Position numbers and translations under genes: made by a program
Origin: Aureibacter tunicatorum
GTDB taxonomy: Bacteria > Bacteroidota > Bacteroidia > Cytophagales > Cyclobacteriaceae
NCBI RefSeq assembly: GCF_036492635.1
Contig: NZ_AP025305.1
Coordinates: forward strand, 1,364,001 to 1,428,000
Direction: 5' to 3'
Length of the DNA: 64,000 bases
Notes under the pieces: generated by a model
The model's database searches: none
Told to the model about the DNA's origin: nothing
What the model saw: only the letters and a program-made list of their open reading frames with translations
In this document: positions 1 through 64,000 of the stretch, piece by piece
Layout: each line of letters begins with the position of its first letter
How positions within the stretch are numbered: position 1 is the stretch's first letter

Positions 1-3000
1 AAAAATAGATTTGGAGGAGCAGGCTCTACATATATCGTTAATGGAGAGTTTTGGGGTTTTGGTCCAGATAGTCAACATAAAGATGGAATAGGTGGACAAA
101 CTTCAATTTTTAGGATTGATCTTGAAACAGGAAAATATCTGGGTGTTTCAAATGGAAGTCAAGTGACAAGTAAAAACGACGGCTGTTCTTGCGCTTATGT
201 TTTTGAGTTGTCCACTTCAGTTAGCCAGACGGATTTTTGCTTGGGAGCTGAGCATGAGTTTGAGATTTATTTTGAGATTACGAATAAGACTAAGCAGGAT
301 ATTAATAATTTGGAGTTGAACTATATTTTGCCAGAAGGCTTTGTTTTCACCACGAATATGATGGCGATGAACGCTGAAGGAGAGTATGAGTTGATTCCTG
401 AAGTAGATGGAGTTATTAATAGTGGGATACAAGGTAGCACAGAAATAAACTCTAGCAATTCATCATTTAACTATAAATATGATGAAGATTCGGATGTTTA
501 TAAAATGAAGGTTGGCGTAAAGGTTTATGATAGTTATGAAAAAGTAGGTGAGCTTGTTTTAGGTAAAAGGATCTTGGACAACACAGTTCCAGCGGATGAG
601 CAAAAAGCTACAGCCATGATCCCTTTGTTTTCAAGCAAGCATGGCAGCGGTTTTAATGGTTACGAGAATGCTTACTCGGACAGTTTAAAGCTTAATTTTT
701 ATGAAACGCCACGATTCTCTGATAATGATCCTTTGAAGCTAACCCGAGATGGAAAGGTCTGCGGTACGGAGATGACATTGGATTTTCCGATGAGTGTTTT
801 GACGGTTGCGAGCACGGATTTGACCGCAGAAGAGGAGCATAAGGTTTATGTCGCGAGTATATTGGATGCAGATGGTCTTGACGCTTCGTCTAAGGTTGAA
901 GTTGAGTACTTAGCGCAAGATGCTGAGGCAGGAGTTCAGCAAGTGAAGTTGAGCATTTCTGATGCTTCGAATTATGGCAGCTATACTATCATTTGGGTAG
1001 AGGATAACGGCACATGTTCGGATAGCTTTGATTCTGAGATTCGTTTTGACGAGTCTGTTTTGCCTCAGATCTTGACAGTGGAGCAGTTGTATTGTAGCGA
1101 CAATATGACAGAATCGTTCGAAGCCGCCACTATTGATTTGACAGCAGCGATGACTGCTAACGGAGCTTATACTCAATGGGAAGTTGCTGTTGATGAAGGT
1201 GAGTCTTATACTTCATTGGATTTTAGCATGAGCACCATCAAAGGGAATCTGACGCAAGTGAGGTATTTGCCGTCTGATCCGTCGAGTGTTGTATTTGATT
1301 TGAAAAGAACCTTCCGCAATGGCGAATGCGTGAGCGAGTCTGTTTTGGAAGATATTGTTTTTGACGCGCCGGTGTATGCGAGCATCGCTTCGCCACCAGG
1401 TCCAGAAGGTATTTGTATAAATGAGGCGGGTGTTGAGCAGTTGGTCACGCTTTCAGGCGTCAAGCCGGACCATGGGACAGGAGTTTGGTCTGTCGAAAGT
1501 CCTGCAGGAGCGATTGATGCTGAGCAGCAAGGCGACGATTATGTGATTAATTTGGGAGGCACAGCTCCCGGTCAATATACATTTGTTTGGACTGTTGCCA
1601 ATGGTTCTTGCGAAGAGAGGGCTTCAACGGAGGTCATCTTCCATGAAAACGTTGATATACAGCTTCAAATGTCTCCTGAAATATGCGGAGATGAAATCTT
1701 GCTTGACGCTCAAGCGAATGCTGACAGTTATGAATGGAGCAAGATTTCCGGTCCTTCGGGCTGGTTGGAGTTTGAGGACATTAATTCAGCGAGCACGAAT
1801 GTTAAAGTCTCGTCTTTCGGAGAGCATGTATTCAAGCTGAGCGTTGATCGTGGCGTTTGCCATAACGAGCAGGAGGTTTCGGTTCGTTTTGATCGTCCTG
1901 TTTCAGTTCAGTTGTTCTCCTCCAAGGATCTTGATGGCGTGATTTGCGGCGATGCTGTAGAGGTTGTTGTCAATGAGCAGTTGGACAATGACGGAAATCC
2001 ATTGTCACCGAATTGGGACTACGCGCTTTCGGCGGATTTTGAAGTTGAAGCGACAAGTTCTTTGAAGCGAGTATTTGATTTGAGCGCAAGTTCATCTCAA
2101 GGAGTTATGGCTGTTGGAGCTTCTTATGATAATGGCGTTTGTTTTGCGGAGGCAGTTCCGGTTAGTTTTGAATTGGCCAAAGCTGTTTCCGAGATTGAGC
2201 CAATGGACCCTCCTTTCGAATGCTTGCCGCCGAGTGATTTGGGTACTGCTGAGTCAGCTGTTTCTTTTAGGGCCAAGGGCACAGCAGGATTTGCCGGAGT
2301 TTGGGAAATTGTAACGAATGTTCCTTCATCTGATGGGCAGTTGAGCGCAGAAATAGTTCCGGGTAGTGTTGTGCATCATCCAGACGGCAGCAGTGAGGTG
2401 TCGGTGATGGCTAACGCGTATGGCGAAATTCAGGTGAAGTATGTTGTTGAGGTCAATGACAAATGTCAAGCGGAGGATCAGATATCATTTAGCTTCAGGC
2501 AGGCATTGTCAGGACTGGAGATGAGTGTCTTTGCCGAGGAGGAATTGGAAGACGGAGCTAGAGTCAATGAAGGGACTACTTTGGGCTTTCATTCATCAGC
2601 GGGAGGCATCAGCGACTTCAGATGGAACAAGGATGGTTTATTTGTTTATCAAGTTAATGAAACTACTGCGGCTTATCAGGATGCGCCGTCTGAAGACGCT
2701 GTTTATGAGGTATCGGCGGTGAACGCGTTTGGATGCCCAGCTTCGAGAAGTTTCAATATATCCGTAAATAAGCGTCCAGTGTTACACAATGATCATGGCG
2801 AGGTTTTGAATACGGAAGAATTGGTGTTGGATATTTTGTCTCAGGATGAGGATGAGAATGAAGAGGAGTTGAAGATAGGCTTGACATTGTCAGATTTGAC
2901 GCAGAATGGCATTGATTTGAATCCGAACACGGCGGCTGTTGAGGCGGAGTACATTGAGACGACTAGCGAAGGTTTGGAGCTTTGGCGTTACGAGCTTCAA

Positions 3001-3756
3001 GCGGATGGCAAGTTGAAGTTTACACCTAATCCTGAAGCTGGTTTTGTGGGCCCTGCAGTGATAAGATATACGCTTACGGACAAGGAAGGAGCTCAATCTT
3101 TTCCGGCTTATGTTCGCGTGCATGTGTACGGAGCTCCTGTAGCTATCTCTGATACGGTGGAAGTTGTTGGCGGTCGCGAGATCGTGTTTGATTTGGTTTA
3201 TCCTATAGATAGAGCTCAGGATTGGGATCCTGACGATGATTTGTTGGTTTCAACGATCAAGTTGTTGTCGGAGCCAGAGTCTGGCTTTGTGGTTGACTTG
3301 GATCCATCGACGGGAGTGTTGATTTACCAATCGATAGAGTTTGTTGATATGCCGGAGCGAGAGGCGAATGATGCTGACCAGCGCAAGCGTGTGGAGTTTG
3401 TCTATGAGATTTGCGACAGCAAGAATAATTGCGATACGGCTAAGGTGGTGATTTATGTTTTGGACGATAGGATTTCGATTCCCAATGTGTTCACACCAAA
3501 TACGAAAGACGGCTATAACGATACATTTGTGATCAAGGGAGTTGAATACTACGAGACTCGCAAGCTGCAGATTTTCAATCGATGGGGCAAGCTGGTTTAT
3601 GAGAATGAGCGTTATGATCAGTCATGGGATGGTCGCAGCAATGTAGGCAATGAGTTTGAAGGCAATGTTCTGAGCAAGGGGACTTATTTTTATGTGCTGG
3701 ACTTAGATGACCAGGAGCAGTACAAGTACTCGGGCTGGGTTTATATTGCGGATTGA
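1..3756 (+). CDS. Giant secreted surface protein, 5'-truncated by window edge, with C-terminal type IX sorting domain
   Basis: The reading frame is open from base 1, so this is the 3' part (1251 residues) of a longer gene. The GTG at 163 is internal: the residues before it (GGAGSTYIVNGEFWGFG) align with the paralogue at 17150-21841. After a cysteine-containing NDGCSCAY segment come several beta-sandwich modules, each with Cys pairs and GxGVW or YxW motifs, then two cadherin- or Big-like modules near the end (PVAISDTVEV). The last ~95 residues are a gliding-motility/type B sorting domain, with IPNVFTPN, KLQIFNRWGKLVYE and GTYFYVLDL motifs. Proteins of this kind are exported by Sec, moved over the outer membrane by the type IX system and attached to the surface. 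The ligand is unknown. A terminator follows. Confidence 0.9.
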   Translation, partial: KNRFGGAGSTYIVNGEFWGFGPDSQHKDGIGGQTSIFRIDLETGKYLGVSNGSQVTSKNDGCSCAYVFELSTSVSQTDFCLGAEHEFEIYFEITNKTKQDINNLELNYILPEGFVFTTNMMAMNAEGEYELIPEVDGVINSGIQGSTEINSSNSSFNYKYDEDSDVYKMKVGVKVYDSYEKVGELVLGKRILDNTVPADEQKATAMIPLFSSKHGSGFNGYENAYSDSLKLNFYETPRFSDNDPLKLTRDGKVCGTEMTLDFPMSVLTVASTDLTAEEEHKVYVASILDADGLDASSKVEVEYLAQDAEAGVQQVKLSISDASNYGSYTIIWVEDNGTCSDSFDSEIRFDESVLPQILTVEQLYCSDNMTESFEAATIDLTAAMTANGAYTQWEVAVDEGESYTSLDFSMSTIKGNLTQVRYLPSDPSSVVFDLKRTFRNGECVSESVLEDIVFDAPVYASIASPPGPEGICINEAGVEQLVTLSGVKPDHGTGVWSVESPAGAIDAEQQGDDYVINLGGTAPGQYTFVWTVANGSCEERASTEVIFHENVDIQLQMSPEICGDEILLDAQANADSYEWSKISGPSGWLEFEDINSASTNVKVSSFGEHVFKLSVDRGVCHNEQEVSVRFDRPVSVQLFSSKDLDGVICGDAVEVVVNEQLDNDGNPLSPNWDYALSADFEVEATSSLKRVFDLSASSSQGVMAVGASYDNGVCFAEAVPVSFELAKAVSEIEPMDPPFECLPPSDLGTAESAVSFRAKGTAGFAGVWEIVTNVPSSDGQLSAEIVPGSVVHHPDGSSEVSVMANAYGEIQVKYVVEVNDKCQAEDQISFSFRQALSGLEMSVFAEEELEDGARVNEGTTLGFHSSAGGISDFRWNKDGLFVYQVNETTAAYQDAPSEDAVYEVSAVNAFGCPASRSFNISVNKRPVLHNDHGEVLNTEELVLDILSQDEDENEEELKIGLTLSDLTQNGIDLNPNTAAVEAEYIETTSEGLELWRYELQADGKLKFTPNPEAGFVGPAVIRYTLTDKEGAQSFPAYVRVHVYGAPVAISDTVEVVGGREIVFDLVYPIDRAQDWDPDDDLLVSTIKLLSEPESGFVVDLDPSTGVLIYQSIEFVDMPEREANDADQRKRVEFVYEICDSKNNCDTAKVVIYVLDDRISIPNVFTPNTKDGYNDTFVIKGVEYYETRKLQIFNRWGKLVYENERYDQSWDGRSNVGNEFEGNVLSKGTYFYVLDLDDQEQYKYSGWVYIAD

Positions 3757-3788
3757 CAGAATTGAAATAGGGTTATATAAATTGAACG

Positions 3789-3820
3789 AGCCGAATGTCT
3801 TAGGATATTCGGCTTTTTTA
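3789..3820 (+). terminator. Rho-independent terminator after the giant secreted protein
   Basis: AGCCGAAT at 3789-3796 pairs perfectly with ATTCGGCT at 3807-3814, with a 10-base loop, followed by a run of T. It lies 33 bases after the stop codon. Confidence 0.85.
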
Positions 3821-3883
3821 TTTAAGGGTTAGTAGTGCTGTTTGATGTCGGTTTGTGAAATTATTGTGAATTAATACAAATCC

Positions 3884-3915
3884 TTGGCAGAGGATTTTGA
3901 AAAGAGTATCTTTGC
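3884..3915 (+). promoter_or_regulatory. Bacteroidota-type promoter for the SulP transporter
   Basis: TATCTTTG at 3908-3915 matches the -7 consensus TAnnTTTG exactly. A TTG at 3884-3886 lies 21 bases upstream, within the usual spacing for the -33 element. Transcription would start near 3922, giving a leader of roughly 100 bases before the SulP gene. Confidence 0.55.
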
Positions 3916-4018
3916 AAGCCTTAAATTGGGTGGCTTGTGGTGAATGAAAAAATGCGGGTTTGTTACCCAAATGGATTAAGAAATAAACTATTGAAAATCG
4001 ATAAAAATTTACACAGAA

Positions 4019-5539
4019 ATGCAGATGATGCAAATGAAAAAAGATGTTCTGTCAGGATTGACTGTGGCTTTGGCCTTAGTGCCGGAAGCTGTAGCGTTCT
4101 CTTTTGTGGCAGGAGTTGAGCCATTAGTGGGCTTGTATGCCGCCTTTTTGGTTGGTTTGATTACAGCTGCTATCGGCGGGCGACCTGGTATGATTTCAGG
4201 AGCTACTGGAGCCTTGGCTGTTGTGATGGTGGCTTTGGTGAAGGCGCATGGAGTTGAATACCTGTTTGCGGCGGTTTTATTAATGGGCTTTATACAGATT
4301 TTAGCAGGTGTGGCAAGGTTAGGAAAGTTTGTTAGGCTTATACCTCATCCAGTAATGCTGGGCTTTGTGAATGGCCTGGCTATAGTTATCTTTTTAGCTC
4401 AGTTGAGTTCATTTAAAGTGGCTGATTTGGCAACGAATGCGGAAGTATGGATGAGTGGCTCTCAGCTATATATTATGGCAGGTTTGGTAGCTTTGACTAT
4501 GGCGATTATTTATTTCCTGCCTAAATTGACAAAGGCAATCCCTTCTTCATTAGCGGCTATTATTGTCGTGTCTATGATTGCCATATTTGCTGGGTTGGAT
4601 ACTGTGACAGTTGGAGATAAGGCGAAAATTGCAGGAGGTTTGCCTCAGTTTCATATTCCTATGGTTCCTTTTAACTTGGAGACTTTGAAAATCATTTTAC
4701 CATATTCAGTGATTTTGGCTGCAATAGGTTTGATTGAATCTTTGATGACGCTTTCGCTAGTTGATGAAGTTACTGAAACTCATGGCAGTTCTAATAAGGA
4801 GTGTGTCGCGCAAGGATTGGCAAATGTCGCTTGCGGAGTTTTTGGAGCAATGGGAGGTTGCGCAATGATTGGACAAAGTATGATTAATGTGAATTCAGGA
4901 GGCCGAGGCAGAGCTTCGGGAATATCAGCGGCGATATTTTTATTGATCTTTATTTTGTTTGCATCCCAGTGGATTGAAATGATACCTATTGCGGCCTTGA
5001 CAGGAGTTATGTTTATGGTAGTAATTGGAACGTTCGCGTGGTCAAGCTTGAGAATATTGCATAAGATACCTAAGTCTGATGCTTTTGTTTTGATTTTGGT
5101 GTCGGGATTAACTGTTGTGTTTGATTTGGCAATTGCAGTAGCTTCAGGTGTTGTTGTTTCTGCTTTGGTATTTGCTTGGGAGAATGCGGTTAGAATTCGT
5201 GCTAGAAGAAGCCTGATTGAGGATGGCAAGACAAAGCTTTATGAAATCTATGGCCCTTTGTTTTTTGGATCAATAACGACATTTAACGGGAAGTTTGATA
5301 TAAAAGAAGATCCTGAAAATATAATTGTTGATTTTAAAGAATCGAGAGTAATGGATCATTCAGGTTTGGAGGCTATCAATAAATTAGCTGAGAAGTATCA
5401 AAAAGAAGGAAAAACGATTCATTTCAGACATTTGAGCGCAGATTGCAAAAGATTGTTGGATAAGGCTGGGGATTTAGTTCAAGTGAATGTAATGGAAGAC
5501 CCGGAATATCAAGTCTCTTTGGATAGAAATCCAATCTAA
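4019..5539 (+). CDS. SulP/SLC26-family inorganic anion transporter
   Basis: A 506-residue inner-membrane transporter. The N-terminal ~390 residues are hydrophobic, with about a dozen membrane segments and the family hallmarks GLTVALALVPEAVAFS near the start and SGATGALAVVM in the region of the third segment. The C-terminal ~110 residues form a cytoplasmic STAS domain, with IIVDFKESRVMDHSGLEAI as its core strand and helix. SulP proteins move sulfate, bicarbonate, fumarate or related anions; the substrate cannot be read from sequence. No carbonic anhydrase or sulfate-activation gene is adjacent. The start is uncertain because ATG codons occur at residues 1, 3, 4 and 6; the most upstream is used. 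A perfect -7 promoter element lies upstream and a bidirectional terminator downstream. Confidence 0.92.
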   Translation: MQMMQMKKDVLSGLTVALALVPEAVAFSFVAGVEPLVGLYAAFLVGLITAAIGGRPGMISGATGALAVVMVALVKAHGVEYLFAAVLLMGFIQILAGVARLGKFVRLIPHPVMLGFVNGLAIVIFLAQLSSFKVADLATNAEVWMSGSQLYIMAGLVALTMAIIYFLPKLTKAIPSSLAAIIVVSMIAIFAGLDTVTVGDKAKIAGGLPQFHIPMVPFNLETLKIILPYSVILAAIGLIESLMTLSLVDEVTETHGSSNKECVAQGLANVACGVFGAMGGCAMIGQSMINVNSGGRGRASGISAAIFLLIFILFASQWIEMIPIAALTGVMFMVVIGTFAWSSLRILHKIPKSDAFVLILVSGLTVVFDLAIAVASGVVVSALVFAWENAVRIRARRSLIEDGKTKLYEIYGPLFFGSITTFNGKFDIKEDPENIIVDFKESRVMDHSGLEAINKLAEKYQKEGKTIHFRHLSADCKRLLDKAGDLVQVNVMEDPEYQVSLDRNPI

Positions 5540-5562
5540 AAAATACAATGTATGAATGGGAT

Positions 5563-5599
5563 AAAAAAAGCAACATGTGTTTTACATGTTGCTTTTTTT
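5563..5599. terminator. Bidirectional terminator between SulP and pyk
   Basis: GCAACATGT at 5570-5578 pairs with ACATGTTGC at 5584-5592, flanked by seven A on the left and seven T on the right, so it can terminate both convergent genes. Confidence 0.9.
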
Positions 5600-5616
5600 G
5601 TTAAAGGCTGGCTGGC

Positions 5617-7056
5617 TTATGAGACCTTCGTTAAACGAATAGTATTCGTTCTTTCCTTATTGGCTATAGGCAATGTACCGGTAGTAACCACTAAATCACC
5701 ATCTTGAATTTCGCCAAGAGATTTCAAGTCTTCATTAATTGTCAAGAATGCTTCTTCAGTCGATTCAGCGAATTTTTCCTTGAAGTATCCTCTAACACCC
5801 CAGATTAAACTCAATTGAGTAAGCAATTGCATGTTGTCAGTGAAGATTTGGATTTCTGCTTTTGGTCTGAATCTCGATACTTTGAATGCTGTGTAGCCTG
5901 TGAAGGTCATTCCTGTGATAGCAACAGCTTCTGTGTCTCTGGCAAGGTAAGCCGAGCTGGCAAGCACTCTGTCCTCGTTGTAAGTCTTAGAGCTTTTTTC
6001 CAATTCGAAATTTCTGTTGTAAATATGCTCAGAGTTGTTTTCCACTGATTTTATGATTTTAGACATCGCGCCAACAGCTAATGGCGGATAATTACCAAAA
6101 GCAGTCTCTCCCGAAAGCATCACAGCATCCGCTCCATCAAGAATCGCATTGGCAACATCTGATGCTTCCGCTCTTGTAGGTCTAGGATTGTTGATCATAC
6201 TGTCAAGCATCTGTGTCGCTACGATAACAGGCTTAGCGGCCATGTTACATTTTTTGATAATCTCCTTCTGGATTACAGGAACTTCCTCCATCGGGATTTC
6301 AACACCTAAGTCTCCTCTGGCTACCATGATGGCGTCAGTCACATTGATGATCTCATCGATATTATTTACCGCTTCAGGCTTTTCGATTTTAGCAACTACT
6401 TTAGTCGTTTTGCCAGCTTGCTTGATAATGTTTTTCAACTCAATGATATCCTCGGCTCTTCTAACAAAAGAAAGCGCTACCCAGTCTACATTGTGCTCCA
6501 ATCCGAACTGAAGGTCGTCAAGGTCTTTTTGAGTCATAGAAGGAGTCGAAAGGTTTGAGCCTGGTAGGTTGATGCCTTTTTTAGACTTAAGCATTCCGCC
6601 ATGAACAACAATTGTTTTCACTTCGCCTTCTCCTTTGTCGATAACTTTTAGCTCCAAGTTACCATCGTCGATAAGAATAGGGTCGCCGATTTCAACATCG
6701 TCAGTCAGAGATTCGTAAGTTGTGCTTACTTTGTGTCTGTTGCCGACCATTGGAGTAGAGCAGATCACAAGCTCTTCACCAACGTTGATTTCAACGCCTT
6801 CATTTTCCACTTCCCCGATACGAATTTTTGGTCCTTGCAAGTCTTGCAACAAACCAACATTTACACCCAATTCCTTGTTGAGATCTCTTACAATGTTGAT
6901 TCTATTTAGCTGCACGTCGTGACCACCGTGAGAAAAGTTCAATCTAGCCACATTAAGTCCGGCTTGGATGAGCTCTTTTACTTTTGGTTTTGATTCGCTA
7001 GTAGGGCCTAAAGTGGCTACAATTTTGGTTTTGTTTCTTCTTACTTGATTTTTCAT
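5617..7056 (-). CDS. pyk: Pyruvate kinase
   Basis: A 479-residue cytoplasmic glycolytic enzyme converting phosphoenolpyruvate and ADP to pyruvate and ATP. The sequence shows KIVATLGPTS near the N-terminus, NFSHG, the LQDLQGPKIRIG segment that begins the B domain, MVARGDLGVEIP at the active site and the magnesium/potassium-site helix around PRPTRAEASDVANA. The length is typical of bacterial type I/II enzymes. It lies 9 bases downstream of the IPExxxVDY-family gene, and the pair is co-directional, as is common in Bacteroidota. It converges on the SulP gene at a shared bidirectional terminator. The ATG start is unambiguous because it gives a normal N-terminus. Confidence 0.98.
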   Translation of the reverse strand: MKNQVRRNKTKIVATLGPTSESKPKVKELIQAGLNVARLNFSHGGHDVQLNRINIVRDLNKELGVNVGLLQDLQGPKIRIGEVENEGVEINVGEELVICSTPMVGNRHKVSTTYESLTDDVEIGDPILIDDGNLELKVIDKGEGEVKTIVVHGGMLKSKKGINLPGSNLSTPSMTQKDLDDLQFGLEHNVDWVALSFVRRAEDIIELKNIIKQAGKTTKVVAKIEKPEAVNNIDEIINVTDAIMVARGDLGVEIPMEEVPVIQKEIIKKCNMAAKPVIVATQMLDSMINNPRPTRAEASDVANAILDGADAVMLSGETAFGNYPPLAVGAMSKIIKSVENNSEHIYNRNFELEKSSKTYNEDRVLASSAYLARDTEAVAITGMTFTGYTAFKVSRFRPKAEIQIFTDNMQLLTQLSLIWGVRGYFKEKFAESTEEAFLTINEDLKSLGEIQDGDLVVTTGTLPIANKERTNTIRLTKVS

Positions 7057-7065
7057 GTAAACTTT

Positions 7066-7464
7066 TCAGACAATTAATATCTCTTGAGAATTGATTTTAG
7101 ATAAATCCAATATTTTAATAAAATTAATGGATGAGTTTTGTTTGAGCTGTGAGATGAAATTGTTGAGCTTTTCCTCTGAAACCCATCCGTCAATGAGCAT
7201 GAAGAAATTGAATTGGCGCAAGTCGTGAAGCAAGAACTTTGATCCTTCATCACTGCTGTAAGACTTGTTCTTAACGAGTGTTACAACAGAGCGATCATCC
7301 ATGTGCTTGAATCTTGAAAAGCTGAAAGGCTTTTCTTCGGTCTGCGAGGAGAAATCCTGAGTTTTGATGAGCTTCAGGTAAGTCTCTTGGTTGATGTTCC
7401 AAGCAAGTTTATAATCTTTGAGATCAGTAACAATCCCTATTAGTTTATAATTTTCGTCAATCAT
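7066..7464 (-). CDS. IPExxxVDY-family small protein
   Basis: A 132-residue protein of a family found in Bacteroidota, usually next to pyk and rnc; its function is unknown. I recognise it from the N-terminal LIGIVTDLKDYKLAWNIN (family pattern: LIAI, then a short LxDYRLAY segment), the acidic middle, and the C-terminal ILDLSKINSQEILIV. The motif that names the family is not intact: at the matching place the sequence reads LLHDLRQFNFFMLI. The gene sits 9 bases before pyk in the same direction and opposes acpP-fabF-rnc across a ~500-base gap. The assignment rests on resemblance and synteny, not on a catalytic motif. Confidence 0.75.
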   Translation of the reverse strand: MIDENYKLIGIVTDLKDYKLAWNINQETYLKLIKTQDFSSQTEEKPFSFSRFKHMDDRSVVTLVKNKSYSSDEGSKFLLHDLRQFNFFMLIDGWVSEEKLNNFISQLKQNSSINFIKILDLSKINSQEILIV

Positions 7465-7980
7465 AACTTTTAGGCGTCCTGCCGATAAATTTTTAATTCA
7501 TTTGAATCAAAAAGTAATGATGCAATCTAAATTTATGGCAATAACGAAAAATGCTCCGCCAACTGCTTTTGAGTCAAAAACTTCGACGTTCATCGAAACG
7601 AGATTACTTTGCACTCGCTTCTTATTAGTTATCAAGCAAATTTAGTGATTTATTGCTATGTATTGTTTATAAATTTGTTAAAAAATAAATTATAAAAAAA
7701 ATCACATTGCTGATTGCTTTTTATTCATAATCTGAACTTGATATATTGCAATAATGTTGTGCGTGTTAATGTTTGGTTTCTCTATAATTCTTTATAATGG
7801 TTGAATATCCCGCAAAATGAATGAATAAATCTTATTGCCTGTATTGTTTGTAATTTGCTTATTACTAGGTTGTTAAAAGAATGTTAGCCTGTTGTTGCTT
7901 TTAATCTTGGAGAAAATTGTTTGACATTATTGGATTAAATGTATTTCTTTGCAGGGTGTTCAAATAAAATATGTAAAACG
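7465..7980. other. Intergenic region between the pyk and acpP transcription units
   Basis: This 516-base AT-rich stretch separates two divergent housekeeping operons. I see no supported gene or tRNA in it. A possible minus-strand -7 element (reverse complement TAAATTTG) lies at 7637-7644 without a convincing -33 element. The acpP promoter candidate is at the right end. Confidence 0.6.
7920..7951 (+). promoter_or_regulatory. Probable acpP promoter
   Basis: TTTG at 7920-7923 and TTTCTTTG at 7944-7951 are separated by 20 bases; the second element matches TAnnTTTG with one mismatch. A start near 7958 would leave a leader of about 23 bases before the acpP ATG at 7981. This argues against the upstream in-frame ATG at 7939, which would lie inside the promoter. 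Confidence 0.45.
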
Positions 7981-8217
7981 ATGTCTGAAATAGCACAGAA
8001 AGTAAAAGAGATTATTATTGATAAGTTAGGTGTTGAAGAGTCAGAAGTGACTCCTGAGGCTAGCTTCACAAATGATCTAGGAGCAGATTCACTTGATACT
8101 GTTGAGTTGATCATGGAATTCGAAAAAGAATTCAATGTTTCTATCCCTGATGATCAAGCGGAAAACATCGCTACTGTAGGTCAAGCAATCTCTTACCTAG
8201 AAGAGAACGCAAAATAA
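7981..8217 (+). CDS. acpP: Acyl carrier protein
   Basis: A 78-residue acidic carrier protein that holds growing fatty-acyl chains on a phosphopantetheine arm attached to Ser37, in the motif [10 protein letters not shown]. Length and the four-helix pattern are standard. The frame stays open upstream to an ATG at 7939, but that adds 14 unusual residues and overlaps the promoter, so MSEIAQK at 7981 is taken as the start. fabF follows after 33 bases, giving the common acpP-fabF-rnc operon that links fatty-acid synthesis with RNase III. Confidence 0.97.
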
Positions 8218-8250
8218 TTTAAATTTTTCACTACACACTAAAATTCATAT

Positions 8251-9504
8251 ATGAATTTAAAAAGAGTAGTTGTTACAGGTCTTGGTGCGTTGACACCATT
8301 AGGCAATACTGTCGAGGAGTACTGGACAGGCTTGGTTAATGGCGTCAGCGGCGCTGGCCCGATCACAAAATTCGATGCAGCTAAGTTTAAAACTAGATTT
8401 GCATGCGAAGTGAAAAACTTCAATGTCAATAATTACATGGACAGAAAAGAAGCAAGAAGATTAGATCCTTTTGCTCAATATGCCATGGTGACGGCTGAAG
8501 AAGCTTTTCAAGATTCGGGCATCGATTTGGAAAAGATCGACTTGAGGAAGGCCGGTGTGATTTGGGGATCGGGAATTGGAGGTCTTCAAAGCTTTGAGAC
8601 AGAAGTCAAGGAATACACGGAGAGAGGTTTTACACCAAGATTCAATCCATTTTTTATTCCGAAAATGATAGCGGATATCGCCGCTGGTCATATTTCAATC
8701 AAATACGGTTTTAGAGGAGCGAATTACGCAACAGTTTCTGCTTGCGCTTCGGCTACGCATGCGATAAGCGCGGCGGCTGATTACATTCGTTTGGGCAAAG
8801 CCAATGTCATGATAACAGGCGGCTCTGAGGCTTCAGTAGCTGCGGCAGGTGTTGGTGGATTTAGCGCTTTGAAAGCGTTGTCTGAGAGAAATGATTCTCC
8901 GGAAACTGCATCAAGACCATTTGACAAGGATAGAGACGGATTTGTGCTTGGAGAAGGAGCTGGTGCTTTGATCCTTGAAGAATATGAGCATGCAAAAGCG
9001 AGAGGAGCTAAGATATACTGCGAATTGGCAGGTTCTGGAGCTTCTGCGGATGCGTATCATATGACGGCGCCTCATCCAGAAGGATTGGGAGCGACAGAGG
9101 TAATGCAATATGCATTGGAAGATGCTGGAATGAAGGCTGAGGAAATTGATTATATTAATGTGCATGGTACATCAACGCCTTTAGGGGATGTGGCTGAGCT
9201 TAAAGCTGTTGAAAAAGCTTTTGGCGAGCATGCATATGAATTGAACATTAGTTCTACTAAGTCAATGACTGGTCACTTGCTTGGTGCGGCGGGAGCTATT
9301 GAGGCGATTGCTTGTGTTAAAGCATTGGAGAGCCAAACAGTTCCTCCTACGATCAATCATTTCACTGATGACGAGGAGATTAATCCTAGATTGAAGCTTA
9401 CATTCAATACAGCGCAAAAGAGAGAAATTAAAGCGGCTCTAAGCAATACCTTCGGGTTTGGCGGACATAATTCTTCCGTGATTTTTAGAGTGATTGAGGA
9501 ATAG
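8251..9504 (+). CDS. fabF: Beta-ketoacyl-ACP synthase II
   Basis: A 417-residue condensing enzyme that extends acyl-ACP with malonyl-ACP in type II fatty-acid synthesis. The Cys-His-His catalytic triad is visible: Cys165 in VSACASATHAI, His305 in NVHGTSTPLGD and His342 in MTGHLLGAAGA. The C-terminal NTFGFGGHN glycine-rich loop is also present. The length matches the family, and the ATG start gives the usual KRVVVTGLGALTP N-terminus. It lies between acpP and rnc, with only a few bases before rnc, so the three are probably co-transcribed. Confidence 0.98.
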   Translation: MNLKRVVVTGLGALTPLGNTVEEYWTGLVNGVSGAGPITKFDAAKFKTRFACEVKNFNVNNYMDRKEARRLDPFAQYAMVTAEEAFQDSGIDLEKIDLRKAGVIWGSGIGGLQSFETEVKEYTERGFTPRFNPFFIPKMIADIAAGHISIKYGFRGANYATVSACASATHAISAAADYIRLGKANVMITGGSEASVAAAGVGGFSALKALSERNDSPETASRPFDKDRDGFVLGEGAGALILEEYEHAKARGAKIYCELAGSGASADAYHMTAPHPEGLGATEVMQYALEDAGMKAEEIDYINVHGTSTPLGDVAELKAVEKAFGEHAYELNISSTKSMTGHLLGAAGAIEAIACVKALESQTVPPTINHFTDDEEINPRLKLTFNTAQKREIKAALSNTFGFGGHNSSVIFRVIEE

Positions 9505-9510
9505 AAATTT

Positions 9511-10263
9511 TTGTGGGAAGTGGTATTGAAAAGATTATTAAACCTGCATATATTTTCTTCAAAAAAAAATAAAAGGCTTATATACACAATCAAAAGCATT
9601 GTAGGATATAAGCCTTTAAATTTATCCATCTATAAGCTGGTAACTCAGCATAGTTCGATAGCGAAGGAGAATGCCCAAGGTTTCAAAGAGTCCAATGAGA
9701 GGTTGGAGTACCTGGGAGATGCTATTCTAGGGGCAATTATCGCCGAATATTTATTCAAGAAGTATCCTTATAAAAATGAAGGCTTTCTTACTGAGATAAG
9801 GTCAAGGATTGTCAATAGGGAGTCCCTTAATCAGTTGGCCTTGAAGATAGGACTCAATAAGCTTATCGAGTACAATCAAAAACCTCAAAGGCATTCCATG
9901 TCTTTCAAGTCGATATATGGAGATTCTTTGGAGGCTTTGGTGGGAGCTGTGTATTTGGATAGGGGATATAAGAAATGCAAAAAGTTTGTGATCAACAAAC
10001 TGCTATTGCCTCATTATGACCTTGATGAAATAATCAAGAAAAACCCTAATCACAAAAGCCAGTTGATCGAATGGGCTCATCAAGAGCAGAAAGAAGTCAA
10101 GTTCGAAATTGTGCAGGTGAAAAATAGCAGTCCTTACAAGGAGTTTGTGGCAGAGGTGGTTGTGGAAGGCGAAGCAGTGAGTAGAGGCACAGGTCTTAGC
10201 AAGAAAAAGGCCGAGCAAAGCGCTGCTGAAAAAGCGCTTGAAAAATTAAAAGTAATTGGCTAA
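9511..10263 (+). CDS. rnc: Ribonuclease III
   Basis: An endoribonuclease for double-stranded RNA that processes rRNA precursors and structured mRNAs. The catalytic signature reads ERLEYLGDAILG, close to residue 65, with a second acidic cluster around GDSLEALVGA; a C-terminal double-stranded RNA-binding domain ends in GLSKKKAEQSAAEKALEKL. The start is not ATG. TTG at 9511 is the most upstream option (250 residues), but GTG at 9520 and TTG at 9526 give N-termini (KRLLNLHIFSSKK) closer to relatives, and a GGGAAG at 9515-9520 could serve TTG 9526. It is the last gene of the acpP-fabF-rnc unit. Confidence 0.95.
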   Translation: MWEVVLKRLLNLHIFSSKKNKRLIYTIKSIVGYKPLNLSIYKLVTQHSSIAKENAQGFKESNERLEYLGDAILGAIIAEYLFKKYPYKNEGFLTEIRSRIVNRESLNQLALKIGLNKLIEYNQKPQRHSMSFKSIYGDSLEALVGAVYLDRGYKKCKKFVINKLLLPHYDLDEIIKKNPNHKSQLIEWAHQEQKEVKFEIVQVKNSSPYKEFVAEVVVEGEAVSRGTGLSKKKAEQSAAEKALEKLKVIG

Positions 10264-10264
10264 T

Positions 10265-10296
10265 GACGAAAAAAGCCTGACCAAATTGATCAGGCT
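10265..10296 (-). terminator. Terminator of the TlpA-like gene
   Basis: AGCCTGA at 10274-10280 pairs with TCAGGCT at 10290-10296. On the minus strand the hairpin is followed by a T run (A run at 10269-10274 on plus), so it mainly serves the minus-strand gene; a weaker effect on rnc is possible. Confidence 0.75.
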
Positions 10297-10322
10297 TGTC
10301 TGTAGAAACGTTATTGTTTCAG

Positions 10323-11435
10323 TTAGTGGAAGAGTTCTTTTAACTTTTCGTCCAATTCTTCGCCTCTAAGGTTTTTAGCGATGATTTTGCCATCTTTGTC
10401 AAGCAAGAATGTTGATGGAATTGAATTGACTTGATATTCTTTTGCTACCTCTGAATTGAAATACTTCAAATCCGATACTTGAGGCCAAGTTAGTTTGTCA
10501 TCAGTGATCGCTTGTTCCCATTTGTCTTTGTCTTTGTCTAAAGATACTCCGATAAATTCGATTCCTTTGCTGTGATACTCATCGTATAAAGAAACCAAGT
10601 GAGGGTTTGCTTTTCGGCAAGGCGGGCACCAAGAAGCCCAAAAGTCAATGAGTACGTATTGTCCTTCAAAATCGCTTAAGCTTAATTTCTTGCCATCTGG
10701 TTGTGGTAATGTGAAGTTTGGAGCTTTCGATCCGATGGCTAGTTTTTTCGAGTTTTCAACTTGCTTGGCGAAATCGGTGATAATTGGCAACTCTGGATAT
10801 TTTTTCTTTAGCTCTTGAGCTACTTTGTCAATGGTGTTTATATCCTTATCCGGATCCAATAGCCCTACTAGCTGCAAGTCTCCAAGTACGATTTCGTTGC
10901 TGTTGATGAGATTTTTGATTTCCGTTTGAATAGTGTTTTGCAGTGAGTCGAATTTGGCTGTGTAAAGGTTTTCTGCCAATGCGTCACCACTAGCCATTGC
11001 TTGAGAATAGTCTATTTCTATTTGCGTGGCTTTGACTCTAAAATCTTCAAGGAACACATTTGCTTTGTCTAATAGATCGTGCGATTTAGATCCTTTTATC
11101 TCAACAACTCCTTTAGGGTTGTTTCCGTCAACTTGGATGTTTATGTTTTCATTGCCATCAAGCACAAGGTTGACGTTTTGCTGATTGTAAAAGTTCAGTC
11201 TGTAAAATCCTGATTCAAGTTCATCGGAATTCACATTGAAAGTACTGTCTTTTACAGCTAAAGTATCTATCGGAGTTGGTATTTGGCCTTCCCATTTTTC
11301 CAACACAACTGCTCCTGATTCAGAAGGATGATTTATTTTTCCTGAAATAGTTATTTCAGCATTCTTGCTGTTTTTATTGCAAGCTAAAAATGCAAAGCAA
11401 ATGCCCGCTCCAATAAAAATGTTCTTTAATTTCAT
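10323..11435 (-). CDS. TlpA-like thioredoxin-fold lipoprotein
   Basis: A 370-residue envelope thiol-disulfide oxidoreductase. The N-terminus is a lipoprotein signal with FLAC, giving lipidated Cys19. Residues ~27-125 resemble the DUF4369 beta domain common before Bacteroidota TlpA proteins, followed by a helical linker. From ~235 on there is an AhpC/TSA-Redoxin-like thioredoxin fold with the active site WCPPC (Cys270, Cys273) and a cis-proline region near SIPSTFLLD. Such proteins reduce periplasmic disulfides, for example in cytochrome maturation or stress response; the target here is unknown. It follows alaS on the same strand but is separated by a terminator and has a leader with an inverted repeat. 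Confidence 0.92.
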   Translation of the reverse strand: MKLKNIFIGAGICFAFLACNKNSKNAEITISGKINHPSESGAVVLEKWEGQIPTPIDTLAVKDSTFNVNSDELESGFYRLNFYNQQNVNLVLDGNENINIQVDGNNPKGVVEIKGSKSHDLLDKANVFLEDFRVKATQIEIDYSQAMASGDALAENLYTAKFDSLQNTIQTEIKNLINSNEIVLGDLQLVGLLDPDKDINTIDKVAQELKKKYPELPIITDFAKQVENSKKLAIGSKAPNFTLPQPDGKKLSLSDFEGQYVLIDFWASWCPPCRKANPHLVSLYDEYHSKGIEFIGVSLDKDKDKWEQAITDDKLTWPQVSDLKYFNSEVAKEYQVNSIPSTFLLDKDGKIIAKNLRGEELDEKLKELFH

Positions 11436-11461
11436 CTGAAATTTGTTTAATGTTCCTAATG

Positions 11462-11481
11462 CTTAAAGGACAGCCTTTAAG
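11462..11481 (-). repeat. Inverted repeat in the leader of the TlpA-like gene
   Basis: CTTAAAGG at 11462-11469 and CCTTTAAG at 11474-11481 form a perfect 8-base-pair arm with a 4-base loop, about 27 bases upstream of the TlpA-like start codon. It could be an operator or an mRNA hairpin; no T run follows it on the minus strand. Confidence 0.4.
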
Positions 11482-11545
11482 TTTTGTTTTAAAAAAAGTG
11501 AATTCTTATGTGTTTTGCTAAATACATAGAATCCCTAATGAATAT

Positions 11546-11573
11546 GAAAAAAGGGAGCGAAGAGCTCCCTTTG
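11546..11573 (-). terminator. Terminator of alaS
   Basis: GGGAGC at 11553-11558 pairs with GCTCCC at 11564-11569, extended by AAA/TTT pairs. On the minus strand the stem runs directly into a T tract. It lies about 20 bases past the alaS stop codon. Confidence 0.85.
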
Positions 11574-11591
11574 ATTCAAAACTTTTTTATG

Positions 11592-14213
11592 TTATATCAG
11601 CGTAGCTGCTTTTTCTACTACTTTATCAAGTCCATTTATATCTTTGCCTCCAGCTGTAGCAACTGAAGGTTGACCTCCCCCACCTCCTTTGATCTCTTTG
11701 GCTAATTCTCTAACGATTTGTCCTGCATTGAGGCCTTTTTCAGAGATTAAGCTTTCAGATACAACGACGGAGATTTGAGGCTTTCCTGCAATGTTCGCGG
11801 CTAATACCATATAGACATTTTCAACCTCATTTTTAATCTCATAAGATAACTTTTTTAAAGCGTCTGCATTAGGCATTTTGACTTTGCTAAATATGCAGTT
11901 TACATCGTCTTTCTTTACCGCATTTTTAATCAAGTCTTGTTTGATTTGACCAGCTTTTTCCAAGTTAAGTTTCTCAAGCTCTTTTGCTAGGCTTGACTTG
12001 TCTTCCAAAAGTTGTTGAACCGCTTTTAGCGTATCTTTAGGATTTTTAAGAGCTTCCTTGATTTCCTTTAACAATTCAATGTGGCTTTGGACGAAGTTCT
12101 GTGCCTCAATAGCAGTTACAGCTTCAATTCTTCTTACGCCGGCAGCAACAGAGCTTTCAGCGACAATTTTGAATAAGCCAATCTCGCCTGTGGATTTTAC
12201 ATGCGTTCCTCCGCAGAGTTCAATAGAGTAAGACGAGTCGAATGTAATTACCCTTACAAATTCGCCATACTTTTCTCCAAATAAAGCTGTAGCGCCTAGT
12301 TCCATAGCTTCTTTGATTGGAATATTTCTTTTTTCGTCTAATGAAATATTTTCTCTTATCTTTTCATTAACGATATTTTCAATCTGGCTGATTTCTTCGT
12401 CAGTTACTTTCGCGAAGTGAGAAAAGTCGAATCTAAGTACTTTGTCGGATACCAAAGATCCCTTTTGTTGCACATGATCGCCTAAAACTTGTTTAAGAGC
12501 CGCATGAAGCAAGTGTGTGGCGCTATGGTTGTTGGCAGAAAATTTTCTTTTCTCTATATCAACGACTGCTTTGAAAGTCGACTCAGGAGAAGCTGGGATT
12601 TTTTCAGCAAAGTGAACGATCAGATCATTTTCCTTTTTAGTGTCGAGGATTTTGATCGTTTCGTCTTCTGATATGATATAACCAGTATCTCCAACTTGTC
12701 CACCGCTTTCAGCGTAGAAAGGCGTTTGGTTAAGTACAATTTGATAAAGCGAGCCTTTTTTCTGCTTTACTTCTCTATATTTTACAATACTGGCGTCTGC
12801 CTCTAGGTTGTCATAACCGATAAAGGTGATTTCGTCTTGTTCCTTAAGAATATTCCAGTCGCCTGTTTCTACTTCAGCGGCTTTTCTAGAACGAGCTTTT
12901 TGCTCAGCCATTTCTTTTTCAAAACCAACCTCATCGATGACTAGGCCATGCTCTCTAGCAATCAATGCTGTAAGATCAAGAGGGAAGCCAAATGTGTCAT
13001 AAAGTTCGAAAGCGATCTTGCCTTCAACTTTCACATCATTTTTTGCTTTGACATCAGCAACAATTTCGTCCATTTTTTTAAGACCCACTTCCAGAGTTCT
13101 AAGGAATGAAGCTTCTTCTTCTTGAATTACTTTTTGAATGAATTCAGCTTGCTCTTTTAGTTCAGGGAATACTTGGTCGAATTGGCTTGCAAGTATTTCC
13201 ACCAACTCATACATGAACGGTGCTTTGAAGCCAAGGAAAGTATATCCGTATCTTACAGCTCTTCTAAGAATTCTTCTGATCACATACCCAGCTTTGTTGT
13301 TAGAAGGAAGCTGTCCGTCGGAAATAGCGAAAGTAATCGCTCTGATATGATCGACAATCACTCTTAGAGCGATATCTGTTTTTTCATCAACGCCGTATTC
13401 AACGTTGGATTTTTTCGCAATGTATTGAATCATTGGCTGGAAAACATCAGTATCATAATTGGATGTTTTTCCTTGAATAGCCATCGCCAATCTCTCAAAT
13501 CCCATACCTGTGTCAACATGTTGTTCAGGCAGATTTTCAAGTGTTCCATTGGCTAGACGGTTGAACTGCATGAATACAAGGTTCCAGATTTCAATAACTA
13601 AAGGGTGGTCTTGGTTCACCAAATCTTTCCCTGGTATTTTGTCTAATTCGCTTTCAGGTCGAATGTCGATATGTATTTCAGAGCACGGTCCGCATGGGCC
13701 TGTGTCTCCCATTTCCCAGAAATTGTCCTTTTTATTACCGTTCAATATTCTGTTTTCAGGAATTAATTCCTTCCAAAAATTGTATGCTTCTTGATCTCTT
13801 TCAAGTTTTTCAGATGCATCGCCTTCGAAAATCGTAACATAAAGCCTGTCTTTAGGAAGACCATATACGTCAGTCAGTAGTTCCCATGCCCAAGCAATAG
13901 CTTCTTTTTTGAAATAATCGCCAAATGACCAGTTTCCAAGCATTTCAAACATTGTGTGGTGGTAAGTGTCGATACCAACTTCTTCCAAGTCGTTATGCTT
14001 GCCTGATACTCTAAGACACTTTTGAGTGTCTGATACTCTTCTGACATCAGGAACTTTGTTTCCTAGAAAGTAGTCTTTGAACTGATTCATTCCAGCATTG
14101 GTGAACATCAGCGTAGGGTCGTCTTTGATGACCATTGGAGCTGAATCTACTATTTTATGCTGTTTATTTTCAAAAAAATCAAGAAAAGCTTTCCTTATCG
14201 ATTTCGAATCCAT
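11592..14213 (-). CDS. alaS: Alanyl-tRNA synthetase
   Basis: An 873-residue class II aminoacyl-tRNA synthetase charging tRNA-Ala. Visible parts in order: the N-terminal catalytic domain, with FTNAGMNQFKDYFLG and the DTGPCGPCSEIH loop; the editing domain, with zinc-ligand motifs HSATHLLH and CGGTH; and a coiled-coil and DHHA1 C-terminal domain ending in a glycine-rich GGGGGQPSVATAGG stretch. Length and domain order are complete. It is transcribed away from the M23 peptidase gene, whose start is 156 bases from the alaS ATG, and is followed by its own terminator. Confidence 0.98.
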   Translation of the reverse strand: MDSKSIRKAFLDFFENKQHKIVDSAPMVIKDDPTLMFTNAGMNQFKDYFLGNKVPDVRRVSDTQKCLRVSGKHNDLEEVGIDTYHHTMFEMLGNWSFGDYFKKEAIAWAWELLTDVYGLPKDRLYVTIFEGDASEKLERDQEAYNFWKELIPENRILNGNKKDNFWEMGDTGPCGPCSEIHIDIRPESELDKIPGKDLVNQDHPLVIEIWNLVFMQFNRLANGTLENLPEQHVDTGMGFERLAMAIQGKTSNYDTDVFQPMIQYIAKKSNVEYGVDEKTDIALRVIVDHIRAITFAISDGQLPSNNKAGYVIRRILRRAVRYGYTFLGFKAPFMYELVEILASQFDQVFPELKEQAEFIQKVIQEEEASFLRTLEVGLKKMDEIVADVKAKNDVKVEGKIAFELYDTFGFPLDLTALIAREHGLVIDEVGFEKEMAEQKARSRKAAEVETGDWNILKEQDEITFIGYDNLEADASIVKYREVKQKKGSLYQIVLNQTPFYAESGGQVGDTGYIISEDETIKILDTKKENDLIVHFAEKIPASPESTFKAVVDIEKRKFSANNHSATHLLHAALKQVLGDHVQQKGSLVSDKVLRFDFSHFAKVTDEEISQIENIVNEKIRENISLDEKRNIPIKEAMELGATALFGEKYGEFVRVITFDSSYSIELCGGTHVKSTGEIGLFKIVAESSVAAGVRRIEAVTAIEAQNFVQSHIELLKEIKEALKNPKDTLKAVQQLLEDKSSLAKELEKLNLEKAGQIKQDLIKNAVKKDDVNCIFSKVKMPNADALKKLSYEIKNEVENVYMVLAANIAGKPQISVVVSESLISEKGLNAGQIVRELAKEIKGGGGGQPSVATAGGKDINGLDKVVEKAATLI

Positions 14214-14369
14214 GTATATACTGATTAAATATTTATTTTAATGCCTAATGAATTTAAGTATAAATATACCTATATTGCAAAAATCAAGTGAACATTATCT
14301 GCCAAGCCTTATGAATAGCTGGCAGTGTTTCAGATAGCAAAAGTAAAGGATTTAGACTACAATATTGTA

Positions 14370-15347
14370 ATGGCAAAGATAAAATATTCCTATGATACGG
14401 AGACTTGCAAGTACGAACGAGTAAAGACCTCCAAATCCGATATTCTTATCAATGCTTTGAGCTTTTTTTCAGTATCGTTGATTATATCTTTTTTTATTTT
14501 GCTGGCTTTTCAGGCATTTTTCACCTCTCCAAAAGAAGCGGCTTTGATCAAGGAGAATAAGGAATTGAAATTGTACAATGAAATGCTAAGCAAAAGAATG
14601 GATGATACTGAAAATGTATTGGAACTGTTGCAGAGCAAGGATGATAATTTATACAGGACAGTTTTTGAAGCAGAACCTATTCCAAATTCTATTCGAAATG
14701 GAGGAGTTGGAGGAGTGAAAAGGTACAAGGACTTGTTGGATTTGAATTTGAGTCAGGAAGAGATGATTATCAATCAGTTTGAAAAAATCGACCGATTGAG
14801 AACAAGAATGTACATACAGATGGAGTCTTTTGACCAGATTTCTGAGATGGCTAAAAATAAGGAAAAGATGTGGGCGTCTATTCCAGCTATTCAGCCGGTG
14901 AATAATAAAGAAATGAAAAGACTTTCATCCGGGTTTGGGACCAGAATGCACCCGATCTTGAAAAGATGGAGATTGCATGAAGGGGTTGATTACTCAGCGC
15001 CTAAAGGGACGCCGATATATGCGACCGGAGATGGCAAAGTGGTGACTGTGAAATCGAATTTTGGAGGATATGGGAAAGAAGTGGTGATCGACCATGGTTT
15101 TGGGTTTACTACTCGATACGCTCATATGCAGTCTTTTAATGTTAAGAGAGGCCAAAAAGTAAAAAGAGGCGAGTGCATTGGATTTGTTGGCAATACTGGT
15201 CGATCTACGGCACCGCATTTGCATTATGAAGTAAGGAAGAATGACAAGCCTGTTAATCCTATTCATTATATATTCAAGGATATCACAGCCGAAGAATATG
15301 AGGAGCTTTTGAAATTGGCTTCAGTTAAAAACCAATCATTGTCTTAA
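14370..15347 (+). CDS. M23-family membrane-anchored peptidoglycan peptidase
   Basis: A 325-residue LytM-type metallopeptidase that probably cleaves or helps remodel peptidoglycan cross-links. The start is set at ATG 14370 (MAKIKYSYD) because relatives begin this way; the frame is open 15 codons further upstream. One membrane segment spans ~28-50, followed by a coiled coil at ~55-95. The LytM domain holds His203 and Asp207 (RLHEGVDYSAP) and the HxH pair His283/His285 (APHLHYEV), a full set of zinc ligands. It is followed after 17 bases by a MerR-type gene, and the alaS/M23/MerR neighbourhood is common in Bacteroidota. Confidence 0.94.
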   Translation: MAKIKYSYDTETCKYERVKTSKSDILINALSFFSVSLIISFFILLAFQAFFTSPKEAALIKENKELKLYNEMLSKRMDDTENVLELLQSKDDNLYRTVFEAEPIPNSIRNGGVGGVKRYKDLLDLNLSQEEMIINQFEKIDRLRTRMYIQMESFDQISEMAKNKEKMWASIPAIQPVNNKEMKRLSSGFGTRMHPILKRWRLHEGVDYSAPKGTPIYATGDGKVVTVKSNFGGYGKEVVIDHGFGFTTRYAHMQSFNVKRGQKVKRGECIGFVGNTGRSTAPHLHYEVRKNDKPVNPIHYIFKDITAEEYEELLKLASVKNQSLS

Positions 15348-15364
15348 CTAAAATTTTTTGAACA

Positions 15365-15859
15365 GTGCCATACAAAGAAAGAGCGATAGAAAAAAGATAT
15401 TTTAGCATAGGAGAAGTAGCGGAACAATTAAAGGTGGCTCCATCTCTGATCCGTTTTTGGGAGTCTGAGTTTGATATTATCAGACCTCGAAAAAATAGAA
15501 AAGGTACTCGACAGTTTACACAAGAAGATATCAAGAACCTCACATTGATTTATCACTTGGTGAAAGAAAAAAGGTATACTATCAATGGAGCGAAAGAATA
15601 TTTGAAACATCAGTCGGAAGGCTTCTTGGATAGAGTGCAGACGATTAACAAGCTTAAGAGTATGAAAGAATTCTTGACAAGCTTGAGAGACGAAATAGCT
15701 CCCGGAGATCATGCGGATAAAGAGGAAGAGTATTATATGGATGATATGGAGGGAGTAGAGGATTATGAGGACGGAGAGGATATTGAAATGTCGGAAAAGG
15801 AAGAGAATCCAAGTCCGTACAAACCAAATATCAATCCGGAAGCGAATTACGGATTTTAG
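15365..15859 (+). CDS. MerR-family transcriptional regulator
   Basis: A 164-residue protein starting with GTG. Residues ~12-80 form the winged helix-turn-helix of MerR proteins: RYFSIGEVAEQL, then PSLIRFWESEF and the wing at RKGTRQF. The rest is a short helical part and a very acidic C-terminal tail (EEEYYMDDMEGVEDYEDGED) lacking cysteine pairs or a drug-binding domain, so there is no sign of a metal or multidrug ligand. It is closely coupled to the upstream M23 gene and is probably co-transcribed. The regulated genes are unknown. Confidence 0.9.
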   Translation: MPYKERAIEKRYFSIGEVAEQLKVAPSLIRFWESEFDIIRPRKNRKGTRQFTQEDIKNLTLIYHLVKEKRYTINGAKEYLKHQSEGFLDRVQTINKLKSMKEFLTSLRDEIAPGDHADKEEEYYMDDMEGVEDYEDGEDIEMSEKEENPSPYKPNINPEANYGF

Positions 15860-15864
15860 AATTT

Positions 15865-15887
15865 AGAGGCTTAGGCCTCTTTTTTTT
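15865..15887 (+). terminator. Terminator of the M23-MerR unit
   Basis: AGAGGC at 15865-15870 pairs with GCCTCT at 15875-15880, with a TTAG loop, followed by a run of T. Confidence 0.88.
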
Positions 15888-15968
15888 GGCTAAGAAATTG
15901 TACTCGTATTTAACCCCGCTAGGGATTTGAATTATTTTCAATTGCGATTTCGCATAAGAGTATATTAT

Positions 15969-17081
15969 ATGAGTCAGCTTACGATCTTAGCCTTATCCTT
16001 GATCGAAGGCATAGGAGGTAGCGCTATCAAGCAGATGCTAAGCCAAATGGATGAAATCGATATGTTAAGGAATTTGTCCGCTTATGAAATTTGCGGCATG
16101 TCTAATATCGGAGAAAGAAAGGCTTATGCTATTTCGTCAAGTTTGGAACGAAAGCTATTAGAAGCTGAGGAAGTGCTGGATAAAGCTGAGAAGTATGGTG
16201 TCGATGTTATTTCAGTAGATCAAGATCTTTTTCCTAAAAATCTAAAGGAAATATATGATTGCCCTTGTGTTATTTATCAAAAAGGCAACATTAGGCTAGA
16301 GGGCAGAAAAGTGGTTAGCTTTGTCGGGACAAGAAAAGCTACTCATTATGGTCAATCTTTAGTGGAGTCGCTTATCGATCAAATTCAAGCCTATGACCCA
16401 GTTATTGTAAGTGGTTTGGCATATGGCATAGATTATAAATCCCATTCAGAAGCTTTGAAAAGAGGTCTTTCTACGATTGCTGTTATGGCTAGTGGATTGG
16501 ATATCGTGTATCCTTCAAAGCATAAGTATATCGCGGAAGAAATGCTTGAAAGAGGTGGTTGGATTTCAGAACAGCCCTTTGGTGTATTGCCTGACGCACG
16601 AAGGTTTCCTGCAAGAAATAGAATTATTGCAGGTCTTGCGGAGGGAACAATAGTTATTGAAGCCGCTCAAAAAGGGGGTGCATTGATTACAGCTTATTTG
16701 GCTAACGATTATAATCGTGAAGTTTTTGCTGTGCCGGGAAATTTAAGTAACCCTTACAGCAAGGGTTGCAATGAGTTGATCAAAACTCATAAAGCTCAGT
16801 TGATAACAAATGGGGATGATATTGTCAACGCTTTGAACTGGGATTTGAAGAAGAAGTCATCAATACAAAAGGAGATAGGTTTTATGCCGGAAATGACCAC
16901 TGAAGAGAAGCAGATTTTTGAAATTCTTAAGAAAAAGCCAAGCATCCACATAGATGAATTGAGTTGGTTGAGTGAAATGAAGGTTAGCCGGTTGGCAAGT
17001 CCTTTATTGTCTCTTGAGTTAAAGGGGATTGTGAAACAGAATTATGGCAAAAATATAAGTTTGGATTTGAAGTATATATAA
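15969..17081 (+). CDS. dprA: DNA-processing protein DprA
   Basis: A 370-residue protein that binds incoming single-stranded DNA and loads RecA during natural transformation. Parts in order: an N-terminal SAM/HhH-like helical region (ALSLIEGIGG), the Rossmann-like core with VVSFVGTRKAT, VSGLAYGID and FPARNRIIAGL, and a C-terminal winged-helix-like region (HIDELSWLSEM). The start is set at ATG 15969 (MSQLTILAL) rather than the in-frame ATG at 15927, since the extra 14 residues are not family-like. No other competence gene is nearby. Confidence 0.95.
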   Translation: MSQLTILALSLIEGIGGSAIKQMLSQMDEIDMLRNLSAYEICGMSNIGERKAYAISSSLERKLLEAEEVLDKAEKYGVDVISVDQDLFPKNLKEIYDCPCVIYQKGNIRLEGRKVVSFVGTRKATHYGQSLVESLIDQIQAYDPVIVSGLAYGIDYKSHSEALKRGLSTIAVMASGLDIVYPSKHKYIAEEMLERGGWISEQPFGVLPDARRFPARNRIIAGLAEGTIVIEAAQKGGALITAYLANDYNREVFAVPGNLSNPYSKGCNELIKTHKAQLITNGDDIVNALNWDLKKKSSIQKEIGFMPEMTTEEKQIFEILKKKPSIHIDELSWLSEMKVSRLASPLLSLELKGIVKQNYGKNISLDLKYI

Positions 17082-17113
17082 AAAGCCGATGCTGTCTAAG
17101 ACATGCACCGGCT
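17081..17113 (-). terminator. Terminator of the repeat-bearing giant protein gene
   Basis: AGCCGATGC at 17084-17092 pairs with GCACCGGCT at 17105-17113, with one mismatch. On the minus strand it is followed by TTTTTAT, so it serves the gene ending at 17150; dprA ends at its edge and may share it. Confidence 0.7.
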
Positions 17114-17149
17114 ACGAACAACAAACAAAAGAATTGCTTTTAATTTTTT

Positions 17150-20100
17150 TTAGTCGGCAATTTGAACCATTCCATTGAATTTGTATTTGCCTTTGTCTAC
17201 TTCAAGTATATAGAAATATGTGCCTTGAGAAAGTCTTTTTCCTCCAAATGTGCTGGTATTTGCTGTTCCATCCCATGATTGATCATAGTTCTCTTTCTCA
17301 TAGACCAGTTGTCCCCAACGATTAAATATTTTCAAAGAATTGTCTTGATAGAATTCAAGTCCATTGATAATGAAAGTATCATTTTTACGATCTTTAAGAT
17401 AAGGAGTGATCAGTTCATTGGCTTGAATTCTGTCATCAATGATGTAAACAATTATGTCAGCTTGATCGCATAAACCTTCGCTATCGCAAATTTCGTAAGT
17501 GAAGCTGATCATTTTGGATCTTTCAATAGGGTCATATTCAGCATTCTGGATGCTGGAAAAATCCGGAGCTTGATAATGTACAATGCCATTTTCTAAATCG
17601 ATGTTAATGATTTCACCGTATTCAGGCTCTTTAATGATTTTGAACGTAGACTCTATGATGTCATTGTCAAGATCATAATCTTGATCTCTTTCAATAGGAT
17701 AAAGTGCTTCGATTGCTATTTCATGATTGCTTTGAACTCTTACAGTGTCATTGATGGCTACTGGTCTTCCATATATGTATACTGTTATTTGAGCAATATT
17801 GGAGACAGCTCCCTCTTTGTCTGTAATCGTATAGTTGATTTTAGTAATTCCGTGATGTATGTCTGATATAGGTGTAAATAATATTTTCCCATTGGATTGT
17901 AATTTAAAAGTTCCTCCATCAGTTGTAATCGACCCTTGGAATTCAGGAGTCTCTGGATCTAAGTCGATATCGATATTTCCTGGATTTAAAGTTCGGTGAT
18001 CCGCATCGCTATCATTGTTCAAGATATCAATTTCTATTGTTTTTTCATTATGGACACTGACTGAATCATTGATTGCATATGGAGGGTTGTTTGATAATAT
18101 ATTTACCTCTCTTGTAATACTGCAACCAAATTGGTTCTGAATAAAAACAAGGTATTTTGTCTCACCTTTAACGATTTCTGTTAGTTCGCTTGTAGAGTTA
18201 ATAGGTAAAGTGTTCAAACTGGATTGAAACCATGAGTATTCTATAGGGTCAGTTTGTCGGCTGGATTCAATTACATTCAGTTTAATTTTTTGGCCTAATG
18301 TCGCCTCTATCGGAGATTGGTAAAAACCTAAATCTATATTGTTTAAAGTGACATTAATACCGTTGATTTCAGGCATTGATCCTATAGAAATTGTCGTGGT
18401 TGCTGAAGCTGAAGAACAATTATTTTCATTTGTATTGACTGTCCAAGTAATATCGTAGATTCCGAAATCTGTAATTGAAGCTGGATTAATTTCTAAAGTA
18501 TTACCTGAAATTGAGCCGATAGAGACAGTATTGTTGTCTTTTTCAATAATCCATGCTCCTGTTCCAGTATTATTTGAGCCTGTGATAACAAAAGGATTAT
18601 CATTAGCGCATGCATTTGTGATTGGGTTGTCGATGCTTGCGATAATTGGCTCATTGAAGGTAATCGTGATAGGATCTGAGTCTATTTCACAGCCCTCAGT
18701 GTTGATTACTTTTCTTATGACTGTGTATTCACCAAACATTCCTTCATTGATGGTTAATGAAGCGCTTGAGGCATTAATATTATCAAAACTAGCATCATCC
18801 GCATTGTCACTAGTAATTTCCCAAGCGTAAGAATTAGGAGCAATAGCTTCCGAGCCTGTTAGAGTTGCGGATGAACTGCAGACTTTCAAGTCGTTGCCAG
18901 CGTCAAGCTTTATGGCGTTGTTAATGGTGATTTGAGTTGTGGCAGATTGCTCTGAGCAGTTGCTGCTATTGTCTGGAGTCACAGTCCAAGTAATATCATA
19001 AGTTCCGAAATCTGTAATTGAAGCTGGATCAATTTCTAAAGTATTATCTGAAATTGAGCCGATAGAAACAGTGTTGTTGTCTTTTTCAATAGTCCATACT
19101 CCTGTGCCGGTGTTACTTGAGCCTGTGATAATAAAAGGATTATCATTAGCGCATGCATTAGTGATTGGGTTATCGATACTTGCGATAATTGGCTCATTGA
19201 AGGTAATTGTGATGGGGTCTGAGTCTATTTCACAGCTCTCAGTGTTGATTACTTTTCTTATGACTGTGTATTCACCAAACATTCCTTCATTGATGGTTAA
19301 TGAAGCGCTTGAGGTATTAATATCATCAAAACTAGCATCATCCGCATTGTCGCCAGTAATTTCCCAAGCGTAAGAATTAGGAGCAATAGCTTCCGATCCT
19401 GTTAAAGTTGCGGATAAACCGCAGACTTCCAAGTCGTTGCCAGCGTCAAGCTTTATGGTGTTGTTAATGGTGATTTGAGTCGTGGCAGATTGCTCTGAGC
19501 AGTTGCTGCTATTGTCTGGAGCCACAGTCCATGTAATATCATATGTACCGAAATCTGTAATTGAAGCCGGATCAATTTCTAAAATATTATCTGAAATTGA
19601 GCCGATAGAGACAGTGTTGTTGTCTTTTTCAATAGTCCATACTCCTGTGCCGGTGTTATTTGAGCCTGTGATAATAAAAGGATTATCATTAGCGCATGCA
19701 TTAGTGATTGGGTTGTCGATGTTTGCGGTAATTGGCTCATTGAAGGTAATCTTGATAGGATCTGAGTCTATTTCACAGCCCTCAGTGTTGATTACTTTTC
19801 TTATGACCGTGTATTCGCCAAACATTCCTTCATTGATGGTTAATGAAGCGCTTGAAGCATTAATATCATCAAAACTAGCATCATCCGCATTGTCGCTAGT
19901 AATTTCCCAAGCGTAAGAATTAGGAGCAATAGCTTCCGAGCCTGTTAGAGTTGCGGTTGAACCGCAGACTTCACTTTCAGCAACTGAAGCGGAAAGCTTG
20001 CTGTTTTTTCTGAATGTTATTTCTTTATTGATTAGATCTTCACACATTCCATTAGATTCTTTCCAAGTAATAATGTAAGTTCCAAAATCGCTGTCATTTG

Positions 20101-21841
20101 AAATGGAAATTGTTACTGGATATATGCCCTCTGAGAAATCTGTAGGTTTGTTGTAAGTGATATTAACTTTGTCATTGAGAGAATTTGTTCCCGATTCATC
20201 CGTAATTTGAGTGATTTCTACTTTGTGATCAAGCTGTATAAGTTCTGTGGGGTTTGTGGCTTCTTCCAATAGTGTAATTGGAAGCTCAACTTCGACGCTT
20301 TTCTCATTACAGTTCACTTGTAGGGGAAGTAGTGATTCGGTGAAATTAGGTTTTTTTATAAATGTTAAGTCAAAGGCTGAAGCTTCTTCATCATCATATC
20401 CTTTAAAGTCGGATAAGTTGGATAATTTAATTTGGACAGCATTGTGTGTGGCTGTTGGGTTGTCGTTGACTGTGCCATTGTCAAGCCCAATTCTTAATGT
20501 TCCTTCGTCGTAATTAGTTCCGTCTTCACTTTTTAACTGAAAACTATTGCTGATTTGAACTTTAACTCTGAACTTGTATGATTTACTGCTATTTTCGTAA
20601 GGTAGTTCAATTGTACAGTTGGTTGCTGTGGCATTTGATGAGCCATTGATATTATTTAATTTAAAATATGAGTTAGCCGTAGTGTAGTTGTTTGTTATTT
20701 CATCAAATGCTTCGATGTTTGATTCGAATGTCATTCCTTCAGGTAAAGAGAGCTCGAATGGAATTTCAGTTATATCGCGTCGAGTTCTATTTGTGATTTC
20801 AAAGAAGTAATAAAACTCCAATTCTTCCTCAGGTACATTATCACCTAGGCAAAACTCGGATTTGGATGGTGTTTGTTTAAGTGTTAAGTCATATGCGCAT
20901 GAACAACCGTCATTTTGACCTGTAGGCTCGCCTCTTGAAAGGTTATTGCCATTTTGCAAAGTACCGTCATTTGGATCGAATATGATCAATGTTGTTTGCC
21001 CAGCTTCGCTGTATGTATGATCTCTGGCGTATGCCCAAAATTGACCATCTACAAAGTAAACAGCTCCTGCACCTCCGTAATTGTAGAATTGTGGACTTAC
21101 AGTCTCCAACGCTAAATTTTCATCATTTTCAGTAGTATTTATTCTAACAAGTCTGCCGTCAAAGATCGTATTATCGATTGCATTACGAGCTTGTTTCCAT
21201 CCGTATATTTTATTGTCGTCAGGATTGAATACGATATCGGCAATTCCAGAGGAAATGGTTGCGTATTTTTGAGTGAAAGATTGGTCAGATATAGGCAGCG
21301 TTTTTTGCGATCCGTCAGGATTGTATATAGCATTATGCAGATCAAAATACACTACTCTGCCACCTCCTGTGCACCAATAACGACCATTGACATCAATGTC
21401 TCCACTGTTGAAATATTCGCCAACTTTGCAAACTAGCTCAACTTTGTAGTCAAAGTTTTCTCCATTAATATTGTCCTTTTTTAATCTGTATATACTAGTG
21501 TTCGAGCTATTTCCATAGTTGGCTAGAAAATAGATATACCCATCTTTGACATTGAAAGCCGCGGCATTCATTGTGGAGAAATTAAGGTTTATCCCATTGT
21601 TTACTCCATTAAACAGAAACCGTCGCTCAAGTGTGACAGATTGTGTTTGAGCATTCATTTTTAGTTCTTCTAGGGCGTAGTTTGAAGACCCCGAAATCTT
21701 GTAAATTTGGAATAAAGCGCCTGAACAAGTAAATCCGTCAAATTCAGAGGCAGGTAATGTCCCTTGGGCGTTTGCTGAATTGAGATTGAAATCAACCAAG
21801 GTGAAAATAAAGCTAATCAGCAGGAGAGTTTTTCTGATCAT
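17150..21841 (-). CDS. Giant secreted surface protein with three 181-residue tandem repeats
   Basis: A 1563-residue protein, paralogous to the one at the left edge. It starts with a Sec signal peptide (hydrophobic core LLLISFIFTLV, cleavage after NSANA). Residues ~25-310 look like a beta-propeller-type domain. Then come an NDGCSCAY segment, Ig-like modules, three near-identical 181-residue modules (about residues 624-1166), two cadherin- or Big-like modules (PVAINDTVRV) and a C-terminal gliding-motility/type B sorting domain (SLKIFNRWGQLVYE, GTYFYILEV). The usual IPNVFTPN entry motif is altered to ANELITPY. The protein is probably exported by Sec and then type IX, displayed on the surface, and may take part in adhesion or gliding; this is inferred. 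It is less GC-rich than its paralogue. Confidence 0.92.
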   Translation of the reverse strand: MIRKTLLLISFIFTLVDFNLNSANAQGTLPASEFDGFTCSGALFQIYKISGSSNYALEELKMNAQTQSVTLERRFLFNGVNNGINLNFSTMNAAAFNVKDGYIYFLANYGNSSNTSIYRLKKDNINGENFDYKVELVCKVGEYFNSGDIDVNGRYWCTGGGRVVYFDLHNAIYNPDGSQKTLPISDQSFTQKYATISSGIADIVFNPDDNKIYGWKQARNAIDNTIFDGRLVRINTTENDENLALETVSPQFYNYGGAGAVYFVDGQFWAYARDHTYSEAGQTTLIIFDPNDGTLQNGNNLSRGEPTGQNDGCSCAYDLTLKQTPSKSEFCLGDNVPEEELEFYYFFEITNRTRRDITEIPFELSLPEGMTFESNIEAFDEITNNYTTANSYFKLNNINGSSNATATNCTIELPYENSSKSYKFRVKVQISNSFQLKSEDGTNYDEGTLRIGLDNGTVNDNPTATHNAVQIKLSNLSDFKGYDDEEASAFDLTFIKKPNFTESLLPLQVNCNEKSVEVELPITLLEEATNPTELIQLDHKVEITQITDESGTNSLNDKVNITYNKPTDFSEGIYPVTISISNDSDFGTYIITWKESNGMCEDLINKEITFRKNSKLSASVAESEVCGSTATLTGSEAIAPNSYAWEITSDNADDASFDDINASSASLTINEGMFGEYTVIRKVINTEGCEIDSDPIKITFNEPITANIDNPITNACANDNPFIITGSNNTGTGVWTIEKDNNTVSIGSISDNILEIDPASITDFGTYDITWTVAPDNSSNCSEQSATTQITINNTIKLDAGNDLEVCGLSATLTGSEAIAPNSYAWEITGDNADDASFDDINTSSASLTINEGMFGEYTVIRKVINTESCEIDSDPITITFNEPIIASIDNPITNACANDNPFIITGSSNTGTGVWTIEKDNNTVSIGSISDNTLEIDPASITDFGTYDITWTVTPDNSSNCSEQSATTQITINNAIKLDAGNDLKVCSSSATLTGSEAIAPNSYAWEITSDNADDASFDNINASSASLTINEGMFGEYTVIRKVINTEGCEIDSDPITITFNEPIIASIDNPITNACANDNPFVITGSNNTGTGAWIIEKDNNTVSIGSISGNTLEINPASITDFGIYDITWTVNTNENNCSSASATTTISIGSMPEINGINVTLNNIDLGFYQSPIEATLGQKIKLNVIESSRQTDPIEYSWFQSSLNTLPINSTSELTEIVKGETKYLVFIQNQFGCSITREVNILSNNPPYAINDSVSVHNEKTIEIDILNNDSDADHRTLNPGNIDIDLDPETPEFQGSITTDGGTFKLQSNGKILFTPISDIHHGITKINYTITDKEGAVSNIAQITVYIYGRPVAINDTVRVQSNHEIAIEALYPIERDQDYDLDNDIIESTFKIIKEPEYGEIINIDLENGIVHYQAPDFSSIQNAEYDPIERSKMISFTYEICDSEGLCDQADIIVYIIDDRIQANELITPYLKDRKNDTFIINGLEFYQDNSLKIFNRWGQLVYEKENYDQSWDGTANTSTFGGKRLSQGTYFYILEVDKGKYKFNGMVQIAD
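18344..19972 (-). repeat. Three tandem 543-bp in-frame repeats within the giant protein gene
   Basis: Units run 19972-19430, 19429-18887 and 18886-18344; anchor sequences recur at exactly 543-base steps (for example GAGCAATAGCTTCCGA near 19924, 19381 and 18838). Each encodes 181 residues, with a Cys-based Ig-like pair of modules including NSYAWEIT and NTGTG. The units are nearly identical at DNA level; the last part of the third diverges. Confidence 0.93.
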
Positions 21842-21872
21842 GGTGTGTAATGTATCAATGATAAATATGTAT

Positions 21873-21880
21873 CAAATTTA
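21873..21880 (-). promoter_or_regulatory. -7 promoter element of the giant protein gene
   Basis: CAAATTTA on plus reads TAAATTTG on minus, an exact match to TAnnTTTG, 32 bases upstream of the start codon. No convincing -33 element is seen at the expected distance. Confidence 0.4.
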
Positions 21881-22060
21881 TTTTTATAAAAAAATAATAG
21901 ATTTTATCAGTAAACTCTAGTACTTAATTGTCATTAATTTGATTTAAAGTTAAAAAGTTGACAATTGTTAATGTTTTGTATGAAGCGAGACTATTAATGG
22001 TTTAGATTAGTTGGTTTTGAATTATATCAAATTATCTGAAAGAGTAGTATAAGTTAAAGT

Positions 22061-22083
22061 GCCTTTCAATAATTTTGAAAGGC
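22061..22083 (-). terminator. Hairpin after the NUDIX gene
   Basis: GCCTTTCAA at 22061-22069 pairs perfectly with TTGAAAGGC at 22075-22083, 11 bases past the stop codon. The following minus-strand sequence is T-rich but not a clean T run. Confidence 0.55.
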
Positions 22084-22093
22084 AAACAAGAGT

Positions 22094-22648
22094 TTAAAAA
22101 AGCAGTTTTGACGCTTTTAGAATCGCCATGCATGATATTACATCTGTGATTTTTTCATTCATGACCATATCGAGAGCTTTTTCAAAAGGAACTTTCATTA
22201 TTTCAATTACTTCAGTTTCATCAAATTCGGTTTCATGTTGACTGAGATCTTCCGCTAGGAAAATGAAACCTTCTTCATCAGTGCAGGAGTTCGACGTATG
22301 AAATTTGCCTATGTTTGTCCATTTTTGAGCTTTAAGCCCCGTTTCTTCTTTGAGTTCTCTCTTGGCGCTTTCCAATATATCTTCATTTAAAGGGCCGCCA
22401 CCCATTGGGATTTCCCACGAGTACTCGTCAATAGTGTATCTGTATTGGCCAACTAGCCATGTGTTGCCTTGAGAGTCAATTGGTAAAATAGCGATTGCTC
22501 TATTCTTGAAAAGAACTTTTCCATAGATGCCTTCTTTTCCATTAGGCATGATGACATCGTGTTCTTCGACTTTAATCCACGGGTTTTCATAAATGTTCTT
22601 TTTATCTTTGAATTGCCATGGATTTTGTTTGCTATTATTTATCGACAT
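22094..22648 (-). CDS. NUDIX hydrolase, ADP-ribose pyrophosphatase-like
   Basis: A 184-residue hydrolase of nucleoside diphosphate derivatives. The NUDIX box is intact: a Gly in GGGPLNE, then seven residues on, RELKEETGL. The upstream beta strands (NTWLVGQYRYTIDEYSWEIP) resemble ADP-ribose or sugar-nucleotide pyrophosphatases, which is a family-level guess. The start is placed at ATG 22648 (MSINNSK) because the longer frame would need a TTG at 22672. It is a single gene with a following hairpin, between the giant protein gene and a divergent pterin synthase gene. Confidence 0.88.
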   Translation of the reverse strand: MSINNSKQNPWQFKDKKNIYENPWIKVEEHDVIMPNGKEGIYGKVLFKNRAIAILPIDSQGNTWLVGQYRYTIDEYSWEIPMGGGPLNEDILESAKRELKEETGLKAQKWTNIGKFHTSNSCTDEEGFIFLAEDLSQHETEFDETEVIEIMKVPFEKALDMVMNEKITDVISCMAILKASKLLF

Positions 22649-22873
22649 GTTATAAGTATCTATTTGTTGCAAAATAATTTGAGAAAGTTAAACGCTTGTA
22701 TGAAATTTCTCTATTTATAGTTGAGTATGGGATAAATATTATTTTCTAATTGTTCGATGCTTAATATACTGAATTTATAAATGTTGGCAAATGCGAGTAA
22801 AGTTACTCGTGTAATATTGGTCGTAACTTTTTAAATTTTCTTCTGTTATTTCCCTAAGTGAGAGCTTCTTGCT

Positions 22874-22881
22874 ATATTTGC
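22874..22881 (+). promoter_or_regulatory. -7 promoter element of the pterin synthase gene
   Basis: TATATTTG, an exact match to TAnnTTTG, 25 bases upstream of the ATG at 22907. No clear -33 element. Confidence 0.45.
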
Positions 22882-22906
22882 GGACGATTTTAATTAACGA
22901 GAGGAA

Positions 22907-23329
22907 ATGATCTATTTAAGTAAGGAATTGACGTTTTGTGCGGCGCATCAATTGTATAATCCAAAATGGAGCAAGGAAAAAAATGAGGAAGTCTTTGAAG
23001 GATGCGCTCATGAAAATTGGCATGGACATAATTATCATCTGACTGTGACTGTAAAGGGAAGACCTGATGAAGATACGGGTATGGTGATGAATTTCAAGGA
23101 CTTGAAAAGAATTGTCAAAAAAGAGGTGATTTCTAAAGTGGATCATAAGAATCTTAATTTGGATGTCGACTTCATGAAAGGTAAGATGACGACTTGTGAA
23201 GTATTAGTGGAAGCTATGTGGGGAGTGCTTGCTCCAAAGATCAGTGAATTTACTGATGGTAGAGTAGTGTTGCATTCATTGAAATTATATGAGACAAACA
23301 CAAGTTTTGCTGAATATTACGGTGAGTAA
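22907..23329 (+). CDS. 6-pyruvoyl-tetrahydropterin synthase / 6-carboxy-tetrahydropterin synthase family protein
   Basis: A 140-residue T-fold enzyme acting on 7,8-dihydroneopterin triphosphate. Zinc ligands His14 (CAAHQLY), His39 and His41 (WHGHNYHL) and catalytic Cys33 are present, and the C-terminal glutamate lies in SLKLYETNTSFAEY. The spacing Cys-x5-His-Gly-His follows the pyruvoyl-tetrahydropterin synthase pattern rather than the Cys-x3-His-Gly-His of classical QueD, so the product could be a pterin or a queuosine precursor. No queC, queE or folE lies nearby. It has its own -7 element and a strong terminator, so it is probably transcribed alone. Confidence 0.9.
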   Translation: MIYLSKELTFCAAHQLYNPKWSKEKNEEVFEGCAHENWHGHNYHLTVTVKGRPDEDTGMVMNFKDLKRIVKKEVISKVDHKNLNLDVDFMKGKMTTCEVLVEAMWGVLAPKISEFTDGRVVLHSLKLYETNTSFAEYYGE

Positions 23330-23356
23330 TTGATTGTATTTAGTTTAAGAATATGA

Positions 23357-23388
23357 AAGCGTCGCTAATTTAAAGCGACGCTTTTTTG
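23357..23388 (+). terminator. Terminator of the pterin synthase gene
   Basis: AAGCGTCGCT at 23357-23366 pairs perfectly with AGCGACGCTT at 23374-23383, followed by T residues. Confidence 0.9.
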
Positions 23389-23419
23389 TTACTGTTGAAT
23401 GAAAATGTAACTTTATTTC

Positions 23420-24547
23420 ATGAGATATTTTATTGTTGCCGGAGAGAGATCCGGTGATTTGCATGCTTCAAATTTAGTCAAGGCTTTAAAGTCTCAAGAT
23501 AGCGATGCTGTTTTCGCTGGTTTTGGTGGAGATTATATGGCAGAGGCTGGAGTTGAGGTCAAGGTTCATATCAGGGAACTTGCATTTATGGGGTTTCTTG
23601 AAATAGTCAAGGGGTTGTTTAAAATCTTGGGCTTTTTGAAGATTTGCAAGTCCGAGATCGAATCATTTAAGCCCGATGTTATTATATTGGTCGATTATGG
23701 CGGATTTAATATGAAAATAGCTAAGTGGGCCAAGGAAAATGGGATTAGAGTATTTTATTATATTTCACCTAAAGTGTGGGCATGGAACACGTCCAGAGCT
23801 TGGAAGCTCAAAAAGACAGTAGATAAGATGTTTTCAATACTGCCTTTTGAAAAAGCTTTTTTTATGCAATTTGATGACTGGGATGTTGATTATGTTGGTA
23901 ACCCAGTCGTAGACGCTGTGATGGCGCACAATAAGAATGATGAGTTTATGGAAGGTAATAATCTTCCAAAAGACAAGCCACTTGTTGCTTTATTGCCAGG
24001 AAGTAGAAAGCAAGAGTTGAAATACATCTTGCCGACAATGCTGGAAGTTGCTGATAAGTTTCCTGATTGCCACTTTTGCGTTGCTGGTGTGAAATCATTG
24101 GATTTGACATTATACGATAGCTTAAAAGGACATAGTAATATTTCTCTTATTTTTGACCAAACATACGATTTGTATTCCAATGCATCTGCTGGAATAATTA
24201 CTTCTGGAACAGCAACCTTGGAAACGGCTTTGTTTGAATTGCCTCAGGTTGTTGCTTATCGAGGAGGGAAGATATCTTACGCGATAGCTAAATTAGTAGC
24301 TAAAGTAAAATACATTTCTTTGGTGAACTTGATAATGGATAAGCAAGTAGTGAAAGAATATATTCAGGAAGAGATGACAGTTCAAAATCTATCAAGGGAA
24401 TTAGAGCTTTTGTTGGATAATAATTCGAATGAAAGATTGTCAATGAAGAAAGATTATATTGAATTGAAAAATATATTGGGGAGTGAATCAGCTTCGGTTC
24501 GAGCAGCGAAAAAAATGTATGGATATTTGATTGAGAAGGTTAAATAG
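23420..24547 (+). CDS. lpxB: Lipid-A-disaccharide synthase
   Basis: A 375-residue glycosyltransferase (GT19) that joins UDP-diacylglucosamine and lipid X to make the lipid A disaccharide at the inner membrane. Family signatures visible are AGERSGDLHASNL at the N-terminus, ELAFMGFLEI, IDYGGFN-like LVDYGGFNMKIAKW, YYISPKVWAWN, LLPGSRKQEL and the C-terminal SGTATLETALF. The length is normal. It confirms a Gram-negative cell with lipid A. It is followed by a terminator shared with convergent clpX; no other lpx gene is adjacent. Confidence 0.98.
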   Translation: MRYFIVAGERSGDLHASNLVKALKSQDSDAVFAGFGGDYMAEAGVEVKVHIRELAFMGFLEIVKGLFKILGFLKICKSEIESFKPDVIILVDYGGFNMKIAKWAKENGIRVFYYISPKVWAWNTSRAWKLKKTVDKMFSILPFEKAFFMQFDDWDVDYVGNPVVDAVMAHNKNDEFMEGNNLPKDKPLVALLPGSRKQELKYILPTMLEVADKFPDCHFCVAGVKSLDLTLYDSLKGHSNISLIFDQTYDLYSNASAGIITSGTATLETALFELPQVVAYRGGKISYAIAKLVAKVKYISLVNLIMDKQVVKEYIQEEMTVQNLSRELELLLDNNSNERLSMKKDYIELKNILGSESASVRAAKKMYGYLIEKVK

Positions 24548-24577
24548 AAAAAGGAGCGTTGTGGCTCCTTTTATATT
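24547..24577. terminator. Bidirectional terminator between lpxB and clpX
   Basis: AAGGAGC at 24551-24557 pairs with GCTCCTT at 24564-24570, with A residues on the left and a T-rich tract on the right. It separates the two convergent genes. Confidence 0.8.
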
Positions 24578-24578
24578 T

Positions 24579-25811
24579 TTATGCAACATGCAGTTGCTTT
24601 AATTTCGAATTCTCAAATTTTTCTTTGGCGTATTCAAGAGTAACCTCAAACTCTTTCACATTTTCTTCTGAAGGAAGGTGGAACATTGCGTCCGTAATGA
24701 TCGCCTCGCAAATTGATCTAAGTCCTCTGGCTCCTAATTTGAATTCTGTTGCTCTTTGCACTATATAGTCAAGCGCTTCGTCTGAAAAGCTGATATCAAT
24801 GCCTTCCATGTCAAACAATTTTTTGTATTGTTTGACCAGAGCGTTTTTAGGGCTAGTCAGTATTAGCTTTAGCGTTTCAGATGTTAGCGGATCCAAATGC
24901 GTAATGACAGGTAGACGTCCGATCAGTTCTGGAATCAAGCCAAATGATTTTAGGTCCTGAGCGGAAACATATTTCAATAAATTGTCTTTGTCAATGTCGT
25001 TCTTTGAGCGATTTTCATCATTTGAAGCAAAACCTAGTGGTCTTGTGTCAAGTCTGTTGGCGATATGCCTTTTGATGCCGTCAAAAGCTCCTCCGCATAC
25101 GAAAAGAATATTCTCAGTATTTACTTGAATCATCTTTTGATCCGGATGTTTTCTTCCTCCTTGTGGTGGAACATTTACAACTGTTCCTTCAAGAAGCTTA
25201 AGCATTGCTTGTTGCACTCCTTCGCCACTCACATCTCTTGTGATGGAAGGGTTGTCGGATTTTCTCGCTATTTTATCTATTTCATCGATGTAAATGATGC
25301 CTCTTTCAGCTGCTTCTACATCATAATCTGATGCTTGGAGCAATCGTGTCAAGATGCTTTCCACATCTTCGCCAACGTAGCCGGCTTCAGTAAGCACAGT
25401 GGCATCTGCGATACAGAAAGGCACTTGAAGTTGATTGGCCAAAGTACGGGCCAAGTAAGTTTTTCCTGTTCCAGTCTCGCCGACCATGATGATATTGGAT
25501 TTTTCGATTTTCACATCTCCTTCATCATGCTGCTTTAGTCTTTTGTAATGGTTGTAAACCGCTACAGATAAGAATTTTTTCGCATCATCTTGACCAACAA
25601 CATATTTGTCAAGTTCTTTTTTAAGATCAGCAGGTTTGATAAGTTTGAAGTCGTCAGAAGCTTCGTTTTTGCTTTTTTGCTTAACTTCTTCTTTTAAGAT
25701 TTGCTGAGCCTGATCGATACAATGATTACATATATGGGCGTTGATACCCGAAACCATTAAGTCAACATCTTTTTTTTGTCTTCCGCAAAATGAACACGTA
25801 ATTTGAGCCAT
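24579..25811 (-). CDS. clpX: ClpX ATPase subunit of the ClpXP protease
   Basis: A 410-residue AAA+ unfoldase that feeds tagged proteins into ClpP. The N-terminal zinc-binding domain has four cysteines (Cys6, Cys9, Cys28, Cys31). The AAA module shows Walker A GETGTGKT, Walker [12 protein letters not shown], the pore-loop region, sensor ARG-type GARGLRSI, and the C-terminal small domain. The ClpP-contact loop appears as LIGRLPVI preceded by a FIPEL-like GLIPEL. It is downstream of clpP on the same strand, but a terminator-like hairpin lies between them. The length is standard. Confidence 0.98.
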
Positions 25812-25851
25812 ATATGCAATATAATTTTTGCTTGTTTATTAACTGTGAAAA

Positions 25852-25902
25852 TAAAAATAAGTACACTCTCAACCAACGAAGTCTTGGGTGCACTTATTTT
25901 TT
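25852..25902 (-). terminator. Terminator-like hairpin between clpP and clpX
   Basis: On the minus strand, AATAAGTGCAC and GTGTACTTATT form the outer stem, with one G-U pair, and an inner CCAA/TTGG pairing; a T-rich tract follows. It may end clpP transcripts or limit read-through into clpX. Confidence 0.65.
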
Positions 25903-25918
25903 AAATTTTTAATGAATG

Positions 25919-26587
25919 CTATTTTTTTGTCAGTACCTCGTCAATAAGTCCATATTCTTTAGCTTGAGCGGCTTTCATCCAATAATCCCTATCGCAATGT
26001 TTTTCAACATCGTCGAATGGTTTGCCTGAATGATCCGCTAGAATTTGGATAAGTTCTTTTTTGAGGATGAGTATCTGCTGAGCAGTGATCTCGATATCAG
26101 AGGCTTGTCCTTGAGCTCCGCCAAGTGGTTGGTGAATCATGATACGCGAGTGCGGCAAGGCAGATCTTTTGCCTTCAGCTCCACCTGCTAGAAGAACGGC
26201 TCCCATGGATGCCGCAAGCCCTGTGCAGATCGTCGCAACATCAGGAGAAACATATTGCATAGTGTCATACATGCCAAGTCCTGCGTAAACAGAACCGCCT
26301 GGGCTGTTGACATATAGCAAGATGTCTTTTTTAGCATCGACTGATTCCAAGAATAACAATTGGGCAGTGATGATATTGGCGATGTTGTCATCTACTTGAG
26401 TGCCTAAGAAGATGATTCTATCCATCATTAATCTAGAGAATACATCTATCTCTCTAAAGTTGGTTGGGCGCTCTTCAATAACTGAGCGCGTCATGTTTTC
26501 AACATGGTTCACGTAGCTGTCAACGGTAGTTCCGGCAATTCCTTTTCCATGAACGGCGTATTTGCGAAATTCTTCTTTGTTGATCAT
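25919..26587 (-). CDS. clpP: ClpP serine protease subunit
   Basis: A 222-residue subunit of the tetradecameric ATP-dependent protease. The catalytic triad is visible: Ser127 in GLAASMGAV, His152 in MIHQPLGG and Asp201 in CDRDYWM. The oxyanion glycines lie in NSPGGSV. An N-terminal extension of about 25 residues precedes the usual mature start, compatible with the propeptides that Clp peptidases often carry. It sits between tig and clpX, the order found in most bacteria, but with terminators on both sides. Confidence 0.98.
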
Positions 26588-26616
26588 GTAGTGAAAGGTT
26601 TTTTAAATTATAAAAA

Positions 26617-26648
26617 CAAAAAAGTCCTTCAAATAAAGGACTTTTTTA
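26617..26648 (-). terminator. Terminator between tig and clpP
   Basis: AAGTCCTT at 26622-26629 pairs with AAGGACTT at 26636-26643, flanked by A and T runs on both sides. On the minus strand it ends the tig transcript. Confidence 0.88.
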
Positions 26649-26668
26649 ATTTACGAAAAAAACTATGA

Positions 26669-27994
26669 TTAGTTGTTTATTATTTCTTTAAATTCATCAA
26701 CAGTTGTCTCTTTTTTGTTGATTTCTGATGCTTCTTTAACTTTTTCGATGACTTTAGAGAATTTCAATTGCTGCATGATGTTCATGTAGTTTTGTCCATT
26801 CTCAGCTTTCAAGTAGTTGTCAACGAATCCAGCAAGGTTTTCCTCAAGTTGCTCTGGCGGAAGACCGTATTGCAAGAATTGTTGCTTGATTTGCTCAGCA
26901 GCCATTTCTTGAATATCGCTGTTGTTGATTTCGATGTTGTTGTCCATGACAATTTTGTCAGAGATCAACATCCATTTCAATTCTTCTATGTATTTGTCGA
27001 AGTCAGCGTCAACTTTTTCTTCAGTTAGGTCTTTTTGCGAAGCCAAAAGCCATTTTTTGAAGAATGTTTGAGGTAGAGTGATTTCAGTGTTTTTAACCAA
27101 CTCGTCTCTTAGGTTTTTCTCAGCGTAAGCTTCAGTCTCTCTATTGTAGTTCTCACCTAGTAGTTCCTTAAGCTTAGCTCTGAATTCCTCTTCATTCGTA
27201 ACCTGATCTTTGCCTAGAGCTTTGTCAAAGAATTCTTGGTTGATTTCCGCAGGAACAGTTCTGCTGATATTCAATACTTTGAATTCAACGTCACCTTCGA
27301 TTTCTTTAACTTCCTCTTCAGTTCTATTCAAGAAGTTGGCAAGCTTTTCATTCGATCTATATGCTTTCCTGATATCGAAAGTTTTGCTTTCTTCTTTTTT
27401 CATGTCAACGAATATGCTCTTGCCAGTCTTAGTAGCCAAGTCAGAAACGTCAACAAGCACTTTTACAGGCTCTTCTTCTCCAGGAAGGCTGATTTCTCCA
27501 TACACGTTGTCTTCTTCACTTACTTCATCAGGAGTAGATCTTTCACCCATTTGGATTTTTAGCTCATCGATAGTTTTTTCGATGTCCTCGTCAGCAACTT
27601 GGATTTCGTATTGGTCAGCCTTTTGAGCAAGATTTACAGAGAATTCTTCTACCAATCCGATTTCATACTCGAATTCGAATTCTTTTTGAGTTTTAAAGTC
27701 GATTTCTTCGTTAACAACAGGAAGAGGCTCACCGATGATGTTGAGCTTGTTGTCTTGGATGTAGCTGTTAAGGCTCTTGCTTACCAATTCGTTGATCTCA
27801 TCAACTAGCAAAGAAGCACCGTACATTTTTTTGATCATTCCTACAGGAACTTTGCCCGGTCTAAATCCTTTGATATTTGCTTTTTTGCTGTACTCCTTGG
27901 CTCTATTTTCAACACCCGGTTGATAATCCGCTTCAACTATTTTTAATTTGATTGAAGTCTCATTTGCTGCGCTTTTGTCTAACGTAATATCCAA
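26669..27994 (-). CDS. tig: Trigger factor
   Basis: A 441-residue ribosome-bound chaperone that holds nascent chains. The N-terminal ribosome-binding signature is present as GFRPGKVPVGMIKKMYG (residues ~43-59). The central peptidyl-prolyl isomerase-like domain is reduced compared with the enterobacterial form, which is usual in Bacteroidota, and the C-terminal part is helical and charged. It is preceded on the same strand by tRNA-Leu and its terminator, and followed by a terminator before clpP. Confidence 0.95.
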   Translation of the reverse strand: MDITLDKSAANETSIKLKIVEADYQPGVENRAKEYSKKANIKGFRPGKVPVGMIKKMYGASLLVDEINELVSKSLNSYIQDNKLNIIGEPLPVVNEEIDFKTQKEFEFEYEIGLVEEFSVNLAQKADQYEIQVADEDIEKTIDELKIQMGERSTPDEVSEEDNVYGEISLPGEEEPVKVLVDVSDLATKTGKSIFVDMKKEESKTFDIRKAYRSNEKLANFLNRTEEEVKEIEGDVEFKVLNISRTVPAEINQEFFDKALGKDQVTNEEEFRAKLKELLGENYNRETEAYAEKNLRDELVKNTEITLPQTFFKKWLLASQKDLTEEKVDADFDKYIEELKWMLISDKIVMDNNIEINNSDIQEMAAEQIKQQFLQYGLPPEQLEENLAGFVDNYLKAENGQNYMNIMQQLKFSKVIEKVKEASEINKKETTVDEFKEIINN

Positions 27995-28023
27995 AGCCTT
28001 ACTTTTTTAAAATTTCCATTAAC

Positions 28024-28061
28024 TAAAAAACCCTCGTGCCGATCCTGTCGATGCCGAGGGT
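28024..28061 (-). terminator. Terminator after tRNA-Leu
   Basis: CCCTCG at 28031-28036 pairs with CGAGGG at 28055-28060, with partial pairing inside. On the minus strand the stem is followed by TTTTTT, just after the tRNA 3' end. Confidence 0.8.
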
Positions 28062-28065
28062 AAAG

Positions 28066-28147
28066 TGCGGATGGAGGGAGTCGAACCCCCACGCCTTGCG
28101 GCGCTAGATCCTAAGTCTAGTGCGTCTACCAATTCCGCCACATCCGC
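28066..28147 (-). tRNA. tRNA-Leu (anticodon UAG)
   Basis: An 82-base tRNA with acceptor stem GCGGATG/CATCCGC, a D arm with AATTGGTAGAC, and an anticodon stem CTAGA/TCTAG around loop CTTAGGA, giving anticodon UAG, which reads CUA and related leucine codons. A long variable arm (CGCCGCAAGGCGT) typical of leucine tRNAs is present, and the T arm has TTCGACT. The discriminator is A; CCA is not encoded. Confidence 0.97.
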
Positions 28148-28238
28148 TCGCTCACATTGAGTGGTGCAAATTTAAATAAAAATTACGGATATTCAACTAA
28201 CGCACATCTTATTTTTTTATAAGTCCCTTATTAAATGA

Positions 28239-30572
28239 CTATTGAGTCGTCACCATTAAGTCTTGGACTTTGTTTTCAAAGGCTTGTTTGTCTAGGCTTT
28301 CCAATAGAAAAGGATAATAGCTGATAGTGTATTGCAGAAAGAACTGGCTTAATATGAACCCGTATTTGGCTCTGGTATATGCTAATTTTGCTTCTAAACT
28401 TGCTTGTTGGGCATCTAAAAGGTTAATAATTGGGGTTTTGCCGGATTTATACCCTTTTTCAACTAGAATGTAATTGTTCTCTGAGCTTTCCGAGGCTTCC
28501 TTGGTTAATTGAACGTTATAATACTCTTTGGATAAATCGTAAAGAGATTTCTGGACACTAAGAAAAATGTTCTGCAATAGAATTTCTCTTTCTTGAATTA
28601 ATTGGTTGAGCTGAATTTTCTGTTTTTGAGTGGTTTTAGTGATTCCTCTTCCTGTTAAAGGGATGGATAATTCAATGTTGGCTAGCCAAGTGTCATTGAC
28701 TTGTTCAGCTCCCAGAGCTTTCACTTCTTCAGGGAATTCCGCTGCGGCTCCAGATCTATAGAATACATGATAAGCTTGGGCTGTAGCGTATAATTCAGGA
28801 ATATACCTTTGCCTTTTATTTGATTTAATTAGTCTTTCTTGAGCTGCGATTTGTTGATCTATCGATTTTAAGGTAGGCGAGTTGTCATAAGCAATCAATG
28901 TTAAAACTTCGCTGAGTTTTTTGATTTGATTTTCTGTTACAAAGTAATCGCTGATTATGTCTAATGTGTATGTTTCATTTTTTTCGTATACACTGGCCAA
29001 TATGTGATCTGTGTTTAGCGGAAGGTTCAAAGTTTTGTTTAACTGTTTTATAAAATACAAAGTATTTTGATAAGCGCTTACACTTTGACTTGAATGATTG
29101 GCAAGAGATGTTTCCCATCTGTATATTTCGGATCTGCTAGAAGTTCCTGCTTGCACTCGGCTTTTAGCTAGGTCTAGATTTTGTTTTGACAGTGTAACAT
29201 TGGTCTCGTATATTTCTTGTGTAGCTTTTGAGTATAGAACATCAATGTAAGAGTTTAAGGCTTGAAATACAGTCTGATTTTTTGATTCTTTTAGGCTGTT
29301 GACTTGACCCTCCAATAGAAATTCTTGAGCTTTTATTTGACCTAGATCGTATTCTGAAAACAGGTTTTGGCTGAGTTGAATTTGACCATTTAGTTGAAAT
29401 TGAGAGTTAATGCCTAAGGATTGTCTTGCTAATTTGGGGTCGAGAAAGTAGTGAGTAGCGCTGCCTTCGAATACGGGAGCGAATCTGGTCAAGCTTAATT
29501 CATAATCCTTTGCTACAGATTCCAAAGTGAGTTTTTCATTGTTGTATTCCAAGTTATCTGAAATTGCGATTTCTACAGCTTCAAGTATTGAAATAGTCGC
29601 TTGAGGCGATTGATTGTTTATTTTTCCGAGTTGAATTTGCTCGAGAATTGGAATTTCAAGCTGAAGTTGATGTAATGTGTTTTCATTGATTGTAGGCTTG
29701 GGTATTTCATTCAAGTTGAATGGAAAGTTATTAAGGTTTTGCCGATCAATGACTTTTTGTATGCTTTCAGCCAATGTGTTGTTCCACATGTTCATGGATG
29801 GAGGCAATGAGTTGCTGATAAGAGCGCCAAGTTGCAAGTCTTCATAGGTATTGCTGAAGCTTGGAATATTGGAATTGTTGAGTTGGTCAAAGAGTTGTTG
29901 CCTTTGTTGAAAGGTTAAATTTTGTTTGGAATTAACAATAAAGCAAGCATCTACTTCTGCGGGAAGCTTGAAATTGTTATTTGTAATTGTATTGTAGTTG
30001 ATAATCTGTATAGATGCGGAATCAATTTGAATTTTATCGAAATCAATAAATTGGCCGGCATTTTCGTTGATTATGACAGCGAGTTTTTTATAGCTTATGT
30101 TTTTTTGAAAGGCTTTTACATTAAATTCTATTGTTGTCCCGCTTTCATTAAAGCAGGTCATATTGTATACATTTGAGTGCTTGGCTCCTTGTGAAGTAAT
30201 GTTCTCCAAGTAAGGATCAAGTATGGATGCGCATATTGTCGGTTTTTGAAATTTTGATTGTATTGCTATATAATTGGCTGAGAATTCTCCAAAGACAATG
30301 ATTATATCAACCTCAGGATTGTTTGAGAAATTTTTGAAGGTTTCAAGGGCATTGTATGCATCTGCGTTGTCGATTTTTATAGTTCTATAAATTTTACATT
30401 TTGACAGAGAATCAAAAAGTTCGCTTTTGCCTTGCAGTATATTTATAGTTTCATCGTTTAAGTTGTATTGACTGTCAATGATAACGCCTATGTTTTGAAC
30501 CGTTTTTGTTTGCGAGTATGTAAGTTGTGAACTTAGTAAAATAGCAAAGAAGAGAGATAAATATATACGCAT
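28239..30572 (-). CDS. TolC-family outer-membrane protein fused to an ABC-type periplasmic binding-like domain
   Basis: A 777-residue protein starting at ATG 30572 (MRIYLSLFFAILL), with a signal peptide ending near LTYSQ. Residues ~25-320 resemble ABC_sub_bind-type periplasmic binding domains: two Rossmann-like halves, with VDIIIVFGEFSANY, KKLAVIINENAG and GALISNSLPP. Residues ~335-770 show the repeated helical pattern of TolC-type channels (SILEAVEIAISDNLEYN, LNSYIDVLYS, QVNDTWLANIELSIPLTG). Normal TolC proteins lack the N-terminal domain. No efflux pump subunit or adaptor is adjacent, so the partner is unknown. It may sense or gate a substrate; that is inference. Confidence 0.82.
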   Translation of the reverse strand: MRIYLSLFFAILLSSQLTYSQTKTVQNIGVIIDSQYNLNDETINILQGKSELFDSLSKCKIYRTIKIDNADAYNALETFKNFSNNPEVDIIIVFGEFSANYIAIQSKFQKPTICASILDPYLENITSQGAKHSNVYNMTCFNESGTTIEFNVKAFQKNISYKKLAVIINENAGQFIDFDKIQIDSASIQIINYNTITNNNFKLPAEVDACFIVNSKQNLTFQQRQQLFDQLNNSNIPSFSNTYEDLQLGALISNSLPPSMNMWNNTLAESIQKVIDRQNLNNFPFNLNEIPKPTINENTLHQLQLEIPILEQIQLGKINNQSPQATISILEAVEIAISDNLEYNNEKLTLESVAKDYELSLTRFAPVFEGSATHYFLDPKLARQSLGINSQFQLNGQIQLSQNLFSEYDLGQIKAQEFLLEGQVNSLKESKNQTVFQALNSYIDVLYSKATQEIYETNVTLSKQNLDLAKSRVQAGTSSRSEIYRWETSLANHSSQSVSAYQNTLYFIKQLNKTLNLPLNTDHILASVYEKNETYTLDIISDYFVTENQIKKLSEVLTLIAYDNSPTLKSIDQQIAAQERLIKSNKRQRYIPELYATAQAYHVFYRSGAAAEFPEEVKALGAEQVNDTWLANIELSIPLTGRGITKTTQKQKIQLNQLIQEREILLQNIFLSVQKSLYDLSKEYYNVQLTKEASESSENNYILVEKGYKSGKTPIINLLDAQQASLEAKLAYTRAKYGFILSQFFLQYTISYYPFLLESLDKQAFENKVQDLMVTTQ

Positions 30573-30769
30573 GAGGTCAAGGGCAGAATAAAGTTTGAAA
30601 ATGATAGGCAAAAACTATAACCATTTTTTCTTGCGAACGTTCTGAGATGTTTATAAATATTGCCGCAAATTGCGTTAGTTTTAAAGGAAAATTCCATTCT
30701 TTCGTTACAATATCAGAAGGTAGGCTACATTGCAGTATCTTCGACGATAGAATTTATTCTTAATTTATA

Positions 30770-30777
30770 TATATTTG
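30770..30777 (+). promoter_or_regulatory. -7 promoter element of the APS reductase-like gene
   Basis: TATATTTG matches TAnnTTTG exactly, 34 bases before the TTG start at 30812. The -33 element is not clear. Confidence 0.4.
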
Positions 30778-30811
30778 TATTCATAGATAAATAACAATAA
30801 ACACTTTAGTT

Positions 30812-31465
30812 TTGGATTTCGAGTCAATAAAAGAGAAGATTTATCAGTACAAGGACGAAGGTAAATCAATGTTTACCACATCGTCTTTTCAATCGCACAG
30901 TATTGTCTTGCTTCATATCTTGAGCGAGGTTGACCGAACGATACCGGTGTATTTCATTAATACGGGGTATCATTTTCCGGAAACGATCATTTATCGTGAC
31001 CAGATTACGGATATGCTGGGGTTGAATTTGGTGGACTTAAAATCACCTACTCCAAAATTCATGCAAAAAGATGCTGAAGGCAAATTTTTGTTCGCTTCCG
31101 ATCCAGACTACTGTTGCTTTATCAATAAAACAAATCCTATGGACGCCATTTTGAGGCAAAAGGATGTATGGATCAACGGAGTAAGAGGAGATCAAAGTGC
31201 GGTAAGGAAGGCAATGAAAGTCGAACAGCCAGCGCCGCATGATTGTATGAGATTTCACCCGATGCTGGATTGGAATTCCAAGATGATCTGGCAATATAGG
31301 AAAGAGCATAATTTGCCGCCGCATCCTTTGGAGGAAAAAGGTTACATGAGTATTGGCTGTGAGCCGTGTACAAGAAAGATGGACCCGGAAATGCAGGAAA
31401 GAGAAGCTCGTTGGTATGGCATGAACAAAGTGGAATGCGGACTGCATACGGATTTGGTGAAATAA
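30812..31465 (+). CDS. cysH: Adenylyl-sulfate (APS) reductase-like CysH protein
   Basis: A 217-residue enzyme of assimilatory sulfate reduction that uses thioredoxin to reduce activated sulfate to sulfite. The start is TTG at 30812. The catalytic ECGLH motif holds Cys209. Two cysteine pairs, Cys101-Cys102 and Cys183-xx-Cys186 (IGCEPC), are the [4Fe-4S] ligands typical of the APS-using form, not the PAPS-using enterobacterial form. No cysD, cysN, cysC or sulfite reductase gene is next to it, so the pathway genes must be elsewhere. An epimerase gene follows after 37 bases on the same strand. Confidence 0.88.
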   Translation: MDFESIKEKIYQYKDEGKSMFTTSSFQSHSIVLLHILSEVDRTIPVYFINTGYHFPETIIYRDQITDMLGLNLVDLKSPTPKFMQKDAEGKFLFASDPDYCCFINKTNPMDAILRQKDVWINGVRGDQSAVRKAMKVEQPAPHDCMRFHPMLDWNSKMIWQYRKEHNLPPHPLEEKGYMSIGCEPCTRKMDPEMQEREARWYGMNKVECGLHTDLVK

Positions 31466-31502
31466 TCAGAGGTTAATTACATACAAAACAAGACAAAAAC
31501 AC

Positions 31503-32465
31503 ATGAAAATATTAGTGACGGGCGGAGCTGGCTATATTGGTACTCAATTGGTCAAGTCTGTGCTCGATAATTCTGAAGTGGAGGAAGTGGTCGTTTATGA
31601 CAATCTCAGTAGGAAAAACTTCAACCTTTTTTTAGGTTTGCCAATGAAAAATGGGCATAAAGTCAAGTTTGTTTCGGGTGATATTCTGGATTCTAGAAAA
31701 TTCAGAAAAGCTTTGAAAGGAATCGATGTCGTTTACCATTTGGCTGCCAATGTTTCTACGCCTTACTCTGATATTAATTCGCACGTTTTTGAGCAAGTTA
31801 ATCACTGGGGAACAGCGGAAGTAGTTTCTGCTGTCGAGGAAGCTGATGTCAAGCAATTTGTGTATGTGAGCAGCGCCTCTGTTTATGGAAGAACGAACGG
31901 CTTGGTGGAAGAGGATACTACACCAAACCCTAAGACGGCTTACGGTATATCTAAATCCCGTGGAGAAGAGCATGTCAGAAGGTTGATGAGCAAAATGGAT
32001 GCTTATATTCTCAGATGCGCTAATGTTTACGGATATAGCAAAAGCATGCGTTTTGATGCTGTTATTAACAGGTTCATGTTTGAAGCTCATTATTCCAATA
32101 GGATTTCTATTAATGGAAGTGGAAAACAGCATAGACCTTTTATTCATATCGATACTTTGGCGAAAGTTCTAAGTGAAATTATCATAAAGGATGTGCCTTC
32201 CGGTACTTATAATCTTGTCGATAAGAATCTTCAAATTTTGGATGTAGTTGACGCGATGAAGGAGATTTATCCTTCGTTGGAGTTTATTTTCACTAACCAG
32301 CATTTGGATTTGGATGGTTTGCAATTAAGTCCAAGCGCTGAGTTGAAAAAGTATATTCCATACCAAAATTATGAATCTTTGTATGACGAGCTAATGAGAT
32401 TCAAGACTAGGTTTTCATTCTTTCATGGGAGCTATTCAAGCTCTGAATGGTACTTTAGCATATAG
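31503..32465 (+). CDS. NAD-dependent sugar epimerase/dehydratase (extended SDR)
   Basis: A 320-residue short-chain dehydrogenase of the extended type. The N-terminal nucleotide-binding GGAGYIG loop and the YGISK catalytic Tyr-Lys motif, with Ser in YVSSASVYG, are intact. These enzymes act on nucleotide sugars such as UDP-glucose or dTDP-sugars; the substrate cannot be read from sequence. It follows the CysH-like gene closely and may be co-transcribed, but I know of no functional link. A terminator lies about 50 bases after the stop. Confidence 0.88.
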   Translation: MKILVTGGAGYIGTQLVKSVLDNSEVEEVVVYDNLSRKNFNLFLGLPMKNGHKVKFVSGDILDSRKFRKALKGIDVVYHLAANVSTPYSDINSHVFEQVNHWGTAEVVSAVEEADVKQFVYVSSASVYGRTNGLVEEDTTPNPKTAYGISKSRGEEHVRRLMSKMDAYILRCANVYGYSKSMRFDAVINRFMFEAHYSNRISINGSGKQHRPFIHIDTLAKVLSEIIIKDVPSGTYNLVDKNLQILDVVDAMKEIYPSLEFIFTNQHLDLDGLQLSPSAELKKYIPYQNYESLYDELMRFKTRFSFFHGSYSSSEWYFSI

Positions 32466-32512
32466 TTGGAATATTGAAATAATTGACTTTATATAGTTCA
32501 GTGATATTATTT

Positions 32513-32537
32513 AAGGAGGCTTTGCCTCCTTTTTTTT
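32513..32537 (+). terminator. Terminator after the epimerase gene
   Basis: AAGGAGGC at 32513-32520 pairs with GCCTCCTT at 32524-32531, with a TTT loop, followed by T residues. Confidence 0.9.
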
Positions 32538-32540
32538 GTT

Positions 32541-32575
32541 AATATTATTTAATATATTAAACAATATTATTTAAT
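32541..32575 (+). promoter_or_regulatory. Paired AT-rich direct repeat upstream of the 2387-residue protein gene
   Basis: AATATTATTTAAT occurs at 32541-32553 and again at 32563-32575, 22 bases apart start to start, about two helical turns. A 12-base palindrome TTAATATATTAA lies at 32549-32560 between them. This directly precedes the -7 element, so it may be an operator. Confidence 0.45.
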
Positions 32576-32587
32576 CTATATTTTAAA

Positions 32588-32595
32588 TAACTTTG
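32588..32595 (+). promoter_or_regulatory. -7 promoter element of the 2387-residue protein gene
   Basis: TAACTTTG, an exact TAnnTTTG match, 76 bases upstream of the start codon. No TTG lies at the usual -33 distance; the direct repeats occupy that position. Confidence 0.45.
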
Positions 32596-32671
32596 TTTCT
32601 TGGGAAGTTGATCATTATAGGTGAGAATAACTCCATAATTGATAAGAGATATCAGATAATTCACAAAGCTT

Positions 32672-35600
32672 ATGAAAGTTAAACTTTTACATATATATAC
32701 AATATTTTTTTTAATTCTTTCAGGCTCTTCCGTGGCGCAAAGCCTTAGGGTACAGACTTTAATGAGGCCGAATTGTGCAGATCCGAATTCAGCGAGTGTT
32801 GAAGTCGCTGTTGATAATCCTACGAGCGATTTTAAAATCGAAATTTTTGACTCCAATGATGTCTCTGTAGGCTTGGAAAGTGTTGCAGGGTTTTCTGGAA
32901 CAGTTTATACGCATAGTTTTTCAGGTTTGTCCAAAGGCGAATACTTGGTCAAGCTTAATGATACTTTAGATGAATTGCCTGTGAATTTAGAAACCATAGA
33001 TGCTGATGTCGAGCTTCTCCAAAGGAGCGAGAGCGTATGCATGGGAACAGTAGCGGAAGTGGTGATTAATGAAAGTCAAGCAAATGTCGATTATCAATTA
33101 TTTAATATAACTGAAAATTCATTAGTAGGAACTGCTGTAAGCGGAGATGGAAATGCAATATTTTTAAAGACAGACGCTATCAATGAAGATCAAGAGTATT
33201 TGGTGAGAGCCTCAGCGTGTGGAGGAACGGAATTAGTAGATTTAAATACGAGATTATCTTTTACAGCTTTGCAACAAGATTTGGATGTGAGTTTTATTGT
33301 TTCTTCCAACAGTCTTTGCGAAGGCGAAAAAATAGAGTTGGAAGTGCCTAATGCTAAGTCGTCAGTGTCTTACCGTGTTTATGATAAGCTTGATGGACAA
33401 TTTCTGTCTGATTGGAAGGTTGGAGAAGATGGGAATAGTGTCAAGTTTGATTTGAATGAACTGTCGAACACGGTGCAATTGCAATTATTGATTCAAACTG
33501 AAAAGTGCGGAGATTATTTTTCGACGCATGAGGAAAGTGTGATTGTTGATCAACGCCCAATGATTGTTTCCAGTACCTTGCAATTGTCGTCTTCAAATAT
33601 TTGCGAAGGGGAAACTGCTGAAGTTAGCGTGTCAAATTCAAATGCAAGCTACTCATATGTTTTGGTGAATGAGAAGTCATTAGAAGAGGTGAGTGTTCCA
33701 GTAGCTGGAAATGGAGGAGACTTGATACTTGTAAGCTCTCCTTTGGATGATGATATTCGATTGCTTGTCAAGGCTTTTGAACCGGGTAAATGTGAAAGCT
33801 ATTTTGAAAGCTCTTTTGGGATAAATGTAAATATAGTTTCGACGCCGTTTGTCTTGAATGAGAATCAAGAGTTTTGTACAGGTGAATTAGTGTCTGATTT
33901 GAAGCCTCAAGGAGATGATTTGGAATGGTATGATGAAGTAGGAACATTGCTTGATGGTTCGGAAGTTTTGCAAAATGGAAAATATGTAGTTAAAAGAAAA
34001 TCGGGACAGTGTTTAAGTGAAGGTGTTGAAGTTGCTGTTAGTAAAAGAGCGGACCAACAGGTAGAGTTCACAATAGAAAATGCAGAAGATGATAATGGCG
34101 ATGGCAGAGTTATGCCAATTATGAGTATCAGCAAAGCTGGTCTGTTGTCAAGCTTTAGAGTTAAATTAGATTATGATGTCTCCAAGTTGATGTTTGTTGG
34201 TTTGGAGGACTATAAACTAGGAGGAGAGTTTACGGCATCAGAAGTAAATGACGGCTTGGAAATTATTTGGAATGCTGGAGATTTAGGTGGTTTGTTTTTC
34301 CCTGATGGAGTTAATGTCTTGGAGTTGAGCTTTGCAAGAAGACAAGGAGTGCTTGACTGTGCTCCAATATTGTTGAGCATAGATACAGGAGACTTTGAAT
34401 TGACCGCAGGCGAGAGTGCTATAACTTGCGGCGCGTCATTAGCGGCTATGACAGCTTCATTGCAATTCAAACAAACGCCATTTTTTGAAATCTCAACAGA
34501 GAGAACTTTGATTTGCAATGGCGATGAAATTACAATTTCAGCAACAAATCTTAGAAATGCAGGTGTTAATCCCGTTGTGGAATGGTATATCAATGATGTG
34601 AAGCAAAGTGGTTCAGGATTGAATTTTACGTTTGATGGATTTAATGATGGAGACATTGTGAAGGCAAAAATGACTCCTGATATTACTTGCCCTTCAGTGG
34701 CGGAAGTTTATTCCAATGAGTTGTTGATGGAAGTTGGCAATAAAAAGTCAAGGGTTGAGCTTTTTGCTATAAAAGGAACCGGAGAAAGATTTAATGATGA
34801 GATTTCTTTATGTAGTGGTGATATACTGACTATTAGCGCTGAAACAACCACGGCTGGAGACAATCCATCTTACACTTGGTACAGAAAAAAAGCCGGCGAA
34901 TCTTTTTATTCGGAAATTATAGGTTTATTCACTAGTAGTAAAACGTATATAGGAGGGCATCCTTTTGCAGACGGCGATTCGATATTTGTGCAAGTCAATG
35001 TTTCAACAGGTACTTGCCAGTCGGGATTTGAAAACAAATTTGCGATTTCGAATAAAGTTCGTTTCAATGTCAATGGATTGGCTCCAACAGTTCAAGTAGA
35101 ATCGAATAAGCCTGTTTATTGCAAAGGTGAATCAGCGACATTGATTGCTAGGGGGGATAATTTTAGAGAAAATCCTTTCTTCATTTGGACAGTAGATGGC
35201 ACTGAATATCCGAAAACTAGTGATAGTGTTTTTATCGTCGATAATCTTCAAAAAGAAATTGATGTTTCGGTTAAGGTTGAGCTGAATGGAGTTGTAAATG
35301 ATTTATCATGTTTTGCTGAGACTGAGAAAGAGTCCAATATAGCCACGTTGCAAATTGGAAATCTTAACAATAGTATTGAAGTAAATTCTGATGATGCGAG
35401 AGCGTGCGTAGTAGGCGAGTTGATGACTTTTGATGCGAATGTTAGCGGATATGCTAATCCAACATATCAATGGCGTAAAAATGGAGCTGATATTATCGGT
35501 GAAACTGATGCTAGTTTTAGCTCGACAAGTTTGATCGATAATGATTTGATTAATGTTGTTGTGTCGGAGCAAGGTGGTGAGTGTTTGTTGAGTTCCGAAC

Positions 35601-38600
35601 CCGTAAATGTTTCTATAGGCCAAGATGTGCTGGATTTGAAAATGGAAGTAACAAAAGAAGTTTCTTGCGTTGGTGACCTTGTTTCTGTAATAGCGCACTC
35701 TTCAGTAGATGAAGCATTTTTGGATTTTCAATGGAGCGTAAACGGAACTTTATTATCAAATGAAACTTCAAATACATTGACTCGTAATTTTTGGGGCAAT
35801 GGGGATGAAGTGCAAGTGACAGTTTCTTCCTCTGAACCATGTGTATTAGGATCTCCAATCACATCCGAAATAATTGTAATTAATGTAAAATCAAGAGAAA
35901 CGCGAATAAAGGTGCAAGCTAGCAAAGAGTTAGTGTGTTCGGGCGAGAGTGTGACATTGGAAATTGTAGGGGATGATTTGCCAGATGATTTGACTTATTT
36001 GTGGTTCAAAGATGGTCAGATATTAGACTTTTTCGCTAATGAAAGAACGTTTGATGTGAGCAATATTCAGTCTTCTGGAAAGTATTACGCTGAGTTGAGA
36101 AAAGGCATAGCTGATGATCTAAACTGTCTTGATTTTGAAAACATAATAATGGATACAGCTCAGATCGATATTTTGCCAAGCGAGTATAATTTTGAGTTGA
36201 AAGTCGATAAAGAGCGTGTTTGCTCAGGAGATCGTGTTAATCTGACATTGGAATCCGATTTAAACCTTGATTCATTTCAATTTGAATGGTATTTGAATGG
36301 TAATTTGATTCCAGGAGTTGATGAGTCTTCATATTCAATACCAGTAGCCACCTCTAGTGAGATTAAAGTCAAAGTGTCGAATTCTGGTTTAGCCTGTTTT
36401 ACAGCTTTGGAAAGATCAGTGAATGTTGATATTGGAGATGTCGAACCTACTATTTCTATTGATGCAAACAATACGACTGTTTGTGAGGGGGAAACGGTTA
36501 GTTTTACCGCTCAAGTTTCAGATGCTGGCGATGCTCCGCAATATGTTTGGATGATTAATGGAGTGGAGATAGCTAAAACATACTCACCAACTTTTGAAAC
36601 AGCAGACTTAATCGATCAAGATCAAGTGTCGGTGAAAGTGATTAGTAGTTTGTCATGCGATAAAGCCAATGAAGCAACTTCGGAAATATTGAATATCACC
36701 ATTGATAATTTGCCGATGGAAGTTGATCTGCTTACAGATGAGGATAATTATTGCCTGAACGAGTCTGCTACATTTACTGCTGATGTCCGCCACGGAGGAG
36801 ATAGTCCTGCATATCAGTGGTTTGTCAATGGTAATGAAATATTAGGACATAATGCTCCAACATATGAATACTTTACCAACGCTGAAGGGCAAGCTCACAT
36901 TGAGGTTGTGGTAAGTAGTTCAAGAATTTGTTCTCCTGGAGAAAAGAAAAGGGCGGAAAAAACTATAGGAGTTGGAAAGAAGAAATTAGAATTGACAATA
37001 AGTCCGGATAAGGAAAGTGTATGCTCTCCAACGGATGTTGTATTGTTTACCGCTGTATTGCCAAGTATTGATGATCAAGTCACTATAAATTGGTGGGTAA
37101 ATGGTATCGTTCAAAAATCAGGAACTGACAAAACTTTTGTCTATGGAGGATTTGATCATGGAGATATTGTGGAAGCTGAAGCTGTTTCAACTTCATCGTG
37201 TGCTTTAAACTCTAGAACGGTATCCAATGAAATTGTAATAAATAATATTCCAAAGCCAGTATTGAGTTTGAATGTGCCGAATATAGAAGTTTGTGAAGGT
37301 GGTTTTATTGATCTTTCTCAATACATGGAGGTTGACTTTGATGGGGGAACTTTTACATTCAATAGCACTGAATCTTTGACAGATTCTGATGGAATGTTTG
37401 ACGCAAGCTCTTTATCAGCAGGAGAAGTGAGGAAAATTACGGTATCATATGACCACCCTTTTGCATGTGTTAAAGCTGATGATTTGGAATTTGATGTTAA
37501 TGTCGTGGTTTGCTCAACAGAACCATGTGATGATTTTGTTATTGAAGGAGTATTTGGTCAAAGTCCATCTTGTGGAAGCTCTCCGGAAGGCAAGCTTTCC
37601 ATTAACTTGTCTGGCGGGGTCGCTTATGAGTTGCAATACAAATTGGATACCGAGAGTGCTTGGAGCCCTATTTTGAGTACTAACACCAACAATATCTTGA
37701 TTTCCGACCTTATAGCAGGCACATATCAGATTAGAGGACGTTTGAAAAAGGCGGTAATTTGCGAATGGTCAGAGATACATACATTTTATTTGCAACCTTT
37801 GAAGTCGAGTTTGATCGATAATGTTGTGATAGGACATACAACAGTAGAAACTCCAGGGATTGGTTTTGTTGAAGTGCGAGGCAAAACATTTGAAGGAGGT
37901 GTATTAAGGGATGACACGTTTGATTTTCACATAGAAGATAAATATGGGAATGTGCTGGTGAATCAGACGGGGCTTTTTGAAAATTTGAGAGCTGGAGAAT
38001 ATGTCTTGTCAATAACGTCTTTAACAACTGGATGTATTTCTAATGATTCAACAGTTGTGATTGAAGAGAGGGAGTCGCTGAATTGCGATAATGTGATTTT
38101 TGATTTCGAGCTTTCGAAACCGCAAACTTGTCAAGCTTTTGGGGAAATCAATTTTGTCGCTAGTGGAGGTTCTGGAGATTATGAATATCGTCTTTATAAG
38201 CTGCAACAAAATAACCAATGGCAGGAGGTGAGTCCTTATCAAACTCAACCGCAGTTTACTATTGAGGCGGGAACCTATAAAGTGGAGCTTAAGGATTTGA
38301 ATTACGACTGCACTAAACTTTCTCAAGAGGTTCAAGTTGCTGAGCAAAGAGTTAACCTTGTATTGAATTGGGATGTGATTAGTTCAAGTACTTGTGGTAA
38401 GAATGATGGCAGCTTTAGGATGAATCAAATAACTGGCGGAGTAAGTTCATCTTTTTATTCATGGAAATGGATTAATAAGGGGGATGAGGCATTTACTCCT
38501 TTTATTGAAGGCACAGTGATTGAGAATGTGGGAAGTGAAGTTCAGTATTTGGTACTAAAGGATGAGTTTACCGGTTGTACGAAAAATGTAGAGATAACAG

Positions 38601-39835
38601 TAGGAGGACCTGAAGTAGTCTATTTTGAATTACAAAAGGTAGATCCAACTTGTGGTGGAGGCGGAGATGATGGCAAGCTTACTGTTAATATTGACAAAGA
38701 TAGAACAAACACGGATTGGCCTTATTTTGTAACTATTATTAAAGATGATACTGAAGAAGTGTATGTGAGAGATTTAATGGAATCTTTTTCTAAAGAGTAT
38801 AAAGATCTTTCTTCTGGTCAATACACTGTTCGAATAGTTTCCGAAGATAGCGGTAACTCATGCCCAAGCCAATCAAATATTGAAATTGGCGGAGCTTATG
38901 TTAATGTTGATTTTACTATGAATGTGAATTTGCCTTACTGTTCAGACGATGAGGCTGAGATTATTGTCGGAGAAATAATTGGAGATGATGCTCTTGACTA
39001 TAAACTCACTTTGCTGAACGATCAAGGGGAGGTTGTAATTGAAGACAGTTTCCAAAACGACATTAACTTTATAAATTATGTTATTGACGATTCTCAGTTA
39101 AGTGAGGGAGATTATTCACTCTCTTTGTCCCAAGAGCAAAGCGGCTGTGTGATTTCTGAAAAAAGAGCAATATCTATTTCAAGGCCTGAAAATCCTTTGA
39201 GAATAGAAGAGCTTGTGATTGATGAAAAGTACTTGCCATTTGATAGCGAGAATGGAAATATAGGTATTGTTAATCTTGTGGATATTACTCGAAGCGGTGA
39301 AGGAGGGTATAGAGTCAAGCTTAAGCTGGAGGAAAAGCTTACCTCTTATGGAAGCGAACAAGCTGGAGATATTATCTTTGAAGCGCAGTTGACTGATCAT
39401 TACGATTTGTCTAAAGATGCGGAAGCTACATTTAGAAATCTTCATGCGGGAGAGTATTCAGTGATTTTGAATGACACTTCCGGATGCGTAGTTTCGGAGA
39501 ATTTTGTATTGGAAATGACGCAAGGTATTTGGATCCCGAATATTTTCACTCCAAATGGAGATCGATACAACAATGTGTTTGAAATAGGCAATATGCCTAG
39601 AGCTAATGAGGCAGGATGGACAATCGTGATTACAAATAGAGCCGGCAGAACTGTTTTCAAATCGACGGATTATAAATTAGGCAATGAATGGACGGGGGAA
39701 GGACAGCCGGAGGGAATTTATTTTTATGAATTGAATGCTGGAGATCATGGTAACTTCACAGGTTGGGTAGAGTTGTTTAGAGGCGATCCTGCAAAACTTA
39801 ATTCATCGGCATCAGGATCAGCTCAAAGTAATTAG
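32672..39835 (+). CDS. Giant 2387-residue multi-Ig secreted protein with type IX sorting domain
   Basis: Starts with a Sec signal peptide (YTIFFLILSGSSVAQ). The body is a long series of Ig-like modules that repeat a pattern such as CxGExV, then YxWxxNG (for example PTYQWRKNGADI, PAYQWFVNGNEI, PQYVWMINGVEI). At about residues 464-590 a different module looks like a cohesin or carbohydrate-binding fold (FRVKLDYDVSKLMFVG), preceded by an EF-hand-like loop DDNGDGRV. SprB-type modules follow, and the last ~100 residues are a gliding-motility/type B sorting domain (IWIPNIFTPNGDRYNN, GIYFYELNAG). It is therefore probably a type IX-exported surface adhesin, comparable in build to gliding adhesins, although its ligand is unknown. 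Confidence 0.93.
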   Translation: MKVKLLHIYTIFFLILSGSSVAQSLRVQTLMRPNCADPNSASVEVAVDNPTSDFKIEIFDSNDVSVGLESVAGFSGTVYTHSFSGLSKGEYLVKLNDTLDELPVNLETIDADVELLQRSESVCMGTVAEVVINESQANVDYQLFNITENSLVGTAVSGDGNAIFLKTDAINEDQEYLVRASACGGTELVDLNTRLSFTALQQDLDVSFIVSSNSLCEGEKIELEVPNAKSSVSYRVYDKLDGQFLSDWKVGEDGNSVKFDLNELSNTVQLQLLIQTEKCGDYFSTHEESVIVDQRPMIVSSTLQLSSSNICEGETAEVSVSNSNASYSYVLVNEKSLEEVSVPVAGNGGDLILVSSPLDDDIRLLVKAFEPGKCESYFESSFGINVNIVSTPFVLNENQEFCTGELVSDLKPQGDDLEWYDEVGTLLDGSEVLQNGKYVVKRKSGQCLSEGVEVAVSKRADQQVEFTIENAEDDNGDGRVMPIMSISKAGLLSSFRVKLDYDVSKLMFVGLEDYKLGGEFTASEVNDGLEIIWNAGDLGGLFFPDGVNVLELSFARRQGVLDCAPILLSIDTGDFELTAGESAITCGASLAAMTASLQFKQTPFFEISTERTLICNGDEITISATNLRNAGVNPVVEWYINDVKQSGSGLNFTFDGFNDGDIVKAKMTPDITCPSVAEVYSNELLMEVGNKKSRVELFAIKGTGERFNDEISLCSGDILTISAETTTAGDNPSYTWYRKKAGESFYSEIIGLFTSSKTYIGGHPFADGDSIFVQVNVSTGTCQSGFENKFAISNKVRFNVNGLAPTVQVESNKPVYCKGESATLIARGDNFRENPFFIWTVDGTEYPKTSDSVFIVDNLQKEIDVSVKVELNGVVNDLSCFAETEKESNIATLQIGNLNNSIEVNSDDARACVVGELMTFDANVSGYANPTYQWRKNGADIIGETDASFSSTSLIDNDLINVVVSEQGGECLLSSEPVNVSIGQDVLDLKMEVTKEVSCVGDLVSVIAHSSVDEAFLDFQWSVNGTLLSNETSNTLTRNFWGNGDEVQVTVSSSEPCVLGSPITSEIIVINVKSRETRIKVQASKELVCSGESVTLEIVGDDLPDDLTYLWFKDGQILDFFANERTFDVSNIQSSGKYYAELRKGIADDLNCLDFENIIMDTAQIDILPSEYNFELKVDKERVCSGDRVNLTLESDLNLDSFQFEWYLNGNLIPGVDESSYSIPVATSSEIKVKVSNSGLACFTALERSVNVDIGDVEPTISIDANNTTVCEGETVSFTAQVSDAGDAPQYVWMINGVEIAKTYSPTFETADLIDQDQVSVKVISSLSCDKANEATSEILNITIDNLPMEVDLLTDEDNYCLNESATFTADVRHGGDSPAYQWFVNGNEILGHNAPTYEYFTNAEGQAHIEVVVSSSRICSPGEKKRAEKTIGVGKKKLELTISPDKESVCSPTDVVLFTAVLPSIDDQVTINWWVNGIVQKSGTDKTFVYGGFDHGDIVEAEAVSTSSCALNSRTVSNEIVINNIPKPVLSLNVPNIEVCEGGFIDLSQYMEVDFDGGTFTFNSTESLTDSDGMFDASSLSAGEVRKITVSYDHPFACVKADDLEFDVNVVVCSTEPCDDFVIEGVFGQSPSCGSSPEGKLSINLSGGVAYELQYKLDTESAWSPILSTNTNNILISDLIAGTYQIRGRLKKAVICEWSEIHTFYLQPLKSSLIDNVVIGHTTVETPGIGFVEVRGKTFEGGVLRDDTFDFHIEDKYGNVLVNQTGLFENLRAGEYVLSITSLTTGCISNDSTVVIEERESLNCDNVIFDFELSKPQTCQAFGEINFVASGGSGDYEYRLYKLQQNNQWQEVSPYQTQPQFTIEAGTYKVELKDLNYDCTKLSQEVQVAEQRVNLVLNWDVISSSTCGKNDGSFRMNQITGGVSSSFYSWKWINKGDEAFTPFIEGTVIENVGSEVQYLVLKDEFTGCTKNVEITVGGPEVVYFELQKVDPTCGGGGDDGKLTVNIDKDRTNTDWPYFVTIIKDDTEEVYVRDLMESFSKEYKDLSSGQYTVRIVSEDSGNSCPSQSNIEIGGAYVNVDFTMNVNLPYCSDDEAEIIVGEIIGDDALDYKLTLLNDQGEVVIEDSFQNDINFINYVIDDSQLSEGDYSLSLSQEQSGCVISEKRAISISRPENPLRIEELVIDEKYLPFDSENGNIGIVNLVDITRSGEGGYRVKLKLEEKLTSYGSEQAGDIIFEAQLTDHYDLSKDAEATFRNLHAGEYSVILNDTSGCVVSENFVLEMTQGIWIPNIFTPNGDRYNNVFEIGNMPRANEAGWTIVITNRAGRTVFKSTDYKLGNEWTGEGQPEGIYFYELNAGDHGNFTGWVELFRGDPAKLNSSASGSAQSN

Positions 39836-39985
39836 AAATAATAAGAGGTTAATTTTGCTTTATATTATCAATAATTACCCAATTGTGGTTTTATATTGGC
39901 ATAAAATTTATCAATGTTAAGAATATTTTTTAAATTATGATCTGGATATTAAGAATTTAATTTTTGAAGATCAAAGAGATAAACA

Positions 39986-41068
39986 ATGGCTGATAATCAA
40001 ACTATAGCATATAAAGGAGCTACGACTGAGTTGTTCGAAGGATGGGATTGGAGACCATCGGAAGATTGGATGACAATCAGAACTATTGACTTGCATACTG
40101 GCGGGGAGCCTCTTAGAGTGTATATCGACGGATTGCCTGAAATCAAGGGAGAAACGGTGCTTGAGAGACGAAGATATTTTAGGGATAATCTGGATTTTAT
40201 CAGAACAGGCACAATGTGGGAGCCAAGAGGGCATGCGGATATGTATGGAGCTGTGATTGTTCCTGCCAATACGCCTGACGGAGACTTTGGTACATTCTTT
40301 TTGCATAATGAAGGCTATAGTACTATGTGCGGTCATGCAATGATTGCTTTGGTGACTTTAGTGTTAGACACAGGAATGATTAAAAAAGAAGGCGATAATC
40401 CAGTGATCAAAATTGATTGTCCATGCGGAAGAATAACTGCGACTGCTAAAATAGGTGAAGATGGCAAGGTGAAGAAAGTTTCTTTCTTGAATGTGCCTTC
40501 GTTTATGCCTTTGAAAGATCAAGAAGTAGAAGTGCCGGGCTTAGGCAAAGTGAAGTTTGACTTAGGATACGGTGGAGCTTTTTATGCTTATGTGCAAGCT
40601 GCGGATTTAGGATTGAAGCTTACTGGAGAAGATCATGATCGTTTGGTGGATTATGGAAGAAGAATCAAGTACGCTGTGATGGAAAACTTTGAGATCAAGC
40701 ATCCATTCGAAGAGGATTTATCTTTCTTGTATGGAACCATTTTTATTGGCGATGCTCATGAAGAGAGTCATCATTCTCGTAACGTGTGTATTTTTGCGGA
40801 AGGAGAAGTGGATAGGTCACCAACTGGATCAGGAGTTTCTGGACGTGCGGCTATACATTACGCTAAAGGCGAGATTGCCCATGGAGAGGAAATTACCATC
40901 GAAAGTATATTGGGAACATTGATGGATGTTGAAGTTGTGGAAGAGACTAAATATGGTCCTTTTGATGCAATTATACCAAAAGTATCAGGCACAGCCGCTA
41001 TTGTTGGAAGAAATGAGTTTTTCTTCGATCCAAAAGATGCTTTGAAAGATGGATTTATTTTGAGGTAA
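39986..41068 (+). CDS. Proline racemase family enzyme, probably trans-3-hydroxy-L-proline dehydratase
   Basis: A 360-residue cytoplasmic enzyme. The first active-site cysteine is present (Cys115 in MCGHAM), but the second is replaced by threonine: DRSPTGSG with Thr280, where proline racemase has DRSPCGTG. In this family the Cys/Thr pairing marks trans-3-hydroxy-L-proline dehydratases, which make delta-1-pyrroline-2-carboxylate, rather than racemases. The length suits the family. An S37-type proline-directed peptidase gene follows on the same strand beyond a terminator, which fits use of hydroxyproline-rich peptides. No ketimine reductase gene is next to it. Confidence 0.87.
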   Translation: MADNQTIAYKGATTELFEGWDWRPSEDWMTIRTIDLHTGGEPLRVYIDGLPEIKGETVLERRRYFRDNLDFIRTGTMWEPRGHADMYGAVIVPANTPDGDFGTFFLHNEGYSTMCGHAMIALVTLVLDTGMIKKEGDNPVIKIDCPCGRITATAKIGEDGKVKKVSFLNVPSFMPLKDQEVEVPGLGKVKFDLGYGGAFYAYVQAADLGLKLTGEDHDRLVDYGRRIKYAVMENFEIKHPFEEDLSFLYGTIFIGDAHEESHHSRNVCIFAEGEVDRSPTGSGVSGRAAIHYAKGEIAHGEEITIESILGTLMDVEVVEETKYGPFDAIIPKVSGTAAIVGRNEFFFDPKDALKDGFILR

Positions 41069-41094
41069 TTGATTGAATCAAATTAAAATACGGA

Positions 41095-41128
41095 AGTCAT
41101 GCTTTATTATTGAGGCATGGCTCTTTTT
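41095..41128 (+). terminator. Terminator after the hydroxyproline dehydratase-like gene
   Basis: AGTCATGC at 41095-41102 pairs with GCATGGCT at 41115-41122, with one T-G pair, followed by a T-rich tract. Confidence 0.7.
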
Positions 41129-41145
41129 ATAACTACACATTTTAT

Positions 41146-42534
41146 ATGAAAAATTTGACTAAACCATTTGCAATGTTTGTCATGCTTTTGACTTTATTCG
41201 CTTCTTGCCAGCAAAGCGGAAATAAAAAAGTAGAAGCGTCAAGCGAAGCTAAGCAGACATCTAAATTAAGAGAGTTTCTAGGTACTCTGGAAAACGTGCA
41301 AATCGAGGAAATGGAGATTTCCGACCCTAAAGATGAAATATATTCGGAGAAATACAAATTGATGTTTACCCAACCGATAGATCATAAAGATCTTTCAAAA
41401 GGAGTGTTTCAACAAAAAGTGGTTTTATCTCACGTTTCAGCTGCAAAACCTATTGTTGCCGAGCTTCAAGGTTACGTGATGTGGTCTGACAAGGCAGGAG
41501 AACTGAGCACATTGTTGGAATCGAATCAGGTGGTGATTGAGCATAGATATTTTGGAGAATCAATGCCTAAGGACTGCATTCAATGGTCAACTTTGAATAT
41601 CGAGCAAGCAGCCGCAGATCAACATGCGATTATTTCAAAACTGAAGAAATTTTATACTTCCAAATGGATTACCACAGGTATTTCCAAAGGTGGACAAACA
41701 ACAATTTATCACAAGTATTTCTACCCAGAAGATGTGGATGTAGCTGTGCCGTATGTTGCGCCGATTATGTTGGCATTGGAAGAAGACAGAATTTATCCGT
41801 TTTTGGATCAAGTAGGAACAAAAGAATGCCGAGATAAAGTTTATGGCTTTCAAAGAGCTATGTTGGAAAGAAAAGCTGAACTATTGCCTAAGTTCAAGGA
41901 GTATACTGAAGAGAAAGGATACGATTATGTTTTTGATCTTGAAGGTGCTTATGATTATGGTGCATTGGAGTTTCCATTTGGCTTTTGGCAATGGGGCTAC
42001 ACATCTTGCGATGATATTGTGGCTGTAGACGCTGATGCCCAAGAGTTTTTTGATTTTATGGTAAAAGCGGTTAGATTCAGAGATTATGACAAGGCTACTG
42101 TGAAAGAAACAGAATCATTCTACTACCAAGCTTCTACGCAGTTGGGTTATTATGGATATAGAACAGATGGTTTGGAGGATTTGCTTTCTGTTGAAAATCC
42201 TAACAATCAAGTGTTTGCTCCAAAAGGAATTCCATTAGAGTATGATAATTCAGATATGAAGAAAGTAGTGGAATGGTTGAAGACGAATGATAATAATTTC
42301 CTATATCTTTATGGTGAATATGATACTTGGACTGCTTGCGCAATAGATATTTCGGATCATACGACAAATGCTGTTAAGATGGTGCATCCAAAAGGTTCTC
42401 ATGGTGTGAGAATAAAACATTTCTCTGAAGAAGATAAGAATAAGATTTATGATACATTGGAGTCTTGGTTAAAATATAAAATTCCTGAATCAGGAAAAGC
42501 CAAGACGATTGATAAGAAGAAAAAACTTCAATAG
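41146..42534 (+). CDS. S37-family peptidase lipoprotein
   Basis: A 462-residue secreted enzyme starting at ATG 41146, with a lipoprotein signal ending LFAS-Cys21. It matches the S37 (PS-10) serine peptidase family: LQGYVMWSDKAGELS, VVIEHRYFGES, the nucleophile elbow GISKGG with Ser180, YVAPIMLA, and later GEYDTW and KGSHG, likely carrying the Asp and His. S37 enzymes in actinomycetes release tripeptides from the N-terminus of proteins. Together with the preceding hydroxyproline enzyme it suggests use of proline-rich peptides, which is an inference. A bidirectional terminator follows, shared with the LtaS-like gene. Confidence 0.85.
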   Translation: MKNLTKPFAMFVMLLTLFASCQQSGNKKVEASSEAKQTSKLREFLGTLENVQIEEMEISDPKDEIYSEKYKLMFTQPIDHKDLSKGVFQQKVVLSHVSAAKPIVAELQGYVMWSDKAGELSTLLESNQVVIEHRYFGESMPKDCIQWSTLNIEQAAADQHAIISKLKKFYTSKWITTGISKGGQTTIYHKYFYPEDVDVAVPYVAPIMLALEEDRIYPFLDQVGTKECRDKVYGFQRAMLERKAELLPKFKEYTEEKGYDYVFDLEGAYDYGALEFPFGFWQWGYTSCDDIVAVDADAQEFFDFMVKAVRFRDYDKATVKETESFYYQASTQLGYYGYRTDGLEDLLSVENPNNQVFAPKGIPLEYDNSDMKKVVEWLKTNDNNFLYLYGEYDTWTACAIDISDHTTNAVKMVHPKGSHGVRIKHFSEEDKNKIYDTLESWLKYKIPESGKAKTIDKKKKLQ

Positions 42535-42542
42535 ATATACAG

Positions 42543-42573
42543 AAAAGCCGACGCATATAGTCGGCTTTTTTAT
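42543..42573. terminator. Bidirectional terminator between the S37 peptidase and LtaS-like genes
   Basis: AAAAGCCGAC at 42543-42552 pairs with GTCGGCTTTT at 42560-42569, with A and T runs on either side. Confidence 0.9.
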
Positions 42574-44472
42574 TTAATATTCTAAATACTGATCAAATAC
42601 TTTTTGCGTATAGGCTTTGGCTTTGTCGAGGTTCTTTCTTTTGATGTTTTCAAAACCTATATCACTTGACATAATCGAATCAATTTCATTATTGTAAATC
42701 AAATAGCCGTTATTGTCTTTCCATCCTAATATATCTCCAGAGCAATAGTAAGCGAAATCAACGCTATTACTGTCTAGCAAGTCCTTGCTCCAATAAAAGT
42801 TTGTTTTGTTTTCGAGATTCATTTGCGCCAGTATTGTAGCTGGAAAATCAGTCTGATTCCCTATTTTTTTGATCCTTTTGCCTTTGAATTCATTTTTAAG
42901 AGCTGGTCCCCATATTACCAGTGGAATTTTTCTTCTGTCAGGTAAGTCGTGAGTATAGGTTCTGGGGTTGGTATGGGTATGATCGGCAATCATGATGAAT
43001 AAAGTATTCTCGTAATCCGGTAGAACGTTTCTGGCTTTAGCAACATAATTGTTAATGCAACTGTCCGTATACCAAGCTCCATTAAGGTATCCTTTATGTA
43101 TTCCACCCCATGTTATTTGATCTTGAACTGGCTGGTCGTAAGGAGAATGTGTGCTTTGAGTGAAAGCCACTGAAAAGTAGGGGGATTTTAGCTCCTTTTG
43201 ATAAGTTAAAAGTTTATTGAACAAGTGTTCGTCATGAGCGCCAAGTCTGCTGGTAATTTCTCTATCTGAAAAATCGTCAATGTCGAAAATATCTTGCATG
43301 CCTTGTCCATAAAGAAAAGCTTTGATATTCCCGAAATTGAGTTGTCCGCCGAAATGGAAAGAAGTGGAGTACTCTTCATTTTTGAGAATGTTGAGCATGG
43401 ATGGCAGTTTTCGGGATTTTGCGGGCATCTTTCCTAGAGATGTGTATTGTTGGGCTGGAAATGCGGAGAAAATGCTTGCTATTCCATCTTGGCTTCTTTC
43501 AGCAGAGGCATAAATATGCTCAAAAAGCAAGCCTTGGGAAATGATGGAGTCCAGATTGGGAGTTATGTCTTTGAATCCTCCCATAGCTCCAATAATATCA
43601 GCGCCCATGCTTTCTCCAATGATTAAAACGATATTAGGACGTTGAGTTTTCAATATTGATAAATTGGCTTTATTTTGATTATGATAAAGCCCTCTTACGA
43701 TATCGGCAGACTCTTTTTTTTCGAAGTATTTATATGGGTTTTCAGTTAAGGTCTTTCCATTTTTCAGAACACTGTGCATGAAGTTCCAAGTGGTATTGGT
43801 CGCTAAAAGGTTCATGTGGTTATTTTCTGAAAAATAAACATCGCTTTGTTGGATCGGCATTTCTTGAACTCCTCCTCGGATGGTCAAGACATTAAGAGTT
43901 ACAGTTAGTATGAAAGTAATAAACGCAAAAGCCCAATTGGGCTTGGAGAAAGTTTTGTAAGTGCCATCGAAAACTATTTTTTGGTATATTTTTTTGAATA
44001 AATAGGTAAAGCAAGCAATTAGAATGAATGAAATTGCTACGCGAGGCAGTGGCGTGTTTTTTAATACTTCCCAAGGCTGAGATAAATAATTGAATATTTT
44101 ATAATTGATTTTGCTTTGCCATTCGTAATAAAGAGGTATGTCGACGATCGCTAGTGTGAAAGTGGTGAAAAGCAAAATTGAGTTCGTGATTGAGTTGACC
44201 TTTATCAAAAACCTGCTTTGATGAATTGTAAAAATGTAACCCAGCAAAACAGGGATAGTGATGAAGTATCCAGCCATGGACATGTCAAGATATGCTCCAT
44301 TGGCAAAGGCCTTGTAAATATCTTGGAGCCCGTCAGAGGTGCTTTGGTTGAATGTAAGCAACATAAAAATCACTCTTTGCGAAAAAAATACGAAAAGCCA
44401 AAAAAATAGCGATTTTAATATAGTTATGAGATATGTTTTTAACATTTTTAACATTTTCAGTTGTTTTTTCAA
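42574..44472 (-). CDS. LtaS/MdoB-like membrane phosphoglycerol or sulfatase-family transferase
   Basis: A 632-residue protein with about five N-terminal membrane segments (to ~200) and an outward-facing sulfatase-fold domain (~278-560). The metal-binding glutamate is Glu287 in IIGESMG. The nucleophile position, normally Thr in LtaS, appears to be Ser327 in AERSQDG. The second metal site is in MIADHTH. Members move phosphoglycerol or phosphoethanolamine groups onto cell-surface glycans or lipids; Bacteroidota lack teichoic acid, so the substrate is unknown. It is flanked by single genes, with no glycan cluster nearby. Confidence 0.85.
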   Translation of the reverse strand: MKKQLKMLKMLKTYLITILKSLFFWLFVFFSQRVIFMLLTFNQSTSDGLQDIYKAFANGAYLDMSMAGYFITIPVLLGYIFTIHQSRFLIKVNSITNSILLFTTFTLAIVDIPLYYEWQSKINYKIFNYLSQPWEVLKNTPLPRVAISFILIACFTYLFKKIYQKIVFDGTYKTFSKPNWAFAFITFILTVTLNVLTIRGGVQEMPIQQSDVYFSENNHMNLLATNTTWNFMHSVLKNGKTLTENPYKYFEKKESADIVRGLYHNQNKANLSILKTQRPNIVLIIGESMGADIIGAMGGFKDITPNLDSIISQGLLFEHIYASAERSQDGIASIFSAFPAQQYTSLGKMPAKSRKLPSMLNILKNEEYSTSFHFGGQLNFGNIKAFLYGQGMQDIFDIDDFSDREITSRLGAHDEHLFNKLLTYQKELKSPYFSVAFTQSTHSPYDQPVQDQITWGGIHKGYLNGAWYTDSCINNYVAKARNVLPDYENTLFIMIADHTHTNPRTYTHDLPDRRKIPLVIWGPALKNEFKGKRIKKIGNQTDFPATILAQMNLENKTNFYWSKDLLDSNSVDFAYYCSGDILGWKDNNGYLIYNNEIDSIMSSDIGFENIKRKNLDKAKAYTQKVFDQYLEY

Positions 44473-44605
44473 ACGAACAAAAAGCGATGAATATTGCGGA
44501 ATTTCTCAGTAGGATTTGAAAAATGGACTTTGTATTTGTTTTTAATTTATTGACAATCAGATAAATAATGTTTTGTGTTGATTGAAATCATAAAATCAGA
44601 GAATT

Positions 44606-44812
44606 ATGCCTTATGTGAATATTAAAATAACGGATGAAGGAGTAACCAAGGAACAAAAGAAAGCGCTAATCGAAGGAGCTACTCAGCTTTTGGTGGATGT
44701 GCTTGGCAAGAACCCCTCGACAACAGTCGTGGTGATAGATGAAGTGAATACCGATAATTGGGGAATTGGCTTCGAGCAAGTCACTGACTTGCGAAAAAAA
44801 AGGAATGAATGA
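44606..44812 (+). CDS. 4-oxalocrotonate tautomerase-family protein
   Basis: A 68-residue protein with Pro2 after the initiator methionine (MPYVNIKIT), the catalytic base of the tautomerase superfamily once methionine is removed. Length and the beta-alpha-beta pattern fit the small hexameric subunit type. Whether it acts on 2-hydroxymuconate or another enol is unknown, since no aromatic-degradation gene is nearby. It stands alone on its strand, 90 bases before the HolD-like gene, which has its own promoter. Confidence 0.88.
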   Translation: MPYVNIKITDEGVTKEQKKALIEGATQLLVDVLGKNPSTTVVVIDEVNTDNWGIGFEQVTDLRKKRNE

Positions 44813-44846
44813 TAAAATAGCTTTAAGTTTCTCTTTTTTATTTCGC

Positions 44847-44880
44847 TTGATAGCGATTCAATTATTAATCAGTATTTTTG
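44847..44880 (+). promoter_or_regulatory. Promoter of the HolD-like gene
   Basis: TATTTTTG at 44873-44880 is an exact -7 match; TTG at 44847-44849 lies 23 bases upstream, at the long end of accepted spacing. The ATG is at 44903. Confidence 0.45.
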
Positions 44881-44902
44881 CAGTTCAAATATTTTGAAAT
44901 AA

Positions 44903-45355
44903 ATGATGGAGAAGAATTTGCTTAATGCTTTGCCCTACATAATTGACGAGGAGATAATTGTTCTAGACAAGGATGTCAATAAAGAGGGCTTAGTGCTTGA
45001 GGAAGAAGCCGGAGAATATTCCAGTGCTGCATCGAGTCAACATGAGAGTGAATATTTGATTCTTCATGATGAGCATGGCAATAGCGATATGGAAACTTTC
45101 TTGGAGAAAATTATCGCTTCAAGAAGTATTGATTTGAAGCATTGCTCAGTGTTGGACCAATTTCCAGATGGAGTAGAATTCAAAACAATAATATCTTTCG
45201 GCATCCACGTGCCGGGCTCGGATATTCAGTCTTATCAAGTATCAGAAGGGAGTGGAGCAGAAGAAATTTTAATGGCAGATAAATTAAGTTTGATTTCAAA
45301 GGATGTTAGTTTGAAGAAGAAACTATGGTCCTGTTTGAAAGAATTGAAATTTTAA
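44903..45355 (+). CDS. Small acidic protein, possibly DNA polymerase III psi (HolD)-like
   Basis: A 150-residue protein with no signal peptide. I do not recognise it with certainty. The middle and end (SEYLILHDE, then DMETFLEKIIASRSIDLKHC, ISFGIHVPG, GAEEILMADKLSLISKD, KLWSCLKELKF) follow the order of elements in enterobacterial HolD: a VMVAND-type strand, a VLRALTVSPDQ-type helix, a WRLG strand, then GAQVASPALTDL and a final ALWQQI helix. That suggests a psi-like clamp-loader accessory or a uracil-DNA-glycosylase-like fold without catalysis. The first ~45 residues are acidic and unlike psi. It could instead be an unrelated conserved Bacteroidota protein. The gene has its own promoter element. 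Confidence 0.6.
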   Translation: MMEKNLLNALPYIIDEEIIVLDKDVNKEGLVLEEEAGEYSSAASSQHESEYLILHDEHGNSDMETFLEKIIASRSIDLKHCSVLDQFPDGVEFKTIISFGIHVPGSDIQSYQVSEGSGAEEILMADKLSLISKDVSLKKKLWSCLKELKF

Positions 45356-45442
45356 CTACTGTTGATATTTTTTTATCTAAAATAATGATCAAAGTCAGAG
45401 TTTGATGTGATTTTAAGAATATCATTCAGAAGGTTGGCCTTT

Positions 45443-45450
45443 TACATTTG
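45443..45450 (+). promoter_or_regulatory. -7 promoter element of the His-rich outer-membrane protein gene
   Basis: TACATTTG matches TAnnTTTG exactly, 24 bases before the start codon at 45475. Confidence 0.4.
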
Positions 45451-45474
45451 CAAGGATAACTAATGAAGTGATAT

Positions 45475-46026
45475 ATGAAAAGATTTACACTCAGCTTAAT
45501 TTTAAGCTTTATGTATTTGTCTGTTATGGCACAGCATAAAGAATATCAAGATGATTTTCATGATAGTTTTGCTACAGAAGCACATGGTGAGAACAAACAT
45601 CAAGAGCATCATCACTTGGGAATTTTTCTAGGAGGAGATAGCAACAATAATAATCCAGTTGGCATCGAATATGAGTACAAGACTGGACTTATGCATCATC
45701 ACTTGGGATTTGGTTTTACTACTGAATTTTTTAAAACGAGCGAAGGCGAGCACGGTGGCGGAGGCCATGAACCAAATGGCGAATCTAAAACGAGCACCGA
45801 GGGCATAATTATAGGAGAAGTGATTTATCATCCATTGGCGGGACTGAAATTTTTGGCTGGACCGGGAGTGATTTTAAAAGAAAATGAGAATGAATACGTA
45901 ACTCGCATAGGTACGGGATATGATTTTCATTGGCATCATTTGACCTTGTCTCCGACCATCAATATGGATTTCCATAATAAACAAAGAGATCTTGTCTATG
46001 GCTTTGGCTTTGGATATGTTTTTTAA
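45475..46026 (+). CDS. His-rich small outer-membrane beta-barrel-like protein
   Basis: A 183-residue protein with a signal peptide (LSLILSFMYLSVMAQ). The mature part is rich in histidine, for example HQEHHHLG and LMHHHLGFGF, with a Gly/His-rich loop EGEHGGGGHEPNG. The rest shows alternating hydrophobic residues and ends in phenylalanine (YGFGFGYVF), as outer-membrane beta-barrels do. The histidines may bind metal ions, but no metal-transport gene is adjacent. I assign no function. It has its own promoter element and lies between the HolD-like gene and the M61 peptidase gene. Confidence 0.75.
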   Translation: MKRFTLSLILSFMYLSVMAQHKEYQDDFHDSFATEAHGENKHQEHHHLGIFLGGDSNNNNPVGIEYEYKTGLMHHHLGFGFTTEFFKTSEGEHGGGGHEPNGESKTSTEGIIIGEVIYHPLAGLKFLAGPGVILKENENEYVTRIGTGYDFHWHHLTLSPTINMDFHNKQRDLVYGFGFGYVF

Positions 46027-46042
46027 TTGCTACTAGAATTTA

Positions 46043-46050
46043 TATATTTG
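46043..46050 (+). promoter_or_regulatory. -7 promoter element of the M61 peptidase gene
   Basis: TATATTTG matches TAnnTTTG exactly, 37 bases before the ATG at 46088; the -33 element is not clear. Confidence 0.4.
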
Positions 46051-46087
46051 GCGATATTATTTTGTCAAATCTATATTTTTTATTGAA

Positions 46088-47896
46088 ATGAAAGTCAGAT
46101 TAAAGTTGCTGATTGTCTTTTGCTTGCTTGCTTCAATTACTTCCACAATTGTTGCAAATGCGCAGAGCAAGCCCGAACTGCGTTATGAAGTAAGCATGCC
46201 TGAACCCTACACGCATTATTTTCAGGTAAGTATGGAAGTTGAGAATCTGGAAAAAGATTATTTGGATTTTCAATTGCCAGTATGGGCTCCAGGCTCCTAT
46301 TTGGTCAGGGAGTTTGCCAAGAGCATTGACACATTCGATGCTTATGGAGCAGATGGCAAAACCTTGGAGTTTGAAAAGATCAATAAGAACACTTGGAGAG
46401 TTTTTTCAAAGAATGCTGAAAAAATAAAAGTTCAGTATAATGTTTACGCTTTTGAATTATCGGTGAGAACAAGCTTTTTGGATAGTTCTCATGGCTATAT
46501 CAACGGCTCAAGCGTTTTTATGTATGTGGACGGCTATAAAGACTTGTCTTCGACATTGACTGTCGTTCCAAACGAATCATTTTCAAAAGTAACTACAGCG
46601 CTGGCCAATGTGCCGGGAGAGAAGTTTGTATATTCCGCGCCAAACTATGATATTCTAGCTGATAGTCCTATCGAGATAGGCAATCAGAAAATCTTCAATT
46701 TCGAAGCCGATGGAACTAGCTTTACTATCGCTATGTATGGTGACGCGCCCTATGACGAAGATTTATTGGTTTCGGATATGAAAAAGGTAGTTGAAGCTTG
46801 CTCGCAAGTATTCGGCAGCAATCCTAACAAAGAGTATACGTTTATTATCCATAACCTCGATCATTCTTCAGGTGGTTTGGAGCATTTGAATTCAACTACT
46901 TTGCAAGTTGAGAGATGGCAATATGCCACGAAGGCGGGAATGCAGAATTTTATGAGTTTGGTGTGCCATGAGTATTTTCATCTTTGGAATGTCAAGAGAT
47001 TGAGACCAGTGGAGCTAGGACCTTTTAATTACAATGAAGAGAATTATACTCGATTGCTTTGGGTAATGGAAGGTATCACTTCTTATTATGATGAGATGCT
47101 TTTGGAAAGAACTGGAATATTATCAAAGCAAGAGTATCTGAATAGGCTTCAAGGAGGTATCAACAGATTGGAAAATAAGCCGGGAGCTCATGTCCAGTCA
47201 TTGGCGGATGCTAGTTTTGATGCTTGGATCAAGGCTTATCGACCAAATGAGAACAGCTACAATACAACGGTTTCATATTATTCTAAAGGAAGTATAGTTG
47301 GAGCTATGTTGGATATAGAAATTATTTCCGCGACAAATGGAAAGAAAAGCCTTGACGATGTAATGAAGTATTTGTACGATACATACCACTTGAAGTTGGA
47401 TAGAGGGATTACTGAAGAGGATTTCATCAATGCTGTCAATAAAGTTGCCGGAAAAAATATGACGAAGTTTTTCGATGACTATGTTTATAGTACTACGCCT
47501 ATTGATTACAATGGTATTTTTTCCAAGGTGGGCTTGAGTTTGAATTGCATCCCAACTAATCCGGGTAGTGTGAAGTTGGGAACTAGCTTGAGTGCTTCAG
47601 ATGGGAAATTGATGGTTAAAGGCGTTACCAGAGGAACATCGGCATACGATAGCGGTATCAATGCTAATGATGAGATAATTGGTGTTGAAGGCTATAGAGT
47701 TGATTTGAAAATATTGAATAAAATATTAGATACGAAAAAGCCGGGAGACATTGTGACTGTGACAATAAGCAGAGACGGAATTATTCAGGATTTGAAAGTG
47801 AAATTGCAGGAGGATAATGTAGTTCGTTGCGCTATTGAGGAAGTAGTGGAACCAAGCAAAAAAGCAGAGAAAATTAAAGCGGCTTGGTTAAAATAG
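46088..47896 (+). CDS. M61-family glycyl aminopeptidase with PDZ domain
   Basis: A 602-residue secreted peptidase with a signal peptide ending near VANAQ. The N-terminal beta domain carries LPVWAPGSYLVREFA, the family hallmark. The zinc site is HEYFH in CHEYFHLWNVKRLRP, with the third ligand glutamate in LWVMEGITSYYDEM. A C-terminal PDZ-like region (TSAYDSGINANDEIIGVEG, ~515-570) follows. Known members remove N-terminal glycine or alanine. It converges on tetR, and a perfect palindrome spans the boundary. Confidence 0.93.
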   Translation: MKVRLKLLIVFCLLASITSTIVANAQSKPELRYEVSMPEPYTHYFQVSMEVENLEKDYLDFQLPVWAPGSYLVREFAKSIDTFDAYGADGKTLEFEKINKNTWRVFSKNAEKIKVQYNVYAFELSVRTSFLDSSHGYINGSSVFMYVDGYKDLSSTLTVVPNESFSKVTTALANVPGEKFVYSAPNYDILADSPIEIGNQKIFNFEADGTSFTIAMYGDAPYDEDLLVSDMKKVVEACSQVFGSNPNKEYTFIIHNLDHSSGGLEHLNSTTLQVERWQYATKAGMQNFMSLVCHEYFHLWNVKRLRPVELGPFNYNEENYTRLLWVMEGITSYYDEMLLERTGILSKQEYLNRLQGGINRLENKPGAHVQSLADASFDAWIKAYRPNENSYNTTVSYYSKGSIVGAMLDIEIISATNGKKSLDDVMKYLYDTYHLKLDRGITEEDFINAVNKVAGKNMTKFFDDYVYSTTPIDYNGIFSKVGLSLNCIPTNPGSVKLGTSLSASDGKLMVKGVTRGTSAYDSGINANDEIIGVEGYRVDLKILNKILDTKKPGDIVTVTISRDGIIQDLKVKLQEDNVVRCAIEEVVEPSKKAEKIKAAWLK

Positions 47897-47914
47897 TTGG
47901 ATAAAATGGAATAA

Positions 47915-47941
47915 TGACAAAGTTGTTAAACAACTTTGTCA
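47915..47941. terminator. Perfect palindrome between the M61 and tetR genes
   Basis: Thirteen-base arms (TGACAAAGTTGTT and its reverse complement) around one central base. The minus-strand half encodes the last residues (DKVV) and stop of the TetR protein. No T run follows, so it may act as a weak bidirectional terminator or a protein-binding site. Confidence 0.55.
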
Positions 47942-48567
47942 TTTCTGAATTCTTCTTTGGCGATATCTATAAGTATGCCATCGAAGATAATGTTGATGAT
48001 TTGATCGTAAATTTCAGAAAGTGTTACTGGCATTCCGTCTTTCACGTTTTGAGGCATGGTGTCGATAAATGCCGGGTTGGTAAGGTTGTCGATTGCGCTG
48101 GCGTAAATAGCAACCACCAAGTTTTTGTTGACAGTTGAGGAAATCTCGCCTGATTTCTGCCCGTCTTCGATTAATTTCCTAAATCTTAAAAAAGCAGCGT
48201 CTTTCTTATACTCATTCACACGGTTCCAAATATCCGGAAGATTCTTTTGGAAGTCGATCATTAGCGTGGTGCTAAGTTCGCTAAAAGTCAAGCCGGCATG
48301 TCTAAGCATTCTTTTCAATTTGTTGATGAATGAGCTATTCTGGTCTTCAAGAATTTCATTGATTCCATTGCTCATGTCATTTTCAAAATTGTCAAGTATT
48401 TGAGTAAGCAAATCATATTTGCCGTCATAATATTTGTACAATGTTTTTTTGCTCATGCCCAAGCCCTGAGCAATCTCATCCATGGTAACTTTTGTATATC
48501 CTTTTTTATAGAAAAGATCCTTTGAAAGCTCTAAAATTTTGCTCTTGTTTAAAGTGTGTTTATCCAT
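47926..48567 (-). CDS. TetR-family transcriptional regulator
   Basis: A 213-residue regulator. The N-terminal helix-turn-helix (ILELSKDLFYKKGYTKVTMDEIAQGLGMSK-type, residues ~10-50) is clear, with MSKKTLYKYYDGKYDLL as the recognition helix and the following helix. The C-terminal ligand-binding part is helical and diverged, so no ligand can be named. It is convergent with the M61 gene and divergent from ligA, with its own promoter. Its target may be itself or a distant gene; no efflux pump gene is beside it. Confidence 0.93.
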   Translation of the reverse strand: MDKHTLNKSKILELSKDLFYKKGYTKVTMDEIAQGLGMSKKTLYKYYDGKYDLLTQILDNFENDMSNGINEILEDQNSSFINKLKRMLRHAGLTFSELSTTLMIDFQKNLPDIWNRVNEYKKDAAFLRFRKLIEDGQKSGEISSTVNKNLVVAIYASAIDNLTNPAFIDTMPQNVKDGMPVTLSEIYDQIINIIFDGILIDIAKEEFRNDKVV

Positions 48568-48623
48568 TAATAGTGTATAATTAAAAAGTGGGACTATTAT
48601 TTTGCTTTAATTGATTATAAACT

Positions 48624-48656
48624 CAAAATTACGAAAAATACTTATTAAGCGTACAA
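48624..48656 (-). promoter_or_regulatory. Promoter of the tetR gene
   Basis: On the minus strand TAATTTTG (plus 48624-48631) matches TAnnTTTG, and TTG (plus 48654-48656) lies 22 bases upstream. A second possible -7, TATTTTTG, lies at 48654-48661. The leader is about 50 bases. Confidence 0.45.
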
Positions 48657-48823
48657 AAATATTACAAATCAGGCTATATAATGAAAAGGATCGTCGATTT
48701 CTTTTTGTTTGTTTTGAATGAGGGTTGTTTTTACATATGAAACATTATTTTATATGGTCCATAGATTTAAAACTTTTATTTTATTCTGACCTGATTAATC
48801 GAAATTATTTACTAATATTGTAA

Positions 48824-50857
<2,034 letters not shown>

Positions 50858-50869
50858 CAAAAATTCAGG

Positions 50870-51379
50870 ATGTTGTTTTTAAAGAAAGCGCTGATTAATA
50901 GAAAAGCACAGACTCTGGCGGAAAAGAGAAGGGAATCTATAAGCTTAAGCCAAGCTAAAAATATTATTGTTTTGAGCACGGCTTTGGAAGACAATGATCA
51001 GAGTGTGAATAAATTTATCAGACAGCTTGTTGAGGAGGGTAAGAATGTGTTGAAGGTGATTTGCTTTGTGGATGGAGAAAAAGAGCAAAGCAGTGAACAA
51101 GTTGTTTCTGTTGGATATGAAGATTTCAGATGGAATGGGGCTCCCAATTCTGAAGAAGTCGCTAATTTAATTGTAAATGATTATGATATCTTATTCCATG
51201 TGGATGAGGATATCAACCCTTTGAGCATTTATATGCTTAATAAACTAAAAACTAAATTTAAAATAGGTTACTATCAGGAGAGATACACGGATTTTTATGA
51301 CATGATGATCATGAAGCAAGATGATGAGAAGTCTAAGAGTCCTTTAGATGAAATGCTTTATTACAGTAAAAAAATTTAA
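50870..51379 (+). CDS. DUF6913-like small protein
   Basis: A 169-residue protein of a family found in Bacteroidota next to ligA and dapA; its function is unknown. It opens with a basic helix (KKALINRKAQTLAEKRRES), then alternates strands and helices: NIIVLSTAL, VLKVICFVDG, YDILFHVDED and KFKIGYYQE, with a C-terminal tail. No catalytic motif is visible. It lies between ligA and dapA, 12 and 9 bases from each, so it is almost certainly co-transcribed with them. The assignment rests on synteny and the overall pattern. Confidence 0.72.
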   Translation: MLFLKKALINRKAQTLAEKRRESISLSQAKNIIVLSTALEDNDQSVNKFIRQLVEEGKNVLKVICFVDGEKEQSSEQVVSVGYEDFRWNGAPNSEEVANLIVNDYDILFHVDEDINPLSIYMLNKLKTKFKIGYYQERYTDFYDMMIMKQDDEKSKSPLDEMLYYSKKI

Positions 51380-51388
51380 TGGAGAAAG

Positions 51389-52267
51389 ATGGGAAGCTTA
51401 AGAGGAACAGGTGTGGCTTTGGTAACGCCATTTGATGAACATCAAAATGTAGATTATGACGGCTTGGGAAGGCTGGTGGATCATGTAAGCGTGGCAGGTT
51501 GTGAATATCTGGTAGTGCAAGGAACAACAGGAGAGTCGGCAACAATGTCTCAAGAAGAAAAATCCAAAGTTTTGGATTTTGTTGCGGAGAAAAATGCAGG
51601 GAAGTTGCCAATCGTTTACGGCATAGGAGGAAATAATACCCATGCTGTAGTTGAAACAATCAAATCTACAGATTTGTCAAAGGTGGATGCTTTGCTTTCT
51701 GTGAGTCCATATTATAATAAACCAAGCCAAGATGGGATTTTGAGGCATTATGTCGCAGTTGCTGACGCAAGTCCTGTTCCGGTTGTATTATATAATGTTC
51801 CCGGCAGAACAGGCTCTATGATGTCTGCCGATACTATTCTTAAGCTTGCCGAGCATTCCAATATTTGCGGAGTTAAAGACGCTTCATCTAATTACGATCA
51901 TTTGGTGACTCTAGCCAAGCGAAAGCCTAAAGATTTCGATCTTATCTCCGGAGATGACTTGTTTACGCCTACTTTGATTGCTCTTGGGGGTGTTGGCGCA
52001 ATTTCAGTTTTGGCAAATGCTTTGCCGGAGCAAATGAAAGGGATGGTTGACGCTGCTTTGGGGAATGACCCTGCAAGGCTTAGACAGGAAATATTCGCCA
52101 TGTCTGATATTAATCCATTGATGTATGAAGAGTCTAATCCTGTTGGCGTGAAGGCCTTGTTGGATATTATTGGCATATGCGGTTCAGAGGTTAGGCTACC
52201 GCTTGTTAAAGCTAGTGAAGATTTGAAGGAAAGGATTAAAGCGGCTTATTCTGAAATGAAGGCCTAA
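51389..52267 (+). CDS. dapA: 4-hydroxy-tetrahydrodipicolinate synthase
   Basis: A 292-residue TIM-barrel enzyme that condenses pyruvate with aspartate semialdehyde in lysine and diaminopimelate synthesis. The Schiff-base lysine is Lys163 in GVKDASSNY. Also visible are GTTGES (residues 45-50, with the catalytic threonines), Tyr135 in LYNVPGRTG and the SVSPYYN segment. The length is normal. It is the last gene of the ligA operon and is followed by a terminator. Confidence 0.97.
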   Translation: MGSLRGTGVALVTPFDEHQNVDYDGLGRLVDHVSVAGCEYLVVQGTTGESATMSQEEKSKVLDFVAEKNAGKLPIVYGIGGNNTHAVVETIKSTDLSKVDALLSVSPYYNKPSQDGILRHYVAVADASPVPVVLYNVPGRTGSMMSADTILKLAEHSNICGVKDASSNYDHLVTLAKRKPKDFDLISGDDLFTPTLIALGGVGAISVLANALPEQMKGMVDAALGNDPARLRQEIFAMSDINPLMYEESNPVGVKALLDIIGICGSEVRLPLVKASEDLKERIKAAYSEMKA

Positions 52268-52291
52268 ATAGATAATAAAGTGTGATTATAT

Positions 52292-52338
52292 AAAGCCCGG
52301 CTTGAATCGATTAGATTTCAAGTTGGGCTTTACTTTTA
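52292..52338 (+). terminator. Terminator of the ligA-DUF6913-dapA operon
   Basis: AAAGCCC at 52292-52298 pairs with GGGCTTT at 52325-52331, with a second inner stem CTTGAA/TTCAAG. Confidence 0.8.
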
Positions 52339-52372
52339 TATGGAAGGCTTAACCTGTAAGAATGGGGAAAAA

Positions 52373-52400
52373 TAAAAAAACGCCGGTTGTCATCCGGCGT
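52373..52400 (-). terminator. Terminator of the distal universal stress gene
   Basis: ACGCCGG at 52380-52386 pairs with CCGGCGT at 52394-52400; on minus a run of seven T follows. Confidence 0.88.
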
Positions 52401-52452
52401 AAGGGTAATTGAATGAAAATAAAAAATAGAGTTGGTTATTTTGCTCCTGCTA

Positions 52453-53262
52453 TTATCTGTGAGCGATAAATAGAGGAATTTTCTTCTTGAATATAATTTC
52501 TCTTGCCGCGCTTGGCACCATCATATGCGATATGTGGCTTCTGCTATAAGCACCCATCACAACGAGAGGGTTGTTGAATTGCAAGGCAAATTCGTAAATT
52601 TCTTTGGAAGTATCTTCCCCAACCAATCTTTGCAAACCAACATTTTTGAATATGTCTTGAATATAATTCATCAAGTTTTTTTCATATTTGATTTCTTCTT
52701 CCAGATTGGAGGTAACACTGAGTATGCTTACTTCTTTGTCTTTTAGCTTATTTCCAAATAGATAACAGAAGTTTTTTATAGCATAGAAAGAAGTTTCTTT
52801 TCCGTCATAGGTGAAAATAAGCTCGTTGATTTCATCAAAATTGGAAGGAATAATCATGATAGGGCACTTGCTTTCCTTCAAGATATTGAATAATTGCGAA
52901 GAGTTGTCTCCGGAAATATAATCAAAGCAAGCATTGTAAGTCATGATTAGCAAATCCTTGCAAACTGTTTTTTCTATGATATCGCTTGTGTTATGTTCTT
53001 GGAGAGTATACTTGAACTTAATTCCAAGATTACGCGCCTTTAATTTCAATTGACCAATGTGTTCTTTAAGCTCGCTATCCTCCTCTACCACAATTTCCTC
53101 TAAAGATTTATGATCAATATGATTCCCATTTTTAGGCTTAGTGGTCAAAATACCTTCAATAGAAGGCACATAGCTTTCGAAAAAGATCTTGTTATTCAAG
53201 TTGATGATCTTTTCGGGGAAATCATTGATCTGTTCGTCAAGAGTTATTAAAGTCCTTGGCAT
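52453..53262 (-). CDS. Universal stress protein-like protein
   Basis: A 269-residue cytoplasmic protein with two Usp-like halves. The N-terminal half keeps VCKDLLIMTYN and CPIMIIPSNF; the C-terminal half keeps LVVMGAYSRSHISHMMVPSAAREIIFKKKIPLF-type features, including a GAYSRS loop in place of the ATP-binding GxxG. Usp proteins accumulate under starvation, redox stress or low oxygen. The N-terminal segment is diverged. It is downstream of the other Usp gene and the FNR-like gene on the same strand and ends at its own terminator. Confidence 0.8.
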   Translation of the reverse strand: MPRTLITLDEQINDFPEKIINLNNKIFFESYVPSIEGILTTKPKNGNHIDHKSLEEIVVEEDSELKEHIGQLKLKARNLGIKFKYTLQEHNTSDIIEKTVCKDLLIMTYNACFDYISGDNSSQLFNILKESKCPIMIIPSNFDEINELIFTYDGKETSFYAIKNFCYLFGNKLKDKEVSILSVTSNLEEEIKYEKNLMNYIQDIFKNVGLQRLVGEDTSKEIYEFALQFNNPLVVMGAYSRSHISHMMVPSAAREIIFKKKIPLFIAHR

Positions 53263-53321
53263 GTCTGATGTTTTAATTTTAATTACTTAGTGTTGGGAAG
53301 AAATTTTTCATCAGATATAAT

Positions 53322-53348
53322 GCGGCAAAGTTTATTTAACTTTGCCGC
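53322..53348 (-). terminator. Strong hairpin after the proximal universal stress gene
   Basis: GCGGCAAAGTT at 53322-53332 pairs perfectly over 11 bases with AACTTTGCCGC at 53338-53348, 13 bases after the stop codon. No clean T run follows on minus, so it may stabilise the mRNA end instead. Confidence 0.6.
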
Positions 53349-53361
53349 CCATTGATGTATT

Positions 53362-54210
53362 TTACTTCACTTTGTATGTCCAGACAGGTCTTGAAGCGTG
53401 ATTAACCACATCTTCGGCTATGCTGCCACTGATCAAGTGGAGAAAGCCCGTCCTTCCATGAGTTCCCATTGCGATTAGGTCGGCATTGATATCTTCTGCG
53501 AAGAATATTATGCCATCCTCTTCATCCAGGGCATTGTAAATATTAACAGTATAGTTTTCCAAACTATACTTTTCAATATAGTTGTTGATATCTTTTCTTG
53601 TGTCCCTGTCAACATTGAAGTTGTTAGGAGTATTTACTTTGAGAAGGTTTAATTTAGCATCTAAAGTTTTTTGCAGCTTCTTTAGATTCTCAATTAATTC
53701 CTTGTTTTCCTCAGCGAAATTGGTAGCAAAGACGATTTCTTTCAAGCTATCTAATTCTACCGGGTTTTTAACGGTCAAGACAGGGCATTTAGAATGGCGA
53801 ACTACTTTCTCAGTATTAGAACCGATAAGCACTTCGTCCAAGCCGGAAACGCCTGTTGTTCCCATGACAATCAAATCAACATCATTCTCAGTAACTTCTG
53901 AAGAGATGCTTCCATAAGGGTTGCCCACTTGTATTTTGGTGTCGATGACTACTCCTGAATACAAAGGATCATTGGCCGCTTCTTCAAGATGCTTTTTTGA
54001 AGTTTCTATCAATTTGATTGTATATATGTCGTCAGTGAAATTACTTGGAGTCATGTCTCCAGTTACAGAGACAGTATTGACAGCACTGTAATTTTCTACT
54101 ACGTGCAATAACAATATTTTTGAATCATTTTGTCGGGCAATTTGCGCAGCTAAGCTAAGAGCGTATCCTGCTTGGCTGGAAAAATCTGTAGGGACTAATA
54201 TAGTTCTCAT
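53362..54210 (-). CDS. Tandem-domain universal stress protein (UspA family)
   Basis: A 282-residue protein with two Usp domains. Each shows the nucleotide-binding pattern: MGTTGVSGLDEVLIGSNTE in the first half and MGTHGRTGFLHLISGSIAE in the second, with the N-terminal ILVPTDFS at the first strand. Proteins of this type help cells survive stress or anaerobic conditions, often under FNR-type control. It follows the FNR-like gene on the same strand after 204 bases that hold the regulator's terminator and a 5-4-5 palindrome. A second, more diverged Usp gene lies downstream. Confidence 0.93.
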   Translation of the reverse strand: MRTILVPTDFSSQAGYALSLAAQIARQNDSKILLLHVVENYSAVNTVSVTGDMTPSNFTDDIYTIKLIETSKKHLEEAANDPLYSGVVIDTKIQVGNPYGSISSEVTENDVDLIVMGTTGVSGLDEVLIGSNTEKVVRHSKCPVLTVKNPVELDSLKEIVFATNFAEENKELIENLKKLQKTLDAKLNLLKVNTPNNFNVDRDTRKDINNYIEKYSLENYTVNIYNALDEEDGIIFFAEDINADLIAMGTHGRTGFLHLISGSIAEDVVNHASRPVWTYKVK

Positions 54211-54263
54211 GGCATTTTGTTTTTAGGTTTATCACAATTTAAAATTTAAAAATTCAATAATAA

Positions 54264-54277
54264 ATGACTTTTGTCAT
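54264..54277 (-). promoter_or_regulatory. FNR-type operator candidate upstream of the universal stress gene
   Basis: ATGAC-TTTT-GTCAT is a perfect 5-4-5 inverted repeat with TGA/TCA cores at the same spacing as Crp/FNR sites (TTGAT-N4-ATCAA). It lies 54 bases upstream of the Usp start codon and next to the FNR-like gene. Confidence 0.5.
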
Positions 54278-54345
54278 GAAAGATTGCAAACAGGTTTTGA
54301 AGCTTTGTACAAGCAAATAAAAAAGCATTATGTCGAAAAAAAAAA

Positions 54346-54387
54346 GACAAAAAAAGAGCCATTTTTCTTTTTGAGAAATGGCTCTTT
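54346..54387 (-). terminator. Terminator of the FNR-like gene
   Basis: AAAGAGCCATTT at 54353-54364 pairs perfectly with AAATGGCTCTTT at 54376-54387; on minus a T run follows. Confidence 0.9.
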
Positions 54388-54414
54388 AAATATATGTGTA
54401 ATATGTAATTATCT

Positions 54415-55152
54415 CTATTCCAGTTCTATAGGGTCGTAGAAGTCCGCGGTTTTCATTAATGCCTGCGCATTGATAACCCTGATTTTTTTGCCTTGCATGG
54501 CTATCATTTTATCGCTTTTGAATTCGGAGAGAAGCCTAATCACTGTTTCTGTAGCTGTGCCAACTATATTTGAAAGATCTTCTCTAGATAAAGCAATGTC
54601 GATAAGAGTGCTTCCGCCATCTGGATCTTCCATACCGTAACTCTCTTTTAGCATAAGCAGTGTCAGCGCCAATCTTTCTCTTACAGACTTTTGGGCCAAG
54701 GTTATAAGCTTTTGCTCTAATACACCAACTTGATGACAAAGAGCTTTCGTCATTCTTTGGAAAAAGTACGGATTCTTTTGAAGCGCGTTGAGAAATTCTG
54801 TTTTTGGGATATAGCAAATGGTCGCTTCCTCAAGCACTGTTGCTGATGCGGCATAGAATTCCTCTCCGATCAAAGCCCTGTAACCCAAGAAATCTCCAGG
54901 CTTGCCCAGACTTATAATATGTTCTTTGCCATCAGCGCTCATTTTGTAAACTTTCACTTTGCCGGAATTGATGCAAAACAAACCTAAAGGACGAGTGCCT
55001 TCATAGAAAAGCGTTTGGCCCTTTTTATAAGTTATAGACGATTTTGTGTCGCTTAACTTGGTAAGTTCATCATATGACAAATCTGAAAAGTGAGAACAAT
55101 TTCTCGACTCACAATTTTCGCAACGTATATTTATCTTCTTTTTGGTAGCCAC
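54415..55152 (-). CDS. Crp/FNR-family regulator with an FNR-like cysteine set
   Basis: A 245-residue regulator with a cyclic-nucleotide-binding-like domain (residues ~25-140) and a C-terminal winged helix-turn-helix (~155-230). Cys11, Cys14 and Cys19 (CENCESRNC) and Cys113 (TICYIPKTEF) sit where FNR has its [4Fe-4S] ligands, so an oxygen-sensing role is likely but unproved. In the recognition helix GTATETVIRLL, Glu202 and Arg206 are kept, while Ile205 stands where FNR has serine. Two universal stress genes and a 5-4-5 palindrome follow, and menA for anaerobic-compatible menaquinone lies upstream on the same strand. Confidence 0.9.
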   Translation of the reverse strand: MATKKKINIRCENCESRNCSHFSDLSYDELTKLSDTKSSITYKKGQTLFYEGTRPLGLFCINSGKVKVYKMSADGKEHIISLGKPGDFLGYRALIGEEFYAASATVLEEATICYIPKTEFLNALQKNPYFFQRMTKALCHQVGVLEQKLITLAQKSVRERLALTLLMLKESYGMEDPDGGSTLIDIALSREDLSNIVGTATETVIRLLSEFKSDKMIAMQGKKIRVINAQALMKTADFYDPIELE

Positions 55153-55361
55153 TATACAGTATATTTTGTAACGATAACCTTCTTGATAACGGTTTTTGAG
55201 TAAATAATATTGTCAGTAAAATGTAAAAATGCCCTGAAGCATAAATACTGTCTACTAATATAACTTAGTGTTCTCGAAATTTATTGTGATTCAAGCTAGC
55301 TTAGAAAGAGTAATATCGCAAGTTAGAATCGTTAATTTTGTGGAAGCTTTCCGTTATCATT

Positions 55362-56261
55362 TTATAAAATATAGCCAATTCCGAAAAGAATAACAAACAG
55401 CAAAGTGCTTAAGGCCATTTGTTTTAGAAACGGATCTAGCTTTTGAGGTTCCTTGTATTTTTGGACTGCCAAGCCATTTTTCACAAATAAGGGCACGCTA
55501 AGTAAAAACAACCATTGGAAACTAGAGTGGTAGTTGGTTAGCGTGAAAATTATGGCTGATATGATACCGCCACCAAGCAAAAACCAATGATAAATAACCG
55601 CTTTTTCTCGTCCGATCCTTACAGGCAAAGATAGTTTGTTGGCAATCTTGTCAGATTCTATGTCTCTGACATTGTTGACATTGAGCACTGCGGTGGAAAA
55701 TAGTCCAAGACTTAAAGCAGGCAGGATATAAGCAAGTTCTACTTCGTGAGTGAACAAAAATAACGAGCCAATGACACCTACGAAACCAAAAAAGAACAGC
55801 ACGGATAAATCACCCAAGCCCGCATAGCCATAGGGTTTCTTGCCCATGGTATAGGTAATGGCTCCGATGATGCATAAAACTCCTAATGCCAGCATGTATA
55901 AAAAAGCTTCATTATTTATTCCAACACTAACTTTCAATAACAGGATTCCACTAATAAGGGATAGCGTTGATAAAGCGATGATTGCTTTTTTCATGGCGTT
56001 TTTACTAATATTCCCTTCCGACACAGCTCGCTTGGGGCCCTTGCGGTGCTCTCCATCAGCTCCATGGATGCTGTCGCCATAGTCATTGGCAATATTTGAT
56101 AATACTTGAAGGAAGATGATTGTCAAGCAAGTGAGGCTAAATACGCTCCAGTTGAAAGAGTGAAGCCTTGAAGCAATGAATCCTGCCATCAATATGCATG
56201 ATAATGCCAATGGCAATGTTCTCAACCGAAATGCGGAAATCCAATGTGCGATATTTTTCAT
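55362..56261 (-). CDS. menA: 1,4-dihydroxy-2-naphthoate polyprenyltransferase
   Basis: A 299-residue inner-membrane prenyltransferase of menaquinone synthesis, with eight or nine membrane segments. The prenyl-diphosphate site NDYGDSIHGAD, with aspartates in NxxxD arrangement, and the second acidic motif NNVRDIESD are both present. The start is taken at ATG 56261 (MKNIAHWISAFRLRTLPLA), since the longer frame needs a TTG. It lies upstream of the FNR-like gene and downstream of argS on the same strand, with no other men gene nearby. Confidence 0.95.
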   Translation of the reverse strand: MKNIAHWISAFRLRTLPLALSCILMAGFIASRLHSFNWSVFSLTCLTIIFLQVLSNIANDYGDSIHGADGEHRKGPKRAVSEGNISKNAMKKAIIALSTLSLISGILLLKVSVGINNEAFLYMLALGVLCIIGAITYTMGKKPYGYAGLGDLSVLFFFGFVGVIGSLFLFTHEVELAYILPALSLGLFSTAVLNVNNVRDIESDKIANKLSLPVRIGREKAVIYHWFLLGGGIISAIIFTLTNYHSSFQWLFLLSVPLFVKNGLAVQKYKEPQKLDPFLKQMALSTLLFVILFGIGYIL

Positions 56262-56363
56262 TAGAAAGCTTTGTGTTGTTTGCAAATTCAGTGATTAGCT
56301 GGATAAAATACGGCATGACGTTAAATCATACAATGCAATTTATGGAGCTAATGAATAAAATTG

Positions 56364-56390
56364 AAAAGCCCGAAAAAATTTCGGGCTTTA
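56364..56390 (-). terminator. Terminator of argS
   Basis: AAAGCCCGAAA at 56365-56375 pairs perfectly with TTTCGGGCTTT at 56379-56389, with a 3-base loop, followed by T residues on minus. Confidence 0.88.
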
Positions 56391-56408
56391 TATGAAAGGG
56401 TTAAATAA

Positions 56409-58190
56409 TTACATTCTATCAGGTACGTTGATTCCCAATAGTCCCATAGCTTTGCTGATTACTTGGGCAACTGATTTTGACAATGCTACTCTGAAAGCTT
56501 TTTTGTCTTCATCAGTCTCTCCGAAAATCGTAAGCTCAGTATAGAATCTATTGTATTCCTTGGCTAGATCATAGGCGTATTGAGCGATGATTGCTGGTGA
56601 ATAATCCTTACCTGCTTCCAATACTTTCTCTGGGTATGAAGTTAGAAGCTGAACAAGCTCTGCTTCTATCGGCTCTAGATTTTCAATATTTGCAGCTCTG
56701 CTTAAATCAATATCCAATTGTTTCGCTTTTCTCAATATCGCTGATATACGAGCGTGAGTGTATTGGATGAACGGGCCTGTGTTTCCTTGGAATTGAATGG
56801 ACTCTTGAGGGTTGAAGAGCATTCTCTTCTTAGGATCAACTTTCAGCAAAAAGTATTTAAGAGCTCCCAAACCTAAAGTTTTGTAAAGCTCTTGAGCTTG
56901 CTCGTCAGTGAAACCGTCAATTTTTCCAAGTTCCTTGGTTTGCGTTTCAGCAGTATCGAACATTTCTTGCATCAAGTCGTCTGCATCCACTACTGTCCCT
57001 TCTCTGGATTTCATTTTACCAGAAGGCAAATCAACCATACCATATGACAAATGGTACATTCCCTCAGCATATGAGCGACCAATATTTTTAAGAATTTTGA
57101 ATAAGACATCAAAGTGATAGTCTTGCTCATTTCCTACCACGTAGATTGACTTGTCAAAGTTGAAGTCTTTGAATTTCAAGTCGGCAGTTCCCAAATCTTG
57201 GGTGATATAAACCGATGTGCCGTCGGATCTTAGCACAAGCTTTTCATCAAGTCCTTGGTTGCTTAGGTCTGCCCATACGGATCCGTTGTCTTTTTTGAAG
57301 AAAACATTTTTTTCAAGCCCCTCATCGACGATGTCTTTTCCAAGCAAGTAAGTGTCGGACTCATAATAATACTTGTCAAAATCAACACCCATAGTTGCAT
57401 AAGTCTGGTCAAAGCCTTGGTAGACCCAACCGTTCATTTTTTTCCATAGGCTTACAGTCTCTGTGTCGCCATCTTCCCATTTCTTCAACATTTCTTGAGC
57501 TTCAAGCATAAGAGGAGCTTCTTTCTTCGCTTCATCTTCAGTTTTGCCATTATTGACAAGCTCTCCTATTTCCTTTTTGTACTCTTTGTCGAATCTTACG
57601 TAATAGTTTCCGATGAGTTTGTCTCCCTTGATTCCCGAAGATTCTGGAGTTTCATTTTCACCGAATTTTTGATAGGCAAGCATTGACTTGCAGATATGAA
57701 TGCCTCTATCGTTGACAAGGTTTGCTTTGGTGACTTTATAACCGCAAGCTTTTAAAATCTCCGCGACTGAGTACCCTAAAAAATTATTTCTCAAGTGGCC
57801 TAAGTGCAATGGTTTGTTGGTATTAGGAGAAGAGTATTCAACAATTACGCTTTGTCCATTGTCTTTAGCTTGTCCAAAGTTTTCAGATAAAGAGCTTTCA
57901 AAAGCTTTTATCCAGGAGTTGTCGCTTATTTCTAGATTTAGAAATCCTTTTACAACATTGTAGCCTTTGATATTCTCATTATTTTCAGTTAAGAATTTTC
58001 CAATCAGCTCTGCTGTTTCAACAGGATTTTTTTTGCTTATTCTCGCGAAAGGGAAGGTTACGAAAGTAAAAGACCCTTCGAATTCTTTGCGTGTAGGCTG
58101 CAAAGCGATTTCATCCAAAGTTATATTATGAGAAAACAAGCTTTCAAAGGCAGCTTGTATTCCTTTTTTTATTTCTTCTTGTATTTGCAT
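56409..58190 (-). CDS. argS: Arginyl-tRNA synthetase
   Basis: A 593-residue class I synthetase for tRNA-Arg. The N-terminal Add1 domain precedes the catalytic HIGH-type motif HLGH (SPNTNKPLHLGHLRNN), and the KMSKS-type loop is KMKSREG, modified as usual for this enzyme. The C-terminal helical anticodon-binding domain ends in MGLLGINVPDRM. The length fits the family. It is followed by its own terminator and precedes menA on the same strand. Confidence 0.98.
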   Translation of the reverse strand: MQIQEEIKKGIQAAFESLFSHNITLDEIALQPTRKEFEGSFTFVTFPFARISKKNPVETAELIGKFLTENNENIKGYNVVKGFLNLEISDNSWIKAFESSLSENFGQAKDNGQSVIVEYSSPNTNKPLHLGHLRNNFLGYSVAEILKACGYKVTKANLVNDRGIHICKSMLAYQKFGENETPESSGIKGDKLIGNYYVRFDKEYKKEIGELVNNGKTEDEAKKEAPLMLEAQEMLKKWEDGDTETVSLWKKMNGWVYQGFDQTYATMGVDFDKYYYESDTYLLGKDIVDEGLEKNVFFKKDNGSVWADLSNQGLDEKLVLRSDGTSVYITQDLGTADLKFKDFNFDKSIYVVGNEQDYHFDVLFKILKNIGRSYAEGMYHLSYGMVDLPSGKMKSREGTVVDADDLMQEMFDTAETQTKELGKIDGFTDEQAQELYKTLGLGALKYFLLKVDPKKRMLFNPQESIQFQGNTGPFIQYTHARISAILRKAKQLDIDLSRAANIENLEPIEAELVQLLTSYPEKVLEAGKDYSPAIIAQYAYDLAKEYNRFYTELTIFGETDEDKKAFRVALSKSVAQVISKAMGLLGINVPDRM

Positions 58191-58232
58191 TATTTATTTT
58201 GGTCTGAGGATTTGTGAAAAATTTTAATTACG

Positions 58233-58709
58233 CTAGTTCAACAAGTATTCATCGACTAATTCCCTAAAAGCGGCTTCTCCGCCTTTCCTATTGAGTACTA
58301 CATCCGCTGCTTTCAATACTTCATCGCAGGCATCGCTAGGACATGCTCCAAGTCCGGAAGCGGAAATGGCTTCCAAATCATTCACATCATCGCCCATGTA
58401 AGCGACATTTTCCATTGTCAATCCAGTTTGATCAAGCCATTCTTGAATAATTTCCATTTTTGGAGTTTTGCCTACATAGCAAAAGTCCAAGCCAAGGTTT
58501 TGGGCTCTTTTGTGTATCATTTTCGATGAGCGGCTGTGGCTAAGCATAGCTACTTTGATTCCATTTTTCATCAAGAGATGCATTCCCATTCCGTCTTTGG
58601 CATTGAATTTTTTGAATTCCTCACCTGATTCTGAAATGTAAAGACCTCCGTCGGTCAATGTGCCATCCACGTCAGTAATGACGATTTTAATATTAGGGTA
58701 TCGGCTCAT
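58233..58709 (-). CDS. KdsC-like HAD phosphatase
   Basis: A 158-residue HAD-superfamily phosphatase with the short form typical of KDO-8-phosphate phosphatases. The catalytic aspartates are Asp13 and Asp15 in ITDVDGTLTDGG, then Ser in AMLSHSRSS, Lys in GKTPK and the acidic MGDDVNDLEA motif. ATG 58709 is preferred to an upstream GTG at 58739. The likely role is the KDO step of lipopolysaccharide synthesis, although related enzymes act on other sugar acids. No other kds gene is adjacent. It lies 42 bases before argS on the same strand. Confidence 0.85.
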   Translation of the reverse strand: MSRYPNIKIVITDVDGTLTDGGLYISESGEEFKKFNAKDGMGMHLLMKNGIKVAMLSHSRSSKMIHKRAQNLGLDFCYVGKTPKMEIIQEWLDQTGLTMENVAYMGDDVNDLEAISASGLGACPSDACDEVLKAADVVLNRKGGEAAFRELVDEYLLN

Positions 58710-58916
58710 GTCTTGTTTTTTGGCGAATTTAAAATGCACTACAAATTAAAAGATTTCTATGAAATAAATCTTTCAATCTTCTGAAAATATTGCGTATTGC
58801 TTGCTATAAATTCAAACACTGACAAATGATTGCTTGTTCCTTTGAAGAGTTACAATAAAATAGCTTTTAAAGTAATTCGAACTATGAAATATATTATTTG
58901 AAACGAAAATGTTGAC

Positions 58917-61916
58917 ATGTACATGAGGTTTTTTCTACAAATTATTTGGGTTGTCACTGTTTTCGCGATTGCTTTTACTTCTCATGCTTCAGCGCAGAGT
59001 AGAGTAATAACCGGGCAAGTAATCGACGCAAACAGCAATGAACCATTGCCCGGAGTGAATGTGATTTTGAAAGGCACTACTGTCGGTACTGTTACTGATA
59101 TCGAAGGAAACTATTCTTTGAGTCTGGATGTGGCAGAAGGTACTTTAGTATTTTCATTTATTGGACTTACTACTCAAGAAGTGAAGTTTGTGAATGAAAC
59201 TGTCATTGATGTAAGCTTGGAATCGCAATCACAACAACTCGATGAAATTGTTGTGACTGGTTATTCGGAAAAAAGCAAAGAAAAATTAATCTCCACAGTT
59301 GCCGTAGTAGGAGCTGATGCATTGGAAAACAAACCACAGGTTGCAGTAACGGATATGCTGCAAGGAAGAGCCGCAGGGGTGTTGAGTACGACGGGAAGTG
59401 GGCAACCGGGGGCTCAGCCGGATATCGTAATTAGAGGAGCAGGGTCTATTTCAGGGAATAACAGTCCACTGTATGTGATTGATGGAATTATTGTTTCAAA
59501 TGACAATATCTCTTCTTTGACGGATACTAAGCAGTCCCCTTTGGCTAGTTTGAATCCCAATGATATAGCTTCGGTGTCTATTTTGAAAGATGCGTCGGCT
59601 ACTGCGTTATATGGAGCCAGAGGAGCTAACGGTGTTGTTGTGATAACGACCAAAACGGGAGCCGCGGGAAAGACGAAATTCAATTTTACTGCCAGAGTAG
59701 GTAATACGAGAAGAAATAAGAATCGATTTGAAATGATGAATAACAGGCAGTTGTGGGAGTATGAAAGAAAAGTGTATGAAGTGAATGGCTACAACCCTGA
59801 TGATTTCAGACCTCCGTCTTATCTTACCGATCATGCGAATACGGATTGGTTGGACTTGGCTTATCGTTTAGGGCAACAACAGAGCTATGAATTGTCAGCG
59901 AATGGAGGTAGCGAAAACACAAGATTCTTCACTTCTCTAGGTTTTTTTGATCAACAAGGGATTTTGATTGGCTCTGACTTTGAAAGATATACCGCTAGAT
60001 TGAACTTGAACCATGATGTGAATAAAATCTTTTCTTTTGATTTTAATAACAGTTTGACTCTTATTGACCAAAGGGAAGCAAGCAATGGAAATGGATTTAC
60101 GAGTCCGCTACTAGGAGGATGGCTCAACCGGCCTTTTGATCCGGCTTTTACAGACGGGGAACCTACGAATCCAGGACCTGATTGGCAATCATTGTCAAAT
60201 TCGAATTTTGTACGTGAAATCGGTCTTACTTATTATAAAAACAGGTCTATCAGAACTTTGACGAATTTGAACATGAAGGCCAATATTTTGAAGAATTTAA
60301 GTTTCAGATCAAATAATGCCTTGGATTACTACTTATTGCGTCAAAAGGCTTTTTGGGGGCCTGAATCCTATGATGGGAGAAGAACGAATGGATATATCTA
60401 TGAAGCTGATAATTATAACATAACGATTACTTCTTCGAATCTATTTACTTATGCGTTTAACGCGAACGAGAAACACTTTTTTGATGTAATTGCAGGTATG
60501 GAAGTGCAGCATAATAGCATGGAGGCTATAAGCGCTGAGGGAGCAGGGTTCGCTTCTCAATCATTGGAAACATTGAATTCCGCAGCTAAGCCCTTAGGTG
60601 TTGGAGGAACGATTTCGAGATACTTTTTCTTATCCTTCCTGTCGCAAGTGAATTACGAATATTTAGATAAATATTTTGTGTCAGGATCATTTAGATATGA
60701 TGGTTCATCGAAATTCAGCGAGGACAAGAGATATGCTCCTTTTTGGTCGATTGGAGCATCTTGGTTGATGAGCAATGAGCCTTTCTTGAAAGACATAGAG
60801 TTTATTGATAATTTGAAAATAAGAGCAAGCTATGGTACTGCTGGTAATGCTAATATTGAAAATTATAAGGCATTGGGCTTATGGTCAGGCGAAGCTAATT
60901 ATTTATCGATTCCAGGATTAGTTCCGTTTCAATTGGCAATTGAGGATTTGACATGGGAGAAAAATAGAAATTTCAACGTCGGTTTTGATATTGGTGTTTG
61001 GTATAGGTTCACATTGAATTTTGATTACTATATTAAAACTTCTGAAGCGATGCTTTTGGAAAGGCCAATTCCTTCAACTACAGGGTTTGTGAATTTTTTG
61101 ACAAATGCGGGATCTGTTAGAAATACTGGTATTGAAATTAACTTGTCGGGAAATATTCTTCAAGGTGATTTTTCATGGACAACGGACTTTAACTTTGGAT
61201 ATAACAAGAATAAAGTTTTGGAACTGCCAAACGGAGAAGGGTTTGAGAGTCCTACAACAAGTCTGCAAAGAATTGAGGAAGGAGAGGATGTCAGAGCCTT
61301 CTTTATGAGGAAATGGGCAGGAGTAGACCCTGAAAATGGAGAGCCTTTGTGGTATTTGGAAGATGGGACGACGACCAATGATTATAATGCAGCACCTAGA
61401 ATGTTCGTTGGCGCAGCTTCACCTAAGTTTATAGGAGGTTGGAACAATACTCTGAATTACAAGGGAGTTGGGTTGAACTTCTTTTTCAATTATACATTTG
61501 GCAATGATGTTTACAATCAGACGGCATCATTTTATGATGCTTCGGGAGCGAGGCTTGGCGCTGTGAATCAGGTGACAGACGCAGTGAATTTTTGGACGCC
61601 TGAAACTCCTGATGCTCCAAGGCCAAAGCCTTTTGTGGGAAATAGCGGCAACCCAAATTCATATAGAACTTCATCGAGATATTTGGAAAAAGGATGGTTC
61701 ATAAGACTAAGGAATGTTAACCTGTCTTATTCTTTGCCTTCGCAATGGATAGATCCAATTGGAGTGACTTCCGTTCGGGTTTATGTCGAAGGAGCCAATC
61801 TAGTTACCTTCACAGATTATAATGGTATAGATCCGGAAGTGGATGCTACAGGAACAGAGTTTTTTAGATATCCTGTTGGCAAATCTTATTCAATAGGTGT
61901 AAATGTGCAATTTTAA
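58917..61916 (+). CDS. SusC/RagA-type TonB-dependent outer-membrane transporter
   Basis: A 999-residue outer-membrane importer. Order of parts: signal peptide (to ~26, SHASAQ), a carboxypeptidase-regulatory-like beta domain (VITGQVIDANSNEPLPGVNV), the TonB-box region and plug (VIRGAGSISGNNSPLYVIDG, ILKDASATALYGARGANG), and the 22-strand barrel ending in aromatic YSIGVNVQF. It belongs with the SusD-type lipoprotein gene 12 bases downstream. SusC/SusD pairs import glycans or peptides; no glycoside hydrolase or sensor gene is adjacent, so the substrate is unknown. Confidence 0.97.
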   Translation: MYMRFFLQIIWVVTVFAIAFTSHASAQSRVITGQVIDANSNEPLPGVNVILKGTTVGTVTDIEGNYSLSLDVAEGTLVFSFIGLTTQEVKFVNETVIDVSLESQSQQLDEIVVTGYSEKSKEKLISTVAVVGADALENKPQVAVTDMLQGRAAGVLSTTGSGQPGAQPDIVIRGAGSISGNNSPLYVIDGIIVSNDNISSLTDTKQSPLASLNPNDIASVSILKDASATALYGARGANGVVVITTKTGAAGKTKFNFTARVGNTRRNKNRFEMMNNRQLWEYERKVYEVNGYNPDDFRPPSYLTDHANTDWLDLAYRLGQQQSYELSANGGSENTRFFTSLGFFDQQGILIGSDFERYTARLNLNHDVNKIFSFDFNNSLTLIDQREASNGNGFTSPLLGGWLNRPFDPAFTDGEPTNPGPDWQSLSNSNFVREIGLTYYKNRSIRTLTNLNMKANILKNLSFRSNNALDYYLLRQKAFWGPESYDGRRTNGYIYEADNYNITITSSNLFTYAFNANEKHFFDVIAGMEVQHNSMEAISAEGAGFASQSLETLNSAAKPLGVGGTISRYFFLSFLSQVNYEYLDKYFVSGSFRYDGSSKFSEDKRYAPFWSIGASWLMSNEPFLKDIEFIDNLKIRASYGTAGNANIENYKALGLWSGEANYLSIPGLVPFQLAIEDLTWEKNRNFNVGFDIGVWYRFTLNFDYYIKTSEAMLLERPIPSTTGFVNFLTNAGSVRNTGIEINLSGNILQGDFSWTTDFNFGYNKNKVLELPNGEGFESPTTSLQRIEEGEDVRAFFMRKWAGVDPENGEPLWYLEDGTTTNDYNAAPRMFVGAASPKFIGGWNNTLNYKGVGLNFFFNYTFGNDVYNQTASFYDASGARLGAVNQVTDAVNFWTPETPDAPRPKPFVGNSGNPNSYRTSSRYLEKGWFIRLRNVNLSYSLPSQWIDPIGVTSVRVYVEGANLVTFTDYNGIDPEVDATGTEFFRYPVGKSYSIGVNVQF

Positions 61917-61928
61917 GATTAAAGAAAT

Positions 61929-63392
61929 ATGTATCAGAAGTATATAATATGGATTTTGATGATGGTTTCGCTGTCAGGTTGCAAACAGTTTCTGGACCAG
62001 CCTCCTCATGATGAAGTTTTGACAGAAGATGTTTTCACATCGTTTTCTAACCTTGAAAGCGCGATGATTGGAGCCTATAGCACAATGCAGGATGTTGAAT
62101 ATTATGGGCGTAATTTTGTTATCATGCCGAGTGTTTCCGGTGATAATATTTATAATAATCTAAGGTCGAATAGATTTGTCGAATCAGCGACATATAGTAG
62201 AACCGCTGAGGATGCGAATGCAAGAGATCTATGGATTAGCGCCTATCAGGTAATCAATAGTTGTAATTATATAATAGAAGCAGTGGGTAGTGTTGAGGCT
62301 AGCCAAGAGGAAAAAGACCGACTTAAGGGCGAAGCATTAGCTGTTCGATCATTGGTGTTTTTTGATTTAGCTCGAATGTACTCGCAGCCTTATACGTATG
62401 CATATGGGCCACAAGGAAATGCCGATGATAAATTAGGTATTCCCATAGTCACTCAAGATAGCTTGACAGTAAGTGTGGATGATGTGAAGTTTCCATACAG
62501 GTCTTCAACAGAAACAGTATATGATGAGATAATTGATGACTTGGAGATGGCTGTTACTTTATTGCCGGATGTCTATCCATCAAAAAACAGAGCCACGCTT
62601 TTTGCGACTCAAGGACTATTGTCAAGAGTGTATTTGTATAGAAATATCGATGATGCGGACTTGAATAATGTAGTGAAGTACGCGACTGCTGTGATTGATG
62701 CTGGGTATAGTTCGCTTTATCCAAGAGATGCTTTTGTAAGCTCTTGGTCTACAAATGGCGAAAGGGAAGCTGTATGGACACTTGAGTTTATAGCGGATCA
62801 AGACCGAGGAGCGGACAACTTGGGTAGCATGTTTTTACCAGCTGTTTTGGGAGGTTATGGAGATTTGAGACCTACTAGATTTTTGCGGGATTCGATTGAT
62901 AAGCAAGATATTAGAAGTCAGTTGGTGATTCCTGAATTGGACAATGAAGATACAATTGGTTATTACATTAATAAGTATCCAGGGCAATCAGGAGTTCCAG
63001 GGCTGACTTCGCCAAGAATTATCAGGCTTGCTGAAATTTATTTGAATAGAGCGGAAGCATACGCAAGACTAGGAATGTATGACTTAGCTAAACAAGATTT
63101 GACAGTAATCATTCAAAGAGCTTATGGAGATTCTTATACTCCTACATTTCCTCCTGACGATGAGTTGGTTGACTTTGTATTGGCTGAAAGAAGAATAGAA
63201 TTGTACTGCGAAGGTCATCGATCATTTGATATTTTCAGAACAGGAGGCGTGATGGTTAGGTATGATTGGCAGTCTGAAAACATGCAAGATATTGACTTTA
63301 TTATCAAGACAGGAGCTTGGAATACTATTTTGGGTATACCTCAAAGAGAAATAGATGTGAATCCTAACTTAAAGCAAAATCCAAGATATTAG
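61929..63392 (+). CDS. SusD/RagB-type surface lipoprotein
   Basis: A 487-residue lipoprotein that forms the lid over the SusC pore and captures the substrate. The signal ends at SLSG-Cys18. The tetratricopeptide-like helices and hallmarks LKGEALAVRSLVFFDLARMY, EIYLNRAEAYARLG and ERRIELYCEGHRSFDI are all present. It is 12 bases downstream of the SusC-type gene, so the two are one operon, and it is followed by a terminator. Confidence 0.96.
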   Translation: MYQKYIIWILMMVSLSGCKQFLDQPPHDEVLTEDVFTSFSNLESAMIGAYSTMQDVEYYGRNFVIMPSVSGDNIYNNLRSNRFVESATYSRTAEDANARDLWISAYQVINSCNYIIEAVGSVEASQEEKDRLKGEALAVRSLVFFDLARMYSQPYTYAYGPQGNADDKLGIPIVTQDSLTVSVDDVKFPYRSSTETVYDEIIDDLEMAVTLLPDVYPSKNRATLFATQGLLSRVYLYRNIDDADLNNVVKYATAVIDAGYSSLYPRDAFVSSWSTNGEREAVWTLEFIADQDRGADNLGSMFLPAVLGGYGDLRPTRFLRDSIDKQDIRSQLVIPELDNEDTIGYYINKYPGQSGVPGLTSPRIIRLAEIYLNRAEAYARLGMYDLAKQDLTVIIQRAYGDSYTPTFPPDDELVDFVLAERRIELYCEGHRSFDIFRTGGVMVRYDWQSENMQDIDFIIKTGAWNTILGIPQREIDVNPNLKQNPRY

Positions 63393-63405
63393 ACAATATG
63401 CAAAC

Positions 63406-63444
63406 ACTGGACTTCGACTATAAATGTCAGAGTCCAGTTTTTTT
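63406..63444 (+). terminator. Terminator of the SusC/SusD operon
   Basis: ACTGGACT at 63406-63413 pairs with AGTCCAGT at 63431-63438, with an inner GAC/GTC stem, followed by seven T. Confidence 0.9.
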
Positions 63445-64000
63445 ATACAAACTTTATGGCTTTGATCGGATTGATTCTGCTTATGATGATAGTTGGTATG
63501 ATAAGCACAAGACTGATGGTAATATAAGTTAGCACGTTCAGAAGCACAATGGTAAGAAAGTTCCATTCTATTGGAACATAAGACATGTAATAACTTTCCG
63601 GGTCGAGTGGAAGTATATGAAAAGTGTCTTGTAAGAATCCAAAGCCAATGCCGATAATATTGCCAAGCAACAAGCCTTTTCCTATGAGCAATATGCCTTG
63701 ATAAGCGAATATCTTTCTGATCAGGCGATTAGTGGCTCCCATTGCTTTCATTAGCCCGATCATTTGTGTTCTTTCCATAATTAGGATTAAAACCACTGAA
63801 ATCATATTGAAACTCGCCACTGCAAGTATTAAAGTTAGAAATACGACCACATTAGTGTTTAGCATATTAAGCCAATCGAAGATATCCGAGAACTTAGAAG
63901 TTGCTGGTTCGACATATAGGTTATGAGGGAGCTTTTCATTTAAATTTTCTTCCGCGATATAAAGGTTATTGAAGCTTTTGAGGTGTACTTCAATGCCTCC
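63443..64000 (-). CDS. FtsX-domain permease, LolC/LolE-like, cut by window edge
   Basis: The 3' end of a longer gene; the minus-strand frame is open to base 64000, so the upstream part is missing. The visible ~185 residues include an extracytoplasmic segment (FNNLYIAEENLNEKLPHNL) and then a C-terminal FtsX domain with three membrane segments and MIGLMKAMGATNRLIRKIF, the hallmark of LolC/E-type lipoprotein-release permeases. It would work with an ATPase to extract lipoproteins from the inner membrane. The reading ends at a TAA overlapping the SusC/SusD terminator. Confidence 0.85.
   Translation of the reverse strand, partial: GGIEVHLKSFNNLYIAEENLNEKLPHNLYVEPATSKFSDIFDWLNMLNTNVVVFLTLILAVASFNMISVVLILIMERTQMIGLMKAMGATNRLIRKIFAYQGILLIGKGLLLGNIIGIGFGFLQDTFHILPLDPESYYMSYVPIEWNFLTIVLLNVLTYITISLVLIIPTIIISRINPIKAIKFV

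Follow-up and report, generated by a model that had tools for sequence, protein, structure and literature searches.

Aureibacter tunicatorum encodes a 777-amino-acid protein in which a domain with the predicted fold of ABC_sub_bind/TrpX-type binding proteins is fused to a TolC-like channel. The gene lies at 28239-30572 on the minus strand of the window, the 64,000-nucleotide stretch of DNA analyzed here, and its reading frame is intact from the ATG at 30572 to the stop codon at 28239. The open frame, Pfam, an AlphaFold2 model and VIA-align confirm the protein as a real fusion, the two folds being predicted ones. In relatives, the fusion gene is nearly always followed by genes for an adaptor and an RND pump. 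The copy in the window is an orphan.

Architecture of the fusion protein

The protein begins with a signal-peptide-like segment (residues 1-21; 30510..30572, minus strand), recognized by sequence inspection and modeled as a helix over residues 2-19; no lipobox cysteine was seen in it. By a simple pattern, the lipobox is also absent from 62 of 67 fused frames. Residues 24-320 (29613..30503, minus strand) make up the putative two-lobed ABC_sub_bind/TrpX-like domain, referred to as the SBP domain, and residues 326-758 (28299..29597, minus strand) the TolC/OMF channel part. Within the channel, OEP matches in the genome place the first repeat at 29025..29582 (genome C1:1393025-1393582) and the second at 28326..28895 (genome C1:1392326-1392895), both on the minus strand. 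The AlphaFold2 model of the whole fusion, built from a 29-row alignment, has a mean pLDDT of 81.6 and a pTM of 0.63.

Residues 1-320 of the window protein match no Pfam family and no NCBIfam model at E<=1, and the protein has no match to the TrpX NCBIfam model NF041285 at the same threshold. Since Pfam is silent on the window sequence by itself, the N-terminal domain is assigned from its relatives and its fold. Two of five fused proteins in a five-member set reach PF04392 at E<=1 (best 6.7e-6), and a profile of five fused proteins finds, with its N-terminal domain, the structures 3lft (E 1.6e-8), 3lkv (2.4e-7) and 6hni (3.1e-4). The same three structures are found by the N-terminal domain alone in a 29-row profile (E 6.7e-10 to 1e-7). 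One relative (L029) matches the NCBIfam TrpX model at E 5.2e-13, with 48.8 bits that fall far under the cut-off of 390. Residues 24-320 of the model align with 6hni, 3lkv and 3lft at VIA Z 21.0-21.5 (278-280 residues aligned, rmsd 4.3-4.6), and Foldseek agrees with VIA-align on the structural matches of the model.

The channel half is recognized directly by Pfam OEP (PF02321), which finds two repeats in the window protein (E 1.7e-35, 123 bits against a cut-off of 22). Residues 327-758 of the model align with the TolC crystal structure 1ek9 at VIA Z 30.0 (396 aligned, rmsd 3.0), and residues 322-758 with 9a2x, an integrative model of E. coli TolC rather than a crystal structure, at VIA Z 31.1 (405 aligned, rmsd 3.4). 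In the alignment with chain 1ek9_A, model residue 327 falls on its residue 1, which we take to be counted in mature TolC numbering, so the binding-protein domain appears to be joined at TolC's own N-terminus. An earlier note, made from the sequence, had proposed an ABC_sub_bind-type two-lobed domain followed by a TolC-like remainder and had called for a structure prediction of the whole protein; both halves take the proposed folds in the model, and residues 25-320, where the absence of a binding-protein fold would have undone the proposal, are predicted to have one.

Occurrence and operon context in relatives

In a first sample, four relatives matching across both halves were found in 3 of 38 other genomes, all from other genera and at 25-29% identity. 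A five-protein profile matched 36 of 295 genomes and 22 of 84 genera in a family sample (E<=1e-30, own genome included); among its 42 rows, a few stand for unfused channels or for pieces cut at contig ends. The N-terminal profile matched 16 of 291 genomes in an order sample (E<=1e-12) and 3 of 295 in a class sample (E<=1e-8); in a phylum sample, the fusion is sparse, with 18 of 395 genomes matching (E<=1e-12). The own genome is included in each of these counts, and the order, phylum, class and family samples share some genomes. All 23 matching rows of the order sample lie in long frames, as do 17 of 18 of the phylum sample and 3 of 3 of the class sample, the window's own row being in each. These frames are 781-1013 amino acids long, and the sole exception is a 148-amino-acid fragment at a contig end. 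The channel half was confirmed in all long frames that matched the N-terminal profile.

The same fusion also appears in a contig-database scan, whose relatives include Roseivirga echinicomitans, Reichenbachiella agariperforans, Fulvivirga sp. M361 and Owenweeksia MAGs; it gave 10 loci in all, including a weak match to a Legionella channel. A first contig-database scan, with the window protein as the query, had found no relative. Chance fusion through an assembly or sequencing error is practically ruled out: the fusion recurs in independent assemblies of many genera and on a plasmid record of another phylum, and we found no evidence in support of an artefact. The earlier note had allowed that the two halves might be separate genes in close relatives. 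No stand-alone N-terminal domain was found in the order, phylum and class samples (291, 395 and 295 genomes) at the thresholds used. The titles and abstract openings covered by the literature searches, a scope with preprints and most subscription papers outside it, contain no description of an SBP-TolC fusion.

The neighborhoods of the relatives were read from wide loci in which frames of at least 70 amino acids were scored. These loci cover the relatives from the first, family, order and phylum samples, without the 148-amino-acid fragment and two new relatives from the class sample. They hold 67 fused frames longer than 700 amino acids, the window copy counted, and in 64 of the 67 an adaptor and then an RND pump follow on the same strand. 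The gap between fusion and adaptor has a median of 8 bases (range -154 to 363). The partner gene is split into two frames in 2 of the 64 operons, the adaptor in L088 and the pump in L167. Six further loci have adaptor and pump and stand outside the 67, one for an in-frame stop (L085) and five for being cut at a contig end (L105, L111, L113, L114 and L115); also outside are a truncated copy (L117), a cut one (L119) and three unfused channels (L033, L116 and L118). The L029 adaptor is above the curated RND_mfp cut-off (214 against 94.9 bits), and its pump is an ACR_tran protein. Two scanned pumps are under the cut-off of every NCBIfam model matched, the best being RND_permease_2 with 447 and 481 of 1250 bits.

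The three fused frames without adaptor and pump are the window copy, one from a distant lineage of the phylum (L185) and one whose contig ends (L112). L185 is a second orphan fusion, a 930-amino-acid frame from a GTG start at 8293-11085 of its locus, with no adjoining adaptor or pump. The truncated copy L117 is 423 amino acids long, has no pump within 9459 bases and may reflect either gene breakage or an error of assembly. Pump partners in relatives had been suggested as a check, and they adjoin the fusion in all but these three frames. The claim that no pump or adaptor gene is adjacent is thus correct for the window and fails as a general trait.

The N-terminal profile searches covered Bacteroidota genomes, and other phyla were covered by tblastn of plasmid records and two short-peptide contig scans. 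Plasmid pSULKU01 of Sulfuricurvum kujiense (Campylobacterota) encodes an 803-amino-acid fusion above the cut-offs of both OEP and PF04392 (38.6 bits against 25.9 for the latter). At 6752-14008 of this locus (L201), the fusion is followed by an HlyD adaptor, an RbbA-annotated ABC ATPase with an ABC-2 membrane domain, and an ABC-2 permease. Because the Sulfuricurvum fusion precedes an ABC exporter, the SBP domain appears to go with the channel rather than with one type of pump; in this one case, the pump class varies while the fusion persists. Four plasmid records of Cetobacterium somerae (Fusobacteriota) also match. In three of them (L202-L204), adaptor and RND pump follow 'TolC family proteins' of 723-726 amino acids whose N-terminal part is shortened and remodeled and gives no match to the SBP profile (hhalign probability 61, 140 columns). 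That it is the same domain is plausible by eye and weak by profile, and these proteins are not counted as proven members because the N-terminal part is shorter and weakly comparable.

These neighbors also bear on the direction of transport. The closest solved relatives include TrpX-type proteins, and TrpX serves tryptophan uptake (PMC9382623), so the SBP domain might pass a substrate to the channel for uptake in the manner of an ABC importer. This is very improbable, given that the linked genes are of exporter types, RND or, in Sulfuricurvum, ABC-2, and that the window's genome has no PF04392 match above the curated cut-off.

Distances in the SBP half correlate with those in the channel half at r=0.90 over 62 operons, where the maximum of 500 permutations was 0.12; the correlation of the SBP half is 0.83 with the MFP adaptor and 0.69 with the RND pump. 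Part of this correlation stems from the shared ancestry of the hosts. As judged from sequence distances, it shows that the two halves have travelled together, host descent notwithstanding. Set against 26 unfused channels (31 were found, and 5 were dropped for gaps), the 67 fused channel halves fall into a single group, and a single origin of the fusion is not claimed because the support for this grouping is only 0.37.

The orphan copy of A. tunicatorum

Downstream of the window's fusion gene, where relatives have adaptor and pump, lies the trigger factor gene tig (26669..27994, minus strand), followed by clpP (25919-26587) and clpX (24579-25811). A tRNA-Leu (TAG) gene that had escaped the earlier note sits between the fusion gene and tig (28065..28147, minus strand). 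A tRNA-linked insertion of the fusion gene was considered and rejected, the 3' end of the tRNA-Leu having no repeat in the window. Upstream are a PAPS reductase-family gene, an epimerase gene and the gene for a 2387-amino-acid Ig/CHU_C protein. The last of these, at 32672-39835, combines Ig-like domains with a CHU_C type IX secretion signal domain. No adaptor or RND pump adjoining the window's fusion gene was found.

A cognate pump elsewhere in the genome is likely absent. On profiles from four fusion operons, the highest scores in the genome are 678 bits for an RND protein and 163 for an adaptor. The unbroken partners of fusion operons score at least 1146 (RND) and at least 315 bits (adaptors), except in four distant operons, which score 679-688 and 144-155; the absence of a cognate pump is thus likely and short of certain. 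An unfused channel of 462 amino acids belongs to the 678-bit pump (C1:3975715). No OEP match lies within 20 kb of two RND loci of the genome, C2:111931 and C1:1307246/1311455, which are candidates, and no more than candidates, for partners of the orphan channel. Several OEP genes of the genome also have no RND neighbor, so unlinked channels are usual in this genome. Elsewhere in the genome, a single 1451-amino-acid open frame (L042, C1:1281161-1285489) joins an RND pump to two OEP repeats.

The nearest relative of the window copy is operon-linked (L108), with support of 0.956 in the channel tree and 0.485 in the SBP tree. Decay of this copy after the loss of its exporter operon would account for the missing linked pump and for the divergence of the window copy, which is the most diverged of 29 sequences at conserved columns (6 of 20 SBP and 16 of 47 OEP columns changed), sits on a terminal branch that is the longest of the OEP tree and, in the SBP tree, shorter than only one other, and has lost two near-invariant SBP residues, with K49 and N265 in place of E49 and R265. 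This divergence could reflect a loss of function. We consider decay improbable all the same, since the 777-codon frame is intact, the two OEP stretches are far over the Pfam cut-off, and the protein scores 455 bits against the fused-channel profile and 255 against the SBP profile, the window protein being itself among the 29 rows of those profiles.

Ligand binding, working model and comparison with known systems

The ligand residues of S. suis TrpX include T108, A127, T129, D152 and N233 (PMC9382623). These five contacts were placed on 3lft by motif and then on the fusion family through a profile alignment. At these positions, the consensus of the family profile is S, G, I, S and S, the commonest letters are V, G, I, T and L/Q, and the window copy has E, S, L, S and N, a match at N233 only. 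The positions are below average in conservation, with 85% of random five-position sets at least as conserved. The ligand of TrpX is therefore unlikely for the family, the contacts being lost in its consensus. The most conserved residues of the SBP domain among the 67 frames are N137 and N296 (67/67 each), G249 and R265 (65/67 each) and E49 (64/67). Either another ligand that differs between operons or no ligand at all fits this pattern, and sensing or capture of a substrate by the fused domain, as first suggested, is possible.

The explanation we favor, with a little less than even confidence, is an exporter exit duct with a ligand-responsive collar, the window copy being an orphan that, if functional, pairs with a distant pump. 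The protein would be a TolC-family outer-membrane duct with a periplasmic, ABC_sub_bind (TrpX-like)-derived domain at its mature N-terminus. In a TolC trimer, three such domains would form a collar in the zone from the equatorial ring to the outer membrane, where other TolC systems have the lipidated N-terminal linker (OprM) or, in E. coli, YbjP. In most of the relatives analyzed, the fusion gene comes first in a three-gene exporter operon, followed by the genes of the membrane-fusion adaptor and the RND pump. The collar would most likely respond to some small molecule of the periplasm and thereby tune the assembly or the opening of the exporter. For the window copy, the linked pump genes were presumably lost or never present, leaving a diverged orphan whose function would depend on a pump encoded elsewhere, perhaps at one of the two channel-less RND loci. 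A more specific form, in which the collar senses a periplasmic molecule and sets the recruitment or opening of the channel, with RND pumps in Bacteroidota, an ABC exporter in Campylobacterota and a distant pump here, is unlikely as it stands.

The SBP fold could instead be a purely structural collar without a ligand, serving to dock the adaptor or to brace TolC against the outer membrane or peptidoglycan. The lost TrpX contacts agree with this, as do the near-invariant E49 and R265, which are other letters in 3lft by our reading of the profile alignment, and the shortened N-terminal part in Cetobacterium. In E. coli, YbjP occupies the corresponding slot, and its report demonstrates no efflux role for it (PMC13082787). 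A structural collar is a real possibility that falls well short of probable. The full-length domain has been kept in scattered Bacteroidota lineages and in Sulfuricurvum, where it is above the PF04392 cut-off, and a variable pocket on a kept scaffold fits different ligands equally well. Because the full-length domain is kept in distant lineages, we hold the ligand-responsive collar to be slightly likelier than a purely structural one. The points against the favored explanation are the lost TrpX contacts, the shorter N-terminus in Cetobacterium, the precedent of YbjP and the divergence of the window copy.

TolC ducts are usually viewed as pipes that are opened by adaptor and pump. With ducts that have a built-in binding-protein domain, sensing of a substrate by the outer-membrane part of an exporter becomes directly testable, and the natural fusion offers a model for the docking of extra domains at the TolC equator. 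Ducts of this class are pump-linked in one phylum, where the lineages that have them are scattered, and they occur in at least one further phylum.

Several known systems share parts of this arrangement. With the TolC/OprM outer membrane factors, the fusion has in common two OEP repeats, the predicted TolC fold and, in relatives, the RND operon context, and it differs in the two-lobed periplasmic domain of about 300 residues in front. With the ABC_sub_bind (PF04392) proteins, namely TrpX-type 3lft, CD0873 (6hni) and 3lkv, it shares the predicted fold over the whole domain, and N137, G249 and N296 of the family are the same letters in 3lft by our reading of the profile alignment. Unlike those proteins, its domain is joined to a channel, has lost the TrpX contacts in consensus and has exporters as neighbors in relatives. 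The relatives resemble RND tripartite pumps in their adaptor (RND_mfp in L029) and ACR_tran pump, whereas their channel bears an SBP domain and the two scanned pumps are under the NCBIfam cut-offs.

The closest parallel in position is YbjP-TolC of E. coli. Many TolC homologues have a lipidated N-terminus that is inserted into the outer membrane; in E. coli, YbjP takes over this place and reaches from the equator to the membrane (PMC13082787). YbjP is reportedly dispensable for efflux under standard conditions, and its authors see no support for an allosteric or signaling role (PMC13082787), a finding that counts against a ligand-responsive collar. YbjP is an extra folded periplasmic domain between the TolC equator and the outer membrane (PMC13082787), and the fused domain would lie at the corresponding site. 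YbjP and TolC reportedly assemble at a stoichiometry of 3:3 (PMC13095208). Unlike the fused domain, YbjP forms a lipoprotein of its own; it belongs to another family (DUF3828) and occurs only in some Enterobacterales (PMC13082787).
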